Assembly: GCF_029626155.1 (NCBI RefSeq)
Contig: NZ_JARUBL010000001.1
Span: 62,001-126,000, forward strand
Direction of reading: 5' to 3'
Source: Solwaraspora sp. WMMD1047
Lineage (GTDB): Bacteria; Actinomycetota; Actinomycetes; Mycobacteriales; Micromonosporaceae
DNA length: 64,000 nt
Positions within the stretch are counted from its first letter, which is position 1. Each line of letters starts with the position of its first letter. Positions 1 through 64,000 of this stretch are shown here, one piece after another. The position numbers and the translations under genes were made by a program. The notes under the pieces were generated by a model that was not told the origin of the DNA, ran no database searches, and was given only the letters and a program-made list of their open reading frames with translations.

Positions 1-897
1 CACCGCCCCGGTCACCGGGCGCTCCCGGCCCGCCCGGCCAGGCGCGGCGCTGACCGTGCCGACCATCGCCGACTCCAGCGACCGCGACCACCACCACAGC
101 AGCAGGCCGAGGGTCAGTGCCGTGATCAGCAGCTTCGGCGGCACCGCCCAGCCGCGCCCGAGGGCGAGGTCGATGCCGAGCGTGTACGGCGCGGCGAACG
201 GCGTCCAGCCGACGATTCGGGCCACCCCCGCCAGCCGGCCCAGGTCGGCCTGTCCCAGGGCGTTCGCCGCGAACAACTGCAGCGGCGCGAGGAGCGCGGC
301 GAAGACGGCGAGCAGCACCGCTGCCAGGTCCCGGACCCGCCGGGACCGCAGCATGCTGGCGAAGGCACTGGTGACCGCCCGGCTGGCCGCCACGCAGAGC
401 ACCACCCCGGCCACCACCCCGACGGCCGTGACCAGCGCGGCGCTCCAACCGCCGAACGTCGCCGCCGTCACCACCAGCCCGGCCGAGGCGAGCAGCGTCG
501 CCGCCGCCGGCACCCCGACCAGGGCCGCCACCAGCATCCCGAGGACAAGCATCCGGCGCCCCACCGGCAGCAGCGCGAAGCGGGCCGGGTCGAGCGTCTC
601 GTCGACGCCGAAGAAGACCAGCGGCAGCAGCGTCCAGCCGAGCACCAGCAGGCCGCCGCCGAGGCTGGCCGAGACCTCCGCCATGGTCCGGCTGTCGGCC
701 AGGCCGGGCAGCGCGAGGAGCAGGAAACCGGTGGTGGCCAACCAGAGGCCGGTCACGATCCCGCCGATGAACAGCCCGATCCGCCAACCCTGACCCCGGA
801 ACCCGTTGCCCATCACCCGCAGCTTGAGCCGGACGAAGTGCCGGGCCGAGACCGGCCGTCGACCGCCGACCGGTTCGGTCGGGGCCGGCCCGGTCAC
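1..897 (-). CDS. ABC-2 type exporter permease (3' end beyond window)
   Basis: An open frame runs from a GTG at 897 to the window edge without a stop (299 codons), so the C-terminus is missing. The translation is a polytopic membrane protein: long hydrophobic stretches rich in Leu, Val, Ala and Gly alternate with short Arg-rich loops, and a cytoplasmic N-terminal stretch precedes the first membrane segment. The GTG start overlaps the TGA of the upstream ATPase gene, which implies translational coupling and identifies this as the membrane half of a two-gene exporter. Substrate cannot be told. The frame contains no stop over 897 bp and its codons are G/C-ending, unlike the short ORFs on the opposite strand. 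Confidence 0.75.
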   Translation of the reverse strand, partial: MTGPAPTEPVGGRRPVSARHFVRLKLRVMGNGFRGQGWRIGLFIGGIVTGLWLATTGFLLLALPGLADSRTMAEVSASLGGGLLVLGWTLLPLVFFGVDETLDPARFALLPVGRRMLVLGMLVAALVGVPAAATLLASAGLVVTAATFGGWSAALVTAVGVVAGVVLCVAASRAVTSAFASMLRSRRVRDLAAVLLAVFAALLAPLQLFAANALGQADLGRLAGVARIVGWTPFAAPYTLGIDLALGRGWAVPPKLLITALTLGLLLWWWSRSLESAMVGTVSAAPGRAGRERPVTGAV

Positions 898-1655
898 AAC
901 CATGCCAGCTCCTCGCCGGTGGCGGTCCGGCCACCGACCACCTCGACGAAGATCTCCTCCAGCGACCGGTCGCCGCGGACCTCGGCCAGCGTGCCGACCC
1001 GCTTGATGGTGCCCTCGGCGAGGATCGCCACATGGCTGCAGAGCCGCTCGACCACCTCCATCACATGGCTGGAGAAGATCACCGTCCCGCCCCCGGCGAC
1101 GTACCGCTGCAGGATGTCCCTGATCAGGGCGGCGGCGACCGGGTCGACCGCCTCGAACGGCTCGTCCAGGACCAGCAGCCGGGGTCCGTGCAGCAGCGCG
1201 CAGGCCAGCCCGATCTTCTTTTTCATGCCGGCCGAGTAGTCCACCACCAGGGTCTTCCCGGCGTCGGTGAGCGCGAGGACGTCCAGCAGCTCCCGGGCCC
1301 GCTGATCCACCACCGCCGGGTCCATCCCCCGCAACAACCCGTGGTACGCGAGCAGTTCGGCGCCGCTGAGCCGGTCGAAGAGGCGTACCCCGTCGGGCAG
1401 CGCGCCGAAGAGCCGCTTCGCGCCGACCGGATCCGCCCAGACGTCGTGGCCGAGCACCCGGGCGCTCCCGGCGTCCGGCCGCAGCAGCCCGATCGCCATC
1501 GACAGGGTGGTGGTCTTGCCGGCCCCGTTCGGGCCGAGCAGCCCGTAGAAGGACCCGGCCGGAACGTCCAGGTCAACCCCGGCCACCGCCACCTTGGCGT
1601 CGAACCGTTTGACCAACCCGCGCAGCGTGAGGGCGGCCTGTTCAGCACCAGTCAT
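894..1655 (-). CDS. ABC exporter ATP-binding protein
   Basis: The 253-residue product is a DrrA/CcmA-type ATPase. Visible motifs are Walker A GPNGAGKTT, signature YSAGMKKK (Ala for the usual Gly), and Walker B LLVLDEP followed by FEAVD. A longer frame starts upstream at 1727, but the ATG at 1655 gives a protein beginning MTGAEQAALTLRGL, which matches the start of the nucleotide-binding fold; the upstream 24 codons are Arg/Gly-rich and poorly protein-like. The gene overlaps its partner permease by 4 bp. It presumably energises export through that permease; substrate unknown. Confidence 0.9.
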   Translation of the reverse strand: MTGAEQAALTLRGLVKRFDAKVAVAGVDLDVPAGSFYGLLGPNGAGKTTTLSMAIGLLRPDAGSARVLGHDVWADPVGAKRLFGALPDGVRLFDRLSGAELLAYHGLLRGMDPAVVDQRARELLDVLALTDAGKTLVVDYSAGMKKKIGLACALLHGPRLLVLDEPFEAVDPVAAALIRDILQRYVAGGGTVIFSSHVMEVVERLCSHVAILAEGTIKRVGTLAEVRGDRSLEEIFVEVVGGRTATGEELAWL

Positions 1656-1779
1656 GACACGACCGTAACCGCCCCGGTCCCGGCGGTGTCCGGCGACCGG
1701 AGGTGACGAGCACCTGACAGCAACCAACCGGGCGGCCAGCGGGTGCTAGCCGTAGACAACCGAGAAGGGGGGAGGACGG

Positions 1780-2280
1780 ATGCCGGCGGAAGACGCGTTC
1801 GAGGACTTCTACCAGAGCACCCGGCACCGGACCGTGACCGTGCTCTACGCCCTCGGCGGTGACCTGCATGAGGCGCAGGACGCCGCTCAGGAGGCGTACG
1901 CCCGGGCCTGGCAACGCTGGGATCGGATCGGCGGTTACGACGATCCGGAGGCCTGGGTGCGCACGGTGGGACACCGGCTGCTGATGAATCGTTGGCGCAA
2001 GATACGCAACGGCTTCGCCGCGTACCGGCGGCACGGCCCGGCCGACCCCACCGCCGCCCCGTCCGAGGACGGCGTGGCGTTGGTCACCGCGCTGCGCCGG
2101 CTGCCGGCCGACCAGCGCACCGCGATCGTCCTGCACCACCTGCTCGACCTGCCGGTCGCCGACGTCGCCCGACAGACCGGCGCACCGGCCAACACCGTCA
2201 AGGCCCGGTTGGCCCGTGGCCGCCGGGCGCTTGCCGAACTGCTCGGCACCACCCTCCCCGAGGAGGTCAGCAATGCCTGA
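1780..2280 (+). CDS. ECF (SigE-like) RNA polymerase sigma factor
   Basis: The 166-residue protein carries a sigma region 2 (about residues 10-75, with DAAQEAYARAWQRW) and region 4 helix-turn-helix (about 105-155, with LPADQRTAIVLHHL and VADVARQTGAPANTVKARLARG). It would direct RNA polymerase to a small regulon. A strong Shine-Dalgarno run (aaggggggagg) precedes the ATG. The downstream gene overlaps its stop by 8 bp and encodes a membrane-anchored extracytoplasmic protein, the usual arrangement for an ECF sigma with its sensor or anti-sigma. No zinc-binding anti-sigma motif is seen in that partner. Confidence 0.92.
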   Translation: MPAEDAFEDFYQSTRHRTVTVLYALGGDLHEAQDAAQEAYARAWQRWDRIGGYDDPEAWVRTVGHRLLMNRWRKIRNGFAAYRRHGPADPTAAPSEDGVALVTALRRLPADQRTAIVLHHLLDLPVADVARQTGAPANTVKARLARGRRALAELLGTTLPEEVSNA

Positions 2281-3085
2281 ACCGCTCTTCGACAACCTGT
2301 ACCGGGACACCGAACAGCTGCACTGGGCGCCGACGGAGCAGGTGCGCCGGCGTGGCCGGCAGCGCTCCCGCCGGCTGGCGGCCGGCACCGTGCTCGCCAG
2401 CGCGGTCGCGGTCGCAGTGGTCGCGTCCGGCGTGGTGGCCCTGGCCGGCCGCCCGGACGTCGGCCCGGTGCCCCCGCCACCAGCCACCAACTCGCCCACC
2501 CCCAGCCCGACCCCGAGCCCGAATCCGCCTGCCGTTCCGACGACACCGCCACCGAGCGTGCCGCCCGACGGGCCCTCTGCGGAGTCGAGAGGGTCGTCGC
2601 CGACCATTCCGGCCGAAGCGATGCTGCAGCTTTCCGACCTGCCCACCGGCTTCCAGCAGGAGGCGTTGAGCAGGGGGGAAGGTGACTGGACACTCGCCTT
2701 CGCCGCCTCGCTCTGCGAGCAGAGCTGGAACGCGTTCGGGTTGCCGCACGTCGCTGATCGGTATGTGGCGTTTCGTAGCCCGCAGGTGGGGGTGCTACAG
2801 GAGGCGAAGCGGTACCGCGACGAGAACGCCGCCAGGTACCTGGACCGGGTCCGGGCCGGCGTCGAATCCTGCAGCGATCGCTTCTCGGTACTCGATGAGG
2901 ATTTCGCGGGTGAGGAGTCCCTGGTCATCCAGTTCGACGCGGGAGGTCTGGTGTCGCTGTACGTCGTGGTCCGGCAGGACGATCTGGTCACCACGGTGTG
3001 GCGGAGCGGGCAACCCGACCAGGCGGCGGCGACCCGACTGGGTGAGCGGGCAGCCGATCGGCTCTGCGCCGGCACCGAATGTTGA
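2273..3085 (+). CDS. Membrane-anchored extracytoplasmic protein, putative partner of the ECF sigma factor
   Basis: A 270-residue protein: about 45 cytoplasmic residues rich in Arg, one membrane segment (about 46-65, VLASAVAVAVVASGVVALAG), a long Pro/Thr/Ser linker (about 70-115), and a C-terminal extracellular domain with three Cys residues (ASLCEQ, VESCSD, and near the C-terminus RLCAGTEC). The start chosen, ATG at 2273, overlaps the sigma gene by 8 bp; a longer in-frame start at 2216 lies inside the sigma gene and is unlikely. The overlap suggests a regulatory pair, but the cytoplasmic part shows no recognised anti-sigma motif, so the role is inferred only. Confidence 0.7.
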   Translation: MPEPLFDNLYRDTEQLHWAPTEQVRRRGRQRSRRLAAGTVLASAVAVAVVASGVVALAGRPDVGPVPPPPATNSPTPSPTPSPNPPAVPTTPPPSVPPDGPSAESRGSSPTIPAEAMLQLSDLPTGFQQEALSRGEGDWTLAFAASLCEQSWNAFGLPHVADRYVAFRSPQVGVLQEAKRYRDENAARYLDRVRAGVESCSDRFSVLDEDFAGEESLVIQFDAGGLVSLYVVVRQDDLVTTVWRSGQPDQAAATRLGERAADRLCAGTEC

Positions 3086-3107
3086 GCGTCGGGGGCGCTG
3101 CGGCTGT

Positions 3108-4751
3108 CTACAGCCGCAGCGCCTCCGGCGCGTGCAGGCGCAGCATGGTGGCGCCCACGTCCACGGGGGTGCGGCGGCGGGTGGCCATCGACACCGCCAC
3201 CATCACCGTGAAGGCCAGCGGAACGGTCCAGGCGGCCGGCTGCGCGATCAGCGTGGCCGGCCAGCCGGTCAGCGGTGGACCGAGCACCGTCACCAGCACC
3301 GCCAGCACCGAGGCGCCGCCGCCGGCCAGGATGCCGGCGGCGGCCCCCAGGTCGGTCAGGCCGCGCCACCAGATGCCCAGCACCAGCAGCGGGCAGAAGC
3401 TCGACGCGGCGACCGCGAAGGCCAACCCGACCACCTGGGAGACGTCCAGCCCGGAGACGTTCAACGCCAGCACCACCGGCACCGCCCCGCCGACCAGGGT
3501 GGCCAGCCGGAAGTCCCGGACCGAACCGCGCCCCAGACCATCGGTGGAGATCACCCCGGCCACGCTGGTGAGCAGCCCGGACGAGGTGGAGAGGAAGGCC
3601 GCGAACGCGCCGGCCGCGACCAGGGCGGCCATCAGCTGCCCGAGCAGCCCGCCACCGAGCGCGGCGCCGGGCAGCAGCACCACCACCGCGTCGGTCCGCC
3701 CGGTGAGCAGCAGCTGCGGGGTGTAGATCCGGCCGAGCACCCCGTACAGGGTGGGGAACAGGTAGAAGGCGCCGACCAGGGCGAGCACCACGAGCGTCGT
3801 CCGGCGGGCGGCTGCGCCGTCGGGGTTGGTGTAGAACCGCACGAGTACGTGCGGCAGCCCCATCGTGCCGAGGAAGGTCGCCAGGATCAGCGAGTACGTC
3901 GCGAACAACCCGTGGTCGTCGCTGTCGCCGGTGCTCGGCAGCAGCCAGTCCAGCCCTTCGGCGGCGGCCACGCTGGAGACCGCCGGCACCGGGTCGCCGG
4001 CGGCGAAGGAGAGCTCGTCGCCGGGGCGTACCTCCCGGATGGTGCCGTCGGCGAGGGTGAGGGTCGCCGGCTCCTCGACCACGACGGTGATCGCGCTCCG
4101 GAAGGTCGTGCCGTCCGGCGGGGTGACCGCCGGCCGGCCGTCGGACTGCCACTGCAGGGCCAGGAAGATCGCCGGTACGGCGAGCGCGGTCAGCTTCAGC
4201 CAGTACTGGAACGCCTGCACGAAGGTGACCGCGCGCATCCCGCCGAGGGCGACGTTCGTGGTGACCACCACCCCGACCAGCAGCGACCCGAGCAGGTACG
4301 GCGCGCCGGTCACGGTGGCCAGGGTCAGGCCGGCGCCCTGCAGCTGGGGGACCAGGTAGAGCCAGCCGATGAAGACCACGAAGAGGGTGGCCAGCTTCCG
4401 CAGCCACCGCGAGCCGAGCCGTACCTCGCAGAAGTCGGGCAGCGTGAAGGCACCCGACCGGCGCAGCGGAGCGGCCACGAAGAGCAGCAGCGCCAGGTAG
4501 CCGGCGGCGAACCCGACCGGATACCAGAGCACGTCCACGCCGTACTTGAGGATCAGGCCGGCGATGCCGAGGAAGGACGCCGCCGACAGGTACTCCCCGC
4601 CGATCGCCGCCGCGTTCCAGGTCGGGCTGACCGTGCGGGAGGCGACCAGGAAGTCTGAGGTGGTCCGGGCCAGCTTCAGCCCGTAGAAACCGATCGCGAT
4701 GGTCGCGACCGTGACCACGGCGATCGCCGACACCACGTACGGGTTCGTCAC
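3108..4751 (-). CDS. Sodium:solute symporter (SSS family, acetate/monocarboxylate type)
   Basis: The 547-residue protein has about 13 membrane segments and the SSS fold signature, with FLVASRTVSPTWNAAAIGGE near the N-terminus and FLGTMGLPHVLVRFYTN in the middle, as in ActP-like cation/acetate symporters. A roughly 70-residue hydrophilic insert (about 210-280, including EEPATLTLADGTIREVRPGD) lies between membrane segments. The gene starts with GTG overlapping the TAG of the upstream DUF485 gene, the common actinobacterial YjcH-ActP arrangement. It ends 22 bp from the convergent ECF-partner gene. The LytS/LytTR pair 7 kb away is a plausible regulator, as such pairs often sit beside carboxylate symporters, but no direct link is visible. 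Confidence 0.88.
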   Translation of the reverse strand: MTNPYVVSAIAVVTVATIAIGFYGLKLARTTSDFLVASRTVSPTWNAAAIGGEYLSAASFLGIAGLILKYGVDVLWYPVGFAAGYLALLLFVAAPLRRSGAFTLPDFCEVRLGSRWLRKLATLFVVFIGWLYLVPQLQGAGLTLATVTGAPYLLGSLLVGVVVTTNVALGGMRAVTFVQAFQYWLKLTALAVPAIFLALQWQSDGRPAVTPPDGTTFRSAITVVVEEPATLTLADGTIREVRPGDELSFAAGDPVPAVSSVAAAEGLDWLLPSTGDSDDHGLFATYSLILATFLGTMGLPHVLVRFYTNPDGAAARRTTLVVLALVGAFYLFPTLYGVLGRIYTPQLLLTGRTDAVVVLLPGAALGGGLLGQLMAALVAAGAFAAFLSTSSGLLTSVAGVISTDGLGRGSVRDFRLATLVGGAVPVVLALNVSGLDVSQVVGLAFAVAASSFCPLLVLGIWWRGLTDLGAAAGILAGGGASVLAVLVTVLGPPLTGWPATLIAQPAAWTVPLAFTVMVAVSMATRRRTPVDVGATMLRLHAPEALRL

Positions 4752-5165
4752 CTAGCGCTCCGGCCGCTGGACCAGGTCGGTGAAGTCCTGCTCGTTGCGC
4801 TCGGCCAACCGCACGTACGCCCAACCGACCGCGACCAGGAACGGGAACGCCGCGACACCGAGCAGCAGCCAGGGCAGGTTGACCTCGGCCAGCTTGACGG
4901 TGCCGACCGTGGGGGCGACGGCGAACAGCAGCGGCAGCCCACCCAATCCGATGATCACCACCAGCGAGAGCCGGACGGCCAGCGCGAGTTGGGCCCGGAC
5001 CAGACCCCGGACCAGCGCCTCGCCGACCCGGGTCTGCTCGGTCAACTCGGCCCGGGTGCCGTCGTGCCCGGGACCACGCCGGGTCACCTCGGCCAGCACG
5101 ATCCGGGTACGCCGCGCTGGTGGCGGCCCATCCCGGTCGGGCGGCTGGTCGGTGGCTTCGGTCAC
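4752..5165 (-). CDS. DUF485-type small membrane protein, symporter partner
   Basis: A 137-residue protein with a hydrophilic N-terminal half and two membrane segments (about 65-85 LSLVVIIGLGGLPLLFAV and 95-115 LPWLLLGVAAFPFLVAVGWAYVRL), ending in a charged tail. Its stop abuts the start of the SSS symporter gene, and DUF485 proteins typically precede ActP-like symporters. Function of the family is unclear, probably assembly or modulation of the transporter. Confidence 0.7.
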   Translation of the reverse strand: MTEATDQPPDRDGPPPARRTRIVLAEVTRRGPGHDGTRAELTEQTRVGEALVRGLVRAQLALAVRLSLVVIIGLGGLPLLFAVAPTVGTVKLAEVNLPWLLLGVAAFPFLVAVGWAYVRLAERNEQDFTDLVQRPER

Positions 5166-5195
5166 TCCGGCAGTCTCGCCACCGCCGGCCGAATG

Positions 5196-7091
5196 TCAAG
5201 AGCGCCGCACGAACCGGCAGCTCGGGTCGACTGAGGTGAACGGGCGGGCGGCGATGATCCGGCGGGCCTCCGCCCGGCCCAGGTTCGCCTCCCGCCAGTC
5301 ATCCGAATCGAGCCGCCGGGCGATATCGGTCAGCACGCAGTTGCGGTCCGGTGCCGGCAGGCGGTCCAGCTCCGGCACCGCGTCGGCCGACAGCTCCGAC
5401 AGGTACCCCAGATCGAGTTGGCTGGTGTCGCTCCGGTCGATGTTGGTCCGGGCGATCAGCCGGTCCGGGTTGATCACGGCGAGGCCGAGTAGTGCCAGCA
5501 CGGCGGTGCCGACCGCCACCCGGGGCAGCCAGCCGGCCCGTAGCCGCACCCCGGCGACGAGAACGAGCCCGAACACCAGCCCGATCCAGAGTTCACACGC
5601 CGTGACCAGCAACCGGAGCCGGGTCGCCCCGTACGCCTCGACGTAGACGTTCATCCGGAACAGCGCCGAGCCGACGATGACGAGGCTGAGCAGTGCCAGC
5701 GTGCCGAGGAGCAGCCGGATCAACAGTCGGTCGGTCCGGTCGGCCCGGGGCGCCCAGCGGGCCGCGCCGGCGAGCACCGCGAGGGTGAGCACCGAGACCA
5801 CCACCAGTTGCCAGAAGCCGCCCCGGGCGTACTCCGCGTAGGTGAGCCCGGAGGTCTCCAGGACGTGGGCCGCCCCGCCGAAGAGCACGGTGATCTGGAC
5901 CAGGACGAAGAGGGCGAACAGTGCGTCGAGCAGGGCCAGCGGAACGGCCCATTCCCAGCGCCGGACGCGACGCGGTTCCCGGCCGCCCAGCCCACCGAGG
6001 TCGGGCGGCCGGGCCAGCAGGTAGGCCGCGCCGAGCAGCCAGCCGCCCACGACGACGAACAGGAACACCCAGCGGACCAGGGTGGGGACCGAAACCGCCG
6101 GCAACGCCGCGCCGAGCAGGTCGGCGAACGCCGCGTCGGCGGAGGCGAAGAGGGCGCCGAAGACCACCAGCAGAACCACCGAGACGGCGACGCTGGCCAG
6201 CACCCGTCCCAGCCCTCCCCGATCGCCGGAACCGGACTTGTCGGATCGGCCCGGTCGGCCCGGTTGCCCGGTCGACGCCGGGTCCGATCCGGCGGCGGTC
6301 GGGGTGGTTCCGCTCTGGCCGGTGGTGGTCGGGGTGGGTCGGGTCTGGCCGGCGGGATGCGGGCGGGCGCCGAGTCCGGCGAGCGTCCAGGGCACCGCGC
6401 GCACCACCGAGGCGGGTGGGATGACCAGGCTGAGCAGCATCCCGAGGGCCGAGCGGCCGCCGGTCACCGACAGGCAGGCCGTCACCCCCGCCGTGACCAG
6501 ACAGAGCACGAAGAGCCAACCGGCGGCCCGGACCGCGCCCACGCCGACCAGTGCCACCGTGGCGAGCACCCAGAACAGTCGGGCGTCGAGCAGCCGGGTC
6601 ACCCTCGGCGCCCCCGTGGCGCCGAGTACGAGACCTGGCCAGCCGGCCACCGCGACCAGCACCGTGCCGGCGAGTACCCCGACCAGCCAGCCCACCCCGA
6701 CCTGGTCCAGTGGAATGCTGACCGCGCTGACGGCGGCGGCGGCCAGCGCGACGCCGACTACCACCGGCCGGGCCGGGCCAGCCGGACCCGGCCAGCGCCG
6801 CCGGATCGCCGAGGGCGCGACCGGGGCGGCCGCCGGTTTCAGCGGTGCAGGCCCGGCAGTCGCCGGCTTCGAGGGTGCCTGTTTTGGCGGCGGCTGCGTG
6901 GACGGTGCCTGCTTCGGCGGCGCCTGTTCCGGCGGCGCCTGTTCCCGCAGCGCCTGTTCCGGCACCGCTGTTTCCTGCGGCGTCGGCTGGGCCGGCATCG
7001 CCTGTTCCTGCGGCACCGGCTGTGGCGGCACCGGCTGTGGCGGCAGCTGTTTCGGGGCGGCGGCAGGGTCCGGGGTCGGGGTGCCGGTCAT
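5196..7091 (-). CDS. DUF4173/DUF4153-like polytopic membrane protein
   Basis: The 631-residue protein begins with about 90 residues of Pro/Gln/Ala low-complexity repeats (units like PPEQAPPKQAPS) and continues with about 12 membrane segments and a conserved-looking stretch MNVYVEAYGATRLRLL. That stretch and the fold match the DUF4173/DUF4153 families as I remember them. The C-terminal 80 residues are hydrophilic and include DRLPAPDRNCVLTDIARRL. The ATG at 7091 overlaps the stop of the sensor kinase gene (ATGA), so it is the third gene of a response regulator - kinase - membrane protein operon. A frame extending to 7238 exists but runs into the kinase gene. Function unknown. Confidence 0.75.
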   Translation of the reverse strand: MTGTPTPDPAAAPKQLPPQPVPPQPVPQEQAMPAQPTPQETAVPEQALREQAPPEQAPPKQAPSTQPPPKQAPSKPATAGPAPLKPAAAPVAPSAIRRRWPGPAGPARPVVVGVALAAAAVSAVSIPLDQVGVGWLVGVLAGTVLVAVAGWPGLVLGATGAPRVTRLLDARLFWVLATVALVGVGAVRAAGWLFVLCLVTAGVTACLSVTGGRSALGMLLSLVIPPASVVRAVPWTLAGLGARPHPAGQTRPTPTTTGQSGTTPTAAGSDPASTGQPGRPGRSDKSGSGDRGGLGRVLASVAVSVVLLVVFGALFASADAAFADLLGAALPAVSVPTLVRWVFLFVVVGGWLLGAAYLLARPPDLGGLGGREPRRVRRWEWAVPLALLDALFALFVLVQITVLFGGAAHVLETSGLTYAEYARGGFWQLVVVSVLTLAVLAGAARWAPRADRTDRLLIRLLLGTLALLSLVIVGSALFRMNVYVEAYGATRLRLLVTACELWIGLVFGLVLVAGVRLRAGWLPRVAVGTAVLALLGLAVINPDRLIARTNIDRSDTSQLDLGYLSELSADAVPELDRLPAPDRNCVLTDIARRLDSDDWREANLGRAEARRIIAARPFTSVDPSCRFVRRS

Positions 7092-8215
7092 CGGTCCTCC
7101 GATGCGGGGGAGAAGGCGGTGGCGGGGGCGGCGGCCAGCGGTAGGCGTACCTGGATCCGGCAGCCGGCGCCCGACGGGCCGGTGGTTTCGGGCGGATCGA
7201 TCGCGACGATGGTCCCGCCGTGCAGCTCGACCACCCACCGGGCGATCGCCAGACCCAGGCCGGTGCCGCCGCCGGTGGCCCGGTCGCCCCGGTTGAACCG
7301 CTCGAACACCCGGGTCCGCTCCTCAGCCGGAATGCCGTCGCCGGCGTCGACCACGTCGAAGCGCAGTTGGCCGTCGCGCCGCTCGACGGAGACGACCACC
7401 ACCCCACCCGCCGGGCTGTGCCGGGCGGCGTTGTCCAGCAGGTTGGCGAAGACCTGGTGCAGCCGGCCCGGGTCGGCGGCGATGGTGAGCGACGGCACCG
7501 GCGCCTCGATCCGGAAGGTGACCTCCCGACCGGCCCCGGTGGCGCTCACGGCCGCCTGCTGCACCGCCTCGTCCAGGAAGTCCGCGACGTCTATCTCGAC
7601 CCGGCGCAGCGGCACCACGCCGGAATCCAGCCGGGACAGGTCGAGCAGATCGGCCACCAGATGCCCGAGCCGTTCGGTCTGCGCCAACGCCACCCGCAGC
7701 GTGGCCGGCTCCGGCTCGGCCACCCCGTCGACGATGTTCTCCAGCACCCCCTGCAACGCCGTGATCGGCGTACGCAGCTCGTGCGACACGTTGGCGATCA
7801 GCTCCCGGCGGCGCTGGTCCGCGGCGGCCAGATCGCCGGCCATCTGGTTGAAGGCCGTCGCCAGCTCGCCCACCTCGTCCCGGGAGGTGGACCGCACCCG
7901 GCGGGTGTAGTCGCCGCGGGCCATCGCCCGGGCGGCGGCGGTCATCTCCCGCAGTGGGGAGGTCATGCCGTGGGCGAGCACCTGGGAGGTGAGCAGCGCG
8001 ACGCAGATCGCGGTCAGCGACGTCACCGGCGGCAGCCAACCGACCCCGAACCGGAAGATGACGAGTCCCGCCGCGCCCGAGGCGACCAGCAGGATGCCGA
8101 GCTTCAGCTTGATCGACCGGATCGGATCCAGCGGCCGGGGCAGCAGGTCCATCGCCGAGGCGAGCAGCTCCACCACCCGGACCAGCCCACCGCGCCGGGC
8201 GGACGGACCCGTCAC
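7088..8215 (-). CDS. Two-component sensor histidine kinase
   Basis: The 375-residue kinase has two membrane segments near the N-terminus (about 35-85), a HAMP region (about 85-135), the phospho-acceptor box ELIANVSHELRTPITAL, and the catalytic core with N box LLDNAARHSP, G1 DAGDGIP and G2 GGTGLGLAIARW. GTG at 8215 overlaps the TGA of the response regulator gene. The sensor has almost no extracytoplasmic loop, so the signal may be sensed in the membrane, possibly with the DUF4173-like protein encoded next. Confidence 0.9.
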   Translation of the reverse strand: MTGPSARRGGLVRVVELLASAMDLLPRPLDPIRSIKLKLGILLVASGAAGLVIFRFGVGWLPPVTSLTAICVALLTSQVLAHGMTSPLREMTAAARAMARGDYTRRVRSTSRDEVGELATAFNQMAGDLAAADQRRRELIANVSHELRTPITALQGVLENIVDGVAEPEPATLRVALAQTERLGHLVADLLDLSRLDSGVVPLRRVEIDVADFLDEAVQQAAVSATGAGREVTFRIEAPVPSLTIAADPGRLHQVFANLLDNAARHSPAGGVVVVSVERRDGQLRFDVVDAGDGIPAEERTRVFERFNRGDRATGGGTGLGLAIARWVVELHGGTIVAIDPPETTGPSGAGCRIQVRLPLAAAPATAFSPASEDR

Positions 8216-8889
8216 GGTCGTACCTCCAGGGCGTAGCCGACCCCGTGCACGGTGCGGATCAGGTCCGCGCCGAGCTTGCGGCGCAAGGCCTTGACGTGAC
8301 TGTCGACGGTCCGGGTACCGGCCGGGTCGGCCCAGCCCCACACCTCGGTCAGCAGCCGCTCCCGGGGCAGCACCGCGCGCGGTCGGCCGGCGAAATGCAC
8401 CAGCAGGTCGAACTCAGTGGGGGTCAGATGCGCCTCGACCCCACCCCGGCTGACCCGCCGCTCGGCCTGGTTGATCTCCAGGTCGCCGAGCCGGAGCACC
8501 TGCCGGGCGCTGTCGGCGGCCCGGTCCACCCGGCGCAGCAGAGCATGCACCCGGGCGGCCAACTCCCGCAGTGAGAACGGCTTGGTCAGGTAGTCGTCGG
8601 CGCCGACGGCCAGCCCCACCAGCAGGTCGGTCTCGTCATCGCGGGCGGTGAGCATCAGTACCGGCATCGGCTGGTCGGCCTGGATCCGCCGGCACACCTC
8701 CAGCCCGTCGAAGCCGGGCAGCATCACGTCGAGCACGACCAGGTCCGGCCGGCTGGCGCGGACCGCGGCGACGGCGGTCGGCCCGTCGCCGGCGACCTGG
8801 ACCGCGTAACCCTCGGCCCGCAGCCGGGCGGCGACCGAGTCGGCGATGGTGCGTTCGTCCTCGACCACCAGGATCCGCCGTTGCGTCAT
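8212..8889 (-). CDS. OmpR/PhoB-type response regulator
   Basis: The 225-residue protein has a receiver domain (acidic VVEDE near the N-terminus, phospho-Asp in VVLDVMLPGFDG, Lys in YLTKPFSLREL) and a C-terminal winged helix (RVSRGGVEAHLTPTEFDLL to VHGVGYALEV). ATG at 8889 is preferred over an upstream in-frame start at 8961 because the protein then begins MTQRRILVVEDE. The direct repeat gtgcagacc occurs twice (8911 and 8945) in its upstream region and could be an autoregulatory site, though this is weak. Confidence 0.92.
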   Translation of the reverse strand: MTQRRILVVEDERTIADSVAARLRAEGYAVQVAGDGPTAVAAVRASRPDLVVLDVMLPGFDGLEVCRRIQADQPMPVLMLTARDDETDLLVGLAVGADDYLTKPFSLRELAARVHALLRRVDRAADSARQVLRLGDLEINQAERRVSRGGVEAHLTPTEFDLLVHFAGRPRAVLPRERLLTEVWGWADPAGTRTVDSHVKALRRKLGADLIRTVHGVGYALEVRP

Positions 8890-9024
8890 GCCCTGGACTC
8901 TAGGCAGCACCCGTGCAGACCGGCGGCGGGTGATGTGAACGAACTGTGCAGACCTCCGCACGGGAGTCCGCCCGCCGGAGCACCGGGCCGATGGCAGGTC
9001 GCCGCCGGCCCGATGCGTCCGCGG

Positions 9025-11226
9025 TCAGCTCGTCTGCACCACGACGTTGACGACCAGGGTGCCGCTGGCCGGCACCGGGTACACCCCTGGCTGCCGGGGC
9101 GGCTTGCGGGGTGACTCCAGCAGCGCCACGGCCCCACCGCCGGCTCCGGCGGTCGAGGGCGCGGTACGAGCACCCACCTTCGGTGCTCCCGGGATACCCG
9201 GTATCGGCTTGCGCGGCGTGACCGCAGCACCGTTGGTGCTGCCGCTGTAGAAGTCCTCACCGAACGAGGCGTCGTAGGTCAGGTAGACCGACTGCGGACC
9301 GAGCGCGCTCAGCGTGTAGTTGCCGCCGTCGATCCAACCCGAGCCGACGATGTCGCCGGTGTCGACGTGCCGGGCGATGACGTAGCCGCCGTCGGAAGCG
9401 ACCCCGTGCTGGTTGGTGACCGTGCCCCGGACCTCCGTGCCGGCTCCCAGGGCGGTGTCGTGGGTGGCGGTCCCGCCGGCGGTCACCTGGATCGGCGTCG
9501 CCGAGTACCGGTCCGTGGCGCCGCCCGACCAGTGCGACGTGTACTCGTAGTGGTCGAACAACAACGGCCACGCGTACGGGCCGAGTCCGGTCACCCGGTA
9601 CCGTCCGTCGGCGTCGGTCACAGCCTTGCTGGCCGCTCCCACTCCCGGGTGGGCGGTGAGCAGGTTGATCTGGGCCGAGTCGATCGGAGCCCCGGTCGCC
9701 GCGTCGGTCACCCGGCCGGTGATCACGCCGGCCTGGTCGAGCCGAACGGTCGGCGCGGTGACGGTGGCGCCGGCCTGGGCCACGATCGTCGCGGCGGCCC
9801 GCTGATCGCCGGTGCCGCCGGCCGCCCCGACCCACTGTGCGCCGTACGCGGTCTCGCCCGGATCGACGAAGAGATGGTAAGAGCCCTTCTCCAGGTATCC
9901 GATGGTGACCCGGCCCGCGGTGTTGGTGCAGTACCCGTCTCCGTCGGGACGGGAGGGCGCGTGCGTGCGGTGCACCTGGACGCAGACGTTCGCCACCGGA
10001 TTACCGGTCTGCCGGTCGACCACCGTGGTCGTTATCCGGGCGGCCGGACGCAGCCGTACCGTCACGGCCGTGGTCTGGTCGGCGCGGACCTCGACCGGCT
10101 CGGTGTCCAGGGAGAAGTAATTGCCGTCCTCGGTGTAGACGGAGAACTGGTGCCGGCCCTGAGGCAGGTCCGTCACGGTTACCGTGCCACCGGAGCCGCA
10201 GTCACCGGGACTGACACAGAAGTGCGGGACCGGCGCGCCGGTGACCGCGTCGACGGCCGTCACCCGCACCGACCCGGTTCGCGCCAGGCTGTCGGTGAGG
10301 TGGGTGTTCGCGCCCGCCGACACGGTGAAGGCGTCGGCTTCCTCGATGGTCAGCTTGCCCTGGTAGAACTGCACCCGGTCGCCATGCGAGAAGCTGAGCG
10401 TGTACGACCCGACCAGAATCTCGGGGACGCTGAACTCGCCGTTGCCGTCGGTCTCCGCGTAGACACCCGCCCAGCCCTGCTCAGCGGCCGTGCTGACGTC
10501 GATGTACGCGCCCACCAGCGGCTGCCCGGCGGCGTTGGTGAACCGCCCCGACAGGCTGCCGACCGCAAGGATGGTGTCGTCGACGGTCACCTCCGCGTCC
10601 TCGGCCACCTCGAACAGTTGCCCACTGGACTCCGCCAGCTGACCGGGCACGTACTGGGTCTGGTAGCTGCCCTCGATCGGCTCGAACGACACCTGGTGCG
10701 CGCCGGGCAGGACCGGGATCCGGTACCGCCCGTCCGAGTCGGTCAACCCGTAGTTGCTGTCGAAGGTCTCCGGATTGCGGGCGGTCACCAGCAGATCGGC
10801 ACGGGGGGTGCCGTCGGCGTTGCGGATCTGGCCGGTGATCGTACCGGTGGCGAAGAGTTGCTCGTTGACGGTGATGGTCGCCCCATCGGTCACCGTCACC
10901 GGATCGGCGTCCCAGATGTCGGTCTTCCGGTGGTGGTACTGCTGCGGCTGGCCCTGCAGTTCGAAGCTGACCAGGTAGGAGCCGCCGGGAAGCCCGTCGA
11001 CCGTGTAGTCGCCGTTCGCGTCGGTCTCGGTCCAACTGACCGAGTTCCAGTCCTGTTCGTCGTAGGCCACCACCCAGGCGTTGGCGGCGGGGGCTCCGGT
11101 GCTGGTGGTCAGGCGGCCGGTGATCGAACCGGTCGCGGCGGCCTGCGCGGGGGGTGACCCGGTGAGCAGGAGTACGCCGATCAGCGCGCCCGTCAGGGCG
11201 GCCCGGCGTGGGGATGCGAGTCGCAT
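9025..11226 (-). CDS. Secreted carboxypeptidase-regulatory-like (CarboxypepD_reg/Cna-B) repeat protein
   Basis: The 733-residue protein has a signal peptide (Arg-rich n-region, hydrophobic LTGALIGVLLLTG, Ala-x-Ala site before ATGS) followed by about seven beta-sandwich repeats. Each repeat shows the pattern GxIxGxVT...GxP...A.V...D..G.Y.V.GLP.G.Y.L.F, for example TGSITGRLTTSTGAPAANAW, GTITGQIRNADGTPRADLLV and AGVITGRVTDAATGAPIDSA. These domains are structural, usually in cell-surface or matrix proteins. The C-terminal 80 residues are Gly/Ala/Pro-rich and end without a sortase motif or membrane anchor, so the protein is probably released. The start at 11226 is chosen over 11328 because it begins the signal peptide. 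Confidence 0.82.
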   Translation of the reverse strand: MRLASPRRAALTGALIGVLLLTGSPPAQAAATGSITGRLTTSTGAPAANAWVVAYDEQDWNSVSWTETDANGDYTVDGLPGGSYLVSFELQGQPQQYHHRKTDIWDADPVTVTDGATITVNEQLFATGTITGQIRNADGTPRADLLVTARNPETFDSNYGLTDSDGRYRIPVLPGAHQVSFEPIEGSYQTQYVPGQLAESSGQLFEVAEDAEVTVDDTILAVGSLSGRFTNAAGQPLVGAYIDVSTAAEQGWAGVYAETDGNGEFSVPEILVGSYTLSFSHGDRVQFYQGKLTIEEADAFTVSAGANTHLTDSLARTGSVRVTAVDAVTGAPVPHFCVSPGDCGSGGTVTVTDLPQGRHQFSVYTEDGNYFSLDTEPVEVRADQTTAVTVRLRPAARITTTVVDRQTGNPVANVCVQVHRTHAPSRPDGDGYCTNTAGRVTIGYLEKGSYHLFVDPGETAYGAQWVGAAGGTGDQRAAATIVAQAGATVTAPTVRLDQAGVITGRVTDAATGAPIDSAQINLLTAHPGVGAASKAVTDADGRYRVTGLGPYAWPLLFDHYEYTSHWSGGATDRYSATPIQVTAGGTATHDTALGAGTEVRGTVTNQHGVASDGGYVIARHVDTGDIVGSGWIDGGNYTLSALGPQSVYLTYDASFGEDFYSGSTNGAAVTPRKPIPGIPGAPKVGARTAPSTAGAGGGAVALLESPRKPPRQPGVYPVPASGTLVVNVVVQTS

Positions 11227-11372
11227 GTCGTCCTCAGTGGAGTGCTGGTGGCGGGGCGACCGGACCGGCGGATCATGGTGCGAGCGTCGACCCGCGCGCC
11301 CCGTTCGCCGCGTCGACATCGGAACCATAGGTGATCGACGGGGATCTTGGCGTCGGCCGAACGGCCGGTACG

Positions 11373-12128
11373 CTAGCGGTTCCAGTCCTGTTTGGCCGCT
11401 CGGACCAGTTTGTCCTTCAGCTCCCGGGTGTGCCGGCGGCTGACCGGCAGCTCAGTGTCGTCCACCACCACCACGTAGCCGGAGTTGGCCAGCCGTAGCT
11501 CGGCGATCAGCCGCAACTGCACCAGGTAGGAGCGGTGGATGCGGACGAAGCCGGCGTCGGCCCACCGTTCGGCGAGGGTGGCCAGCGGTACGCGTACCAG
11601 GTGGGAGCCCTCGGCGGTGTGCAGCCGGGCGTAGTCGCCCTGGGCCTCCACCCAGCGCACCGCGGAGCGGGGCAGCATCCGGGTGGTGCCGGCCAGCTCC
11701 ACCGGGATGGTCGGGTCGTCCTCGGCGCGGGCCATCGCCGCCGGGTGTGCCGGCACCACCCGGGAGCCGACCACCCGGCGCAGCGACTCGGCCAGCCGCT
11801 CGGCGCGGACCGGCTTGCGGACGTAGTCGGTGACGCCGAGGTCGAAGGCGTCCACCGCGCCGTCGTCGTACGCGGTGACGAAGACGATCGCGGGCGGGCG
11901 GGCGAACCGACGCAGCACCCGGGCCAGCTCCATGCCGTCCAGGCCCGGCATCCGGATGTCGAGGAAGACCGCGTCGATGTCGGTGTCGCGCAGCACCCGC
12001 AGCGCCTCGGTCGCGTCGGAGGCGGTGTGCAGCCGGGACACCCTCGGGTCGGCGCGCAGCAGGTAGGCCAGCTCGTCGAGGGCGGGCGGCTCGTCGTCCA
12101 CCGCCAGCACCCGCAGGAAACCGGTCAC
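11373..12128 (-). CDS. LytTR-family response regulator
   Basis: The 251-residue protein has a receiver domain (LAVDDEPPALDEL, phospho-site AVFLDIRMPGLDG, YVRKPVRAERL) and a C-terminal LytTR DNA-binding domain (about 150-248, with WVEAQGDYARLHTAEGSHLV and FVRIHRSYLVQL). GTG at 12128 follows a good ribosome site; an ATG at 12164 would overlap the upstream kinase gene. The paired LytS-type kinase is immediately upstream. In actinobacteria such pairs commonly control carboxylate transporters, which makes the SSS symporter at 3.1-4.8 kb a candidate target, but this is inference. Confidence 0.88.
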   Translation of the reverse strand: MTGFLRVLAVDDEPPALDELAYLLRADPRVSRLHTASDATEALRVLRDTDIDAVFLDIRMPGLDGMELARVLRRFARPPAIVFVTAYDDGAVDAFDLGVTDYVRKPVRAERLAESLRRVVGSRVVPAHPAAMARAEDDPTIPVELAGTTRMLPRSAVRWVEAQGDYARLHTAEGSHLVRVPLATLAERWADAGFVRIHRSYLVQLRLIAELRLANSGYVVVVDDTELPVSRRHTRELKDKLVRAAKQDWNR

Positions 12129-12156
12129 CGTGCCTCCGTCCACGTTTCGCATCCGA

Positions 12157-13395
12157 TCACGCACTCGCCCGTACGTGCCGGTGGAACTTCGGCACCCGCA
12201 TGCTCACCTTCGTACCCGATCCCGGGCCGGTCTCCACCACCAGCCCGAACTGGTCGCCGAAGACCGACCGGAGCCGTTCGTCGACGTTCGACAGGCCGAC
12301 GTGCGCTCCGGCGTCGTCACCCGCGTAGCGGCTCGCCTCGGCGATGCCGGTGACCAGCGACGCCGGGTCCATTCCGACGCCGTCGTCCTCGACGGTGATG
12401 TGGCACTCCGCGCCGGCGTCGCGGGCCTCGATGCTCACCATACCGAGGCCGGGTTTGCGGGACAGGCCATGCCGTACTGCGTTCTCGACCAGTGGCTGCA
12501 GGCAGAGGAACGGCAGGCTGACCGGGAGCACCTCGGGGGCGATCTGGAGCCGGACCTGGAGCCGTTCGCCGAACCGGGCGCGTTCGATGGTGAGGTACCG
12601 GTCGATGGAGCGCAGCTCCTCGGCGAGCGTGGTGAACTCGCCGTGCGCCCGGAAGGAGTAGCGGGTGAACTCGGCGAACTCCAGGATCAGCTCGCGGGCC
12701 CGCTCCGGGTCGGTCCGGACGAACGAGGCGATCGCGGAGAGCGCGTTGTAGATGAAGTGCGGGCTGATCTGGGCCCGCAGCGCCCGCACCTCGGCCCGGG
12801 CCAGCCGCTCCCGGGACGAGTCGAGCTCGGCGAGGGCGAGCTGGGCGCCGGCCCAGTGGGCGGTCTCCAGGGTGGCCTGGACCAGCCCGGGGGCCGGCTG
12901 GTCGTCGGCGATCGCCACCAGCACCGCGGCCGGCAGGCCGTCCGCCGCCACCAACGGCGCCAGGACGGCCCCCCGGACCGGGCAGTCGATCCGGTCGCAG
13001 GGCAGCTCCGGCACGCCGAGCACGGTGGATCGCCCGGTCTCGATCGCCCGGCCGGCGGCGGCCAGGAACTGGCCGGCGTGGTGACTGCCCCGTCCGTCGA
13101 TGGCGAGCAGGTCGGTCCGGTCGACCAGGGCGAGTCCGGCCGCGCCGACCAGGGCCCGCAGGTGTCGTACCGCCTTGGTGGCGGTGGTGGGGTTCAGCCC
13201 GGCCCGCAGCGGCTCGGCGGCCAGCCCGGCGGTGTGCAGTACGTCGTAGGTGGCGCGCTGGGTGGCCGTGGCGATGCCCCGCCGCGCCCGCAGCCGGACC
13301 ACGGCGAACAGGGCGGCGGCCAGCGCGCTGATCAGCGCGAGCACCGCCAGCAGCGCGGAAAGGTTGGCCCCCACGGACAGATCTTTGCCGGTCAC
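12157..13395 (-). CDS. LytS-type sensor histidine kinase
   Basis: The 412-residue protein has one membrane segment (about 12-35), a GAF-like sensory region (about 70-195) and the His_kinase family signature RAQISPHFIYNALSAIASF with LQPLVENAVRHGL and an ATP-binding EDDGVGMD...HVGLSNVDERL. Its stop lies 28 bp before the LytTR regulator start. It is preceded by the sugar-transferase gene on the same strand with only 25 bp between, so it may be co-transcribed from further upstream. Confidence 0.9.
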   Translation of the reverse strand: MTGKDLSVGANLSALLAVLALISALAAALFAVVRLRARRGIATATQRATYDVLHTAGLAAEPLRAGLNPTTATKAVRHLRALVGAAGLALVDRTDLLAIDGRGSHHAGQFLAAAGRAIETGRSTVLGVPELPCDRIDCPVRGAVLAPLVAADGLPAAVLVAIADDQPAPGLVQATLETAHWAGAQLALAELDSSRERLARAEVRALRAQISPHFIYNALSAIASFVRTDPERARELILEFAEFTRYSFRAHGEFTTLAEELRSIDRYLTIERARFGERLQVRLQIAPEVLPVSLPFLCLQPLVENAVRHGLSRKPGLGMVSIEARDAGAECHITVEDDGVGMDPASLVTGIAEASRYAGDDAGAHVGLSNVDERLRSVFGDQFGLVVETGPGSGTKVSMRVPKFHRHVRASA

Positions 13396-13420
13396 CGGGC
13401 CGCGCGCAAAGGTGGGTCGG

Positions 13421-15004
13421 TCAGTAGGCGCCCTTGCGGGCCAGCACGACGCCGATGGTGCGCCAGAGGATGCTCAGGTCGTACGCCAACGACCAGTTGT
13501 CGACGTAGTAGAGGTCGAGCCGGACCGCCTCGTCCCAGGAGAGGTCCGACCGGCCGGAGACCTGCCACAGACCGGTCATCCCGGGACGGACCAGCAGGCG
13601 TCGCCGGACGTCGCCGAGGAAGTCGCCGTCGTCGGCGGGCAGCGGTCGCGGCCCGACCAGCGACATCTCCCCCCAGAGTACGTTGATCAACTGGGGTAGT
13701 TCGTCGAGGGAGCTGGCCCGCAGGAACCGGCCGATCGGGAAGACCCGGGGGTCCTGCCTGATCTTGAAGAGCATGCCGTCGGTCTCGTTCTGGTCGACCA
13801 GGCCGGCGAGGCGGTCCTCCGCGTCCACGTACATGGTCCGGAACTTCCAGACCCGGAAGGTGCGACCCTCGTGGCCGACCCGGGGCTGCCGGAAGAAGAC
13901 CGGGCCGGGGTCGGAGATCCGGATCGCGATCGCGATCGCGACGAAGAGCGGGGCCAGCAGGAGCAGCCCGAGGCCGGCCGCGACCCGGTCCATCAGGTTC
14001 TTCGCCAGCAGCGCCGGGCCGGACAGCGTCGGTTCCTCGACGTGCAGCAGCGGCAGGCCCTCGATCGGCCGGATGTGCACCCGGGGGCCGGCGATGTCGG
14101 TCAGTTGCGGCGCGACCACCAGGTCGATGCCGGAACCCTCCAGTTGCCAGGCGAGCCGGCGTAGTTCCCCGGGCTCGGCGCTGGCCGACCCGCACACCGC
14201 GATGGTGTCGCCGCCGACCTCCCGGACCAGCCCGAGCACGTCCCGACCGGCGTAGACCGGCACCGGGGTCTCGATGCCTCGGGCCGCGGCGTAGCCGTCG
14301 GTGAGGTGGATGGCGACCGGGATCAGCCCGGCGGCCGGGCTGCGGGTGACGGCGGTGTAGACCTCCAGGGCCTCCGGCAGGGTGCCGACCAGCACCATCC
14401 GGTGCGCCGCGTGCCGGATCTTCTTCCGGACCGTGTGCAGCACGTAGCGGGCCAGGTAGCGGAAGAACAGGATCAGGATCATCGCGCCCAGCAGCGCGGT
14501 GGCCACCGAGAGTCGTGACAGGTCGGTCTTGGTGGCGAAGGCGAGGAACGAGACGCTGGCCGCGACCGTGACCGAGGCCCGGATGACCCGCTTGAACTCG
14601 TCGGTGCCGAGCCCGAGATACCGCCGGTCGTACGCGCCGGTGCCCCAGAGCACGATCAGCCAGCCGAGCGGCAGCAGCAGGTAGGTGACCGTGTGGAACC
14701 AGGTCGGGTCGTCGTTGGCGTCGCTGAAGCCGGCGGTGGCCTTCTCGAACAGGGAGATGGAGATCCAACTCGCCAGCACGGCGGCGCCGAAGTCGAGCAG
14801 CAGCAGGATGGCGGTGTACGGCTGGTGCCATCGGGAGACCCGCCGACGGCCCTTCGCCCAGGCGGAGCGGGGAACCCCGTTGGGCGATTGCGGCACGGGT
14901 GCCTGAATTTCGAAGCTGTCGACGTGCCGCACCGGTCCACTCCGGCCGGTGCCAGTAATCGGGCGCTGGAGGCTTGTCGTCACCTCGGCTACGTCCTCCC
15001 GCAT
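13421..15004 (-). CDS. Polyprenyl-phosphate sugar-1-phosphate transferase (WcaJ/exopolysaccharide type)
   Basis: A 527-residue protein with four N-terminal membrane segments, a central Rossmann-like CoA-binding-type domain (about 175-300) and the C-terminal Bac_transf domain with another membrane segment (MDRVAAGLGLLLLAPLFVAI) and catalytic motifs DPGPVFFRQPRVGHEGR, KFRTM, and LRASSLDELPQLINVLWG. It would move a sugar-1-phosphate onto undecaprenyl phosphate to begin a cell-surface polysaccharide. The ATG at 15004 is preferred over an extended frame to 15196 whose added residues are Arg/Gly-rich. Confidence 0.88.
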   Translation of the reverse strand: MREDVAEVTTSLQRPITGTGRSGPVRHVDSFEIQAPVPQSPNGVPRSAWAKGRRRVSRWHQPYTAILLLLDFGAAVLASWISISLFEKATAGFSDANDDPTWFHTVTYLLLPLGWLIVLWGTGAYDRRYLGLGTDEFKRVIRASVTVAASVSFLAFATKTDLSRLSVATALLGAMILILFFRYLARYVLHTVRKKIRHAAHRMVLVGTLPEALEVYTAVTRSPAAGLIPVAIHLTDGYAAARGIETPVPVYAGRDVLGLVREVGGDTIAVCGSASAEPGELRRLAWQLEGSGIDLVVAPQLTDIAGPRVHIRPIEGLPLLHVEEPTLSGPALLAKNLMDRVAAGLGLLLLAPLFVAIAIAIRISDPGPVFFRQPRVGHEGRTFRVWKFRTMYVDAEDRLAGLVDQNETDGMLFKIRQDPRVFPIGRFLRASSLDELPQLINVLWGEMSLVGPRPLPADDGDFLGDVRRRLLVRPGMTGLWQVSGRSDLSWDEAVRLDLYYVDNWSLAYDLSILWRTIGVVLARKGAY

Positions 15005-15294
15005 GACACGTGCCGGCCACTCGCCATAAGGGCTCGGGTCGCCCACCGTCCCAGTCTCCCACGCGGTCTGCGGTGCAACGTTGACCCGACGGACATTACG
15101 CCCACCGCCTTCGTGGTGCGGGCCCCGCGCGGCGGTCGATCCGACTGATCGACTGGCGCGCCATGGACCCGGGCCACTATACCGATGCCGGCGCATGGCG
15201 GCGGGGTCGGCAGTGGGCGATTCATTGCCCGGTGGGCGGTTTTTACCTCTCTGTTACTGCCGGGTCACCAACCGCCGTCGCCGGTCACCCTCCG
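15005..15294. other. Intergenic region upstream of the sugar transferase
   Basis: This 290-bp gap lies between the 5' end of the sugar-transferase gene and the 3' end of the Fpg/Nei gene, both on the minus strand. It must hold the sugar-transferase promoter. The stretch near 15170-15260 is less GC-rich than its surroundings (tttttacctctctgttactg around 15240), but I cannot define a promoter with confidence. Confidence 0.3.
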
Positions 15295-16155
15295 TCACCG
15301 GACGAGCCGGGAGAGGCGTCGATCCGCGAGTGGTTTCCCGCCGGTCTGGCAGCCGGGGCAGTACTGCAGGCTGGAGTCGGCGAACGAGACCTCCCGCACG
15401 GTGTCGCCGCAGACCGGGCAGGGCAGCCCGGTGCGGCCGTGCACCCGCAGGCCGGACCGCTTCTCTCCCTTGAGCTCGGCGGCCCGTTGCCCCAGCGAGC
15501 GGCGGACCGCGTCGCCGAGCACCTCGTGGGTGGCCGCGTACAGCGCCGCCATCTTCTCGTCCGGGATCCGGTTCGTGATCGCGAACGGCGACAGTTTGGC
15601 GGTGTGCAGGATCTCGTCCGAGTACGCGTTGCCGATCCCGGCGAGCACCTCCTGGTCGGTGAGCACCCCCTTCACCTGACCGCGCCGGCCGCGCAGCCGC
15701 TCGGCGAAGGTCGCCTGGTCGGCGCCGAGCGCGTCCGGCCCGAGCCGGGCCACCCCCGGCACCAGCGTCGGATCGGTGACCAGGTACGCGGCCAGCCGCT
15801 TCTGGGTGCCCGCCTCGGTCAGGTCGAAGCCGGAACCGTCGTCGAGCCGGACCCGCAACGCGATCGGACCCTTGCCGGGCTTCAGCGGGACGGCCGCGGC
15901 GAACGCCTCCCGGTAGTGCAGCCAGCCGGCCCGGGACAGGTGGGTGATCAGGTGCAGCCCGCCGTCGAGCACCAGGTCGAGGAACTTGCCGTGCCGCCCC
16001 GCGTCGACGACCGCCCGCCCGGCCGCCGCGGTCGGCGGCGGGTCGTACGTCTTCAGGGCGCTGATCGCGGCGACCTCGATCCGGTCGACCCGCCGGCCGA
16101 CCGCGCGCTCGCGCAGATAGCCGGCGAGCGCCTCCACCTCCGGCAGCTCCGGCAC
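15295..16155 (-). CDS. Fpg/Nei-family DNA glycosylase/AP lyase
   Basis: A 286-residue base-excision enzyme. The protein begins with the catalytic N-terminal Pro-Glu (after Met: PELPEVEALAGYL), which fixes the GTG at 16155 as the start. It continues with the helix-two-turn-helix (LTDQEVLAGIGNAYSDEIL) and ends in a C4 zinc finger (CPVC...YCPGC). It excises oxidised bases and cleaves the abasic site. It is divergent from the GT4 glycosyltransferase gene, with 52 bp between the starts. Confidence 0.93.
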   Translation of the reverse strand: MPELPEVEALAGYLRERAVGRRVDRIEVAAISALKTYDPPPTAAAGRAVVDAGRHGKFLDLVLDGGLHLITHLSRAGWLHYREAFAAAVPLKPGKGPIALRVRLDDGSGFDLTEAGTQKRLAAYLVTDPTLVPGVARLGPDALGADQATFAERLRGRRGQVKGVLTDQEVLAGIGNAYSDEILHTAKLSPFAITNRIPDEKMAALYAATHEVLGDAVRRSLGQRAAELKGEKRSGLRVHGRTGLPCPVCGDTVREVSFADSSLQYCPGCQTGGKPLADRRLSRLVR

Positions 16156-16207
16156 GCCGTCACCTCCACCGACCCGGGTTCCAGGAGTAACGGTAGCGTC
16201 TGACCCC

Positions 16208-17389
16208 GTGAAGGTGGTCGTGGCGCACAACCGGTACCGCTCTGCCCAGCCCTCCGGTGAGAACACGGTCGTCGACCAGGAGATCGAGCAGCTCACCGCG
16301 GCCGGCGTCGAGGTGGTCCCGTTCCTGCGCAGCTCGGACGAGATCCCGGCGATGTCCCGGCCAGCGAAGGCGCTGCTGCCCGTCTCGCCGATCTACGCGC
16401 CGGCCGCGCAACGGGAGCTGTCCCGCCTGATCACCACCCACCGTCCGGACGTGCTGCACCTGCACAACCCGTACCCGCTGCTGTCGCCCTGGGTGGTGCG
16501 GACCGCGCACCGGCACGACGTGCCGGTGGTGCAGACCGTGCACAACTACCGGCAGGTCTGCTCCTCCGGGATCTACTTCCGGGACGGGAAGGTCTGTCAG
16601 GACTGCGCCGGCCGGGCGTTCGGGGTGCCGGCAGTGGTGCACCGTTGCTATCGGGGCTCGGCCGCGCAGAGCGCGCTGATGGCCACGGCGCTGGCCGTGC
16701 ACCGCCCGACCTGGCGGTCGGTGGACCGCTACCTCGCCCTCACCTCGGCGATCGGCGACCACCTGCGCGGGTACGGCATCCCGGCCGACCGGATCGTGGT
16801 CAAACCGAACGCCATCCCCGATCCGGGGCCGCCGGTGCCGCTCGGCGACGGTTTTCTCTTCCTCGGCCGGCTCTCCCCGGAGAAGGGCCTCGACCTGCTG
16901 CTGGACGCCTGGCGTCGGCACCCGGACGGCGCCCTCGGGCCGCTGCGGATCGGCGGCGACGGCGAACTGCGCCCGCTCGTCGAGGCCGCCGCCGCGCAGC
17001 GCGCCGACGTGCACTACCTCGGCTCGCTGGACCGGCCCGGGGTGGCCGCCGCGCTGCGCGACAGCGCGGTGGTGATCGCCGCCTCCACCTGGCACGACGT
17101 CCTGCCGACGGTGGTGATCGAGGCGCTCGCCGCCGGCCGGCCGGTGCTCGGCACCGCGCTCGGCGGCATCCCGTACCTGATCGGGCTGGACGACCCGGCG
17201 ACCGCCGCCGGTTGGGTGGTGCCACCCGAGCCGGCGGCGCTGGCCGCCGCGCTGCCGGTGGCCCGGTCCGGCGCCGCCGGGCTCGCGGCGGCCGCCCGGT
17301 CGCGCTACGAGCGCACCTTCCACCCCGACGTGGTCACCAAGCGCCTGATCGACGTGTACGCCACCCTCGCCGGCGACGCGTGTATGTGA
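16208..17389 (+). CDS. GT4-family glycosyltransferase
   Basis: A 393-residue GT-B enzyme. The N-terminal half begins VVVAHNRYRSAQPSGENTVV, and the C-terminal half holds the nucleotide-sugar site (FLFLGRLSPEKGLDLLLDAW, and the EX7E region ASTWHDVLPTVVIEALAAGRPVL). A Cys cluster (VCSSG...VCQDCAG about residues 117-135) is often seen in cell-wall GT4 enzymes. Acceptor unknown; with the nearby sugar transferase it may serve surface polysaccharide assembly. Confidence 0.85.
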   Translation: MKVVVAHNRYRSAQPSGENTVVDQEIEQLTAAGVEVVPFLRSSDEIPAMSRPAKALLPVSPIYAPAAQRELSRLITTHRPDVLHLHNPYPLLSPWVVRTAHRHDVPVVQTVHNYRQVCSSGIYFRDGKVCQDCAGRAFGVPAVVHRCYRGSAAQSALMATALAVHRPTWRSVDRYLALTSAIGDHLRGYGIPADRIVVKPNAIPDPGPPVPLGDGFLFLGRLSPEKGLDLLLDAWRRHPDGALGPLRIGGDGELRPLVEAAAAQRADVHYLGSLDRPGVAAALRDSAVVIAASTWHDVLPTVVIEALAAGRPVLGTALGGIPYLIGLDDPATAAGWVVPPEPAALAAALPVARSGAAGLAAAARSRYERTFHPDVVTKRLIDVYATLAGDACM

Positions 17390-17461
17390 CGCCGACCATC
17401 CGATGGGTGTGGTCGGTCAAGAGGTGGTTGAAGGTCGGGACGGTCTGACCGTGCGGCGATC

Positions 17462-17490
17462 TTGACTCGGGGAGATCTCGCTCCTACGAT
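17462..17490 (+). promoter_or_regulatory. Sigma-70-type promoter of the NUDIX operon
   Basis: TTGACT (17462-17467) and TACGAT (17485-17490) are separated by exactly 17 bp and match the housekeeping consensus closely. Transcription would begin near 17497, only about 25 nt before the ATG at 17522, with no ribosome-binding sequence between. Confidence 0.65.
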
Positions 17491-17519
17491 CTTCTCATGT
17501 TGAGATCTTCTCAGGTTGA
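17488..17519. repeat. Tandem 16-bp repeat overlapping the promoter, candidate operator
   Basis: Two adjacent 16-bp copies, gatcttctcatgttga (17488-17503) and gatcttctcaggttga (17504-17519), differ at one base. Each contains the inverted half-sites TGAGA/TCTCA in part. They cover the region from the -10 box to just before the start codon, the place where a repressor would block transcription. The gene that follows encodes a NUDIX protein with a C-terminal winged-helix-like region, so autoregulation is plausible. Confidence 0.55.
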
Positions 17520-17521
17520 GT

Positions 17522-18295
17522 ATGACTAGTAGGGTGGATGCGGTGCGGGACGAGTTGGAGTTTCTGCGGGAGTACGACCCGAGGGCGTTTCCTCCGGTCG
17601 CGGTGACCGTCGACGTGGTGGCGCTGACCATCCGGGACCAGGCGCTGCACGTGCTGCTCGTCGAGCGGGCCGAGCCGCCCTTCGCCGGCTGGCGGGCGCT
17701 GCCCGGCGGCTTCGTCCGGGACGAGCCGATCGACGCGGCGGCCGTCCGGGAGTTGGCCGAGGAGACCGGGCTGCGGCCCGGGGCGGACAGCCTCGACCGG
17801 GTGCACCTCGAACAGTTGCGCAGCTACGGCGACCCCGGGCGGGACCCCCGGATGCGGGTCATCTCGATCGCGTACCTCGCCTTCGCGCCGGCCCTGCCGG
17901 ACCCCCGGGCCGGCAGCGACGCCGCCGCGGCGGCCTGGGTGCCGACCACCGAGGCGCGCGGCCTCGCCTTCGACCACGACGCGATTCTCGCCGACGGGCT
18001 GGAGCGGGTCCGCGCCAAGCTGGAGTACACCCCGCTCGCGACCGCCTTCGTCGGCGCCGAGTTCACCATGAGCGAGCTGCGCGGCGTCTACACCGCCGTC
18101 TGGGGCGACGAGCCGCACGCGGCGAACTTCCACCGCAAGGTGCTCTCCGTCCCCGGCTTCGTGGTGGACACCGGGACGACCACCAGCCGGGGCGGCGAGC
18201 GGGGCGGCCCGAAGGCCCGGCTCTACCGGGCCGGCGACGCGACGACCCTGCAACCGGCGCTGCTGCGGCCGACCCGACCGGGCGGTGCCGGATGA
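17522..18295 (+). CDS. NUDIX-domain (NrtR-like) protein with C-terminal winged-helix region
   Basis: A 257-residue protein. The NUDIX domain (about 25-160) has the box GGFVRDEPIDAAAVRELAEETGL, which matches GX5EX7REUXEEXGU fully, so hydrolysis of an ADP-ribose-like compound is possible. The C-terminal 90 residues (EFTMSELRGVYTAVWGDEPHAANFHRKVL) resemble the winged helix of NrtR-type NAD-metabolism regulators. ATG at 17522 is used; a TTG six bases earlier is also in frame. It heads a four-gene operon with the kinase-like, vWA and PurA-like genes (4-bp overlap with the next). Confidence 0.82.
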   Translation: MTSRVDAVRDELEFLREYDPRAFPPVAVTVDVVALTIRDQALHVLLVERAEPPFAGWRALPGGFVRDEPIDAAAVRELAEETGLRPGADSLDRVHLEQLRSYGDPGRDPRMRVISIAYLAFAPALPDPRAGSDAAAAAWVPTTEARGLAFDHDAILADGLERVRAKLEYTPLATAFVGAEFTMSELRGVYTAVWGDEPHAANFHRKVLSVPGFVVDTGTTTSRGGERGGPKARLYRAGDATTLQPALLRPTRPGGAG

Positions 18296-19296
18296 ACTTC
18301 GTCGAAGCGGCGGCCCGGGTGCGTACCGCCCGCACCCCGGACGACCTGTTCGGCGGGGCGGAGCCGGCGCGGGCGTACCGCCGATGGGTGAAGCTGGTGC
18401 ACCCGGACTTCGCGCCACCCGGGCAGGACCGGGTCGCCACCGAGGCATTCGCCCGGCTTTCCACCCTGTGGGCCGAGCGCGGCGGACCGGGCACGGTGCT
18501 GACCACCCGGCGGGGCCGCTACACCGTCGGCGCCCAGGTCGCCGCCGGCGACCTCGCCAACCTGTACGAGCTGCGCCACGACCGGGGCGAGGCGCTGCTG
18601 AAGGTGCCCCGCGGAGTGACCGACAACGACCTGATGGCCCGGGAGGCTGCGGCACTCACCAGGCTGGACCGGCAGGGTGACCCGAAATTCCACGCCTACG
18701 TGCCGCGCCTGGTCGAGAGCTTCGTCCAGGAGGAGCCGTCGACCGGCGCCCGCCGCACGGCGAACATCGTCGTGCACTGCCGGGGCTTCGTCAGCCTGGC
18801 CGAGGTCGGCCGGCGGCTGCCGGCCGGAGTCGATCCGCGCGACGCGGCCTGGATGTGGCGGCGGCTGCTGGTCGCGCTCGGCTACGCCCACCGGGCCGGC
18901 GTGGTGCACGGGGCGGTCGTCGCCGAACACGTCCTCATTCACCCCGACGAACACGGCCTGGTGCTCGTCGACTGGTGCTACTCGGTGCTCCGCGACGGCG
19001 ACCACGTGCCGGCGCTGGTCGCCCGGCACCGCGACGACTACCCACCCGAGGTGCCGGCCCGGCAACCCGCCTCGCCGGCCACCGACATCTACCTGGCCGC
19101 GCAGACGATGCGCCGGCTGATGGGCGCCCGCGCCCACCCGGCCCTGCGCCGGTTCGCGGACGGCTGCCTGCTGCCGGTGCCCCGGATGCGCCCGCCCGAC
19201 GCCTGGCGGCTGCTGGCCGAACTCGACGACCTGCTCGAAGACCTGTACGGCCCGCGCCGGTTCCACCCGTTCGTGCTGCCACCGGAACCGCCCTGA
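18292..19296 (+). CDS. J-domain-like / protein-kinase-like fusion
   Basis: A 334-residue protein. Residues about 25-60 resemble a J domain with the HPD motif (YRRWVKLVHPDF, HPD at 37-39). A kinase-like domain follows (about 70-310): Lys in EALLKVPRG, but the catalytic loop reads VVHGAVVAEHVLIH and the metal site reads VLVDWCYS, so the HRD aspartate is absent and DFG is DWC. It may be a pseudokinase or an atypical kinase. It overlaps the NUDIX gene by 4 bp. The fusion and operon context recur in actinobacteria, in my memory, but the function is not established. Confidence 0.7.
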   Translation: MNFVEAAARVRTARTPDDLFGGAEPARAYRRWVKLVHPDFAPPGQDRVATEAFARLSTLWAERGGPGTVLTTRRGRYTVGAQVAAGDLANLYELRHDRGEALLKVPRGVTDNDLMAREAAALTRLDRQGDPKFHAYVPRLVESFVQEEPSTGARRTANIVVHCRGFVSLAEVGRRLPAGVDPRDAAWMWRRLLVALGYAHRAGVVHGAVVAEHVLIHPDEHGLVLVDWCYSVLRDGDHVPALVARHRDDYPPEVPARQPASPATDIYLAAQTMRRLMGARAHPALRRFADGCLLPVPRMRPPDAWRLLAELDDLLEDLYGPRRFHPFVLPPEPP

Positions 19297-19373
19297 CCCC
19301 CACACCTGACCGGACCACCGACGCGACCGAGGGCACTGCCGAGAACCACGACAACCGAGCCGAGGAGAGCACC

Positions 19374-20387
19374 ATGGGAAGCGGAAACTGGTCGACCGAC
19401 GTCTACACCGCCGCCGCGAACTACCGCGCCGCCACCGGCCGGAGCGCCTTCGCGTACAGCGACAGCGGAGCCCGGACCGTGCACGACGCACTGAACCCGA
19501 TGGGCGCCCGCCGGGAGAGCCGGGACAGCGCCGAACACCCCCGCAGCACGCCCATCGCCGTCCTCTTCGACGTCACCGGCTCGATGCGGAAGGTGCCCCG
19601 TACGCTGCAGGCCAAGCTGCCGCAACTGCTCGGCCTGCTACAGCGCAAGGGTTACGCGAAGGACCCGCAGATCATGTTCGGCGCGGTCGGCGACGCCACC
19701 TGCGACCGGGTGCCGCTGCAGGTCGGCCAGTTCGAGTCGGACAACCGGATGGACGAGGACCTGGCCCGGATCGTGTTGGAGGGTGGCGGCGGCGGCCAGC
19801 GCACCGAGTCGTACGAGCTTGCCATGTACTACCTGGCCCGGCACACCGCGCTGGACAGCATGGACAAGCGGGGCCGGCGCGGCTACCTCTTCCTGATCGG
19901 CGACGAGATGCCGTACCGCCAGGTCAAGCCGAAGGAGGTACGCCGGGTCATCGGCGACGAACTGGTCGAGCCGATCGCCGTCGAGGCGATCGTGGCGGAG
20001 CTGCGCCAACGGTACGACGTCTACTACATCCTGCCGTCCGGGTCGAGCTACGCCGGCGACCCGCAGATGCTCGGCTGCTGGCGCGACCTGCTCGGCCAGA
20101 ACGTCATCGAACTCGACGACCTGGACGCGGTCTGCGAAACGATCGCGCTCACCGTCGGGCTGGCCGAGGACGCCATCGACCTCGACGCGGGCCTGCGGGA
20201 CCTGGCCGACGTCGGCGGCGGCGGGACCGGCGACGTGGTCAGCCGGGCGCTGGCCCTGATCGGCGCGTCGCGCGAGGCGGGCGTCCGGGGCCGCGGCGCG
20301 GTCGTCCGGACCGGCCTGCCCGGCCTGAACGCAGGGACCGCGGGCCGCTTCGGCCGGGGTAACGGCGGCGGGAACGTGCGGCTGTGA
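19374..20387 (+). CDS. von Willebrand factor A-like domain protein
   Basis: A 337-residue protein with a vWA-like fold: beta strand and metal site PIAVLFDVTGSMRKVP (DxTGS in place of DxSxS), RTESYELAMYYLARHT, and YLFLIGDEMPY. N-terminal 45 residues include a Tyr/Ala-rich segment. It probably binds partner proteins through a metal ion. ATG at 19374 follows gaggag. The stop overlaps the next gene's GTG, so it is co-translated with the PurA-like enzyme. Confidence 0.75.
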   Translation: MGSGNWSTDVYTAAANYRAATGRSAFAYSDSGARTVHDALNPMGARRESRDSAEHPRSTPIAVLFDVTGSMRKVPRTLQAKLPQLLGLLQRKGYAKDPQIMFGAVGDATCDRVPLQVGQFESDNRMDEDLARIVLEGGGGGQRTESYELAMYYLARHTALDSMDKRGRRGYLFLIGDEMPYRQVKPKEVRRVIGDELVEPIAVEAIVAELRQRYDVYYILPSGSSYAGDPQMLGCWRDLLGQNVIELDDLDAVCETIALTVGLAEDAIDLDAGLRDLADVGGGGTGDVVSRALALIGASREAGVRGRGAVVRTGLPGLNAGTAGRFGRGNGGGNVRL

Positions 20388-21712
20388 GGCTCACCGACGA
20401 GCACGTCGCCGTGGTCGATCTCGGCTACGGCGACGCGGGCAAGGGCACGGTGGTGGACCGGCTCTGCGCGCCGGACCCCAACCCGACCGACGGCCACCCA
20501 GGCACCAGGTCGGCCGTGGCGGCGGTGGTCAGGTTCAACGGGGGCGCGCAGGCCGGGCACAACGTGGTCACCGCCGACGGCCGGCACCACACCTTCGCCC
20601 AGTTCGGCTCCGGCACGCTGCACGGGGTGCCGACCCACCTGTCGCGGTTCGTCGTGGTGGACCCGCTGGCGCTCGCCAGCGAGGCGGCCCACCTCGTCGG
20701 GCTCGGGGTGCCGGAGCCGTTCGGCCTGCTCACCGTCGATGCCGACGCGCTGCTGGCCACCCCGTACCACCGGGCGGCCAACCAGCTCCGGGAGCGGCGG
20801 CGGGGCGGCGACCGGCACGGCTCGTGCGGCATGGGCGTCGGGGAAACCATGGCGTACGCGTTGGCGCACGCCGACGCGCCCCGGGTCGGCGACGTCTGGT
20901 CGCCGGTCCGGCTGCGGCGGCTGCTGACCGCCGTCCGGGACCGGCTCACCGACCAGCTCGGCGACCTCGACGCGCCGCCGGTCGACGACGTGCTGGCCGC
21001 GTGCACCGCGTTCGGGGCGGCGGTGGAGGTGGTCGACGGCGCGGCCACCCGGCGCCGGCTGCTCGCCGCCGGCCGATGCGTCTTCGAGGGCGCCCAGGGG
21101 GTGTTGCTCGACGAGTGGTTCGGCTGGCACCCGTACACCACCTGGTCGACGACGACCTTCGACAACGCGGCGACGCTGCTGGCCGAGGCCGGCCGGGACG
21201 CGCTGCGGCTCGGCGTGGTGCGCAGCTACACCACCCGGCACGGCCCGGGGCCGCACGTCACCGAGGACCCGGCGCTGGCCGCGGAGCTGCCCGAGCCGCA
21301 CAACGGGACCGGGCCGTGGCAGGGGGCGTTCCGGGTCGGCCACTTCGACGCGCCGGCCCACGCGTACGCGGTCCGGGTGGCCGGCGGGGTCGACGGGCTG
21401 GCGGTGACCCACCTGGACGCGCCGGGTCGGGCGCCGGGGCTGCGGGTCTGCACCGGGTACGCCGTCGACGACGGAATCCGCACCGAGATCACCCCGGGAC
21501 AGCGGGGTGACCTGGCGTACCAGGAAGGGCTGACCGCGCTGCTCGGGCGGGCCCGGCCGGCGCGGCTGAGCCGGCCGGACGACTGGTCGGCCGCGATCGG
21601 TGGGCTGCTCGGCGCACCCGTGCTGCTGGAGTCCACCGGCCCCCGGGCCGAGGACAAGCGACTGTCCGACGGCCGGGCGCGGGAACCGGCGCTGACGGCC
21701 CCGGCCGGGTGA
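20384..21712 (+). CDS. Adenylosuccinate-synthetase-like protein (divergent PurA paralogue)
   Basis: A 442-residue protein with the PurA P-loop variant DLGYGDAGKGTVVDRL and a second PurA-like motif FNGGAQAGHNVVTADGRHHTFAQFGSG. Also RSYTTRHGPGPHVTEDP and WQGAFRVGHFD are PurA-like. The GDEGKGK of true PurA is altered to GDAGKGT, so this is unlikely to be the housekeeping purine enzyme. Placement after NUDIX, kinase-like and vWA genes suggests a nucleotide-linked modification system. Substrate unknown; a conventional PurA should exist elsewhere in the genome. Confidence 0.72.
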   Translation: MRLTDEHVAVVDLGYGDAGKGTVVDRLCAPDPNPTDGHPGTRSAVAAVVRFNGGAQAGHNVVTADGRHHTFAQFGSGTLHGVPTHLSRFVVVDPLALASEAAHLVGLGVPEPFGLLTVDADALLATPYHRAANQLRERRRGGDRHGSCGMGVGETMAYALAHADAPRVGDVWSPVRLRRLLTAVRDRLTDQLGDLDAPPVDDVLAACTAFGAAVEVVDGAATRRRLLAAGRCVFEGAQGVLLDEWFGWHPYTTWSTTTFDNAATLLAEAGRDALRLGVVRSYTTRHGPGPHVTEDPALAAELPEPHNGTGPWQGAFRVGHFDAPAHAYAVRVAGGVDGLAVTHLDAPGRAPGLRVCTGYAVDDGIRTEITPGQRGDLAYQEGLTALLGRARPARLSRPDDWSAAIGGLLGAPVLLESTGPRAEDKRLSDGRAREPALTAPAG

Positions 21713-21815
21713 CCGGGACGTGTGGTCCGTCCGCCGCCATTCGGTCGTTCGCGATTGTCGGGGTCACATCGGGGTATCTCGGGATTACGGTTCGGCAATC
21801 GGGAAGGGGAGTGCG

Positions 21816-23123
21816 GTGGTGGGGATGCCGCGGGACCGCGCCCCGGACAGCACGCTGGCCCTGCTCCGGGAGGGTTACCGGTTCATGTCCCGGCGGTTCG
21901 AGCGGTACGGCGCCGACGCCTTCCAGACCCGGCTGCTGGGCCGGCGCACCATCTGCCTGCGCGGCCGGGACGCGGCCCGGCTCTTCTACGACACCGACCG
22001 GATCGAACGCAACGGCGCGGCCCCCGGTCGGATCAGGAAGACCCTGACCGGCGTCGGCGGGGTGCAGGGGCTCGACGGGACGGAGCATCGCGACCGCAAG
22101 CGGATGTTCATGTCGATCATGACGCCGGCCAGCATCGGCGAACTGGGTGACCTGTTCGAGCGGCGGTGGCGGGACCGGATTCCGGCCTGGCGGCGGGCCG
22201 GCCGGGTGGTGCTGCACCACGAGGTCGGCTGGCTGCTCTGCCGGGCCGTGCACGACTGGGCCGGGGTGCCGCTCGACGACCACGACCTGCCACACCGCAC
22301 CGGCCAGCTGCAGGCGATGATCGCCGGTCCGGGGGCCATCGCCACCGGCTATCTGCGCGGCCGGCTGGCCCGCGTCGCCGCCGAACGGACCGTCGCCGAC
22401 CAGGTCCGGCGGGTACGCGCGGGCGAGCTGACCCCGCCGCCGGGCAGTGCGCTGCGGATCATCGCGGAGCACCGGGACGGCGAGGGTCGGCCGCTGGAGC
22501 CTCGGATCGCCGCCGTCGAGGTCCTGAACATTCTGCGACCCACGGTGGCGATCGACCGGTTCGTCACGTTCACCGCCGTCGCACTGCACGCGTACCCGCA
22601 CCAGTGGGCGGGGCTGGCCGGCGACGAACGGGCCGAGGAGTTGTTCGTCCAGGAGGTGCGGCGCTGCTACCCGTTCTTCCCGGCCGTCCCGGGCCGGGTC
22701 CGGACCGCGTTCCGATGGCGGGAGTTCGACTTCCCGCGCGGCCGACGGGTACTGCTCGACCTGTACGGCACCAACCACGACCCGCGAACCTGGCCGGAGC
22801 CCGACCGGTTCCGTCCGCAGCGGTTCCGGGACTGGGACGGCGACCCGTTCAGCCTGATCCCGCAGGGCGGCGGCGAACACCACGTCGGCCACCGGTGTGC
22901 CGGGGAGTGGCTCACGATCGAGCTGATGCGGCGGGCGTTGCGCCTGCTCACCGGCGCGATGCGCTACGACGTGCCGGCGCAGGACCTGACGGTCCCGACC
23001 AGCCGGATCCCGGCGCTGCCCAGCAGCGGGTTCGTGATCTCCGACGTCCGGCCGGCGCCGGAGCCCGGCGAGATCGTCGCCGCCGGCGTCCGACCGGCCC
23101 GGTTCACCGAAGGGGCGTGGTGA
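21816..23123 (+). CDS. CYP152-type cytochrome P450 (fatty-acid peroxygenase/decarboxylase family)
   Basis: A 435-residue P450. The heme loop is PQGGGEHHVGHRCAGEW with the ligand Cys near residue 361. The I-helix reads EVLNILRPTVAIDRF: the Arg-Pro pair at about 241-242 replaces the acid-alcohol pair of normal P450s and is the signature of CYP152 enzymes (BS-beta, SP-alpha, OleT), which use H2O2 and bind the fatty-acid carboxylate through that Arg. GTG at 21816 is chosen because gggaagggga lies 6 bp upstream. It overlaps the next gene by 4 bp. Confidence 0.85.
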   Translation: MVGMPRDRAPDSTLALLREGYRFMSRRFERYGADAFQTRLLGRRTICLRGRDAARLFYDTDRIERNGAAPGRIRKTLTGVGGVQGLDGTEHRDRKRMFMSIMTPASIGELGDLFERRWRDRIPAWRRAGRVVLHHEVGWLLCRAVHDWAGVPLDDHDLPHRTGQLQAMIAGPGAIATGYLRGRLARVAAERTVADQVRRVRAGELTPPPGSALRIIAEHRDGEGRPLEPRIAAVEVLNILRPTVAIDRFVTFTAVALHAYPHQWAGLAGDERAEELFVQEVRRCYPFFPAVPGRVRTAFRWREFDFPRGRRVLLDLYGTNHDPRTWPEPDRFRPQRFRDWDGDPFSLIPQGGGEHHVGHRCAGEWLTIELMRRALRLLTGAMRYDVPAQDLTVPTSRIPALPSSGFVISDVRPAPEPGEIVAAGVRPARFTEGAW

Positions 23124-23575
23124 CGGTGGGTGGAAGGGACGGCTCGACGCCGGTGTTGCGCGGTGCGGCCCGGGGCGTCATTGCCGCCATGTCGATGTCC
23201 GGGGTGCGGCAGGTCACCACCGCGCTCGGCCTGCTGCCCCGGACCCCGCCCGAGTCGGTGCTCTCGGCCACCGCTCCCGCGCTGTTCCGGCGGGTGCCGC
23301 CGGACCGTCGGCAGGCTCTCGTCGAGCTGATGCACTGGGGGTACGGCGCCGCCGGTGGCGTGATCTTCGGCATCCTGCCGCGGGGAATACGCCGCCGGGC
23401 CTGGGCCGGCCCGGCGTACGGGTTCCTGTTCTGGGCGGGCTTCGAGGCGGTGCTGGCCCCGGCGCTGGGCATCAACCGCCGGTACGAATCAACGGATCAG
23501 CACGTCGCCCTGCTCGCCGACCACGTCCTCTACGGCGCCGTGGTGGCCGCCTCCCGGTGGCCGTACGCGGACTGA
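23120..23575 (+). CDS. Small membrane protein co-transcribed with the P450 (DUF1440/DUF6789-like)
   Basis: A 151-residue protein beginning MTVGGRDGSTPVLRGAARGV with two or three hydrophobic segments (about 20-40, 75-100, 130-150). GTG at 23120 overlaps the P450 stop. The pattern AAMSMSGVRQVTTALGLLPRTPPESV resembles small integral membrane proteins of the DUF1440/DUF6789 type in my recollection. Function unknown; it might anchor or serve the P450. Confidence 0.6.
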   Translation: MTVGGRDGSTPVLRGAARGVIAAMSMSGVRQVTTALGLLPRTPPESVLSATAPALFRRVPPDRRQALVELMHWGYGAAGGVIFGILPRGIRRRAWAGPAYGFLFWAGFEAVLAPALGINRRYESTDQHVALLADHVLYGAVVAASRWPYAD

Positions 23576-23629
23576 CCTGGCTCGACTCGTTGGTGTCACT
23601 CGTAACGTCGGAGTGCTTTCATTGGTGCC

Positions 23630-25288
23630 GTGGCTAATCCGGCACTGCTGACCGTTGACGACGACCCGGCCGTCTCCCGTGCGGTCGCCCGCGACCTGCG
23701 GCGGCACTACGGCGACCGGTACCGGGTGGTACGCGCCTCCTCCGGCGCCGAGGCGCTGGACGCGCTTCGCGAGATCAAGCTCCGCGGCGACGAGGTCGCG
23801 GTGCTGCTGGCCGACTACCGGATGCCGGAGATGAACGGCATCCAGTTCCTCGAAGCGGCGATGGACCTGTTCCCCCGGGCCCGCCGGGTGCTGCTGACCG
23901 CGTACGCGGACACCGACGCCGCGATCAACGCGATAAACGTGGTGGACCTGGACCACTACCTGCTCAAGCCGTGGCACCCGCCGGAGGAGAAGCTGTACCC
24001 GGTGGTCGACGGCCTGCTGGAGGCGTGGTCGCGCGACCCGGTCGGCGAGCCGAACATGCTCCGGGTGGTCGGGCACCGCTGGTCGGCGCCGTCGTTCGAG
24101 GTACGCGACTTCCTGGCCCGCAACCTGGTGCCCTACCAGTGGCTGCTCGCCGACGAGCCGGAGGGCGGCCGGCTGCTGGCCGCGGCCGGCGCGGCGCCCA
24201 CCGACGTACCGCTGGTGGTGACCCCGGACGGAACGGCGCTGGTGATGCCGTCGGAGGCCGACCTGGCCGCGCACATCGGGCTGAGCACCAGCCCGGCGTC
24301 GGACTTCTACGACCTGGTGGTGGTCGGCGCCGGCCCGGCCGGGCTGGGGGCCGCCGTCTACGGCGCCTCCGAGGGGCTGCGGACCGTCCTGGTGGAGCGG
24401 CGGGCCACCGGTGGGCAGGCCGGCCAGAGCAGCCGGATCGAGAACTACCTGGGCTTCCCGGACGGGGTTTCCGGTTCCCAGCTGACCGACCGGGCCCGGC
24501 GGCAGGCGTTGAAGTTCGGGGCGGAGCTGCTGACCACCCGGGACTGCGTCGGTCTGGAGGTGGCCGGTGCCACCCGGGTGCTGAAGTTCGGCGACGGCGC
24601 CTCTATCGCCGCCCACACGGTGGTGCTCGCCACCGGGGTCTCGTACCGGCAGCTCGACGTGCCGGGGCTGGCCGGGTTGACCGGGCGGGGGGTGTTCTAC
24701 GGGTCGGCGTCGACCGAGGCGCCGAACTGCGCCGGGCAGGACGTCTACATCGTCGGCGGGGCGAACTCCGCCGGGCAGGCGGCCGTCTACTTCTCCCGGC
24801 ACGCCGGGCGGGTGCACATCCTGGTCCGCTCCGGCGACCTGACCCGGTCGATGTCGCAGTACCTGATCGAGCAGATCGAACGGATCGACAACATCGAGGT
24901 GCACCCGTACACCCAGGTGGTGGCCGGGGAGGGCGACGACCACCTGGAGCGGTTGACGCTCTGCGACGGGCGCAGCGGCGAGCGCCGGGTGGTCAAGACG
25001 TCCTGGTTGTTCATCTTCATCGGCGCCGAGCCGCGCACCGACTGGCTTTCCGACGTGGTGGTCCGCGACGACCGGGGTTACGTGCTGACCGGCCCGGACC
25101 TGACCAGCGGCGGTCGCCGGCCGCCGGGCTGGGCGCTGTCCCGCGACCCGTACCTGCTGGAGTCGAGCGTGCCCGGGGTGTTCGCGGCCGGGGACGTGCG
25201 CGCCGACTCGATCAAGCGGGTGGCGTCCGCGGTCGGCGAGGGCGCCATGGTCGTCACCCTCGCGCACCGGTACCTGACGGCCACCTGA
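23630..25288 (+). CDS. Response-regulator receiver fused to thioredoxin-reductase-like FAD oxidoreductase
   Basis: A 552-residue fusion. Residues 1-130 form a receiver domain (LLTVDDDPAVSRAV, phospho-Asp in LLADYRMPEMNG, LLKPWHPPEE). After a linker domain (about 140-220), residues 225-552 are TrxR-like with FAD site VVGAGPAGLGAAVYGASEG and NAD(P) site VYIVGGANSAGQAAVYFSRH. The redox CxxC of thioredoxin reductase is missing: the matching region reads EAPNCAGQDVYI with one Cys. So it probably does not reduce disulfides. It lies 13 bp before a cNMP-binding kinase gene, likely its signalling partner. Confidence 0.85.
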   Translation: MANPALLTVDDDPAVSRAVARDLRRHYGDRYRVVRASSGAEALDALREIKLRGDEVAVLLADYRMPEMNGIQFLEAAMDLFPRARRVLLTAYADTDAAINAINVVDLDHYLLKPWHPPEEKLYPVVDGLLEAWSRDPVGEPNMLRVVGHRWSAPSFEVRDFLARNLVPYQWLLADEPEGGRLLAAAGAAPTDVPLVVTPDGTALVMPSEADLAAHIGLSTSPASDFYDLVVVGAGPAGLGAAVYGASEGLRTVLVERRATGGQAGQSSRIENYLGFPDGVSGSQLTDRARRQALKFGAELLTTRDCVGLEVAGATRVLKFGDGASIAAHTVVLATGVSYRQLDVPGLAGLTGRGVFYGSASTEAPNCAGQDVYIVGGANSAGQAAVYFSRHAGRVHILVRSGDLTRSMSQYLIEQIERIDNIEVHPYTQVVAGEGDDHLERLTLCDGRSGERRVVKTSWLFIFIGAEPRTDWLSDVVVRDDRGYVLTGPDLTSGGRRPPGWALSRDPYLLESSVPGVFAAGDVRADSIKRVASAVGEGAMVVTLAHRYLTAT

Positions 25289-25301
25289 GGACGGTGACGC
25301 G

Positions 25302-26729
25302 ATGACCACAAGTGACGGGACGGACCGGATCGACCGGGAGCGGCTGCGGTCGCTGTTCCTCTTCGAGGCGCTCGACGACGAGAAGCTCGGCCACCTCCAG
25401 GAGCACGGCCGGGTGATCCGCCGCGACGCCGGCGCCTGGATCTACACCGAGGGTGATCCGGCGGAGTGCTTCTACGTCGTGCTCGCCGGCGAGGTGGCGA
25501 TGACCCGGCGGGTCCGGGGCGACGAGGTCGAGGTGAGCCGCACCAGCCAGCCGGGCGTCTACGGCGGCGCGACGCAGGCGTACATGTCCGGGATGAAGCA
25601 GGTCTACCCCAACGGCATGCGCGCCGTGACGGACGTCGAGCTGCTGGTGCTGCCGGCACAGATCATCGCCGACGCGATGAAGAGCTGGTATCCGATGGCG
25701 ATGCACCTGCTGGACGGCCTCTTCATCGGCATGCAGAACATGCAGACGGTGATCGGCGAGCGGGAACGGCTGCTGGCCCTCGGGCAGCTCTCGGCCGGGC
25801 TGACCCACGAGCTGAACAACCCGGCCGCGGCGGCGGTCCGGGCCACCGCCGCGCTGCGCGACCGGATCGCCGCGATGCGGCACAAGCTTGCGATGATCGC
25901 CGACGGGCGGCTGGACGGCAGCAAACTGCGCCAGCTGGTCGGTCTGCAGGAGGCCGCGGTGGAGCGGGTGGCGAAGGCGCCCGAGCTGAGCCCGCTGCAG
26001 GTCAGCGACGCCGAGGACGAGCTGGGCGACTGGCTGGACGACCACGGGATCGCCGGTGGTTGGGAGCTGGCGCCGACGCTGGTCGCGGGTGGGGTGGAGG
26101 TGGCCTGGCTCGACCAGGTGGACGCGACGGTCGGCCCGGAGAACCTGGAGGCGGCGGTCCGCTGGCTCACCTACACCCTCGACACCGAGCTTATGATGCG
26201 GGAGATCGACGACGCGGTGGCCCGGATCTCCGGGCTGGTCGGGGCGGCGAAACAGTACTCGCAGCTGGACCGGGCGCCGTTCCAGACGGTGGACGTGCAC
26301 GTCCTGCTCGACGCGACGATGGCGATGTTCGCCGCGAAGATCCCCTCCGGGGTACGGGTGGTGAAGGAGTACGACCGCAGCCTGCCGGCGATCCCCGCGT
26401 ACGCGGCCGAGCTGAACCAGGTGTGGACGAACCTGATCGACAACGCGCTGGGGGCGATGGCCGGCGAGGGCGTGCTGACGCTGCGGACCGGCCGGCAGGA
26501 GGACCTGCTGCTGGTCGAGGTGACCGACACCGGGCCGGGCATCCCGCCGGAGGTGCGGCCGCGCATCTTCGAGCCGTTCTTCACCACCAAGCCGATCGGC
26601 GAGGGGACCGGCCTCGGTCTGGACATCTCCTACCGGATCGTGGTCAAGAAACATCACGGCGACATCCGGGTCGAATCCGAGCCGGGCCGGACCACCTTCC
26701 GGGTCTGCCTGCCGCTGAAGGACGCCTGA
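25302..26729 (+). CDS. cNMP-binding-domain sensor histidine kinase
   Basis: A 475-residue soluble kinase. Residues about 15-130 form a cyclic-nucleotide-binding fold (LFLFEALDDEKLGHLQEHG, GDPAECFYVVLAGEVAMTRR). The phospho-acceptor box is LLALGQLSAGLTHELNNPAAAAV, and the ATP domain has NLIDNALGAM, DTGPGIPPEVRPRIFEPFFTTKP and GTGLGLDISYRI. No membrane segment. With the preceding receiver-oxidoreductase it likely forms a redox or second-messenger two-component pair. Confidence 0.9.
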   Translation: MTTSDGTDRIDRERLRSLFLFEALDDEKLGHLQEHGRVIRRDAGAWIYTEGDPAECFYVVLAGEVAMTRRVRGDEVEVSRTSQPGVYGGATQAYMSGMKQVYPNGMRAVTDVELLVLPAQIIADAMKSWYPMAMHLLDGLFIGMQNMQTVIGERERLLALGQLSAGLTHELNNPAAAAVRATAALRDRIAAMRHKLAMIADGRLDGSKLRQLVGLQEAAVERVAKAPELSPLQVSDAEDELGDWLDDHGIAGGWELAPTLVAGGVEVAWLDQVDATVGPENLEAAVRWLTYTLDTELMMREIDDAVARISGLVGAAKQYSQLDRAPFQTVDVHVLLDATMAMFAAKIPSGVRVVKEYDRSLPAIPAYAAELNQVWTNLIDNALGAMAGEGVLTLRTGRQEDLLLVEVTDTGPGIPPEVRPRIFEPFFTTKPIGEGTGLGLDISYRIVVKKHHGDIRVESEPGRTTFRVCLPLKDA

Positions 26730-26921
26730 CGAGGTCAGCCCTGGCGGGCCGCGAGGTTCTCGACGACTGATGTGACGATATTCCAGGATTCGTCGTCATT
26801 CGCATCGCCGGGGGTGCGGGCGGCGGAACCGGGCCACGTCGACGGACAGGTCGGCGATGTCCCACCGCAGCCGGTGCAGCGCGAGCATCTCGACCATTGT
26901 CAATGGGCGTAGCCTGAGGTG

Positions 26922-27890
26922 ATGCGGCACATCGACTGGGGTCAGCGCGCGGCCCGCTGGTCCGGGATTCGCAGCGAGACAGTCGATCTGCACGGCGTGC
27001 GGGTGCACTACCTGAGAACTGATCAGGCGGGGACGTCGGGAGAGCCGGTTCACCTGCTCGTGCCCAACCCGGCAAACAGCGCCTCGAACTGGCTCGACGT
27101 GCTCGCGGAACTGCGAGCGCACGCGCACGTCATCGCGGTGGACCTGCCCGGCACGATCGCCGGTCACACCGCGCTGCCGAACCGGCGCGCGGCGAGCATC
27201 GAAGCCAACGCGCTGCTCCTGCGTGATCTCAGCGCCGCGCTTCAGCTCGGTCGGGTCGTGGTCCACGGCTGGTCGGCGGGCGGGATGATCGCGCTCTTGT
27301 TCGCCAGCCAGGCACCCGAACGGGTAGCCGGGCTCGTGTTGGCGGTCCCGGCACTTCCCACCCCCCTGAGCGCCAGCGAGGCGCGGATGTGGCGAACCTT
27401 CGGCAGGGTGGGGTTGGCCGCCGTCGCGCCTGTCGCCCGTGCGCTGCTCCGCGTTTCGGGGCGGCGCATCCTCGCTTGGAACCTGCGGCAACTCGACGAT
27501 CCTGCGTCGATTGCGGGCAGCAGATGGAATACCGGTGGCGACCTGACGAAAATGTCGGCGGAAATCGCCGGTCTCATGCGCGACGAGATGTCTGCGGTCG
27601 AGCCGAAGCGAATGGCAAACGCGGTTACCGTATATGCCTCGGTGATGTCGCTGATGTTTGTCCGGCGGCGACCCGTGCTCGACGCGATGCGCCGGGTCGC
27701 GGCGCCGACTCTCCTGGTCTGGGGCGATGATGATCGCCTCACTCCCCGCGCGCCGATCGATGACTGGACGGCACGGCGGCCCGACTGGAACCTGGCGGTC
27801 CTCCACGGCGTGGGTCACGCGCCACCGTTCGAGGCCCCCGCCGATTACGCGCGCGCGGTCATCGACTGGTGTGGGCCCACGGGTTCCTGA
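26922..27890 (+). CDS. Alpha/beta hydrolase
   Basis: A 322-residue hydrolase with nucleophile elbow VHGWSAGGMIALLFA, acid in LVWGDDDRLTP and catalytic His in LHGVGHAPPFEAP. A GTG directly before the ATG is also possible. Codon use is more mixed (for example cttcag, gttacc, gtatat) than neighbours, a mild hint of later acquisition. Substrate cannot be told. The 190 bp upstream carry no clear gene. Confidence 0.85.
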   Translation: MRHIDWGQRAARWSGIRSETVDLHGVRVHYLRTDQAGTSGEPVHLLVPNPANSASNWLDVLAELRAHAHVIAVDLPGTIAGHTALPNRRAASIEANALLLRDLSAALQLGRVVVHGWSAGGMIALLFASQAPERVAGLVLAVPALPTPLSASEARMWRTFGRVGLAAVAPVARALLRVSGRRILAWNLRQLDDPASIAGSRWNTGGDLTKMSAEIAGLMRDEMSAVEPKRMANAVTVYASVMSLMFVRRRPVLDAMRRVAAPTLLVWGDDDRLTPRAPIDDWTARRPDWNLAVLHGVGHAPPFEAPADYARAVIDWCGPTGS

Positions 27891-27974
27891 CCGGAAGAGC
27901 TGGTCGACTGGGGCGGCTGACCTGCCCGCGTATTGCCTTCAGGCCCAATATGCCGGAATGGCAATATACCACCG

Positions 27975-27990
27975 AGGCATAATTATGCCT
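27975..27990. promoter_or_regulatory. 16-bp perfect palindrome in an AT-rich gap
   Basis: AGGCATAATTATGCCT is a perfect palindrome in the 187-bp space between two convergent genes. An outer inverted pair tattgcc (27932 region) and ggcaata (27959 region) lies just upstream. The local sequence is unusually AT-rich for this genome. It could be a protein-binding site or a remnant of inserted DNA; it lacks the loop and T-run of a normal terminator. Confidence 0.4.
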
Positions 27991-28077
27991 GAGAGTCATA
28001 TCGCTCAACGTGACCCTTTGACCCACCCCATAGCTCTCCGTGATCGCGGGTCGGTTCAGCCAGCGGCCGCAGCGCGG

Positions 28078-28551
28078 CTAACGCGGTTCGGCGAAGCCGG
28101 CGCGGGTCAGACCTTGCGCGGTCAGGAACTGGGCCTGCTCGACGATCGTGTTGGCCGGCACCGTGTGGAAGCAGTCGATGTCGCGACCCTGGTCGGTGCC
28201 GGTGAAGGTGCCGTCGACGACGGTCGCCTCGAACGCGAACCCGACCGGCCAGCCGGCGTAGCCGTCGGCCAGCATCTGCGGGTACTCCACGTACCCGATC
28301 ATCGGTCCGACCTGGACCTTCACCGACAGTTCCTGCCAGGCGACCCGCTCCACGGCGCTGGTCAGCGGCTCGGCGAACCGGACCGTTCCACCCGGCAGGT
28401 GCCACTGACCCTTGCAGGGTTCGATGTCGCGCCGAACGAGCACCACGCCCGCCGGTGTGGAAATGACCACCTCGACGTTCAGCCGGGGCACTTTCGCGTA
28501 TATGCGATCGAATTCCTCTTTTGGCAATGGATGCTGGTCCTGTCCCGACAC
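28078..28551 (-). CDS. NUDIX hydrolase-like protein with degenerate NUDIX box
   Basis: A 157-residue protein of the GDP-mannose-hydrolase-like NUDIX type. The box reads GGTVRFAEPLTSAVERVAWQEL: the spacing G-x5-E-x7-R is kept, but RE is RV and EE is QE, so metal-dependent hydrolysis may be weakened or altered. It starts with GTG at 28551 and has no visible ribosome-binding sequence. Role unknown. Confidence 0.75.
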   Translation of the reverse strand: MSGQDQHPLPKEEFDRIYAKVPRLNVEVVISTPAGVVLVRRDIEPCKGQWHLPGGTVRFAEPLTSAVERVAWQELSVKVQVGPMIGYVEYPQMLADGYAGWPVGFAFEATVVDGTFTGTDQGRDIDCFHTVPANTIVEQAQFLTAQGLTRAGFAEPR

Positions 28552-28686
28552 GGCGCTAACTTAACACGCCCGCTTACCTGCTCGACCGCCTCGTGGCCGG
28601 GTGGCGGGCGCGTTGTCGACTTAGGTCTATCCGAAATAGCAACGAGGCCGACGATAGGCCCGGACACCCCCGGGACGCTAGGTATG

Positions 28687-28704
28687 GAGGACCGTCCGGT
28701 CCTC
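28687..28704. promoter_or_regulatory. Inverted repeat in the leader of the MacB-type operon
   Basis: GAGGACC and GGTCCTC are perfect 7-bp arms around a 4-base loop, 20 bp before the ATG of the ABC ATPase gene. It could be an operator or a leader hairpin close to the ribosome site (ggggagg at 28714-28720). Confidence 0.4.
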
Positions 28705-28724
28705 GCGCCAGATGGGGAGGAAGC

Positions 28725-29660
28725 ATGAGTGCAGTGCCCGAGCAGGCCGGCGGAACCGACGAAGGGGGCAGCGCCGCCCGCGCCGAGGCGGTCACCAAGC
28801 GCTACGGCTCCCGGGACGCCGCCGTCGTCGCTCTCAACGAGGTGAGTCTCGAGATCCCGCGCGGCCGGTTCACCACCATCATGGGGCCGTCCGGCTCCGG
28901 GAAGTCCACCCTCATGCACTGCATGGCCGGGCTCGACCAGGTCAGCTCCGGGCGGGTCTTCGTCGGCGAGGTGGACCTGACCAGCCTGAACGAGAAGCGG
29001 CTCACCCAGCTGCGCCGGGACCGGATCGGCTTCATCTTCCAGGCGTTCAACCTGGTGCCGACGCTCACCGCCGAGGAGAACATCACCCTGCCGATGGACA
29101 TCGCCGGCCGCAAGCCCGACCAGGGCTGGCTGGACTCGGTCATCGACGCGGTCGGGCTGCGCGACCGGCTGGACCACCGACCCAGTGAACTCTCCGGCGG
29201 CCAGCAGCAGCGGGTGGCGTGCGCCCGCGCGCTGGCCAGCAAGCCGGACATCATCTTCGCCGACGAGCCCACCGGCAACCTCGACTCCCGCTCCAGCGCC
29301 GAGGTGCTCTCCTTCCTGCGGGACTCGGTCCGCGACTCCGGGCAGACCGTGGTGATGGTCACCCACGATCCGATGGCCGCCGCCTACTCCGACGAGGTGG
29401 TCTTCCTCGCCGATGGCCGGATCGTGGACCGGATGCCGGAACCGACCGCCGAGAAGGTCCTGGAACGGATGAAGAGCCTCGACGTACCGGCGCAGGCCGC
29501 ATCGGCCACGGACACGGCGACCGACGACGAGCCGGCCACGGACGCGGCGGCCACGGCGGCGGCCGACGAGGAGCCGGTGAAGTCCGCGGACGAGCCGGCG
29601 AAGCCGGCTGATGATTCGGCGAAGGTCGACAGCGAGCCGGCGAAGGCCGACGCCCGATGA
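28725..29660 (+). CDS. MacB/LolD-type ABC transporter ATP-binding protein
   Basis: A 311-residue ATPase with Walker A MGPSGSGKST, Q-loop FIFQAFNLVPTLTAEEN, signature ELSGGQQQRVACARAL and Walker B IIFADEPTGNLD, which is typical of the MacB/FtsE group. The C-terminal 55 residues are an Asp/Glu/Ala/Pro/Lys-rich low-complexity tail (TATDDEPATDAAATAAADEE), an unusual extension of unknown role. ATG at 28725 follows ggggaggaagc. The stop overlaps the permease start by 4 bp. Confidence 0.92.
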   Translation: MSAVPEQAGGTDEGGSAARAEAVTKRYGSRDAAVVALNEVSLEIPRGRFTTIMGPSGSGKSTLMHCMAGLDQVSSGRVFVGEVDLTSLNEKRLTQLRRDRIGFIFQAFNLVPTLTAEENITLPMDIAGRKPDQGWLDSVIDAVGLRDRLDHRPSELSGGQQQRVACARALASKPDIIFADEPTGNLDSRSSAEVLSFLRDSVRDSGQTVVMVTHDPMAAAYSDEVVFLADGRIVDRMPEPTAEKVLERMKSLDVPAQAASATDTATDDEPATDAAATAAADEEPVKSADEPAKPADDSAKVDSEPAKADAR

Positions 29661-32197
29661 TCGCGAAGCTCGCCCTGCGCAGCCTCCGCGCGCACAAGCT
29701 GCGGCTCGGGCTGACCGCGATCGCGGTGATCCTCGGCGTCTCCTTCGTCTCCGGCACCCTGATCTTCCGCGACACGATGAGCCAGAGCTTCGACGACCTC
29801 TTCTCCGAGGCGTACGCCGAGGTCGAGATCGTGGTCCGGGCGGAGCGGTCGTTCAGCACCGACGAGTCGGTGGTCCGGCCGGTGCCGGAGTCGGTGCTGA
29901 CCACGATCGACGAGAAGGTGCCGGACGCGAACCTCGTCTACGGCTCGCTGGAGGGCTACGCGGCGGTCGTCGGCAGCGACGGCGAGGTCATCGGCGCCAC
30001 CGGCACCCCGCAGATCGGCGGCGCCTGGGTCGACGACCCGACCTCCGGGATGAAGATCGTCTCCGGGACCCAGCCACGGGCACCGGACGAGATGGTCCTC
30101 GACAAGGTGAGCGCCGACGCCGGCGGGCTGCGCCCCGGCGACGAGGTGCAGGTACTCACCCAGGGTCCGACCCAGACCATGCGGATGACCGGCACGTTCG
30201 AGTTCACCGGCCGGCAATCGCAGCTCAACGGCGTGATGAGCTACGCGGCGTTCCTGCCCGAGGTGGCCCAGACCGCGCTGGTCAAGGAGGGGCACTACTC
30301 CGAGATCCTGGTCTTCGCCAAGCGCGGGGTGCCGCAGGACCAGGTGCTGCGGCAGGTGCAGGCGGTGCTGCCGGCCGGCTTCCAGGCCACCACCGGCCAG
30401 GAGGAGATCGAGGAGGCCAAGGCACAGATCAAGGAGTTCCTGGACTTCGTCGGAATCTTCCTGCTGGTCTTCGCGGCCGTGTCGATCTTCGTCGGGTCGT
30501 TCATCATCTTCAACACCTTCGCGATGCTCGTCGCCCAGCGGACCCGGGAGTTGGCCCTGCTGCGGGCGATCGGCGCCAGCCGCAGCCAGGTCACCCGCTC
30601 GGTACTCGGTGAGGCGCTCGGCATCGGGATCATCGGCTCCACCCTCGGGCTGGCCGCCGGCGCGGGGCTGGCCCTCGGGCTGGAGGAGCTGATCGGGCTG
30701 ATCGGGGTGGAGCTGCCGACCACCGGGCTGACCCTCAACGGCGGCACCATCTTCTGGTCGTACCTGGTCGGAATCGTGGTCACCGCGGTGGCGGCGTACT
30801 TCCCGGCCCGGCGGGCCTCGAAGATCCCGCCGGTCGCGGCCATCCGCGACAAGGTCGCCACCCCGTCGGCCCGGTCCGGGCGGATGCGCCTCATCGGCGG
30901 CGGGATCACCATCGCGTTCGGGGTGCTCGTCGTGCTGATGGGCTTCGGCAGCGCCAGCACCAGCACCGAGGACGCCACCTTCCTGGTCGGCGTCGGCACC
31001 GGCATCGTGCTGCTCGCCATCGGCCTGCTCGGCCCGGTGCTCAGCCGGCACGTCACCGGCGCGATCGGCTGGCCGTTCGCCCGGCTGGCCGGCACCGTCG
31101 GCCGGCTGAGCCGGGAGAACGCCCGGCGCAGCCCGCGCCGGACCGCGGCCACCGCCGCCGCGTTGATGATCGGCCTGACCCTGGTCTCGTTGGTCTCCGT
31201 GCTCGCCGCCTCGATGAAGGCGTCGGTGGACGCGGTCTTCGAGCGGGAGTTCGGCGCCGACTACTCGCTGGAGGCGACGAGCTTCACCGGGTTCAGCGCC
31301 GACGCCTTGCGGGCGGTCGAGAACGCGCCCGGCGTGCGGTCGGTGACCCCGGTGCAGTACGGCGCGGTCGAGGTCGACGGCGAGCGGCTGCTGCTGATGG
31401 TGGCCGACCCGGCCCAGCTCGCCGGACCGATCAAGCTGGACGTCGAGGACGGTGCCGCCACGCTCGGCAGCGACGAGCTGCTGGTCCAGCGGAACGTCGC
31501 CGACAGCCGGGGCTGGCGGGTCGGCTCGACCGTCACCGCCGAATACCCCGACGGCGCCACCGCCTCGCTGCGGATCGCCGGGATCTACGCCGAGAGCCAG
31601 CTGGTGACCCGGCAGTACATCATGACGCCGGAGAGCTACCGGCCGCACGCCCCGACCAGCCTGGTCAACGCGGCCTACGTGGACACCAACGACGGGGTAC
31701 GGGTCCGGTCGGCGCTGGAGTCGGCGCTGGCCGCGTACCCGAACGTCAACCTGCAGGACCGGCAGGAGGCCAAGGAGAAGGCCCGGGCCGACGTCGACGA
31801 ACTGCTCGGCATCGTCATCGTGCTGCTGCTGCTCTCGATCATCATCGCGGCACTGGGGATCGTGAACACCCTGGCCCTGTCGGTGATCGAGCGGACCCGG
31901 GAGATCGGCCTGCTCCGGGCGGTCGGGATGAGCCGCCGCCAGCTGCGGCGGATGGTCCGCTACGAGTCGGTGGTGATCGCCCTCTACGGAGCGGCGCTCG
32001 GCGTACTCCTGGGGTTGCTCTTCGGCTGGGCCAACCAGCGGATCATGGTGGAGCAGGGGGTCGAGGTGCTGGCCATCCCGTACGGCCAGCTCGCCCTCTA
32101 CACCGCGGCCGCCGCCCTGGTCGGGGTGATCGCCGCGATCTGGCCGGCCCGGCGGGCGGCCCGGATGGACATCCTGCGGGCGATCGCCACCCAGTGA
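29657..32197 (+). CDS. MacB/FtsX-type ABC transporter permease
   Basis: An 846-residue permease with an N-terminal membrane helix, extracytoplasmic domain, three-helix FtsX domain (about 255-400, FVGSFIIFNTFAMLVAQRTRELALLRAIGASRSQV), a second helix pair, a second periplasmic-type domain, and a C-terminal FtsX domain (about 715-846, ALSVIERTREIGLLRAVGMSRRQLRRMV). This duplicated form is usual in actinobacteria. With its ATPase it acts as a mechanotransmission-type exporter or envelope-stress device. Whether it belongs to the adjacent biosynthetic cluster is uncertain. Confidence 0.92.
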   Translation: MIAKLALRSLRAHKLRLGLTAIAVILGVSFVSGTLIFRDTMSQSFDDLFSEAYAEVEIVVRAERSFSTDESVVRPVPESVLTTIDEKVPDANLVYGSLEGYAAVVGSDGEVIGATGTPQIGGAWVDDPTSGMKIVSGTQPRAPDEMVLDKVSADAGGLRPGDEVQVLTQGPTQTMRMTGTFEFTGRQSQLNGVMSYAAFLPEVAQTALVKEGHYSEILVFAKRGVPQDQVLRQVQAVLPAGFQATTGQEEIEEAKAQIKEFLDFVGIFLLVFAAVSIFVGSFIIFNTFAMLVAQRTRELALLRAIGASRSQVTRSVLGEALGIGIIGSTLGLAAGAGLALGLEELIGLIGVELPTTGLTLNGGTIFWSYLVGIVVTAVAAYFPARRASKIPPVAAIRDKVATPSARSGRMRLIGGGITIAFGVLVVLMGFGSASTSTEDATFLVGVGTGIVLLAIGLLGPVLSRHVTGAIGWPFARLAGTVGRLSRENARRSPRRTAATAAALMIGLTLVSLVSVLAASMKASVDAVFEREFGADYSLEATSFTGFSADALRAVENAPGVRSVTPVQYGAVEVDGERLLLMVADPAQLAGPIKLDVEDGAATLGSDELLVQRNVADSRGWRVGSTVTAEYPDGATASLRIAGIYAESQLVTRQYIMTPESYRPHAPTSLVNAAYVDTNDGVRVRSALESALAAYPNVNLQDRQEAKEKARADVDELLGIVIVLLLLSIIIAALGIVNTLALSVIERTREIGLLRAVGMSRRQLRRMVRYESVVIALYGAALGVLLGLLFGWANQRIMVEQGVEVLAIPYGQLALYTAAAALVGVIAAIWPARRAARMDILRAIATQ

Positions 32198-32217
32198 CCG
32201 GTCGGTCCCGCAACGCC

Positions 32218-32253
32218 GCTGGCCCGCACCCCTTGGCGGGGGTGCGGGCCAGC
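32218..32253. terminator. Bidirectional terminator hairpin
   Basis: A perfect 15-bp stem (GCTGGCCCGCACCCC paired with 32239-32253) with a 6-base loop lies between two convergent genes. No T-run follows, as is common in GC-rich actinomycetes. It marks the likely left edge of the lanthipeptide locus. Confidence 0.8.
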
Positions 32254-32270
32254 GGGCGTCGCGGTGCTGC

Positions 32271-33128
32271 TCAGTCGGTCTTGCGGAACTTGGCGATCGC
32301 GATGGCCAGCATGAGCACCCCGGCGCCGCCGACGACGGAGAGCTGGACCAGCACCGGAACCGTCCAGCCGAACCACTCGATGCCCGGGTTGAACAGCTGC
32401 TGGATGTGCGGTGGCGGGTCGAGGTGGCCGAAGACCGCCTGCCGCATCGGATCGACCGCGTAGGTGACCGGGTTGACCCGGGTGAGCGCGGCCAGCCAGC
32501 CGGGCAGGTTGCCGATCGGGAAGAAGGCGCCGGAGAGGAACATCAACGGCATCAGCATCATCTGGCTGACCCCGAAGAACGACTCGATGCTGCGGACCCG
32601 GGCCGCCGCCATCACCCCGAACGCCGTGATCGCGAACGCGGCGAGGAACATCTCACCGAGCAGGGTTAGCATCAGCAGCGGGTCGTACGGGATGCCGACG
32701 AAGCCGGCCAGCGCGAGCACCAGGGCGCCCTGGGCGGTGGCGAGGGTGGCGCCGCCGAGCACCTTGCCGATCACGATGGCGCCCCGGCTGACCGGCGCCA
32801 CCAGCATCTCCCGCAGGAACCCGAACTCCCGGTCCCAGACCACCGAGGCGGCCGAGGACATCGCGGTCAGGATGACCGACATGGCGATCACGCCGGGGAA
32901 CAGGAAGGTGCGCATGTCCACCCCGCCGGTCTCGTCCGGCAGCAGGGAACCCAGCCCGGCGCCCATCACGAAGAGCCAGAGGATGGCCTGGAGGAGCATC
33001 GACGAGGCCCGCTTGCCGTCCCGGCTGAAGCGGATCATCTCCCGGTGGAACACGATCCGGACCGCTCGCAGGTCGGCGGCGATCCCGCTGCGCGGGGCCC
33101 GCGCCCGGACCGCTTCGGTCGTGACCAT
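32271..33128 (-). CDS. ABC-2 type exporter permease of the lanthipeptide locus
   Basis: A 285-residue ABC-2 permease with six membrane segments (for example LQAILWLFVMGAGLGSLL, VLGGATLATAQGALVLALAG, and SQMMLMPLMFLSGAFFPIGNLPGWL, the conserved ABC-2 signature). It follows the ATPase gene by 3 bp on the same strand and is the last gene of the five-gene operon GNAT-LanD-LanKC-ATPase-permease. Probable role is export of the modified lipopeptide, and perhaps self-protection. Confidence 0.9.
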   Translation of the reverse strand: MVTTEAVRARAPRSGIAADLRAVRIVFHREMIRFSRDGKRASSMLLQAILWLFVMGAGLGSLLPDETGGVDMRTFLFPGVIAMSVILTAMSSAASVVWDREFGFLREMLVAPVSRGAIVIGKVLGGATLATAQGALVLALAGFVGIPYDPLLMLTLLGEMFLAAFAITAFGVMAAARVRSIESFFGVSQMMLMPLMFLSGAFFPIGNLPGWLAALTRVNPVTYAVDPMRQAVFGHLDPPPHIQQLFNPGIEWFGWTVPVLVQLSVVGGAGVLMLAIAIAKFRKTD

Positions 33129-33131
33129 CGA

Positions 33132-34112
33132 TCATCTCCTCACGTTCATACGCGCCCATTCATTGCCGCCGTCGGCCGACTCGGCGTCGCGGATGGTGGA
33201 ACCGGTGTGGCTGAGGAACACGTCGTCAAGCGACGGACGGGACACCTGCACCGAGGTGATCGGCACCCCGAGCTTGGCGAAGAGCAGCGGTACGAACTCC
33301 TCGCCGTTGGCCACCGCGAAGGTGACCGTGCCCTCCCGGGTCTCGGCGGTGATGCCGAAGCGGGACTCCAGGGCCGCGATGGTGGCCTGGTTGTTGGCGG
33401 TCCGGATGCGTACCCGGTCCTTGCCGACGGCGGCCTTCAACGCGGCCGGGGTGTCCAGCACGACGATCGAACCGTGATCCATGATCGCGATCCGGTCGCA
33501 GTACTCCGCCTCCTCCAGGTAGTGCGTGGTCATCAGGATGGTGATGTCGTCGAAGACCCGGAGCTGGTTGATGTAGCTCCAGATGGCCGCCCGGGTCTGC
33601 GGGTCGAGGCCGACGGTGGGCTCGTCGAGGAAGAGCACCCGCGGCGAGTGGAGTAGGCCGCGGGCGATCTCCAGCCGCCGCTTCATCCCGCCGGAGTAGG
33701 TGTCCACCCGGCTGCCGCGCCGCTCCCAGAGCCCGACCATCTCCAGCACGTGGTACATGCGCTCTTCGACCATCGATTTCGGTACGCCGTACAGCTCGGC
33801 GTGGAAGCGCAGGTTCTGCTCGCCGGTCAGGTAGCCGTCGAGGGTGGTCTCCTGGAAGACCAGGCCGATGTCGCGGCGTACCTCGTCCCGCTCGGCCACG
33901 ATGTCGTGGCCGGCCACCGTGGCGGTGCCGCCGGTGGGGCTGGCCAGCGTGCAGAGCATGTTGATCGTCGTGCTCTTGCCGGCGCCGTTCGGGCCGAGCA
34001 GCCCGAACACCTCGCCCCGGCGGACCGTGAAGTCCACCCCGCGGACCGCCTCCACCTCGCCGAAGCTCTTGCTGAGCCCGGCGGTGGCGATGATCGGGTC
34101 GCCGCCGCTCAT
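33132..34112 (-). CDS. ABC exporter ATP-binding protein of the lanthipeptide locus
   Basis: A 326-residue DrrA-like ATPase: Walker A GLLGPNGAGKSTT, signature DTYSGGMKRRLEIARGL, Walker B RVLFLDEPTVGLD, and a C-terminal DrrA extension (about 230-326). ATG at 34112 overlaps the LanKC stop by 4 bp (ATGA), which ties it to the synthetase gene. An in-frame extension to 34577 would overlap the synthetase gene and is rejected. Confidence 0.92.
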   Translation of the reverse strand: MSGGDPIIATAGLSKSFGEVEAVRGVDFTVRRGEVFGLLGPNGAGKSTTINMLCTLASPTGGTATVAGHDIVAERDEVRRDIGLVFQETTLDGYLTGEQNLRFHAELYGVPKSMVEERMYHVLEMVGLWERRGSRVDTYSGGMKRRLEIARGLLHSPRVLFLDEPTVGLDPQTRAAIWSYINQLRVFDDITILMTTHYLEEAEYCDRIAIMDHGSIVVLDTPAALKAAVGKDRVRIRTANNQATIAALESRFGITAETREGTVTFAVANGEEFVPLLFAKLGVPITSVQVSRPSLDDVFLSHTGSTIRDAESADGGNEWARMNVRR

Positions 34113-36745
34113 GACCGCCGCACCCGGGTCGGCGAGAAGAACGGCAGGAACGGCGGCGGGTCCTGGGTGGCGGCCGAGATCGCCAGCAGGATGCCGGCGC
34201 TGCCGGTGACCAGGTCCATCGAGAGCCGGAAGCCGAGGCTGCCCGGGAAGGCGAGGTGCCCCTGGTACGACAGCGCGTGCCAGGACAGCTCGCGCAGGTG
34301 CCGGCGCAGCGTCTCGCGGTGGTCGACCCGGTGGTTGAGCCGGGACAGGGTGGCGATCTGGCTGGCGAAGCCGCGGAACAGGTCGGCCTGGATCGCGTAC
34401 CGGCGGCAGGAGCCGAGCAGCAGCGCCGGCAGGCTGTCCCGGGACCGGTCGTCGTCGCGGTGCTCCAGCAACTCGTCGATGACCAGCGCGATCCCGGCGC
34501 TGCCGACCTCCAGGTACGGCATGGTCCGGACCCCGGCCTCCTCGACCATCAGGGAGCCGTCGTCGTTGGTGACGCACCGGTCGAGGTCGAGGTGCACCGC
34601 CTGCACCGCCAGATCGAGGTAGCCGGGGTCGGCGGTCTCCTCGTAGAGCCGGATCAGGTAGAGCGCCACCCCGGACCAGCCGCGCATCGCGCCGGCCTCG
34701 ACCGGCTTGGCGGTCGGCGGGCGGGGGCGGGCGAGGACCCGGCCGGGGTCGTTGTGCCGGACCGCGTCGGCGAGCCGGGTGGCCACCGTCACGGCCTCGT
34801 CCCGCAGGCTCCGGTCGTCGCGGGAGCGGGCGAAGTGCAGCAGGGTGGCGCCGATGCCGGGGAGTCCGGAGAAGACCGAGATGCCGTGCCGGGACCGGGT
34901 GTCGGTCAGGTGCCGGTCGACGAGTTCGTCGGCCTGGTCGGCGTACCCGAGGTGGTCGAGGGTGTAGGCCAGGCCGGCGACCCCGTCGTAGAAGCCGGGT
35001 CGGGGTCGGGACAGCTGCCGGGAGCGGTCGAGCAGCCAGCGTTCGTGCTCCGGGTAGCGGCCGTGGCCGGTGACCGCCAGGGTCCAGAGCACGCCGGCCG
35101 CGCCGTACGCGAAGTTGAGCCCGCCGTTCGGGGCGAACTGCTCGACCGCGCCGGGGAAGAGCCGGTCCTCACGTTCCGGGGTGGCCGAGCTGAGGATCGC
35201 ACCGGTGATCGACTTGGCGGCCGCGGCCGGGTCGGCGAGCAGCACGTCGAAGTCGACCGGCGGCTCCCCGGCCGGGCCGGCCGGCTTTGGCGCCGCCTTC
35301 GCCGTCGTCGGGGTCGCCTCGGGGGAGGCCAGCTCGGCGAGGATCGACTCCGCCCAGCCGGGGGGCACCGGGAAGTTGTCGGTGAGGATGCGGACGAAGT
35401 GGAACACCTTGCTCGGCTCCAGCACCGAGATCCGGCTCAGGGTCAGGAAGATCGCCAGCTTGACCGACGCCAGCGCGTACCGGTCGACGTCGACGCCGCT
35501 CTTGTCCCGCCGGCCGAAGCCGGTGGCCCGCAGGCCGGGCCGCCATTCGGTGTCGGTGGCGTCGAAGGCCAGCTCGAAGTCGACAAGCGCCACCGAGTCG
35601 TCGGGGCGCACCATGATGTTGCCCAGGTGCAGGTCACCGAAGACGACCCCGCGTTCGTGCATGGCGGCGACCAGGGCCTCCACCTGCCCGACGATGTGCA
35701 CGGCCCGGCGGGTGTAGTCGGCGATCTCCGCCGCGGTGGGGTCGGCCTTGATCACCCACGGGTGGTGCACCCCGTACCAGACGTGCAGCGGTTGACCGTC
35801 GATGTACTCCTCGGCCAGGAAGTGGTGCCCGCCGACCTCGAACTGTTCGTACAGTTCGGGCACCCCGGGGATGCCGGCCAGCCGCTCCAGCGCCCACTTC
35901 TCCCGGCGCTGTCGGGTCACCCCGTCCTCGTGGTTGTCGTCCATCCCGGCGTACGGCCGGGCCTCCTTGAGGATGACGGTGGCGCCGTCGGCGACCCGGT
36001 CGGCGAGGTAGATGCCGCCGGCGTTGGAGAAGTGCAGCGCGCGGCGGACCCGGTAGGGGGCCGGCTGGCTGGCGCCGGCCTTGCGGGCCTCGATGTGCGG
36101 GGCCAGTACGGCCGGCACGGGTGCCCACTCGGGCGGGCTGAAGAAGGCCCGGCGCTGGTCCGGCTCGATCGTCCCGTCCGGCCGGCGGAACCCGGAGACC
36201 CATTCGCCGTTGGCGTCCAGGCAGTCCATCTCGACGAAGGCGCCGTACCGGACGTAGACGGGCCCGTCACCGATCCGCAGGTCACTGAGGATGTACGGAC
36301 CCGGCTCGCCGGCGGTGAGCCGGGCCAGGTCCTCGACGATGGTGCCGAACTGCTCCTCGTCGGCGGGGTAGATGGTGATCAGCTTGCCGCTCGATCCGCG
36401 GGCCGCGTACTTGGCGTTGAGGGCGAGCAGCATGTTGCGGTCCCGCAGGTGCTTGAACGGGATGCCGCGTTCGACGCAGTAGTCCCAGACCAGGCTGCAG
36501 AGCCGGTCGGCGTTCGTCAGCGTGGCCGAGATGTGGATCTTCCAGCCCTGTTCGGGGAGCTGGTGCCCGTCCGGCCGCAGCGAGACCCAGATCCGCCGCT
36601 CCCGGCGGGTCCAGCCGGCCGGGGTGGGCCGGCCGGCGACGGTGAAGTCGCGGTCCGGCAGGAAGCCGGGGCCGGCGTTCCAGCGGCTCACGTCGTCGAA
36701 GAAGATCGGATCGGCAAAACAGAAGAACTGCTTCAGTTCGAACAT
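34109..36745 (-). CDS. lanKC: Class III lanthipeptide synthetase (lyase-kinase-cyclase)
   Basis: An 878-residue three-domain enzyme. Residues about 1-205 form the phosphoSer/Thr lyase domain; about 215-480 a Ser/Thr kinase-like domain with VILKEARP, catalytic loop VVFGDLHLGNIMV and metal site ALVDFELAF; about 520-878 a LanC-like cyclase. The cyclase lacks the zinc ligands: the region expected to carry a Cys reads GAMRGWSGVALYL, and no Cys-His-Gly motif is seen, so this is class III, not class IV. Such enzymes phosphorylate and eliminate Ser/Thr, then cyclise with Cys to lanthionine or labionin. It overlaps the LanD-like gene by 13 bp, and the precursor gene lies divergently 1.8 kb away. Confidence 0.92.
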   Translation of the reverse strand: MFELKQFFCFADPIFFDDVSRWNAGPGFLPDRDFTVAGRPTPAGWTRRERRIWVSLRPDGHQLPEQGWKIHISATLTNADRLCSLVWDYCVERGIPFKHLRDRNMLLALNAKYAARGSSGKLITIYPADEEQFGTIVEDLARLTAGEPGPYILSDLRIGDGPVYVRYGAFVEMDCLDANGEWVSGFRRPDGTIEPDQRRAFFSPPEWAPVPAVLAPHIEARKAGASQPAPYRVRRALHFSNAGGIYLADRVADGATVILKEARPYAGMDDNHEDGVTRQRREKWALERLAGIPGVPELYEQFEVGGHHFLAEEYIDGQPLHVWYGVHHPWVIKADPTAAEIADYTRRAVHIVGQVEALVAAMHERGVVFGDLHLGNIMVRPDDSVALVDFELAFDATDTEWRPGLRATGFGRRDKSGVDVDRYALASVKLAIFLTLSRISVLEPSKVFHFVRILTDNFPVPPGWAESILAELASPEATPTTAKAAPKPAGPAGEPPVDFDVLLADPAAAAKSITGAILSSATPEREDRLFPGAVEQFAPNGGLNFAYGAAGVLWTLAVTGHGRYPEHERWLLDRSRQLSRPRPGFYDGVAGLAYTLDHLGYADQADELVDRHLTDTRSRHGISVFSGLPGIGATLLHFARSRDDRSLRDEAVTVATRLADAVRHNDPGRVLARPRPPTAKPVEAGAMRGWSGVALYLIRLYEETADPGYLDLAVQAVHLDLDRCVTNDDGSLMVEEAGVRTMPYLEVGSAGIALVIDELLEHRDDDRSRDSLPALLLGSCRRYAIQADLFRGFASQIATLSRLNHRVDHRETLRRHLRELSWHALSYQGHLAFPGSLGFRLSMDLVTGSAGILLAISAATQDPPPFLPFFSPTRVRRS

Positions 36746-37344
36746 GCCTCTCCTCCGCCCTGGTCGGCCAGTTCGACGCGAAGTCGCTCGACCGATTCGA
36801 TAAGCGTCCATAGTGGAGCTGCACCGGCCGCGTCCCGGCGGCCGGTGGTCAGGCTGGTGGCCGGCTGGGTCGGGGCCACCACGACGTTGCGCCGTTCGGC
36901 GAGCCGTTTGAGGTTCTCCACCACGACCGGGTTCTGGTCGGCGCCCGGCGGCAGCGACGGGGCGATGCCGATCGCCGCGGTGGTGCACTGCAGGGCGAGC
37001 AGCGCCGGGGTGTCGGCGAGCCCGACTGCCAGCCGGGAGATGAAGTTCAGGCAGGCGGGGTAGACCACCACCGCGTCGCTCCACTCGGCGAGCCGGACGT
37101 GGATCGCGTCGGGCTGCGGCTCCTCCGGCCACCGGTCGTCGATCGGGACCAGCTGGGTGAGGGCGCTGACGGCGTGCCGGCTGACGAAGCGTTCCCCGCT
37201 GCGGGTGAGGACCACCTGCACCGCAAGCTCGGGATAGCTGGTCTTGAGCCAGTTCAGCCAGAACGGCAGCTGGACGATCGAGATCGCGCCGGTGCCGACG
37301 AGGAGCAGCCGACGCGCACCGAAGCTGGGCGCGGGAAGTTTCAC
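36733..37344 (-). CDS. lanD: LanD-type flavoprotein cysteine decarboxylase (HFCD family)
   Basis: A 203-residue flavoprotein of the EpiD/MrsD/Dfp family. The N-terminus LLLVGTGAISIVQLPFWLNWL is the FMN-binding start, and ADAVVVYPACLNF-type text (SDAVVVYPACLNFISRLAVG) is the conserved PASANT-like loop. It is expected to oxidatively decarboxylate a C-terminal Cys to the enethiol that forms AviCys or avionin. The precursor at 38524 does end in Cys. Its 3' end overlaps LanKC by 13 bp, so the two are translated together; the GNAT gene ends 9 bp upstream. Confidence 0.85.
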   Translation of the reverse strand: MKLPAPSFGARRLLLVGTGAISIVQLPFWLNWLKTSYPELAVQVVLTRSGERFVSRHAVSALTQLVPIDDRWPEEPQPDAIHVRLAEWSDAVVVYPACLNFISRLAVGLADTPALLALQCTTAAIGIAPSLPPGADQNPVVVENLKRLAERRNVVVAPTQPATSLTTGRRDAAGAAPLWTLIESVERLRVELADQGGGEACSN

Positions 37345-37353
37345 CCTGACTCG

Positions 37354-37944
37354 TCAGGCGTTCGCCAGGTACTGCGGACCCTGGACCAACCGGGCGAGCA
37401 CGGTCGCGCCGATCTGCTCCCAGGTGGCCCGGTAGACCGCGTACCAGTGCAGGTCCCACAGCTTCCCGGCGAAGTAGGAGTGCTGCGGCAGGGTGGCCTC
37501 CTTCGGGATCGTCCCGAGCGCGGAGCCGAAGCTGTCGAGGCTGGCCTCGGTGGTCAGGAAGTAGACCTTGCGCAGGTGGTCCCAGCTGGCGAAGGCGTAG
37601 TTGACCAGCAGCATCATCGCCTCGCCGCCGATGCCGTAGCGGGCCTTGGCCACGTCGGTGAAGATCCCGACCTGGATGTGGCCGTTGCGGTCGAGTTGCT
37701 GCAGCGACCCGAAGCCGATCAGCTCGTCGTTGTGCCGCAGGTGGATGGCGAACATCGCCGCCGCGTTGCGGTCGAAGGTCTTCAGGAACGACTCCATCGA
37801 CGGCAGGCTGTGCAGACCCAGCCGGAGCAGCAGGTCGTAGACCGCCTCGCCGTCGCCCGACCCGGCCGGCCGGAGCACGACGCGCTGGGTCTCGACGTAC
37901 GGGGTCAGGACGACCGGAGTGGTCTCGACATCGGGGGAGAGCAT
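37354..37944 (-). CDS. GNAT-family acyltransferase, candidate peptide N-acyltransferase
   Basis: A 196-residue GNAT of the RimJ/RimL-like type (VVLRPAGSGDGEAVYDLLLRLG, VGIFTDVAKARYGIGGEAMMLLVNYAFASW, VYFLTTEASLDSF). It is the first gene of the operon with lanD and lanKC. In goadvionin biosynthesis a GNAT (GdvG) condenses an ACP-bound acyl chain with the lanthipeptide, so the same role is proposed here by family and position. It is clearly paralogous to the GNAT at 49659-50240: both share the start VL.PY..T.R..LRP, the FTD.(S/A)KAR.G segment and NYAFA.W..(I/L)RKVYF. ATG at 37944 follows gaaggtgg. Confidence 0.82.
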   Translation of the reverse strand: MLSPDVETTPVVLTPYVETQRVVLRPAGSGDGEAVYDLLLRLGLHSLPSMESFLKTFDRNAAAMFAIHLRHNDELIGFGSLQQLDRNGHIQVGIFTDVAKARYGIGGEAMMLLVNYAFASWDHLRKVYFLTTEASLDSFGSALGTIPKEATLPQHSYFAGKLWDLHWYAVYRATWEQIGATVLARLVQGPQYLANA

Positions 37945-38523
37945 GGATAAGCCACCTTCGCTCGGTTCAGGCCGCGATGGATCGAGCCTGGGAGTCTCGA
38001 CAGCAGTTGCCGGCGTCGAATCGCGCCGGAGTCGGACCAGCCTCGAAGAGAAATGTGGTGACGAGGCCGATCGCGGTGGTTGCCGACCGCCTTTGGGACG
38101 TTGGTGCGCCGAACGCTAGTTCGGTGCCCTGGGATGGTCAAGGTGACGGTGTCGCGGCCCGCCACCCCGTCCCATGCGCGTCTCGCCGGCGGGACGCCCG
38201 AGGGTGACCAGCGAAAGTTCTCAGCTACCCCGGAACAGCGGACGGAATTGATGGTTGCGGGGCGGCAGAACCGGCCGTAGCATCTCCTCCGGCTGGCGGC
38301 GGTGGTTATTGTCAGCGGCAGCATACGTAATTGCTTTCTCGGCCTTCAGGTGTCGAAACGGTTAGCGCTTCACGAGTATGTTCTGTGCCGTCGAGCCATT
38401 CAGCTTCTACTTTTCCGACCAACAATTTTGGCCCGCCGGAGAGCGCGGACGCGCTCCCGGCGAGGCACGCGACCCGGGTCTCCAACCAGGAGATCTGCCG
38501 AGTCCAAGGAGGGAGGTGTCACC
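37945..38523. other. Divergent intergenic region between the GNAT-lanD-lanKC operon and lanA
   Basis: This 579-bp space has no supportable gene; long frames here are GC-driven. It holds a near-palindromic site at 38180-38195 shared with the region upstream of the second GNAT operon, and a less GC-rich stretch at about 38305-38430 (ttattgtcagcggcagcata; tttccgaccaacaattttgg nearby) that should contain the lanA promoter. I could not fix -35/-10 boxes with confidence. Confidence 0.6.
38180..38195. promoter_or_regulatory. Candidate cluster-specific operator, copy 1
   Basis: gtctcgccggcgggac is a 16-bp palindrome with one mismatch. Together with the flanking cgcccgagggtg it matches the element at 50271-50302, which has a perfect palindrome and a 3-bp insertion in the flank. 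Both copies lie between divergent genes and upstream of GNAT-led operons on the minus strand. Confidence 0.55.
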
Positions 38524-38616
38524 ATGGATCTGATCAACGTGCTGGAGCTGCAGGAGATCGAGGCTGCGCCGGAGTACGACCAGCTGCCGCAGAGCCTCGA
38601 GAGCTCGGGCTGCTGA
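38524..38616 (+). CDS. lanA: Class III lanthipeptide (lipolanthine-like) precursor peptide
   Basis: A 30-residue peptide beginning MDLINVLELQEIE. The VLELQ segment (residues 6-10) is the hydrophobic leader box recognised by class III synthetases, followed by an acidic stretch. The C-terminus is QLPQSLESSGC: Ser24-x-x-Ser27-Ser28-Gly-Cys30 fits the Ser-x-x-Ser-(x)n-Cys pattern for labionin or avionin, and the terminal Cys suits the neighbouring LanD. The core is probably the last 7 to 11 residues. The ribosome site aaggaggg (38506-38513) is the strongest in the cluster, 10 bp from the ATG. The gene is divergent from lanKC and is followed at once by a hairpin. No leader protease gene is visible. 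Confidence 0.88.
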   Translation: MDLINVLELQEIEAAPEYDQLPQSLESSGC

Positions 38617-38624
38617 GTCTGTGC

Positions 38625-38652
38625 GTGGGAGGTCGCTTCGGCGGCCTCCCAC
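38625..38652 (+). terminator. Hairpin with UUCG tetraloop directly after lanA
   Basis: A 12-bp stem (gtgggaggtcgc with one G-U pair) closes a C(UUCG)G tetraloop, starting 9 bp after the lanA stop. No T-run follows. It is probably a stabilising 3' end or partial terminator that keeps lanA mRNA more abundant than the downstream exporter, sugar and halogenase genes. Confidence 0.75.
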
Positions 38653-38706
38653 GCCACCGCCCGCCCTACCGCTGTCGCCGTCCTCCGGGCGGCGAAATTT
38701 GTGTTT

Positions 38707-38728
38707 CCGCACGCGTGCACGCGTGCGG
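38707..38728. promoter_or_regulatory. 22-bp perfect palindrome upstream of the exporter genes
   Basis: The site consists of the half CCGCACGCGTG (38707-38717; unit repeated as its exact reverse complement through 38728). It lies 80 bp before the ABC ATPase start. A perfect dyad of this length without a loop suits a TetR-type repressor, often found upstream of drug exporters; as RNA it would also form a hairpin. No TetR gene is present nearby. Confidence 0.55.
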
Positions 38729-38807
38729 GTGGTGTGCGCGACAATGTCAATCGCAGGAAGTCCGGGATGGCTTGTGTGCCTTGCGGGTCCGTGGTCAACT
38801 GTGCGGC

Positions 38808-39749
38808 ATGAGCGACGCCATTCTTGTTTGTGAGGGATTACGCAAGGCGTTCGGTGAACTGGTGGCGGTCGATGAGATCGGGTTTTCGATCGCGGCCGGT
38901 GAGACCTACGGCCTACTCGGTCCCAATGGCGCCGGAAAGACCACGACGATCTCGATGATCGTGGGGATTCTGGGCCGGGACTCCGGCGAGGTGCGAATCG
39001 ACGGGCACGATCATCACGTCGGCAACCTCGCCAGCAAGGCGCTCATCGGCTACGTCCCGCAGGAATTGGCGCTCTATCCGGAGCTCACCGCCCGGGAGAA
39101 TCTCCGGTTCTTCGGTCAGCTCTACGGGCTGCCCCGCGGCTCGGCGACCGGCAAGATCAACGAAGTGCTCGACACGGTCGGGCTGGCCGATCGGGCCGAC
39201 GAGGCGGTCGGCAAGTACTCGGGTGGGATGGCCCGCCGGCTGAACATCGCGGTCGGCCTGCTGAACCAGCCCCGCCTGCTGGTGCTGGACGAACCGACCG
39301 CCGGAGTGGACCCGCAGAGCCGCAACGCGATCCTGGAGAGTGTCCGCCGGCTGGCCGGCGAGGGGGTCGCGGTGCTCTACACCACCCACTACATGGAGGA
39401 GGCCGAGCGCCTCTGCGACCGGGTGGGAATCATCGACGGCGGCCGATTGAAGGCGGAGGGCACCCGGCGGGAACTCGTCGGACTGGTCAAGGAACACGAC
39501 CAGGTGGTCCTCGACGTCGACGGGAACGCGGAGCAGGCCCTGGTGACGCTGACCGGGTTGCCGGCCGTGGCCCAGGCCAGCGCCGACGAGACGACGATCG
39601 ACCTGCTCGTCGACGACGCCCGGGCCGCGCTGCCGCAGCTCCTGGAGGCGGTCAGCCGCGCCGACGCGGCGGTGCGCTCGGTGGAGGTGCGGGAGCCCAA
39701 CCTGGAGGCGGTCTTCCTGCAGCTCACCGGCAAGGCCCTGCGGGACTGA
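38808..39749 (+). CDS. ABC exporter ATP-binding protein (DrrA-like)
   Basis: A 313-residue ATPase with Walker A GLLGPNGAGKTT, signature GKYSGGMARRLNIAVGL, Walker B LLVLDEPTAGVD and a C-terminal regulatory extension ending in NLEAVFLQLTGKAL. ATG at 38808 begins MSDAILVCEGLRKAF. It forms a three-gene exporter with the two permeases downstream and probably secretes, and protects against, the cluster's product. It is the second exporter in the cluster; the other belongs to the lanKC operon. Confidence 0.92.
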   Translation: MSDAILVCEGLRKAFGELVAVDEIGFSIAAGETYGLLGPNGAGKTTTISMIVGILGRDSGEVRIDGHDHHVGNLASKALIGYVPQELALYPELTARENLRFFGQLYGLPRGSATGKINEVLDTVGLADRADEAVGKYSGGMARRLNIAVGLLNQPRLLVLDEPTAGVDPQSRNAILESVRRLAGEGVAVLYTTHYMEEAERLCDRVGIIDGGRLKAEGTRRELVGLVKEHDQVVLDVDGNAEQALVTLTGLPAVAQASADETTIDLLVDDARAALPQLLEAVSRADAAVRSVEVREPNLEAVFLQLTGKALRD

Positions 39750-39758
39750 GGGGCGACG

Positions 39759-40982
39759 ATGCGGGCCAGCATGATCATTATGGCGAAGGACCTTCGCCAA
39801 CACCTTCGCAACAGCGGGCTGATCGTCTTCGCGGTGGCGCTGCCGCTCGGCCTGGCCTTCATCTTCAACCTGGTGCTCGGCGACGCCGGCGAGCGGTTCA
39901 CCGCCCGGTACGCGGTGGCCGACCAGGACGGTGGTGAACTGGCCCGCCAGTTCACCGAACAGACCCTGCGCCCGCTGGAGCGCGACGGGGTGATCAGCCT
40001 CCGCACCATCGGGTCTCCTGACGAGGGCGACCGGCTCGTCGAGAACCGGGAGATCGAGGCCGCCTTCGTCATCCCGGCCGGGTTCACCGCCGATGTGGAG
40101 GCCGGCCGCCCGGCCACCCTGCGGGTGATCGGCAACGTCGACTCCGCCATCGCGGTCCAGGTGGCGCGTGAGATCGGCGCCGCGTACGCCGCAGACAAGC
40201 GCGGCGTCGCGCTCGCGGTGGCGGCCGCCGGCCAGGCCGGCGACCCGGCTGCCGGCCCGTCGCCCGAGGCGACCGGCGGACCCGGGGCCGCGGGGCAGCC
40301 CGACCCGGCCGCCGCGCTGGCCGAGCGGGCCGCCGCCCTGCCGGCGCCGGTCGGGGTGACCGAGGACTCTTCGGCCGCCACCCGGGAGCTGGACTCGCGG
40401 ACCTACTACGCGGCCGGAATGGCCTTCTTCTTCCTCTTCTTCTCGCTGCTGTTCACCGTCACCGGCATCCTGGACGAACGGGCCGGCGGCACCCTGCCGA
40501 GGCTGCTCGCCGCCCCGATCCGGCCGCCGGCGATCCTGCTGGGGAAGCTGGCCAGCGGCGTGCTGATCGGGGTGGCCAGCATGGCGGTCCTGGTGGTCGC
40601 CTCCACCCTGCTGCTCGGCGCGAGCTGGGGTGACCCGCTGGGGGTCGCGGCGCTGATCGTCGCGGGCGTGCTCGCCGCCACCGGGATCATGTCCGTCGTC
40701 GCGGTCTACGCCCGCACCTCCGAACAGGCCTCCAACTGGCAGTCGGCGATCGCCATGGTGCTCGGCGTGCTCGGCGGTGCGCTCTTCCCGGTGGCCCAGC
40801 TCGGCGGGCTGGCCGAGATCAGCTATCTCACGCCGCACCGCTGGTTCCTCAGTGGCCTGGCCGAGCTGGCGGGCGGCGGTTCCGTCGACGCCGTACTGCT
40901 GCCGGTCACGGTCCTGCTCTGCTTCGCGCTGGCCGGCGCGGGGATCGCCCTGCTGCGGGCGGGAAGGTTGGTCCGCTCATGA
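39759..40982 (+). CDS. ABC-2 type exporter permease, subunit 1
   Basis: A 407-residue ABC-2/YhgE-type permease: membrane segment at 20-40, a large extracytoplasmic domain (about 45-215, ending in a Pro/Gly/Ala-rich linker GPSPEATGGPGAAGQPDPAA), then five membrane segments (about 220-405) including FFFLFFSLLFTVTGILDERAGGTLPRLLAAP. It overlaps the next permease by 4 bp (ATGA). Together they form a heterodimeric channel with the DrrA-like ATPase. Confidence 0.9.
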   Translation: MRASMIIMAKDLRQHLRNSGLIVFAVALPLGLAFIFNLVLGDAGERFTARYAVADQDGGELARQFTEQTLRPLERDGVISLRTIGSPDEGDRLVENREIEAAFVIPAGFTADVEAGRPATLRVIGNVDSAIAVQVAREIGAAYAADKRGVALAVAAAGQAGDPAAGPSPEATGGPGAAGQPDPAAALAERAAALPAPVGVTEDSSAATRELDSRTYYAAGMAFFFLFFSLLFTVTGILDERAGGTLPRLLAAPIRPPAILLGKLASGVLIGVASMAVLVVASTLLLGASWGDPLGVAALIVAGVLAATGIMSVVAVYARTSEQASNWQSAIAMVLGVLGGALFPVAQLGGLAEISYLTPHRWFLSGLAELAGGGSVDAVLLPVTVLLCFALAGAGIALLRAGRLVRS

Positions 40983-42136
40983 AGGCCCTGGCCATCGGGA
41001 TGCTGAGCCTGCGCAGGCTCTTCCGGGACCGGAACAACATCTTCTTCGTGCTGGTCGTGCCGTTCATGATGATCTTCGTCATCGGGCTGCTCTTCGGCGG
41101 CGGGCAGCAGCTCCGGCTCGGGGTGGTGGGCGGTGCGGACGGACCGCTCGCCGACCGGCTGGTCACCGCGCTCGGCGCCGGGGACCGGATCGTCGTCGAG
41201 CCGGCCGCCGACGAGGCGCAGTTACGGGCCGCCGTGGAGCGGGGCGACCTGCACGCCGGCCTGATCATTCCGCCCGGGTACGACGCGGACCTGCGGGCCG
41301 GCGACCAGGTCGGGCTGCGCTACCTGACCCGCCCCGAGGACCAGGCGGCGCAGGACGTCGGCGTCTGGGTCCGCTCGGTCGTCCCGCAGGAGGCGGCGCT
41401 GCTGCGCGGGGCACAGTTCGGCGTGGCCGAGGGCGCCGGCTCGTTCGACGACCGGCTGGCGGCGGCCGAGTCGGCCCCGGTGGCCGGCATCGACGTCGCC
41501 GTCACCACCACCGGCGAGGCGCTGTTCCCGCCCGGGTTCAGCCAGTTCAACGTCTCGGCGCCACCGCTGCTGCTGCTGTTCATCTTCCTCACCTCGCTGA
41601 CCGCGGCGGTGGGCCTGGTGCAGAGCCGGCGGTCGGGAGTCTCCCGGCGGATGTACGCCACCCCCACCAGGCTGCGGACGATCATGATCGGGGAGGCCGC
41701 CGGCCGGCTCATCGTCGCCCTCACCCAGGGCCTGATCATCATGCTCGGCTCGGCTCTGCTGTTCGGCGTCGACTGGGGAGACCCGCTCGCCGCGTCCGCG
41801 CTGCTGTCCGCGTTCGCCCTGGTCGGCAGCGGTGCCGCGACGCTGCTCGGCGCGCTGGTGCGGGACGAGGGAGCGGCGGTCGCGCTCGCGCCGGTGCTCG
41901 GGCTGGGGCTGGGCGCGCTGGGCGGCACGATGCTGCACCTGGAGTCGTTCGGCGACACGATGCGCACGGTCGCGCACATCACCCCGCACGCGTGGGGCTA
42001 CGACGCCTTCGTCGAGCTGGTCCGGCGGGACGCCGGGATCGGCGGCATCCTGCCCGAGCTCGGCATCCTCACCGGCTACGCCTTGGTGCTCTTCGCCCTC
42101 GGCCTCTGGCGGCTGCGCACTGTCCTGACCAGGTGA
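40979..42136 (+). CDS. ABC-2 type exporter permease, subunit 2
   Basis: A 385-residue permease with the same layout as subunit 1: N-terminal helix (NNIFFVLVVPFMMIFVIGLLFGG), extracytoplasmic domain (about 45-175) and C-terminal helices with LFIFLTSLTAAVGLVQSRRSGVSRRMYATP. The ATG overlaps the stop of subunit 1. The gene ends 48 bp before the NDP-sugar dehydrogenase gene on the same strand. Confidence 0.9.
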   Translation: MKALAIGMLSLRRLFRDRNNIFFVLVVPFMMIFVIGLLFGGGQQLRLGVVGGADGPLADRLVTALGAGDRIVVEPAADEAQLRAAVERGDLHAGLIIPPGYDADLRAGDQVGLRYLTRPEDQAAQDVGVWVRSVVPQEAALLRGAQFGVAEGAGSFDDRLAAAESAPVAGIDVAVTTTGEALFPPGFSQFNVSAPPLLLLFIFLTSLTAAVGLVQSRRSGVSRRMYATPTRLRTIMIGEAAGRLIVALTQGLIIMLGSALLFGVDWGDPLAASALLSAFALVGSGAATLLGALVRDEGAAVALAPVLGLGLGALGGTMLHLESFGDTMRTVAHITPHAWGYDAFVELVRRDAGIGGILPELGILTGYALVLFALGLWRLRTVLTR

Positions 42137-42184
42137 CCGGTGGGGCCACCCACCGCCGTGACCGGACCGCCGAATGGAGCTGAC

Positions 42185-43537
42185 ATGCGTTTCCTACCCG
42201 ATGAAGAGAACCTCACCGCCGCGGTCGTGGGCCTCGGCTACGTCGGTTCCTGCGTGGCCGCCACGCTCGCCGACGGCGGCATCGACGTGATCGGGATCGA
42301 CGTCGACGCCACCCTGATCGAGGAGTTCTCCCGCGGCGAATGCCGGTTCCGGGAGACCGGGCTGCCGGAGCTGATCGGCCGCTGGTCGGGCACCTCCCGA
42401 CTGCGGCTGAGCACCAGCTACCAGCCGGTCGCCGAGGCGGACGTGGTGATCGTCGCGGTCGGCACGCCGATCCACGCCGGCGGGGTGCTGGCCGACACCC
42501 AGCTCCGCGGCGCCTGCGAGGAGCTGAGCCGGCACATCCGCCCCGGGCAGCTGCTCATCTTCAAGAGCACGGTGCCGCCGGGGATGACCCGCAAGCTGGT
42601 CGTCGGGCTGCTGGAGCAGGGCGGGCTGCGCTGCGGGGAGGACTTCGGCCTCGCCTTCTGCCCGGAACGGCTCTCCGAGGGGGTGGCCCTGCGCGAGCTG
42701 CGCAGCTTCCCGATCGTGGTGGGCGGCTGGTGCGCCGACAGCGCCGCGGCCGCCGCCGCCTTCTGGCGGCGGGGAATCGGGGTCGAGGTGATCACCTGCA
42801 GCTCCATCGAGGCGGCCGAGATGGTCAAGCTCGCCGACAACTGGTGGATCGACCACAACATCGCGCTGGCCAACGAGCTGGCCCAGGTCTGCTCGGCGCT
42901 GGAGGTGGACGTGCTGGACGTCATCTCGGCGGCCAACTCGATCCCCAAGGGGAACGGGAACGTCAACATCCTGCTGCCCAGCGTCGGGGTGGGCGGCTCC
43001 TGCCTGACCAAGGACCCGTGGATGGTCTGGCGGTCCGGGCAGGAACTCGGGGTCGAGGTGCGGACCGTGCCGGTGGCCCGCGAGGTGAACGACTCGATGC
43101 CGGGCTACACCTTCGACCTGATCGCCGCCGAGCTGGCCCGGCAGGACCGGCCGCTGGCCGGGGCCCGGGTGGCGGTGCTCGGCGTGGCGTTCAAGAACGA
43201 CACCGGCGACCTGCGGGCCACCCCGACCCAACCGGTCGTGGCGGCGCTGCGGGAGGCCGGTGCCGAGGTCAGCATCTTCGATCCGCTGGCCGACCCGGAC
43301 GACGCGGAGAAGACCTTCGGGCTCGCCCCGACCGGTTCGCTCGCCGACGCGGTCCAGGGTGCGGACTGTCTGGCGGTCCTCGCCTGGCACCGCGCGTTCA
43401 ACGAGATCGACTTCACGGAACTGCGGCGCCGGGTGGCCAGCCCGTGCGTCCTGATCGACGGCCGCGCCTATTTCACCAGGGATCGCATCGAAGAGCTGCG
43501 GCGGTCGGGCTTCATCTACCGCGGAATTGGGAGGTAG
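42185..43537 (+). CDS. NDP-glucose 6-dehydrogenase family enzyme (UDP/TDP-glucose to glucuronate)
   Basis: A 450-residue enzyme of the UDP-glucose/GDP-mannose dehydrogenase family: NAD site AAVVGLGYVGSCVAATLADGG, the Lys/Asn substrate segment AAEMVKLADNWWIDHNIALANE and the catalytic Cys in SVGVGGSCLTKDPW. With the decarboxylase encoded 5 bp downstream it should give an NDP-pentose (xylose-like), as CalS8/CalS9 do in calicheamicin biosynthesis. The donor nucleotide cannot be told from sequence. Confidence 0.85.
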   Translation: MRFLPDEENLTAAVVGLGYVGSCVAATLADGGIDVIGIDVDATLIEEFSRGECRFRETGLPELIGRWSGTSRLRLSTSYQPVAEADVVIVAVGTPIHAGGVLADTQLRGACEELSRHIRPGQLLIFKSTVPPGMTRKLVVGLLEQGGLRCGEDFGLAFCPERLSEGVALRELRSFPIVVGGWCADSAAAAAAFWRRGIGVEVITCSSIEAAEMVKLADNWWIDHNIALANELAQVCSALEVDVLDVISAANSIPKGNGNVNILLPSVGVGGSCLTKDPWMVWRSGQELGVEVRTVPVAREVNDSMPGYTFDLIAAELARQDRPLAGARVAVLGVAFKNDTGDLRATPTQPVVAALREAGAEVSIFDPLADPDDAEKTFGLAPTGSLADAVQGADCLAVLAWHRAFNEIDFTELRRRVASPCVLIDGRAYFTRDRIEELRRSGFIYRGIGR

Positions 43538-43542
43538 GCGCA

Positions 43543-44532
43543 ATGGCCAAGGTTGTGGTGACCGGCGCGCGCGGCTTTGTCGGCGGGCACCTCGTCGAGA
43601 CGCTCGCCGAGCGGGGCGACGAGGTGATCGCGTTCGACTGCGGCACGCCGACGGACGACGGCCGGGACGGTACGGCAAAGGCCGACCGGTACGTGCAGGG
43701 CAACATCTGTGATCAGGCCCAGTTGGCCGAGGCGATCAGCGACGGGGTGGAGATCGTCTACCACCTGGCCGCACTGGTCGGCGTGGACCACTACATCCAC
43801 CGTCCGATCGACGTGATCGACGTGAACGTCTTCGGCACCAGGAACGTGCTCGACCTGGCCGTGCGGACCGGCGCCAAGGTGGTGGTCGCCAGCACCAGCG
43901 AGGTCTTCGGGAAGAACCCGGCGGTGCCGTGGACCGAGAACGCCGACCGGGTGCTCGGCCCCACCGCCACCGACCGGTGGAGCTACTCGTCCAGCAAGGC
44001 GGTGGCCGAGCACCTCACCTTCGCCTTCATCCGGCAGCGTGAGCTGCGGGCGTCGATCGTCCGCTACTTCAACCTGTACGGACCGCGCCAGCGGCCGGCC
44101 TTCGTGCTCAGCCGCAGCATCCACCGGGCGCTGCGCGGGCTGGCGCCGGTGGTCTACGACGACGGCCGGCAGACCCGCTCCTTCACGTACGTGGGGGACG
44201 TGATCGACGCGACCGTGCAGGCCGGCACCAACCCGAAGTCCGACGGGGAGAGCTTCAACATCGGCAGCGCCGAGGAGACCTCGATCCAGCAGGCCGTCGA
44301 CTTCATCAACGAACTCACCGGGGCCGAGTCGGAGGTGGTCCCGCTGGACACCGGGCGCAAGTTCGGCGAGTCGTACCAGGACCTGCCGCGGCGGATCCCG
44401 GACACCAGCAAGGCCAACTCGATTCTCGGATGGCACCACCGGACCAAGCTGCGCGAGGGTCTACAGCAGACGATCGACTGGGCCCGCGCCAACCCGTGGT
44501 GGTTGGAGCAGTCGGACAGCGGAGCCGGCTGA
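43543..44532 (+). CDS. NDP-glucuronate decarboxylase-like / NAD-dependent epimerase-dehydratase
   Basis: A 329-residue short-chain dehydrogenase-type enzyme: NAD site VVTGARGFVGGHLVETLAERG, Tyr-x3-Lys active site WSYSSSKAVAEHL, and NLYGPRQRPAFV. The neighbour makes NDP-glucuronate, so decarboxylation to a 4-keto-pentose or xylose is the most likely step; a 4-epimerase or 4,6-dehydratase function is a weaker alternative. It follows the dehydrogenase gene by 5 bp with ggagg at the junction. Confidence 0.8.
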   Translation: MAKVVVTGARGFVGGHLVETLAERGDEVIAFDCGTPTDDGRDGTAKADRYVQGNICDQAQLAEAISDGVEIVYHLAALVGVDHYIHRPIDVIDVNVFGTRNVLDLAVRTGAKVVVASTSEVFGKNPAVPWTENADRVLGPTATDRWSYSSSKAVAEHLTFAFIRQRELRASIVRYFNLYGPRQRPAFVLSRSIHRALRGLAPVVYDDGRQTRSFTYVGDVIDATVQAGTNPKSDGESFNIGSAEETSIQQAVDFINELTGAESEVVPLDTGRKFGESYQDLPRRIPDTSKANSILGWHHRTKLREGLQQTIDWARANPWWLEQSDSGAG

Positions 44533-44540
44533 CCAGACCC

Positions 44541-44579
44541 GATCTTCCAGGAGAAGACGCGGCCAGATCTTCCAGGAGA
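44541..44579 (+). repeat. Duplicated 14-bp ribosome-site segment upstream of the carrier-protein gene
   Basis: gatcttccaggaga occurs at 44541-44554 and again at 44566-44579, a 25-bp tandem period. Both copies contain the purine-rich aggaga that would serve as Shine-Dalgarno; the second is 8 bp from the ATG at 44587. A local duplication, perhaps raising translation of the carrier protein. Confidence 0.7.
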
Positions 44580-44586
44580 GAGACAG

Positions 44587-44907
44587 ATGGAGAACGACAA
44601 GCGTGCCGAGGTGGCGCGCAGACTGACCGACTACTTCCGGACCCGGGTGCTCGGCGAGGCGGAGGCGGCCGAGTTGACGGCCCAGACGCCGCTGCTGGAG
44701 TCGGGCATCCTCAACTCGGTGGGCACCGCCCGGCTCCTCGCGTACCTGCGGGACGAGTTCGGTGTCCGGGTGCCGCCGACGAAGGTGACCGGTTCGCACT
44801 TCCGCAATCTCGACAACATCACCGACCTGGTCGTCTCGCTGCAGGGCGAAGCGGCGGGTGAAGCGGCGGCGGCCGCGCCGGCCGGCGCCGGGGGCCAGCA
44901 TGGCTGA
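44587..44907 (+). CDS. L-prolyl carrier protein (pyrrole pathway, CloN5/PltL-like)
   Basis: A 106-residue carrier protein. The phosphopantetheine site is Ser44 in LLESGILNSVGTARLLAYL; the ILNSVG form is typical of stand-alone proline carriers (PltL, RedO, CloN5) rather than PKS ACPs, which have DSL. It should hold prolyl, then pyrrolyl-2-carboxyl, while the dehydrogenase and halogenase act. The last 20 residues are Ala/Gly-rich. It overlaps the halogenase gene by 8 bp, which fits the halogenase acting on its cargo. Confidence 0.85.
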   Translation: MENDKRAEVARRLTDYFRTRVLGEAEAAELTAQTPLLESGILNSVGTARLLAYLRDEFGVRVPPTKVTGSHFRNLDNITDLVVSLQGEAAGEAAAAAPAGAGGQHG

Positions 44908-46252
44908 CCACGAGTACGACGTCGGCGTGATCGGCGGTGGCCCGGCCGGCTCCACGATGGCCTCCTACCTGGCGATGGCGGGGCTCAATGTCGCGGTCTT
45001 CGAGTCCGAGGTCTTCCCGCGGGAGCACGTCGGCGAGTCGCTGGTCCCGGCGACCACGCCGGTGCTGCGGGAGATCGGCGCGATGGAGAAGATCGAGAGC
45101 GCCGGCTTCCCGCGCAAGTACGGCGCCGCCTGGACCTCCGCCGACACCCGCCCCACCTCGCCGCTGGACTTCCAGGTCAGCTCGCACGGCTGGGGTGTGG
45201 CGGAGATCCGCTACCAGGAGCGGGACCAGGAGCAGGTGGACCGGGAGTACTCGTTCCACGTCGACCGTGGCAAGTTCGACCTGATCCTGCTCAAGCACGC
45301 CGAGGAGCTGGGCGCCAAGCTGTTCTGTGGGGTCCGGGTCAACCGGGTCGACTTCGCCGACCCGGACCTGCCGGTGCTGCACGCCCGGGTGGGTGGCCGG
45401 ACCACCGAGGTGCCGGTCCGGATGGTGGTCGACGCGAGCGGCCGGCACACGCTGCTGGGCAGCCAGCTCAAGGTCAAGGTGCCGGACCCGGTCTTCAACC
45501 AGTACGCGATCCACACCTGGTTCGAGGGCCTGGACCGGGCCGCGCTGGCTCGCCAGCCGGGGCAGGAGGACTACATCCACGTCCACTTCCTGCCGCTTGA
45601 GGACACCTGGGTGTGGCAGATCCCGATCACCGACACGATCACCTCGATCGGGGTGGTGACCCAGCGGGCGCGGTTCCGGGCGGCAAAGGACGACCTGGAC
45701 ACGTTCTTCTGGGACTCGGTGGCCAGCCGGCCGGACCTGTTGGGCGCGTTGAAGCAGTGCGCCCAGCTCCGGCCGTTGAAGACCGAGGGCGACTACAGCT
45801 ACGGCATGCGCAAGATCGCCGACGACGGGATGGTGCTGATCGGCGACGCGGCACGGTTCGTCGACCCGATCTTCTCCAGCGGGGTCAGCGTGGCGATGAA
45901 CAGCGCGCGGTTCGCCGCCAAGGACATCGTCGCGGCCGCGGCGGCCGGTGACTTCCGGCGCCCCCGGTTCGACACCTACGTCGACACCCTGCGCCGGGGC
46001 GTTTCGAGCTGGTACGACTTCATCTCGATCTACTACCGGCTGAACATCCTCTTCACCGCCTTCATCGACGACCCCCGCTACCGCCAGGACGTGATTCGGA
46101 TGTTGCAGGGCGACGTGTACGACGGCGAGGAGCCGCCGGCGCTGGCCGCGATGCGGGACTTCGTGGCGGCGGTGGAGGCCGACCCGAACCACCTGTGGCA
46201 CAACCGTCTGGGCAACCTGAAGGCGTCCGCGGCAGCCGCCGCGCTCTTCTAG
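44900..46252 (+). CDS. FADH2-dependent halogenase, probable pyrrolyl-carrier chlorinase (PltA-like)
   Basis: A 450-residue flavin halogenase: FAD site VGVIGGGPAGSTMASYLAMAG (Gly12, 14, 17) and the diagnostic WxWxIP motif at Trp237-Pro242 (TWVWQIP). The length and the region SRPLKT/QLRPLKTEGDYSYGM with IGDAARFVDPIFSSGVSVAM resemble halogenases acting on carrier-bound substrates such as PltA. It overlaps the carrier gene by 8 bp, so chlorination of pyrrolyl-S-carrier is inferred. Number of chlorines cannot be told. A flavin reductase is not in the window. Confidence 0.88.
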   Translation: MADHEYDVGVIGGGPAGSTMASYLAMAGLNVAVFESEVFPREHVGESLVPATTPVLREIGAMEKIESAGFPRKYGAAWTSADTRPTSPLDFQVSSHGWGVAEIRYQERDQEQVDREYSFHVDRGKFDLILLKHAEELGAKLFCGVRVNRVDFADPDLPVLHARVGGRTTEVPVRMVVDASGRHTLLGSQLKVKVPDPVFNQYAIHTWFEGLDRAALARQPGQEDYIHVHFLPLEDTWVWQIPITDTITSIGVVTQRARFRAAKDDLDTFFWDSVASRPDLLGALKQCAQLRPLKTEGDYSYGMRKIADDGMVLIGDAARFVDPIFSSGVSVAMNSARFAAKDIVAAAAAGDFRRPRFDTYVDTLRRGVSSWYDFISIYYRLNILFTAFIDDPRYRQDVIRMLQGDVYDGEEPPALAAMRDFVAAVEADPNHLWHNRLGNLKASAAAAALF

Positions 46253-46266
46253 GCAACGGCGCCGCT

Positions 46267-46301
46267 CGGGCCGTCGGCTCCCTCGGGAGTCCGGCGGCCC
46301 G
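46267..46301. terminator. Terminator hairpin between the halogenase and antiporter genes
   Basis: CGGGCCG (46267-46273) pairs with CGGCCCG (46295-46301), with an inner CTCC/GGAG pairing around ctcg. It sits between two convergent genes and probably ends both transcripts. Confidence 0.7.
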
Positions 46302-46322
46302 CTTCGTCGCGGGTGCCGGAGC

Positions 46323-47681
46323 TCAGCCGGTGCGTTCGGCGGGTTCGGGCGGTGGGGGAGCGCCGGGTGCCGGCAGCGTCCAGACCTCGTGCTCGGTCGC
46401 CCGCAGCCGTTCGTCGGCGGTGGTCTCGACGCGCCGCATCGCGGCCCGCAGCAGCGGCGGCGCCATCAGCGAGGTGACCACCGCGACCAGCACCACCACG
46501 GTGTAGCTGGCGGTGTTGAGCACGCCGAGCCGCAGCCCGGCGTACGCCATGATCACTTCGACCACCCCGCGGGCGTTCAGCCCGGCGCCCAGCGCCAGCC
46601 CTTCCCAGTGCGACAGTCGGCTGGCCCGGGCGCCCAGGTAGCCGCCGATCAGCTTGCCCGCGACGGCGACGAGCGTCACGGCGACGGCGGCCAGCAACAC
46701 GGTCGGATCGGCGAGCGCGGTCAGGTCCATCCGCAGCCCGGCGGTGGCCAGGAAGAGCGGGGCCAGGACGGCGAGCACCACGAGCCGCAGCGGTGCGAGC
46801 ATACGCAGGTCGGTGACGCCGGGCGAGCCGATCACCGCGCCCGCGAGAAAGGCGCCGAAGATGGCCTCCAGCCCGAGGGCGTGGGTGGCCCAGCTACAGC
46901 CCAGCACGAAGATGACCACGACGGTGACGGTGGCGCCGGGCTCGCCGGTGCGGGCCGCCTGACGCAGCGTCCAGCGCATCGCCGGGCGGAGCACGAAGAC
47001 CGCCAGCGCCGCGAAGCCCAGCAGGTAGAGCACGGAGCGGCCGATCAGCCCCAGCTGCACGCCGACGGTGGCCAGCGCCGAGGCGATGGAGAGCAGGAAC
47101 CAGGCGACCGCGTCGTTCACCATCGCCGCCGCGATGGTGAGCTGGCCGACGTCGCGGTGCAGCAGGTTCAGGTCGCCGAGGATCTTCGCGATCACCGGGA
47201 TCGCGCTCACCGACAGCGCGATGCCGAGAAAGAAGGCGAAGACCGGCCGGTCCACGGTCTCCGGAACCAGCCGGTCGGGCAGCGCGAACGCCACCGCCAC
47301 ACCCAGGCCCAGCGGTACGAGCAGCCCGCCGAGGCTCACCCACCCGACCGCCCAGCGGCGGCGCCGCAGCATCTTGACGTCCAGGTGCGCCCCGGTCACC
47401 GCCACCAGCAGCAGGACGCCGAGTTGGCCGACGGCGTCCAGCAGGTGCAGCTGGGTCGGCTCCGGCGGGGTCAGCCAGTCGGCCACGCCCGGCGCAAGGT
47501 GGCCGAGCAGGGACGGGCCGAGGACCAGGCCGGCGAGCAGCTCGCCGACCACGGTCGGGAGCCGGACCAGCGCCGCGAGCCGGCCCAGGCAGAGCGCGAG
47601 CAGCAGCAGCATGGTCAGCTGCAGCAGGAAGAGCGAGAGCTGATGGGACGAGAGCGGGGTAGCCGGGCCCAACGCGTACAC
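46323..47681 (-). CDS. Monovalent cation:proton antiporter (CPA2)
   Basis: A 452-residue, about 12-helix protein with CPA2 hallmarks LPTVVGELLAGLVLGPSLLG and LSVSAIPVIAKILGDLNLLHRDVGQLTIAAAMVNDAVAW, where the ND is the ion site. The hydrophilic tail is short and lacks a TrkA domain. Antiporters occur in several antibiotic clusters, perhaps for resistance or export energetics. It is the last gene of the minus-strand operon GNAT2-ACP-isomerase-aminotransferase-antiporter, 39 bp after the aminotransferase. Confidence 0.88.
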   Translation of the reverse strand: MYALGPATPLSSHQLSLFLLQLTMLLLLALCLGRLAALVRLPTVVGELLAGLVLGPSLLGHLAPGVADWLTPPEPTQLHLLDAVGQLGVLLLVAVTGAHLDVKMLRRRRWAVGWVSLGGLLVPLGLGVAVAFALPDRLVPETVDRPVFAFFLGIALSVSAIPVIAKILGDLNLLHRDVGQLTIAAAMVNDAVAWFLLSIASALATVGVQLGLIGRSVLYLLGFAALAVFVLRPAMRWTLRQAARTGEPGATVTVVVIFVLGCSWATHALGLEAIFGAFLAGAVIGSPGVTDLRMLAPLRLVVLAVLAPLFLATAGLRMDLTALADPTVLLAAVAVTLVAVAGKLIGGYLGARASRLSHWEGLALGAGLNARGVVEVIMAYAGLRLGVLNTASYTVVVLVAVVTSLMAPPLLRAAMRRVETTADERLRATEHEVWTLPAPGAPPPPEPAERTG

Positions 47682-47720
47682 GATCGTCCTCCCCGCCGGC
47701 GCGGGCCGGCAGCCGGCGGC

Positions 47721-48839
47721 CTACCTTGCGGCGGCGAGTCCGGCCGACGCGCCGACCGCCCGGACCACCGCGGTGACCGCCTCGGCCGACAGGTGCGGTC
47801 CCATCGGGAGGCTGAGCACCTGGTCGGCGAGGCGCTCGGCGATCGGGTATGCCCCGGCCGCCAGCGGGGTGTCGGCGTACGCGGGCGTGCGGTGCGGCGC
47901 CACCGGATAGTGGATGAGCGTGTCGACGCCGGCCGCGGAGAGCCGTTCCTGTAGCTGCTGACGGTCCGGGGTGCGTAGCACGAAGAGGTGCCAGACCGGG
48001 TCGGACCAGGCGGCGACCGTCGGCAGGGTGAGGTCGGCGAACCCGGTCAACTCGGTGAGGTAACGGTCCGCGACCTGCCGGCGGCGGTCGTTCCACTCGT
48101 CCAGCCGGGCCAGCTTCACCCGCAGCACCGCCGCCTGCAGCTCGTCCAGCCGGTGGTTGGTGGCCCGGATCTCGTGCCGGTACTTCACCCGGGAGCCGTA
48201 GCTGCGCAGCAGCCGGAGCCGGTCCGCCAGCTCCGGGTCGGCGGTGACCACCGCGCCGCCGTCGCCGAGCGCCCCGAGGTTCTTGCCGGGGTAGAAGCTG
48301 AACGCGGTCGCGGTGGTGCCGGAGCCGATCCGCCGGCCGCGGTAGCGGCTGCCGTGCGCCTGCGCGGCGTCCTCCACCACGGCCAGGCCGTGCCGGTCGG
48401 CCACCGCGACGACCGCCTCCAGGTCGACCGGCTGGCCATAGAGGTGTACGGGCATGATGGCCCGGGTGCGGCCAGTGACCGCGGCCTCGATCCGGGCCGG
48501 GTCGATCAGGTAGGTGACCTCGTCCGGCTCGACCGGGACCGGCCGGGCGCCGGTGGCGCTGACCGCCGTCCAGGTCGCGATGAAGGTGTGCGAGGGGACG
48601 ATCACCTCGTCGCCCGGGCCGATGTCCAGGGCGCGCAGGGTCAGCTCCAGGGCGTCCGAGCCGCTGGCCACCGCGACGCAGTGCCGGTTGTCGCAGTAGC
48701 TGGCGAACTCGGCCTCGAACGCCTCGATCTCCGGCCCGGCGAGATACCAGCCGGAGGCGAGCACCCGGGCCACCGCGGCGTCGATCTCGCCCTGCAGTTC
48801 GAGGTACGCGGCGCGCAGGTCCAGGAACGGAACCCTCAC
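47721..48839 (-). CDS. NDP-keto-sugar aminotransferase (DegT family, FdtB/QdtB-like)
   Basis: A 372-residue PLP enzyme beginning VPFLDLRAAYLELQGEIDAAV with PLP motifs EDAAQAHGSRYRGRRIG and the Schiff-base Lys in AFSFYPGKNLGALGDGGAVV. Form and position next to a 3,4-ketoisomerase gene match FdtB/QdtB, which make TDP-3-amino-3,6-dideoxyhexoses. GTG at 48839 overlaps the isomerase stop by 4 bp, so they act together. The 3-amino group may be an acylation site for the pyrrole. Confidence 0.85.
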   Translation of the reverse strand: MRVPFLDLRAAYLELQGEIDAAVARVLASGWYLAGPEIEAFEAEFASYCDNRHCVAVASGSDALELTLRALDIGPGDEVIVPSHTFIATWTAVSATGARPVPVEPDEVTYLIDPARIEAAVTGRTRAIMPVHLYGQPVDLEAVVAVADRHGLAVVEDAAQAHGSRYRGRRIGSGTTATAFSFYPGKNLGALGDGGAVVTADPELADRLRLLRSYGSRVKYRHEIRATNHRLDELQAAVLRVKLARLDEWNDRRRQVADRYLTELTGFADLTLPTVAAWSDPVWHLFVLRTPDRQQLQERLSAAGVDTLIHYPVAPHRTPAYADTPLAAGAYPIAERLADQVLSLPMGPHLSAEAVTAVVRAVGASAGLAAAR

Positions 48840-49315
48840 GACAGGCTCCGCGCGTCGCGGAGGAACTCGTCGTAGTCCCGGTAGTACTCGGCCTCGTCGT
48901 AGTGGTCGGCGACCAGCCAGAGACCGACCGTGCCCGGCGAGAAGTTGATCATGTCGCGCCAGACCATCGGACCCATGTAGAGACCCTTGCTCGGGTGGTC
49001 CAGCACGAACCGGTTCTGGTTGAAGCCGTCGTCGACGACCACCTCGAACCGGCCGTGCACCGCGATGATGAGCTGCCGCAGCCGGCGGTGCCCGTGCGCC
49101 CCCCGGGCGGCGCCGTCCGGGATGTCGAACATGTAGTAGGCGCGCTTGACGACGAAGTCGATGTCCTTGCCCGTCTCCACCACGCAGAGACTGCCCCGGG
49201 CATCGTCGAACTGCGGCAGGTCGACGATCCGGCACGGGTCGATCCGGCCGACGACGATGCCCGGCTCGACCGCCCCGGTGTGGATGGCCGGCGTACCGGT
49301 GGTGTGGGTGCTCAT
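48836..49315 (-). CDS. TDP-4-keto-6-deoxyglucose 3,4-ketoisomerase (FdtA/Tyl1a/WxcM cupin)
   Basis: A 159-residue cupin. The core VDLPQFDDARGSLCVVETGKDIDF, YMFDIPDGAARGAHGHRRLRQLI and GLYMGPMVWRDMINFSP match FdtA/QdtA/Tyl1a isomerases; the catalytic His pair lies in AHGHR. It moves the keto group from C4 to C3 before amination by the neighbouring DegT enzyme. Its ATG lies directly after the carrier-protein stop. Whether it forms the gluco or galacto product cannot be read from sequence. Confidence 0.87.
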   Translation of the reverse strand: MSTHTTGTPAIHTGAVEPGIVVGRIDPCRIVDLPQFDDARGSLCVVETGKDIDFVVKRAYYMFDIPDGAARGAHGHRRLRQLIIAVHGRFEVVVDDGFNQNRFVLDHPSKGLYMGPMVWRDMINFSPGTVGLWLVADHYDEAEYYRDYDEFLRDARSLS

Positions 49316-49621
49316 CTAGCCGGCCGTCCCGGCCTTGTTCGCCTCGGCTGCCGCCTCCTGGCGGTCGATCCGCTCGATCACGAACTCGGTGAGGTCCTCG
49401 AAGGTCTTCCCCTCGAAGGTCGGCATGTCCTCCAGCAGCGACACCTGGTAGTAGTCCTCAAGGGACAAAATGAGCTGGACGACCGAGAACGAGTCGAGGT
49501 CGCCGAGATCGTTCGGCTCCTCGACCTCCGGGTCACCCGAGGTCAGCATCAGAACCGCGGTGGCCCGCTGGCGTACCTGTTCGTTGATTTCTTGCCGGAC
49601 AACCTCGAGCGCGCTGGTCAA
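49316..49621 (-). CDS. Stand-alone acyl carrier protein
   Basis: A 101-residue carrier protein with phosphopantetheine Ser44 in DLGDLDSFSVVQLILSLED (DSF form). It differs from the proline carrier at 44587 and may be the second carrier in a pyrrole relay, like CloN1 in clorobiocin, or carry the lipid chain. TTG start at 49621 follows gaggagg. It is encoded 37 bp after the second GNAT and directly before the isomerase, which points to use with that GNAT. Confidence 0.85.
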   Translation of the reverse strand: MTSALEVVRQEINEQVRQRATAVLMLTSGDPEVEEPNDLGDLDSFSVVQLILSLEDYYQVSLLEDMPTFEGKTFEDLTEFVIERIDRQEAAAEANKAGTAG

Positions 49622-49658
49622 GGCTCCTCCTCAGGTCCTGGAATGAAAGTCTCTGCCG

Positions 49659-50240
49659 TCACACGGCGGCGGTGGCCTCGGCCGGCACGAGCCGTTCCAG
49701 CAGCCGCAGGCCGTGCTCGTCCCACTGGTCACGGTAGATGGCGAAAATGTGCATGTCGGCGGGCTGACCGTCGGTGAACAGATGATCCGGGAGGGTGCCT
49801 TCCCGGCGGATCAGCAGTTGGTCCTGCGCGAAACTACCGAAGCCGTCATCGGGGGTCCAGAAGTAGACCTTGCGGATATTCCACATCGCGAACGCGTAGT
49901 TCACGGTCAGGAACATGACCTCCATCGGTACGCCGTGGCGCGCCTTCGAGGGGTCGGTGAATATGTCGGCCCGCACGTGCCCGCCGGCCATGTCCAGGTG
50001 CCGCAGTGAGCTGATGCCGACGACGTCCCCGCGCTGCTCCACCATGAACTGCATCGCGATCGCGGTGGTGTGCGTCGAGATGAAATCGTCCCGGTCGGGT
50101 AGCTTCTGCAGACCCGCCTGTTCCAGCAGGTCGTAGGTGAGCTCCCCGTTCACGATGGGAGTGGGACGCAGGGTCGTTCGTTTCGTTGCCAGGTAGGGAA
50201 ACAACACGGGCTGCACCTCGTCTTCGACGCTGGTGGCCAC
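49659..50240 (-). CDS. Second GNAT-family acyltransferase, paralogue of the lanthipeptide-locus GNAT
   Basis: A 193-residue GNAT with TTLRPTPIVNGELTYDLLEQ, VRADIFTDPSKARHGVPMEVMFLTVNYAFAMW and RKVYFWTPDDGF, aligning along its whole length with the 37354-37944 protein. It heads the operon with the ACP and the 3-amino-sugar genes, so a role as ACP-dependent acyltransferase to an aminosugar (possibly of the chloropyrrole) is inferred. The GTG start has no clear Shine-Dalgarno. A promoter (50334-50362) and the shared palindrome (50272-50287) lie upstream. Confidence 0.8.
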   Translation of the reverse strand: MATSVEDEVQPVLFPYLATKRTTLRPTPIVNGELTYDLLEQAGLQKLPDRDDFISTHTTAIAMQFMVEQRGDVVGISSLRHLDMAGGHVRADIFTDPSKARHGVPMEVMFLTVNYAFAMWNIRKVYFWTPDDGFGSFAQDQLLIRREGTLPDHLFTDGQPADMHIFAIYRDQWDEHGLRLLERLVPAEATAAV

Positions 50241-50271
50241 CGTCGGCGATCGCGTCCACCGGGCGGCCGAC

Positions 50272-50287
50272 GTCCCGCCGGCGGGAC
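50272..50287. promoter_or_regulatory. Candidate cluster-specific operator, copy 2
   Basis: gtcccgccggcgggac is a perfect 16-bp palindrome, followed by gcccgccgagggtgg. Copy 1 at 38180 differs by one base in the palindrome and lacks 3 bp in the flank. It sits between the predicted promoter and the start codon of the second GNAT gene, in the divergent region shared with the C-methyltransferase gene. Confidence 0.6.
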
Positions 50288-50333
50288 GCCCGCCGAGGGT
50301 GGAGAAATCGCGAGGTGGCTCGTTGGCGGGGCC

Positions 50334-50362
50334 AGCCTAGGCCGCTTCCGGTGCGCTGTCAT
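50334..50362 (-). promoter_or_regulatory. Predicted promoter of the GNAT2-ACP-isomerase operon
   Basis: Reading the minus strand, ATGACA (50362-50357) and TAGGCT (50339-50334) are spaced by 17 bp, a good housekeeping-type match. Transcription would start near 50327, giving an 87-nt leader that contains the 16-bp palindrome. Confidence 0.55.
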
Positions 50363-50484
50363 TCGTCGAGCCGGGCCGAAATCGCGTATCGGTTGGGATT
50401 GGATGCGCGGCCTATAGCGCGGCGTCGCCGTCCGTGTAACGTCAGCCCGGTCCTTTGCTGGTCTGCGGACATCAGGAGTCTGAC

Positions 50485-51711
50485 ATGTCAGCCGCATCTC
50501 GGTGCCGCGTCTGTGCGGGCACTGTTCAGGAGTTCTTCGATTTCGGCCGGCAGCCGCTGTCCGACGCATTTCCCCGGCCCGGTGACACCGCCGACGAGTT
50601 CTTCTTCCGGCTGGCTATCGGCATGTGCGACGGCTGCACGATGGTGCAGCTCATGGAGGAGGTGCCGAGGGACCGGATGTTCCACGCGGACTATCCGTAC
50701 GTCTCCTCCGGCTCCTCGGTCATGCGCAAGCACTTCGAGGCGGTCGCCGAACGGTTTCTCGCCACCGAACTGACCGGCCCGGACCCGTTCGTGGTGGAGC
50801 TCGGCTGCAACGACGGGGTGATGCTCAAGGTGCTCGCCGAGGCGGGCGTGCGGCACCTCGGCGTCGAGCCCTCCGGCGGGGTGGCCGAGATGGCCGCCGG
50901 CAAGGGAATCCGGGTCCGCAACGCGTTCTTCGAGGAGTCCACGGCCACCGAGATCGCCGCGGCCGACGGCCGGGCGGACGTCATCTACGCCGCCAACACG
51001 CTCTGCCACATCCCGTACATCGAGTCGGTTTTCCGGGGTGTCGGCGCGCTGCTCGCGCCGACCGGGGTCTTCGTCTTCGAGGATCCGTACTTCGCCGACA
51101 TCGTCGAGCGGACCTCGTTCGACCAGGTCTACGACGAGCATTTCTTCTTCTTCACCGCCCGGTCGGTGCACGCCATGGCCGCCCGGTACGGGCTGGAGCT
51201 GGTGGATGTGGAGCGGCTGCCGGTGCACGGCGGCGAGGTGCGCTACACGCTGGCCCCGGCCGGCAGCCGCCGGCCGTCGTCGTCGGTGGTCGAGCTGCTG
51301 GCCGAGGAGCGGGCGGCGGGGATCGCCTCGACCGCGACCCTGCACCGGTTCGCCGACAGCGTGCAGGGCATCCGCAACGACCTGGTCGCGCTGCTGGCCC
51401 GGCTGCGCCAGGAGGGCAAGCGGGTGGTCGGCTACGGCGCGACCGCGAAGAGCGCCACCGTCACCAACTTCTGCGGCATCGGGCCGGAGTCGGTCGCGTT
51501 CGTCTGCGACACCACCCCGGCCAAGCAGGGCCGGCTGATGCCGGGCTCGCACATCCCGGTGCTGCCGCCGGAGCGGTTCGCCGACCCGTACCCGGACTAC
51601 GCGCTGCTCTTCGCGTGGAACCACGCGGAGGAGATCATGGCGAAGGAGCACGCCTTCCGGGACGCCGGCGGCAAGTGGATCCTCTACGTCCCCGAGGTCC
51701 GGGTCGTCTGA
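50485..51711 (+). CDS. NDP-sugar C-methyltransferase (EvaC/TylC3-like)
   Basis: A 408-residue enzyme: N-terminal zinc-type Cys pairs (CRVC at 7-10 and MCDGC), SAM site VVELGCNDGVMLKVL, catalytic-type YDEHFFFFT, and C-terminal domain with VVGYGATAKSATVTNFCGI. This is the TylC3/EvaC family that adds a methyl to C3 of a 4-keto-2,6-dideoxysugar, giving a branched sugar. With the 2,3-dehydratase and aminotransferase at 60.9-63.5 kb it supplies three steps of a vancosamine-like route. ATG at 50485 follows caggag. Confidence 0.88.
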   Translation: MSAASRCRVCAGTVQEFFDFGRQPLSDAFPRPGDTADEFFFRLAIGMCDGCTMVQLMEEVPRDRMFHADYPYVSSGSSVMRKHFEAVAERFLATELTGPDPFVVELGCNDGVMLKVLAEAGVRHLGVEPSGGVAEMAAGKGIRVRNAFFEESTATEIAAADGRADVIYAANTLCHIPYIESVFRGVGALLAPTGVFVFEDPYFADIVERTSFDQVYDEHFFFFTARSVHAMAARYGLELVDVERLPVHGGEVRYTLAPAGSRRPSSSVVELLAEERAAGIASTATLHRFADSVQGIRNDLVALLARLRQEGKRVVGYGATAKSATVTNFCGIGPESVAFVCDTTPAKQGRLMPGSHIPVLPPERFADPYPDYALLFAWNHAEEIMAKEHAFRDAGGKWILYVPEVRVV

Positions 51712-51728
51712 CCCGTCCCCGACGGCCA

Positions 51729-51771
51729 CGGCGCGGCCGGTCGCTTCCTCCCGGAGCGGCCGGCCGCGCCG
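51729..51771. terminator. Terminator hairpin between the C-methyltransferase and GT1 genes
   Basis: A 17-bp stem (51729-51745 with 51755-51771, one G-T pair) with a 9-base loop, followed by ttgttgt. It lies between two convergent genes. Confidence 0.8.
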
Positions 51772-51791
51772 TTGTTGTCGAGCCCCGGCCC

Positions 51792-53105
51792 TCAGGTCGC
51801 CCCGGACCCGTACTTGGCGGTCAGCTCCTCGATCTGGGGAACGAGGTCGTTGGGGGTGGGCAGGGCGTGCATCTCCGCGGCGAGCCGGGCCGCGTTGTGG
51901 GCGAACGCGGGCTCGCCCAGCAGCCGCTGCACCGCCTGCCTGATCCTCGGCCCGGTGGCCGCGTCGTTCGTGATGGTGATGCCGGCCCCCTGCCGCTCGA
52001 CGTGGTCGGCCCGGATCGCCCCGTCGAAGAAGCGCGGAAAGGTCAACTGGGGTACGCCGCTGGTGAGGGTGGTCTGGTAGGTGCCGTTGCCGCCGTGGTG
52101 GATGACGGCGTTGCAGGTGGGGGCGAGGGCGTTCAGGGGTGCGAAGGGTACGACGTGGGTGTTGGTGGGGATGCGGAGTTGGTCGGCTTGGGTGGGTGGG
52201 AGGGTGGCGATGATGTCGAGGTCGAGGTCGTGGAGGTGGTCGAGGATTTCCTGGACGCTGATGGCGTAGCCGTCGAGGCGTTCGGTGGAGGAGACGCCGA
52301 GGGTGATGGCGATGCGGGGTTTGGTGGGTGGGGTGCGTAGCCAGGTGGGGATGGTTGATGGTCCGTTGTAGGGGATGTGGCGCATGGGGAGGTAGTGCAG
52401 GTCGAGGTCGAGGTTGAGGTGGGGGTCGTGGCGGAGTGAGTCGGGGGTGGTGTCGATGGTGAAGTGGCCGGTGGTCATCACTTCGGAGAACTGGCCGCCG
52501 TGCCGGCCGACCTGCTCGGACAGCCAGTCGGCGAGCAGGTCCTCGCGGTCAGCGGCGGCCTGCCCCGCGTTGAGCCGGTGCAGGTGCCCCCGCATCCGGG
52601 CGAAGAGGTCGACGCTCCACATCAGCCGGGCGTGCGGCACGCCGATCGCGGTGGCGGCGATCGGGCCGGCGAAGGTGACCGGTTCCCAGATCACCAGGTC
52701 CGGGCGCCACTGCCGGCAGTACCCGGTCAACTCCTCGACCATCGACCGGTTGACCAGCCGGAACCACCACGGCACGGCGTGCCGGTAGCCGTCCCGGACG
52801 TACTCGAAGGTGAGCACCTCGGGCCGGTTCTCCGCGAAGTCGAAGTCCGCGTCCTCGTCCGTCGACACCCCGGTGCCCGGGGCGGCCAGGTTCCGGCTGA
52901 GCGCGGTCGACTGCCGCAGCACCAGGTGCAGGTTGTGGTTCCGGCCCACCGGGACCGCGGTGAGGCCGGCGCCGGTGATCACGTCGGTGAGTTCGGGCTG
53001 GCTGGCCACCCGCACCTCGTGCCCGGCGGTCTGCAACGCCCAGGCCAGCGGCACCATGCCGAGGAAGTGGGTCTTCTCCGCGTAGCTGGCGAACAGGATC
53101 CGCAC
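51792..53105 (-). CDS. Glycosyltransferase GT1 (GT1 family, EryCIII/DesVII-like)
   Basis: A 437-residue GT-B enzyme: N-terminus MRILFASYAEKTHFLGMVPLAWAL, DUF1205-like centre, and donor-site motif VIHHGGNGTYQTTLTSGVPQL. It belongs to the macrolide/aromatic deoxysugar transferase family, several of which need a P450-like partner, absent in this window. Residues of the 446-bp block (52047-52492) are identical at DNA level to GT4, while flanks differ. GTG start at 53105 follows ggagc; the same leader precedes GT4. It forms a minus-strand pair with GT2. Confidence 0.9.
   Translation of the reverse strand: MRILFASYAEKTHFLGMVPLAWALQTAGHEVRVASQPELTDVITGAGLTAVPVGRNHNLHLVLRQSTALSRNLAAPGTGVSTDEDADFDFAENRPEVLTFEYVRDGYRHAVPWWFRLVNRSMVEELTGYCRQWRPDLVIWEPVTFAGPIAATAIGVPHARLMWSVDLFARMRGHLHRLNAGQAAADREDLLADWLSEQVGRHGGQFSEVMTTGHFTIDTTPDSLRHDPHLNLDLDLHYLPMRHIPYNGPSTIPTWLRTPPTKPRIAITLGVSSTERLDGYAISVQEILDHLHDLDLDIIATLPPTQADQLRIPTNTHVVPFAPLNALAPTCNAVIHHGGNGTYQTTLTSGVPQLTFPRFFDGAIRADHVERQGAGITITNDAATGPRIRQAVQRLLGEPAFAHNAARLAAEMHALPTPNDLVPQIEELTAKYGSGAT
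52047..52492. repeat. 446-bp inverted repeat, left copy (in GT1)
   Basis: Reading this segment on the minus strand gives the same sequence as 56497-56942 on the plus strand; I compared it line by line and found no mismatch. Identity stops abruptly at both ends. Within it Leu is almost always CTC, Pro CCC and Arg CGC, whereas flanking codons favour CTG, CCG and CGG. It encodes the region from FSEVMTTGHFTID to SGVPQ. Confidence 0.85.
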
Positions 53106-53120
53106 CGGTGCTCCTTCGCA

Positions 53121-54389
53121 CTAAGAGGTCAGCTTCTCGATCTGCGGCACCAGGTCGCGCGGGGTGGGCAGGGCGCGCATCTCGTCGGCGAGCCGGGCCG
53201 CGTTGCGGGCGAAGTCGGGCTCGTCGAGCAGCCGCGCCACCGCGCTCCCGATCGCGGCGGCGGTCACCTCGTGGCTCTCCATGGTCAGCCCGGCGCCCTG
53301 GTCCGCCAGGTAGCGGCCGCGTACCGAGAGATCGAACATGTTCGGCAGGACGAGCTGCGGAACCCCGTGCACCAGCGTGGTGGACCAGGTGCCGTTGCCG
53401 CCGTGATGGATGACCGCGGCGCAGGTCGGGGCGAGCACGTTGAGCGGGGCGTAGTCGACCAGTCGGACGTTGTCCGGGACCGCCTCGAGCTGGTCGCGCT
53501 GGCTGGGCGGCAGCATCGCCACCACCTCGACCGGCAGCGCCGCGACGGCCCGCAGGATCTCGGCCGCGGACGGCCCGTGGCCGTGCTGCCGTTCCGTGGC
53601 GGAGCTGCCGGAGGTGCCGAGGGTGAGGGCGACGCGGGGTCGTTGCGGTGGGGTACGCAGCCAGGGCGGGACGACCGAGGTGCCGTTGTACGGGATGTAG
53701 CGCATCGGCAGGTAGCGGTGGTCCAGATCCAGGTCGAGCCGCGGGTCGTGACGCAGCGAGTCCGGCACGGTGTCGATGGTGAAGTGCCCGGTCGTCATCA
53801 CCTCGGAGAACTGGCCGCCGTACCGGCCGACCCGGGTGCCGAGCCAGTCGGCGAGCGGATCGCAACGCTGGTCGGCCGGTTGCTGCTCGCCCAGGCGCAG
53901 GAAGTGGCGGCGCATCCGGGTGAACAGGTCCACGCTCCACATGACCCGGGCGTGGGTGACGCCGATGGCGGTGGCCGCGATCGAACCGGCGTAGCTGACC
54001 GGTTCCCACAGCACCAGGTCCGGACGCCACCGCTGGCAGAACCCGACCAGGTCATCGACCATGGTGTCGTTGACCAGCCGGCACCACCACGGCACGAACT
54101 GCCGGTACCCGTCCCGCAGGTACTCCCAGCTCAACTGTTCCGTCGGCCGGGCGAAGTCGAACGGCAGCGGGTCGTCCCGGGTGAGCCGGCCGGTCCGGCG
54201 CATCACCTGGTGGAAGCGGTGGTCGGTGCCGACCGGCACGGCGGTCAGCCCGGTCGCGGTGATCGCGTCGGCGAGCGCCGGTTGGCTGGCCACCACCACC
54301 TCGTGACCGGCGTTCCGCAGCGCCCAGGCGAGCGGCACCATCGACCAGAAATGCGTCTTCTCGGAGTAGGTGGCGAAGATTATGCGCAT
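53121..54389 (-). CDS. Glycosyltransferase GT2 (GT1 family, EryCIII/DesVII-like)
   Basis: A 422-residue GT-B enzyme beginning MRIIFATYSEKTHFWSMVPLAWAL with donor-site motif VIHHGGNGTWSTTLVHGVPQL. Its middle (53614-54032) is nearly identical to GT3 at DNA level. It carries an extra short insert (GSSATERQHGHGPSA) after the block, where the sister has STETLDG. ATG at 54389; the stop is 15 bp before GT1. The aglycone and sugar it uses cannot be assigned. Confidence 0.9.
   Translation of the reverse strand: MRIIFATYSEKTHFWSMVPLAWALRNAGHEVVVASQPALADAITATGLTAVPVGTDHRFHQVMRRTGRLTRDDPLPFDFARPTEQLSWEYLRDGYRQFVPWWCRLVNDTMVDDLVGFCQRWRPDLVLWEPVSYAGSIAATAIGVTHARVMWSVDLFTRMRRHFLRLGEQQPADQRCDPLADWLGTRVGRYGGQFSEVMTTGHFTIDTVPDSLRHDPRLDLDLDHRYLPMRYIPYNGTSVVPPWLRTPPQRPRVALTLGTSGSSATERQHGHGPSAAEILRAVAALPVEVVAMLPPSQRDQLEAVPDNVRLVDYAPLNVLAPTCAAVIHHGGNGTWSTTLVHGVPQLVLPNMFDLSVRGRYLADQGAGLTMESHEVTAAAIGSAVARLLDEPDFARNAARLADEMRALPTPRDLVPQIEKLTS
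53614..54032. repeat. 419-bp inverted repeat, left copy (in GT2)
   Basis: The minus strand here matches 54988-55406 on the plus strand with only two mismatches that I could see (both near the segment gatgacgaccgggcac). It encodes about 140 identical residues from RWRPDLVLWEP to TLGT. Identity ends abruptly on both sides. Confidence 0.85.
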
Positions 54390-54639
54390 GGACTCGCCTT
54401 CACGCGTTTGTCGACACGGGACAATTCTGCGTTGTCGCGGGGCTGGAGATCCTCGGCGCAGAACAGGATATGGCGAACCATCCGTCCTGCCAACGCGGGC
54501 ACACAGGAATGTTTCAGGGCGCCTTCAGGATGTCGGGCACGGGTTGGTTTACCGGCGGTTGCCCAGTACCGTCCGCTCTGGCTCTCCCGCTCGCGCAAAA
54601 CTGTCACCGTGACCGAGACGCACTGTAAGGGGGAAGGCA
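54390..54639. other. Divergent promoter region at the centre of the glycosyltransferase palindrome
   Basis: These 250 bp separate GT2 (minus) and GT3 (plus) and contain the axis of symmetry (about 54495-54510) of the nested inverted duplication. The region itself is not palindromic. It must hold promoters for both arms; an inverted pair cgaca/tgtcg lies near 54410-54436. No gene is supportable. Confidence 0.5.
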
Positions 54640-55890
54640 TTGCGTATCCTGTTCACGACCTATGCGGAGAAGACACATTTCCTGGGGATGGTGCCGCTCG
54701 CCTGGGCGCTGCGGAACGCCGGCCACGAGGTCATGGTGGCCAGCCAGCCGGCGCTCACCGAGGCCATCACGGGCGCCGGGTTGACCGCCGCACCGGTCGG
54801 CGCCGACCACGGTCTCTACGAGATCATGAAGCGGATCGACGGCCGCGGGGTACGGTTCGACTTCGCCGAACAGCGCCCGGAGATACTCACCTGGGAATTC
54901 CTCAGCGCCGGTTACCGCGATCTGGTGTCCTGGTGGTTCCGCATGGTCAATGAGCCGATGATCGACGACCTGGTGGGATTGTGTCGACGGTGGCGTCCGG
55001 ACCTGGTGCTGTGGGAACCGGTCAGCTACGCCGGTTCGATCGCGGCCACCGCCATCGGCGTCACCCACGCCCGGGTCATGTGGAGCGTGGACCTGTTCAC
55101 CCGGATGCGCCGCCACTTCCTGCGCCTGGGCGAGCAGCAACCGGCCGACCAGCGTTGCGATCCGCTCGCCGACTGGCTCGGCACCCGGGTCGGCCGGTAC
55201 GGCGGCCAGTTCTCCGAGGTGATGACCACCGGTCACTTCACCATCGACACCGTGCCGGACTCGCTGCGTCACGACCCGCGGCTCGACCTGGATCTGGACC
55301 ACCGCTACCTGCCGATGCGCTACATCCCGTACAACGGCACCTCGGTCGTCCCGCCCTGGCTGCGTACCCCACCGCAACGACCCCGCGTCGCCCTCACCCT
55401 CGGCACGTTCTCCACCGAGACCCTCGACGGGTACGCCGTCTCCGTACCGGAGATTCTCGGCGCCCTGGCCGACCTGCCGGTGGAGGTGGTCGCCACTCTG
55501 CCGGAGCGGCAACAGGAGCAACTCGGCCCGATCCCGGACAACGTCCGGGCGGTGCCGTTCGCGCCGCTGAACGCGCTCGCCCCGACCTGCGCCGCGGTCA
55601 TCAACCACGGCAGCAACGGCACCTTCTGCACCACGCTGGTGCACGGCGTACCGCAGCTTGTCGTGCCGTTCTTCTTCCAGGGCCGGCCGTTGGCCGACTA
55701 TCTTGCCGGGCAGGGTGCCGGCCTGACCATCAGCACCGGCGAGGTGACCGGGCCGGCGGTCCGGGCGGCGGTGTCGCGGCTGTTGGACGAGCCCGACTTC
55801 GCCCGCAACGCCGGTCGGCTCGCCGACGAGATGCGCGCCCTGCCCAGCCCGTGCGACCTGGTGCCGCAGATCGAGAAGCTCACCCGCTGA
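54640..55890 (+). CDS. Glycosyltransferase GT3 (GT1 family, EryCIII/DesVII-like)
   Basis: A 416-residue GT-B enzyme beginning MRILFTTYAEKTHFLGMVPLAWAL with donor-site motif VINHGSNGTFCTTLVHGVPQL (Asn and Ser replace the usual His and Gly). TTG start at 54640 follows aagggggaagg. Its middle is the near-identical partner of GT2 (54988-55406). It is followed 26 bp later by GT4. Confidence 0.9.
   Translation: MRILFTTYAEKTHFLGMVPLAWALRNAGHEVMVASQPALTEAITGAGLTAAPVGADHGLYEIMKRIDGRGVRFDFAEQRPEILTWEFLSAGYRDLVSWWFRMVNEPMIDDLVGLCRRWRPDLVLWEPVSYAGSIAATAIGVTHARVMWSVDLFTRMRRHFLRLGEQQPADQRCDPLADWLGTRVGRYGGQFSEVMTTGHFTIDTVPDSLRHDPRLDLDLDHRYLPMRYIPYNGTSVVPPWLRTPPQRPRVALTLGTFSTETLDGYAVSVPEILGALADLPVEVVATLPERQQEQLGPIPDNVRAVPFAPLNALAPTCAAVINHGSNGTFCTTLVHGVPQLVVPFFFQGRPLADYLAGQGAGLTISTGEVTGPAVRAAVSRLLDEPDFARNAGRLADEMRALPSPCDLVPQIEKLTR
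54988..55406. repeat. 419-bp inverted repeat, right copy (in GT3)
   Basis: Partner of 53614-54032; see that entry. The midpoint between the two copies is 54510. Confidence 0.85.
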
Positions 55891-55916
55891 CCCCTTTAGT
55901 TTCCGAAGGAGCACCG

Positions 55917-57221
55917 GTGCGGATCCTGTTCGCGACTTATGCGGAGAAGACCCACTTCTGGACCATGGTGCCGCTGGCCTGGGCGTTGCAGACCGCCGGG
56001 CACGAGGTGCGGGTGGCCAGCCAGCCCGAACTCACCGACGTGATCACCGGCGCCGGCCTCACCGCCGTCCCGGTCGGCAAGGACCACCGGCTGTACGAGT
56101 TCATCAAGCAGTCCTCGACCGAGGACACCGAGGCGGAGGAGTGGTTCGACTTCGCCGAGGACCGGCCGGAGGTGCTCACCTGGGAACACCTGCAGTGGGG
56201 CTACGGCCAGGTGGTGCTCTGGTGGTGGCGGGTCTTCAACGACGTGATGATTGACGACCTGACCACCTACTGCCGGCAGTGGCGCCCGGAGCTGGTGATC
56301 TGGGAACCGCTCACCTTCGCCGGCCCGATCGCCGCCACCGCGATCGGCGTGCCGCACGCCCGGCTGATGTGGAGCGTCGACCTCTTCACCCGGATGCGCC
56401 AGCGGTTCCACCAGCTGAGCGAGGAGCAGCCCGCCGACCAGCGCGAGGACGTCTTCCAGCAGTGGCTGGCCGCCCGGGTGGGCCGGTACGGCGGTGAGTT
56501 CTCCGAAGTGATGACCACCGGCCACTTCACCATCGACACCACCCCCGACTCACTCCGCCACGACCCCCACCTCAACCTCGACCTCGACCTGCACTACCTC
56601 CCCATGCGCCACATCCCCTACAACGGACCATCAACCATCCCCACCTGGCTACGCACCCCACCCACCAAACCCCGCATCGCCATCACCCTCGGCGTCTCCT
56701 CCACCGAACGCCTCGACGGCTACGCCATCAGCGTCCAGGAAATCCTCGACCACCTCCACGACCTCGACCTCGACATCATCGCCACCCTCCCACCCACCCA
56801 AGCCGACCAACTCCGCATCCCCACCAACACCCACGTCGTACCCTTCGCACCCCTGAACGCCCTCGCCCCCACCTGCAACGCCGTCATCCACCACGGCGGC
56901 AACGGCACCTACCAGACCACCCTCACCAGCGGCGTACCCCAGCTCATCGTGCCGCGCTTCTTCGACGGTGGGGTCCGGGCCGACTACCTGGCCCGGCAGG
57001 GGGCCGGCATCGCCATCACCGACGCGGAGGCGACCGGGCCGAAGATCCGGGAGGCGGTCCTGCGGCTGACCACCGACCCCGGGTACGCGGCGAACGCGGC
57101 CCGGCTCGCCGCGGAGATGCACGCCCTACCCACCCCCAACGACCTCGTTCCCCAGATCGAGGAACTGACCGCCAAATACCACGTCGAGGCCGCCGGGGCG
57201 CGGCCGGTGAGGAACCAGTAG
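55917..57221 (+). CDS. Glycosyltransferase GT4 (GT1 family, EryCIII/DesVII-like)
   Basis: A 434-residue GT-B enzyme beginning MRILFATYAEKTHFWTMVPLAWAL with donor-site motif VIHHGGNGTYQTTLTSGVPQL. GTG at 55917 is fixed by the leader ccgaaggagcaccg, shared with GT1. A further stretch near the N-terminus (RVASQPELTDVITGAGLTAVPVG) is also nearly identical to GT1. The 446-bp block at 56497-56942 equals GT1. The stop lies 2 bp before the KAS III-like gene start, so it heads into the pyrrole operon. Confidence 0.9.
   Translation: MRILFATYAEKTHFWTMVPLAWALQTAGHEVRVASQPELTDVITGAGLTAVPVGKDHRLYEFIKQSSTEDTEAEEWFDFAEDRPEVLTWEHLQWGYGQVVLWWWRVFNDVMIDDLTTYCRQWRPELVIWEPLTFAGPIAATAIGVPHARLMWSVDLFTRMRQRFHQLSEEQPADQREDVFQQWLAARVGRYGGEFSEVMTTGHFTIDTTPDSLRHDPHLNLDLDLHYLPMRHIPYNGPSTIPTWLRTPPTKPRIAITLGVSSTERLDGYAISVQEILDHLHDLDLDIIATLPPTQADQLRIPTNTHVVPFAPLNALAPTCNAVIHHGGNGTYQTTLTSGVPQLIVPRFFDGGVRADYLARQGAGIAITDAEATGPKIREAVLRLTTDPGYAANAARLAAEMHALPTPNDLVPQIEELTAKYHVEAAGARPVRNQ
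56497..56942. repeat. 446-bp inverted repeat, right copy (in GT4)
   Basis: Partner of 52047-52492; the midpoint is 54494-54495, within 16 bp of the GT2/GT3 midpoint. Codon use inside is shifted to C-ending CTC/CCC/CGC compared with the rest of the gene. Confidence 0.85.
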
Positions 57222-57223
57222 CC

Positions 57224-58258
57224 ATGGAGATCTTCATCGGTGGCGTGGGCTCGGTGGTCCCGCCGCTGGTCAGCATCGAGACCGCGATCGAGCAGGGGCT
57301 CTGCCCGCCGGACAAGGCGGAGCTGCACGAACTCGGCGGGGCGGCGGTGGCCGGCGACCGGCCCGCGCCGGAGCTGGCCCTGGCCGCCGCCCAGGACGCG
57401 CTGAAGCGACACGGGTCCGGCGGCGACAACCTCGGGCTGCTGCTCTACGTGGACGTCTGGCACCAGGGTCCGGACGGCTGGCTGCCGCACTACTACCTGC
57501 AGCGTCACCTGACCGGCGGCGAGGTGCTGGCGCTCGAGGTGCGGCAGGGCTGCAACGGCATGTTCAACGCGTTGGAGCTGGCCGCCGGCTATCTGCGCGG
57601 CGACCCCCGGCGGCGGGACATCCTGATCGTGGCGGCGGAGAACTTCGGCACCCCGCTGATCGACCGGTGGCGTACCGGCCCGAACCTGATCATGGGAGAC
57701 GGGGCGAGTGCCCTGGTGCTCACCGCGCAGCCCAGCTTCGCCCAGCTGATGGCGGTGGAGTCGGTGACCATCGCGGCCGGCGAGGAGCTGCACCGCCGCG
57801 GCGAGGAGTTCTTCCCGCCCGGGGTCACCACCGGCCGGCAGGTGGACTTCGCGGCCCGCACCGACGCGTTCGTCGAGCTGACCATGGCCGACGAGGAGCT
57901 CTGGGCGATCTGGGCCATGATCAACCAGCAGCTGGTCGAGGTGGTCGAGCGGGCCTGCGCCACCGCCGGAATCGGCATCGACGACATCACCCGGGTCGCC
58001 TTCACGAATCTGGGCCGGGAGTCGGTCGAGGAGCGCTGCATGGGCGCGCTCGGCATCCCGATGTCCAGGTCGACCTGGACGCACGGCCGCGACATCGGGC
58101 ACGTCGGCGCCAGCGACCAGGTGATCGCGCTGGACCACCTGCTCGCCACCGGTGAGCTGCGGCCCGGTGACCACCTACTGATGGCCGGCGTCGGGCCCGG
58201 GGTGACCGTCTCCTGTGCCCTGGTACGGATCACCGACACCCCGCCGTGGACGAGCTGA
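57224..58258 (+). CDS. KAS III-like acyltransferase (CloN2/ChlB3/CerJ type)
   Basis: A 344-residue thiolase-fold protein. The nucleophile is Cys110 in VRQGCNGMFNAL. The His of the usual HQAN motif is not present (the region reads RVAFTNLGRE), and the GN-T-S-A-A-S motif is GHVGASD (His293, Asp298), so a C-C bond-forming ketosynthase is unlikely. KAS III relatives with altered residues move acyl groups between carriers or onto sugars (CloN2, ChlB3, CerJ). Here it probably transfers the pyrrolyl group from the proline carrier, perhaps to the second carrier. It is between GT4 and the dehydrogenase on the same strand. Confidence 0.82.
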   Translation: MEIFIGGVGSVVPPLVSIETAIEQGLCPPDKAELHELGGAAVAGDRPAPELALAAAQDALKRHGSGGDNLGLLLYVDVWHQGPDGWLPHYYLQRHLTGGEVLALEVRQGCNGMFNALELAAGYLRGDPRRRDILIVAAENFGTPLIDRWRTGPNLIMGDGASALVLTAQPSFAQLMAVESVTIAAGEELHRRGEEFFPPGVTTGRQVDFAARTDAFVELTMADEELWAIWAMINQQLVEVVERACATAGIGIDDITRVAFTNLGRESVEERCMGALGIPMSRSTWTHGRDIGHVGASDQVIALDHLLATGELRPGDHLLMAGVGPGVTVSCALVRITDTPPWTS

Positions 58259-58283
58259 CCACCGCGACGAAGGGCGGAAGGCG

Positions 58284-59429
58284 ATGGATTTCGGGCTGAC
58301 GGCCGAGCAGAGCAAGCGCCTCGACGAACTGACCGGCGCGGTCCGCGACCGGCTCGCCACCGACGGACCGCCGGGGTCGGCGGACCGTTCCCCGCGTCAG
58401 CGGTGGCGGGTGGCGGCCGAGCTGGGGCTGACCGGCCTGTGCCTGCCCGCCGAGCACGGCGGCGGCGGGCTCGGCGCGCTGGACACCGCGCTCTGCCTGG
58501 AGGCGACCACCCGGGGTGGCGCGGAGACCGGGCTGGCGTTCGCGATCGCCGCGCACCTGCTCGCCTGCGGCGTACCGATCCGCGACTTCGCGGCGGAGCC
58601 GACCCGGGCCGAGCTGCTGACCGGGCTGGCGAGCGGCGAGCTGATCGCCGCGAACGCGATGACCGAGGACGAGGCGGGTTCGGACGTCAGCCGGCTGACC
58701 ACCACGGCCGTCCGCGACGGCGACGGCTGGCGCCTCGACGGGGTGAAGTCGTTCGTCAGCAACGGGCCGATCGCGGACCTGCTCGTCACCTACGCGGTCA
58801 CCGACCCGGCGGCCGGCCACCTCGGGATCACCGCGTTCGCCGTACCGCGGCACTCGCCCGGCGTCACGGTCAGCCCGCCGCTGGCAAAACTCGGCCTGCA
58901 CGGCTGCCAGGCCGGCCGGGTGGAGTTCGCCGGCTGCCGGATCCCGGACCGCTACCGGCTCGGTGACGAGGGCAGCGGCAGCGCGGTGTTCCAGCACTCG
59001 ATGGGCTGGGAGCGGGCCTGCCTCTTCGGCATCTACCTGGGCGCGATGGACGAACAGCTGCACCGCGCGATCCGGCACGCCGGGCAGCGCCGCCAGTTCG
59101 GCCGCAGCATCGGCGACTTCCAGGCGGTGTCGCACCGGATAGCCGGCATGAAACAGCGGCTGGAGGCCGCCCGGCTGCTGCTCTACCGGGCCTGCTGGGC
59201 GTTGGACCGGGACACCGACGACCGGATCGCGGCCGCCGCGCTGTCCAAGGTGGCCGTCTCGGAGGCGGCGGTGGCGAACGGACTCGACGCGATCCACCTC
59301 TTCGGGGCCGCCGGCTACCTCGTCCCGACCGGGATCGAGGCCGGCCTGCGCGACGCGATCCCGGCGGGGATCTTTTCCGGGACCACCGAGATCCAGCGGG
59401 ACATCATCGCCCGGGAGGTGGGTCTGTGA
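58284..59429 (+). CDS. L-prolyl-S-carrier dehydrogenase (acyl-CoA dehydrogenase family, PltE/CloN3/RedW-like)
   Basis: A 381-residue flavoprotein: AMTEDEAGSDVSRLTTTA and SFVSNGPIADL in the middle domain, MGWERACLF with the Glu used as base in this subfamily, RRQFGRSIGDFQAVSHRIAGM and FSGTTEIQRDIIAREVGL at the end. Placed next to a proline-type adenylation gene, it oxidises prolyl-S-carrier to pyrrolyl-2-carboxyl-S-carrier. Its stop overlaps the adenylation gene's GTG. ATG at 58284 follows gcggaaggcg. Confidence 0.9.
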   Translation: MDFGLTAEQSKRLDELTGAVRDRLATDGPPGSADRSPRQRWRVAAELGLTGLCLPAEHGGGGLGALDTALCLEATTRGGAETGLAFAIAAHLLACGVPIRDFAAEPTRAELLTGLASGELIAANAMTEDEAGSDVSRLTTTAVRDGDGWRLDGVKSFVSNGPIADLLVTYAVTDPAAGHLGITAFAVPRHSPGVTVSPPLAKLGLHGCQAGRVEFAGCRIPDRYRLGDEGSGSAVFQHSMGWERACLFGIYLGAMDEQLHRAIRHAGQRRQFGRSIGDFQAVSHRIAGMKQRLEAARLLLYRACWALDRDTDDRIAAAALSKVAVSEAAVANGLDAIHLFGAAGYLVPTGIEAGLRDAIPAGIFSGTTEIQRDIIAREVGL

Positions 59430-60928
59430 GCCTGCACGAACTGCTCAGCAACTCCGCCCGGCGGCACCCGGACCGGCCCGCCGTCACCGGCCCCACCGGT
59501 GAGCTCAGCTACGCCGAGCTGGACCGGCAGGCCGACGAACTGGCGCTGGTGCTCGCCGACCGTGGGGTGCGGGCCGGCGACCGGGTCGTCGTCTGGGCCG
59601 ACAAGTCGCCCCGGGTGGTGGTGGCCACCCAGGCCGTCCTGCGGCTCGGCGCGGCGTACGTGCCGGCGACCGGGGCCACCCCGGCGGCCCGGGTGGCCGC
59701 GATGGCCGGCGACTGCGCCGCCCGGGCGGTCTGCGCGGGCGGTGACGAGCTGGCCCGGCTCACCGGTGAACTCGACGACACGGTCGCCCGGGTCGACCTG
59801 GCCGCGCCGACACCACCCGCGGCCGGGCCGGTGCACACCCCGGTCGGCCCCGACGACCTGGCGTACATCCTCTACACCTCCGGATCGACCGGCCGACCGA
59901 AGGGCGTCTGCGTCAGCCATCGCAACGCCCGCGCCTTCGTCGACTGGGCAGTGACCGAGCTGGCGGCCGTCCCGGCGGACCGGTTCGCCAACCACGCCCC
60001 GCTGACCTTCGACCTGTCGGTGCTCGACCTCTACGCGGCGTTCGCCGTCGGCGCGGCGGTGGTGCTGATCCCGGCCGAGCTGGGGTACGCCCCGGAGGCG
60101 CTCGTGGACGTGCTGCACGACGAGCGGATCACCGTCTGGTACTCGGTCCCGTCCGCGCTGATCTTCATGATCCGCGACGGCGGGCTGCTGGACCGGCCGG
60201 CACCGGCGGCGCTGCGCGCGCTTCTCTTCGCCGGCGAGCCGTTCCCCATCCCGTACGTGCGGAGCCTGGCCGGCTGGACCCGGGCCCGGCTGCTCAACCT
60301 CTACGGGCCGACCGAGACGAACGTCTGCACCTTCCACCAGGTGACCGCCGACGACCTCGGCCGGGACCGGCCGGTGCCGATCGGCCGGGCCAGCTGCGGC
60401 AACACCGTCTGGGCGCGGCAGCCCGACGGCACCCCGGCCGGGCCGGGCGGCGAGGGCGAACTACTGGTGGACGGCCCGACGGTGATGCTCGGCTACTGGG
60501 GGCGGCCGGCGCAGGTCGGCCCGTACCCGACCGGCGACATCGTCCGGGTGCTGCCGGACGGCGGGTTCGACTACCTCGGGCGGACCGACCACATGGTGAA
60601 GGTGCGCGGCAACCGGGTGGAGCTGGGCGAGGTGGAGGCCGTGCTGGCCGCCCACCCGGACGTGGCGGAGGCGGCGGTGGTGCTGGTCGGCCAGGGCGTG
60701 GAGGCGGTCCTGGTGGCCCACCTGGTCGGTCGGCCCGGCAGCCGGCCGGCGGCGCTGTCGGTGCGCGGGTACGCGGCGCGGCGGCTTCCGCTCTACATGG
60801 TGCCCGGCGAGATCCGGATCGTGCCGGAGCTGCCCCGGACCCGCAACGGCAAGATCGACCGGACGGCGCTGGCCGACGGGTCCGCGCGGCGGGCGGACAC
60901 CGACAGCCAGGTGCCGGCCGGCCGGTGA
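59426..60928 (+). CDS. L-proline adenylation enzyme (PltF/CloN4/RedM-like)
   Basis: A 500-residue stand-alone adenylation protein with A3 ILYTSGSTGRPKGVCVSH, A5 LNLYGPTETNVCTF, A7 YPTGDIVR, A8 YLGRTDHMVKVRGNRVELGEVE and A10 Lys in TRNGKIDR. The segment HAPLTFDLSVLDLYAAF is typical of the proline-specific group. It loads proline onto the carrier at 44587, which is 15 kb away. It ends 1 bp from the convergent 2,3-dehydratase gene, with no room for a terminator. Confidence 0.9.
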   Translation: MSLHELLSNSARRHPDRPAVTGPTGELSYAELDRQADELALVLADRGVRAGDRVVVWADKSPRVVVATQAVLRLGAAYVPATGATPAARVAAMAGDCAARAVCAGGDELARLTGELDDTVARVDLAAPTPPAAGPVHTPVGPDDLAYILYTSGSTGRPKGVCVSHRNARAFVDWAVTELAAVPADRFANHAPLTFDLSVLDLYAAFAVGAAVVLIPAELGYAPEALVDVLHDERITVWYSVPSALIFMIRDGGLLDRPAPAALRALLFAGEPFPIPYVRSLAGWTRARLLNLYGPTETNVCTFHQVTADDLGRDRPVPIGRASCGNTVWARQPDGTPAGPGGEGELLVDGPTVMLGYWGRPAQVGPYPTGDIVRVLPDGGFDYLGRTDHMVKVRGNRVELGEVEAVLAAHPDVAEAAVVLVGQGVEAVLVAHLVGRPGSRPAALSVRGYAARRLPLYMVPGEIRIVPELPRTRNGKIDRTALADGSARRADTDSQVPAGR

Positions 60929-60929
60929 C

Positions 60930-62366
60930 TCACCAGAGACTGTGTACGCAGGCCAGCAGGCTGCGGGCCTCGATGTTCAGGTAGTGCCCGTGCCGGAGCA
61001 GGTCCATCAGCTGGCGGACGGTCATCCAGCAGTAGTTCTCCGGCACCTCCACCGGGAACTCGTCGCCCACCTCGACCACCCGGTAGCGGGTCTGGGAGTG
61101 GTAGAACCGCCCGCCCTCCTCGGAGAGCACCGAGTCGAACCGCACCCGGCCGGGGTCGGCCGAGAACACCTCGTCCACGAAGGGCGTACCGGAGTCGGTG
61201 GCCGAACCGTCGCAGTTGGGTAGCTGCACGGTCGGCGCCATTTCGAGGATGTCCAGCAGACCCGGCTCGGGTCGGGCCTGCACCAGCAGATGCAGGACCC
61301 CCTTGATCGGCCGGGCCAGGAACGCGGCGAGCCCGTGGTCACGCGGGGCCAGCAGCGGCTGGGTCCAGGTGGTGACCTCCCGGTTGCCGGCCGCCACCCG
61401 GACCGCGATGATCCGGGCCGACCGCCCCTCGTCGTCGCCGATCTCGTCGGCGGTCCGGGTCCACCCGGTGATCCCGGTCAGCGGCAACAACCGGGAGGTC
61501 CACTCGCACCTCGTCTTCGCCTCGATGAACCAGGTCAGCACCTCCTCCGGGGTGTGCAGCGAGGCGGCGGCCGGACCGGCCGACGGAGACTGGTAGGAGC
61601 GCAGCAGCGCGTCGGTGAACGCGTCGACGGCCGGGCCGACGGGCGCGCTGGGGTGCGCGAACGGCATGCAGGAGAGCACCGTCCGGGCATCCATGTTGAT
61701 CAGGTTGTCGGTCCGGAGCAGGGCCCGGATCTGGTGCAGGGTCAGCCAGCAGAAGTCCTCGTGCACCGGGACCTCGCCGGTCACCCGGACCACCATGTTG
61801 CGGTTGCTCTTGTGCCAGAACCAGGCGCCCTGCTCGGACTGGAGCACGTCGACGAGCACCTCGCCGCGGGTCGGGCCGCGGAAGTGCTCCAGGTAGCGGG
61901 TGTCCCCGCCACGGTGGATGCGGGTGTAGTTGCTGCGGGTGGCCTGAACGGTCGGGGAGAGCTGCAGGGTGTTGACGTTGCCGGGCTCCATCTTCGCCTG
62001 CATCAGGCAGTGCAGCACCCCGTCGAACTCCTTGACCAGGATGCCGAGCACCCCGATCTCCGGCTGGTTGATGATGGGTCGGGACCAGTCCGACGTGCCG
62101 CCGTCGCGGACCCCGACCCCCTCGATCGCGAAGAACTTCCCGCTCTCGTGGACCAGATTGCCGCCGTCGGGCCGGAAATGCCACTTGTCCAGTTCGGAGA
62201 ACGGGATGGTGACCACCTCGAACCGGCCGGCGCGGTGCCGGTCGGCCCACCATTCGTGAAAGGCCAGTCCGGCCGAGATCGCCGGATCGGCGGCGAGTGC
62301 CGAGAGGGTGAACTGCGCCGCGGTGTCCAGTGCGGTGCCATCCGGATAGGCGAGTTGATTGGTCAC
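60930..62366 (-). CDS. NDP-hexose 2,3-dehydratase (EvaA/TylX3-like)
   Basis: A 478-residue protein of two tandem homologous halves, each containing a QA(K/R)xEPG-type motif (CLMQAKMEPGNVNTLQLSPTVQAT in the first and LLVQARPEPGLLDILEMAPTVQL in the second) and a YxWMTLxQL-type repeat end (CWLTLHQIRALLR; CWMTVRQLMDLLR). This is the family that removes the C2 hydroxyl of TDP-4-keto-6-deoxyglucose, the first step to 2,6-dideoxysugars. It is 30 bp after the aminotransferase gene on the same strand. Confidence 0.9.
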   Translation of the reverse strand: MTNQLAYPDGTALDTAAQFTLSALAADPAISAGLAFHEWWADRHRAGRFEVVTIPFSELDKWHFRPDGGNLVHESGKFFAIEGVGVRDGGTSDWSRPIINQPEIGVLGILVKEFDGVLHCLMQAKMEPGNVNTLQLSPTVQATRSNYTRIHRGGDTRYLEHFRGPTRGEVLVDVLQSEQGAWFWHKSNRNMVVRVTGEVPVHEDFCWLTLHQIRALLRTDNLINMDARTVLSCMPFAHPSAPVGPAVDAFTDALLRSYQSPSAGPAAASLHTPEEVLTWFIEAKTRCEWTSRLLPLTGITGWTRTADEIGDDEGRSARIIAVRVAAGNREVTTWTQPLLAPRDHGLAAFLARPIKGVLHLLVQARPEPGLLDILEMAPTVQLPNCDGSATDSGTPFVDEVFSADPGRVRFDSVLSEEGGRFYHSQTRYRVVEVGDEFPVEVPENYCWMTVRQLMDLLRHGHYLNIEARSLLACVHSLW

Positions 62367-62396
62367 CTTGATCTCCTTCCGCTCACAGCGATGCGT

Positions 62397-63506
62397 TCAC
62401 AGCGACGCCAGTACGCGGCGCAGCGCGTCGATAACCTTTTCCTGGTCCTGAATCGAGAGTGAGGGGTACATCGGAAGGGAGAAGATCTCCTTGGCGGCGG
62501 CCTCGGTGACCGGGAACGCGCCCGTCGGGTAGCCGAGGTGGGCGAAGCCGGTCATCGTGTGCACCGGCCACGGGTAGCTGATGTTCAACGAGATGTCGTA
62601 CGCCTTCAGCGCCTCGATGATCCTGTCGCGCTGCGGGTGCCGGACGACGTACACGTAGTAGACGTGGTCGTTGCCCGGGGCGACCGTCGGCAGCACGATC
62701 TCGGTGTCGGCCAGCGCCTCGGCGTACCGGTCGGCGACCGCCCGCCGGTCGGCGAGGTAGCCGTCGAGCCGGGTCAGCTTGCGGCTGAGGATCTCGGCGT
62801 GCACCTCGTCGAGCCGGCTGTTGTGCCCGGGGGTCTCGACCACGTAGTACTGGTCCTTCATGCCGTAGTAGCGCAGCCGGCGCAGCCGGCTCTCCACCTC
62901 GGCGTCGTCGGTGATGACCGCCCCTCCGTCGCCGTACGCGCCGAGCACCTTGGTGGGGTAGAACGAGAAGGCGGCGGCCCGCCCCATCGAGCCGGCGATG
63001 GTGCCGTGGTGGCGGGCACCGTGCGCCTGGGCGCAGTCCTCGAAGATCACCAGACCGTGCTTGTCGGCCAGCGCCTTCAGCGGCGCCATGTCGACACACT
63101 GGCCGTACAGGTGCACCGGCAGCAGGCAGCGGGTGCGCTCGGTGATGGCGGCCTCGACCTGGGCGACGTCCATCAGGTAGGTGTCGGGGTGCACGTCGAC
63201 GAAGACCGGCGTCGCGCCCACCGAGTCGATGGCGAGGATGGTCGGGGCGGCGGTGTTCGACACCGTGATCACCTCGTCGCCGGGACCGACCCCGACCGAC
63301 TGCAGGCCGAGCACGATGGCGTCGGTGCCGTTGTCGACGCCGACGCAGTGCGCCAGGCCGTGGTATTCGGCGAACGCCGCCTCGAACTTGCGGACGCTAC
63401 GTCCCAGCACGAGTTGACCGGAGCGGAACACGCTGTCGACGGCATCGAGGATGTCGTCCCGCTCCTTCTCGTACTCCTGCAGATAGCCCCATACGTAAAG
63501 GGTCAT
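62397..63506 (-). CDS. TDP-3-keto-sugar 3-aminotransferase (DegT family, EvaB-like)
   Basis: A 369-residue PLP enzyme: [17 protein letters not shown], Schiff-base Lys in [20 protein letters not shown], and [18 protein letters not shown] at 63506 is chosen because [20 protein letters not shown] is how EvaB-type enzymes begin; a GTG at 63539 would add 11 residues. With the 2,3-dehydratase and C-methyltransferase it builds a 3-amino-3-C-methyl-2,3,6-trideoxyhexose-type donor. It differs in type from the FdtB-like enzyme at 47721. Confidence 0.88.
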
Positions 63507-63583
63507 GTTCGGCGTCACCTCGGGGGTCGTTTCGGGCACGGATCATCGGGTGGAACTCGGGTCGAGCGGTGGCACGCGGTGGG

Positions 63584-64000
63584 CTACGGGTGGAACTCGC
63601 CGCGCAGGTACTGGTCGCGGCAGGTGCCGCGGCGGATCTTCCCGCTGCTCGTCCGGGCCAGCAGGCCGCGCCGCACCAGGACGAGGTCGTGGACGTCGAC
63701 GCCGTGTCGCCGGGTCACCTCGCGGCGCAGCGCGGCCCGGGTCGCGTCCCGGGCGGCCGGCTCCGCGCCGAGCAGGTCCCGGTTCGCCTCCAGCAGGACG
63801 ATCAGCCGTTCGGTGCCGTCCAGGTCGACGGCGAAGGCGGCGGCCAGGCCCGGGTTCGGTTCCCCGACGGCCTGCTGCACGGTGATCTCGATGTCGTCCG
63901 GGTAGTGGTTGCGTCCCCGCACGATGACGAGATCCTTGAGCCGGCCGGTCACGTGCAGCCGGCCGTCCAGAAGAAAACCCAGGTCACCGGTACGCAACCA
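63584..64000 (-). CDS. Fatty-acyl-AMP ligase (FAAL), C-terminal part; gene runs off the right edge
   Basis: The visible 138 residues are the C-terminal domain: WLRTGDLGFLLDGRLHVTG, RLKDLVIVRGRNHYPDDIE, and SSGKIRRGTCRDQYLRG with the A10 Lys. RGRNHYPDDIE is typical of FAALs, which activate fatty acids for carrier proteins and start PKS or lipopeptide assembly. The frame is open to position 64000, so the internal ATG at 63997 is not the start. Its presence predicts acyl-chain assembly genes further right. Confidence 0.88.
   Translation of the reverse strand, partial: WLRTGDLGFLLDGRLHVTGRLKDLVIVRGRNHYPDDIEITVQQAVGEPNPGLAAAFAVDLDGTERLIVLLEANRDLLGAEPAARDATRAALRREVTRRHGVDVHDLVLVRRGLLARTSSGKIRRGTCRDQYLRGEFHP

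Follow-up and report, generated by a model that had tools for sequence, protein, structure and literature searches.

What does a reading frame of 30 codons, lying beside genes for lanthipeptide enzymes, contribute to the product of its locus? The question is posed by a 64,000-nucleotide stretch of the genome of Solwaraspora sp. WMMD1047 (hereafter "the window"), which a sequence-only reading had described as a lipolanthine-type locus. In this report, we find that the frame, lanA, is a genuine class III lanthipeptide precursor gene and that its peptide most likely yields avionin. The dominant neighbourhood of lanA, absent from the former reading, is a set of saccharomicin-like glycosylation genes. 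A cluster for a saccharomicin-type polyglycoside whose aglycone is a lanthipeptide is a better description of the locus than a lipolanthine cluster. The features of the window are collected in Table 1.

The lanA product is MDLINVLELQEIEAAPEYDQLPQSLESSGC. It opens with the leader MDLINVLELQ and closes with the core QSLESSGC, so that Cys is the last residue. The start codon is preceded by AAGGAGGGAGGTG, and a strong ribosome site, AAGGAGGGAGG, lies immediately 5' of the gene. The frame had been proposed as an unannotated 30-residue precursor with a C-terminal Cys and a strong ribosome site, and it is indeed found in that place. The [ILMV]xLQ leader box and the Ser/Cys core place the peptide among the class III lanthipeptides; the terminal Cys within SxxSxxC is a trait of lipolanthines. 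When 124 kb around lanA were scanned for a class III leader box ([LIVM]xLQ) with a late Cys, lanA was the sole ORF returned, with no second copy. The window has a single instance of a leader box followed by [ST]xx[ST]xxC-stop, and 0 of 200 dinucleotide-shuffled versions contain one. A search of 299 genomes of the order returned no close sequence relative of the peptide besides itself, and L9, Q10, S24, S27 and C30 are invariant among 15 related precursors.

Table 1. Features of the window that bear on the lanA locus (window positions; percentages are amino acid identities).
Feature	Position	Strand	Remarks
ABC-2 permease	32271..33128	-	52-54% in related clusters
ABC exporter ATPase (DrrA-like)	33132..34112	-	Overlaps LanKC end; 58-62% in related clusters
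LanKC, class III lanthionine synthetase (lyase-kinase-cyclase)	34109..36745	-	NF038151, tree
LanD, peptidyl-cysteine decarboxylase (HFCD flavoprotein)	36733..37344	-	Flavoprotein family match; cypemycin decarboxylase relative
GNAT1, N-acyltransferase of glycoside-cluster type	37354..37944	-	Proposed hydroxycinnamoyl-peptide acyltransferase; profile search, clade
lanA, 30-aa class III lanthipeptide precursor	38524..38616	+	ATG 38524, TGA 38614-38616; only such ORF, conserved leader box and SxxSxxC
Second ABC exporter	38808..42136	+	ATPase 38808-39749, permeases 39759-40982 and 40979-42136; 46-62% in related clusters
UDP-glucose dehydrogenase (UGDH)	42140-43537	+	About 60% in lanthipeptide glycoside clusters
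NAD-sugar epimerase/decarboxylase	43543-44532	+	About 60% in lanthipeptide glycoside clusters
ACP1, proposed prolyl/pyrrolyl carrier protein	44587..44907	+	Weak homologues beside prolyl ligase in G543, G557
FADH2-dependent pyrrolyl-carrier halogenase	44858..46252	+	Best solved relative 5buk, E 4e-205; PltA, E 2e-180
Aminotransferase	47721-48839	-	Aminodeoxysugar synthesis
FdtA-type 3,4-ketoisomerase	48836-49315	-	Aminodeoxysugar synthesis
ACP2, carrier protein	49316..49621	-	Conserved DSF serine; shared by almost every cluster of this type
GNAT2, paralogue of GNAT1	49659..50240	-	42% identical to GNAT1; adjoins ACP2
Sugar C-methyltransferase (EvaC/NovU-like)	50455..51711	+	75% to saccharomicin-cluster counterpart
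EryCIII-type glycosyltransferase	51792-53105	-	
EryCIII-type glycosyltransferase	53121-54389	-	
EryCIII-type glycosyltransferase	54640-55890	+	
EryCIII-type glycosyltransferase	55944-57221	+	
KASIII-like transferase (ChlB3-like)	57224-58258	+	Pyrrole cassette
L-prolyl-carrier dehydrogenase (RedW/PigA-like)	58215-59429	+	Pyrrole cassette
L-proline:carrier ligase (PigI-like)	59426-60928	+	Pyrrole cassette
NDP-hexose 2,3-dehydratase and aminotransferase	60930..63539	-	Vancosamine-type sugar; 66% and 77% to saccharomicin-cluster genes

Profile searches bear out the three neighbours first assigned to lanA, namely LanKC, LanD and a GNAT; within the span 37354-38616 originally given for the locus, however, only the GNAT and lanA are contained, LanD and LanKC being situated further left. 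LanKC scores 984 bits against the NCBIfam class III model (NF038151; cut-off 575) and has the lyase, kinase and cyclase parts that define the class (RamC_N at 265 bits, a kinase and LANC_like). The best solved relative of LanD is the cypemycin cysteine decarboxylase (6jdd, E 3e-21), and a cysteine decarboxylase of this type is again a trait of lipolanthines. In the proven lipolanthine nocaviogua, the core is Ala-Ser-Val-Ser-Ser-Asn-Gly-Cys, and its avionin arises from the two Ser and the Cys of S-x-x-S-x-x-C (PMC10435860). The window core, Q-S-L-E-S-S-G-C, matches it in spacing and in the terminal Cys, as the sequence-only reading of an avionin-type core would have it. Because this motif closes the lanA peptide and LanD is present, avionin chemistry is well supported.

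The loci that group with the window by LanKC point the same way. The sister locus, in genome G083, has a LanD that is 52% identical to that of the window. Rather than keeping LanKC and LanD without such an ORF, it couples both to an SxxSxxC precursor, and in the two LanD-bearing loci of the group (the window and G083) the motif stands at the very end of the peptide. The four members with no LanD in the cluster have SxxSxxxC followed by at least one residue after the Cys. The additional ring residue and the residue after Cys thus accompany the absence of LanD, as expected if LanD acts on the window peptide. LanD is not a general marker of a C-terminal Cys; the rule holds inside the clade and fails in lipolanthine-like loci of Streptomyces (LanKC, KS, GNAT). 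Four such loci (L038, L039, L032, L034) have Cys-ending precursors, repeated in three of the four, in genomes in which no LanD like that of the window was found. G557 has a second LanD, which was set aside; it lies at a separate locus without LanKC matches and apparently belongs to another lanthipeptide or to a linaridin type.

The glycosylation cluster, with the lanthipeptide genes inside it, extends from about 32.3 kb of the window to about 22 kb past its right edge. Four EryCIII-type glycosyltransferases in the window and four beyond it make eight. The 23 kb to the right also hold more sugar genes, a SARP regulator, a FabF-type KS, an ACP, an acyl-adenylating enzyme, an aromatic ammonia-lyase and a ketoreductase; the genes that could build an acyl chain (KS, ACP4, KR) lie at the far right end. 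Directly beyond the right edge of the window, a protein resembling a carrier (L003, 4497-4988, minus strand) has QDHF in place of DSF at its phosphopantetheine site and thus has no attachment serine; it is possibly a non-acylated partner protein. The window further holds a complete chloropyrrole cassette. A proline ligase, a dehydrogenase, a carrier and a halogenase are together known to produce a chlorinated pyrrole-2-carboxyl thioester.

This combination of genes recurs in other genomes. A LanKC-alignment scan of 84,980 genomes gave 58 loci, and the glycosylation module was present in the flanks of one, that of Nocardiopsis alba (L056), and absent from the flanks of the other 57. In N. alba the module (L056/L078-L081, on two contigs) accompanies three tandem precursors (MNDILALQELELELASEETPLMCSSLSAGTCSVAQTL and two variants). 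These three genes differ slightly from one another (L079, C1:351057-351697), and their core, CSxxSxGxC followed by SVAQTL, is unlike that of other members. A GNAT search in 395 genomes of the class added three further full lanthipeptide examples, G645, G543 and G557, each with two to four precursors (e.g. MVLSDVLSLQEMDTVLDEAVLLNSGLSYVGCS). Between the window and these four genomes, identity is 47-48% for LanKC, 47-49% for GNAT1, 46-54% for ACP2, 65-70% for the ammonia-lyase and 51-52% for the Sam7-like ligase. Common to all five are precursors with the leader box, UGDH, epimerase, C-methyltransferase, 2,3-dehydratase, aminotransferase, many glycosyltransferases and both exporters. In the LanKC tree the five form one clade (support 99), with G083 as sister (92) and the lipolanthine-like Streptomyces enzymes placed elsewhere. 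Given the recurrence of the module and this clade, the lanthipeptide and glycosylation genes therefore belong together. The LanKCs of G686 (50%) and of Saccharothrix espanaensis outside its saccharomicin cluster were discarded, since their loci are of the ordinary class III kind and do not carry the module.

When 399 genomes of the order were searched with the adenylating enzyme, S. espanaensis (G666) emerged. Its saccharomicin cluster resembles that of the window in the ammonia-lyase (69%), the Sam7-like ligase (54%), an ACP2 homologue (45%), an LmbU-like regulator (48%) and the shared sugar genes (66-77%), and it has ten glycosyltransferases and two GNAT1 homologues. The window cluster thus contains the ammonia-lyase and Sam7-like ligase as well as the EryCIII-type glycosyltransferases and vancosamine-type sugar genes of that family. 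Its ammonia-lyase keeps the ASG (MIO) triad and has His-Leu at the substrate-selectivity position, which we take to mark tyrosine selectivity. ACS2 found only weak adenylate-forming relatives among solved structures, and its substrate is not set by structure. No match to cysteate synthase, to the 3-hydroxylase Sam5 or to the amidase Sam36 was found in the window cluster, and the absence of the latter two leads us to expect a coumaroyl rather than a caffeoyl group. In the saccharomicin pathway, Sam8 is a proven tyrosine ammonia-lyase and Sam20 adds the first sugar on the cinnamoyl phenol (PMC8234114).

We propose that, with fair probability, the product is a saccharomicin-type polyglycoside with the lanA peptide as aglycone, its oligosaccharide being joined to an avionin peptide instead of taurine; the sugar chain is probably built on a hydroxycinnamoyl cap. 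From the gene content, families, conservation and co-occurrence, we infer the following order of steps. LanKC would dehydrate Ser24 and Ser27 and cyclise onto Cys30, and LanD would oxidatively decarboxylate Cys30 to give the avionin macrocycle in a core of about QSLESSGC, the leader being removed at a predicted site. The tyrosine ammonia-lyase-like enzyme would make p-coumarate, which the Sam7-like ligase may load on ACP2, or on ACP4 with KS/KR extension in this strain. GNAT1 would then attach the coumaroyl group to the freed peptide N-terminus, and the eight glycosyltransferases would build a deoxyaminosugar chain, most likely from the phenol of the coumaroyl group, by analogy with the action of Sam20 in saccharomicin. 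Chloropyrrole carboxylate, derived from proline, would be placed on a sugar by the KASIII-like enzyme and/or GNAT2, and the two ABC exporters would secrete the product, probably an antibiotic. KS, ACP4 and KR are missing from the Nocardiopsis-type clusters, which counts against the proposal.

The role of the GNATs is the point at which another arrangement competes best. GNAT1 and GNAT2 might instead acylate aminosugars (e.g. with chloropyrrole or coumaroyl groups), with a lanthipeptide side chain glycosylated directly and the N-terminus free. This arrangement fits the NRPS-type glycoside clusters, in which GNAT1 homologues adjoin aminosugar genes (aminotransferase and 2,3-dehydratase), and it accommodates the two to five GNATs per cluster, a number above the need of one peptide N-terminus. 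In the saccharomicin cluster, however, one GNAT1 homologue has directly after it a cysteate synthase gene (TIGR03844, 376 bits, above cut-off), a likely source of taurine; a GNAT there accompanies genes for the amine acceptor, just as GNAT1 accompanies LanKC and lanA in the window. In Nocardiopsis-type clusters GNAT genes flank the lanA genes at separate sites. Either placement would suit an enzyme linking hydroxycinnamate on its carrier to the amine of the aglycone. We have a modest preference for this function of GNAT1, and regard acylation of the sugars as rather unlikely. The saccharomicin authors propose the penicillin amidase Sam36 and not a GNAT for amide formation; the absence of Sam36 from the window cluster does not prove that GNAT1 forms the amide.

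The saccharomicin cluster itself merits comment here. Its carrier protein, two GNATs and cysteate synthase (L152-L156, ~6,580,900-6,584,100) are not discussed in the available passages of the saccharomicin paper. With the synthase, taurine could be reached by another path than the proposed one through cysteine sulfinic acid, and the carrier and GNAT could take the place of Sam36 in forming the amide.

Should the product instead be a lipolanthine in the strict sense, GNAT1 would acylate the avionin peptide at its N-terminus with a chain from KS, ACP4 and KR, and the sugars would sit on the chain or the peptide. The avionin core and LanD agree with this, and the KS is 47-49% identical to those of the Streptomyces lipolanthine-like loci, versus 43% to the nearest other KS of its own genome. 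The sister locus in G083 also has a type I PKS, an enoyl reductase, a dehydratase, a KR (60%) and a GNAT together with a glycosyltransferase. The window cluster, however, shows no dehydratase, enoyl reductase or type I PKS, and the four closest clusters are without any KS or KR. GNAT1 had been taken for a GdvG-type enzyme, but its similarity to the GNATs of lipolanthine-like loci is nil or marginal (E 1e-4 or worse), which does not support such a relationship; the GNATs of the Streptomyces loci and of G083 stood in for GdvG in this comparison. GNAT1 falls in one clade (98/95) with the GNATs of the glycosylation-type lanthipeptide clusters, is 34-42% identical to those of the saccharomicin and NRPS glycoside clusters, and has no significant match among solved structures. 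Of the lipolanthine assignment, then, the avionin-type core and LanD stand, the GNAT family does not, and chain building is hinted at only by the KS, ACP and KR. We consider a strict lipolanthine unlikely. The G083 locus (L013, 5375-5619 and flanks), with two identical precursors (MDIRELQSLVIDVEEGDLPASTGSITC), a type I PKS, a P450, a GNAT, a glycosyltransferase and a sugar epimerase, is a probable lipolanthine and maybe a glycosylated one.

That an ordinary class III lanthipeptide locus (32-42 kb) simply adjoins an unrelated polyglycoside cluster, as the position of the lanthipeptide genes at one edge of the glycosylation genes rather than in mid-cluster could suggest, is highly improbable in view of N. 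alba, G645, G543 and G557, in which LanKC, precursors and GNATs are intermingled with glycosyltransferase and sugar genes.

The aglycone proposal for lanA has a wider counterpart. Four genomes (G550, G652, G473 and G287; L109-L111, L112-L114, L117/L126-L127, L157-L161) carry the hydroxycinnamoyl/glycosylation module, whole or in part, around multimodular NRPS genes, with no LanKC in the stretches read; these loci point to uncharacterised polyglycosylated nonribosomal peptides. The module is shared, and its amine partner varies among taurine, an NRPS peptide and a lanthipeptide. These facts raise the possibility, which we advance tentatively and at somewhat less than an even chance, that the cluster represents an unrecognised hybrid class of ribosomal peptide-polyglycosides, in which one hydroxycinnamoyl/oligosaccharide module is set on interchangeable amine carriers, the window member containing avionin and bearing chloropyrrole. 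A literature search, mostly of papers outside subscription, found no published example that pairs a lanthipeptide with saccharomicin, or a lanthipeptide with a tyrosine ammonia-lyase and a glycosyltransferase. If the proposal is true, it would connect ribosomal lanthipeptides with the saccharomicins, a family of large oligosaccharide antibiotics with poorly resolved aglycone chemistry, and would show that nature exchanges the partner of one sugar chain among a small sulfonate, a peptide made by an NRPS and a ribosomal one. Since the peptide is encoded by a gene, the aglycone of these glycosides would be open to direct mutation. How the amide bond of saccharomicin forms is a further question, to which the conserved pair of carrier protein and GNAT suggests an answer that can be tested.

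Several known systems share parts of this design. Clorobiocin and coumermycin are chloropyrrole-bearing glycosides, and these systems and PltA have in common with the window a prolyl ligase, a prolyl-carrier dehydrogenase, a pyrrolyl halogenase and a KASIII-like transferase; there an aminocoumarin bears the pyrrole, whereas a lanthipeptide polyglycoside is predicted here. NAI-112 carries a single deoxyhexose, whereas the window cluster has eight glycosyltransferases together with genes for aminosugars and chloropyrrole, and its core is of the avionin and not the labionin type. As a glycosylated labionin lanthipeptide, NAI-112 is both class III and glycosylated, as is predicted for the window product (PMC8624038). 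The lipolanthines (microvionin, nocavionin, nocaviogua and goadvionin) share with the window a class III LanKC, a short precursor ending in SxxSxxC and LanD, but they bear a fatty or polyketide acyl chain, whereas the window has another GNAT family and its acyl group is probably hydroxycinnamoyl with a sugar chain (PMC10435860). Saccharomicins A and B have in common with it the ammonia-lyase, the Sam7-like ligase, EryCIII-type glycosyltransferases, vancosamine-type genes, a carrier, GNATs and an LmbU-like regulator (PMC8234114, PMC3469384). Their cluster has Sam5 and Sam36, unlike that of the window, and the stretch of it examined holds no chloropyrrole cassette. Their aglycone is N-dihydroxycinnamoyl-taurine, and their cluster is without LanKC, LanD and a precursor, whereas the window cluster has all three.
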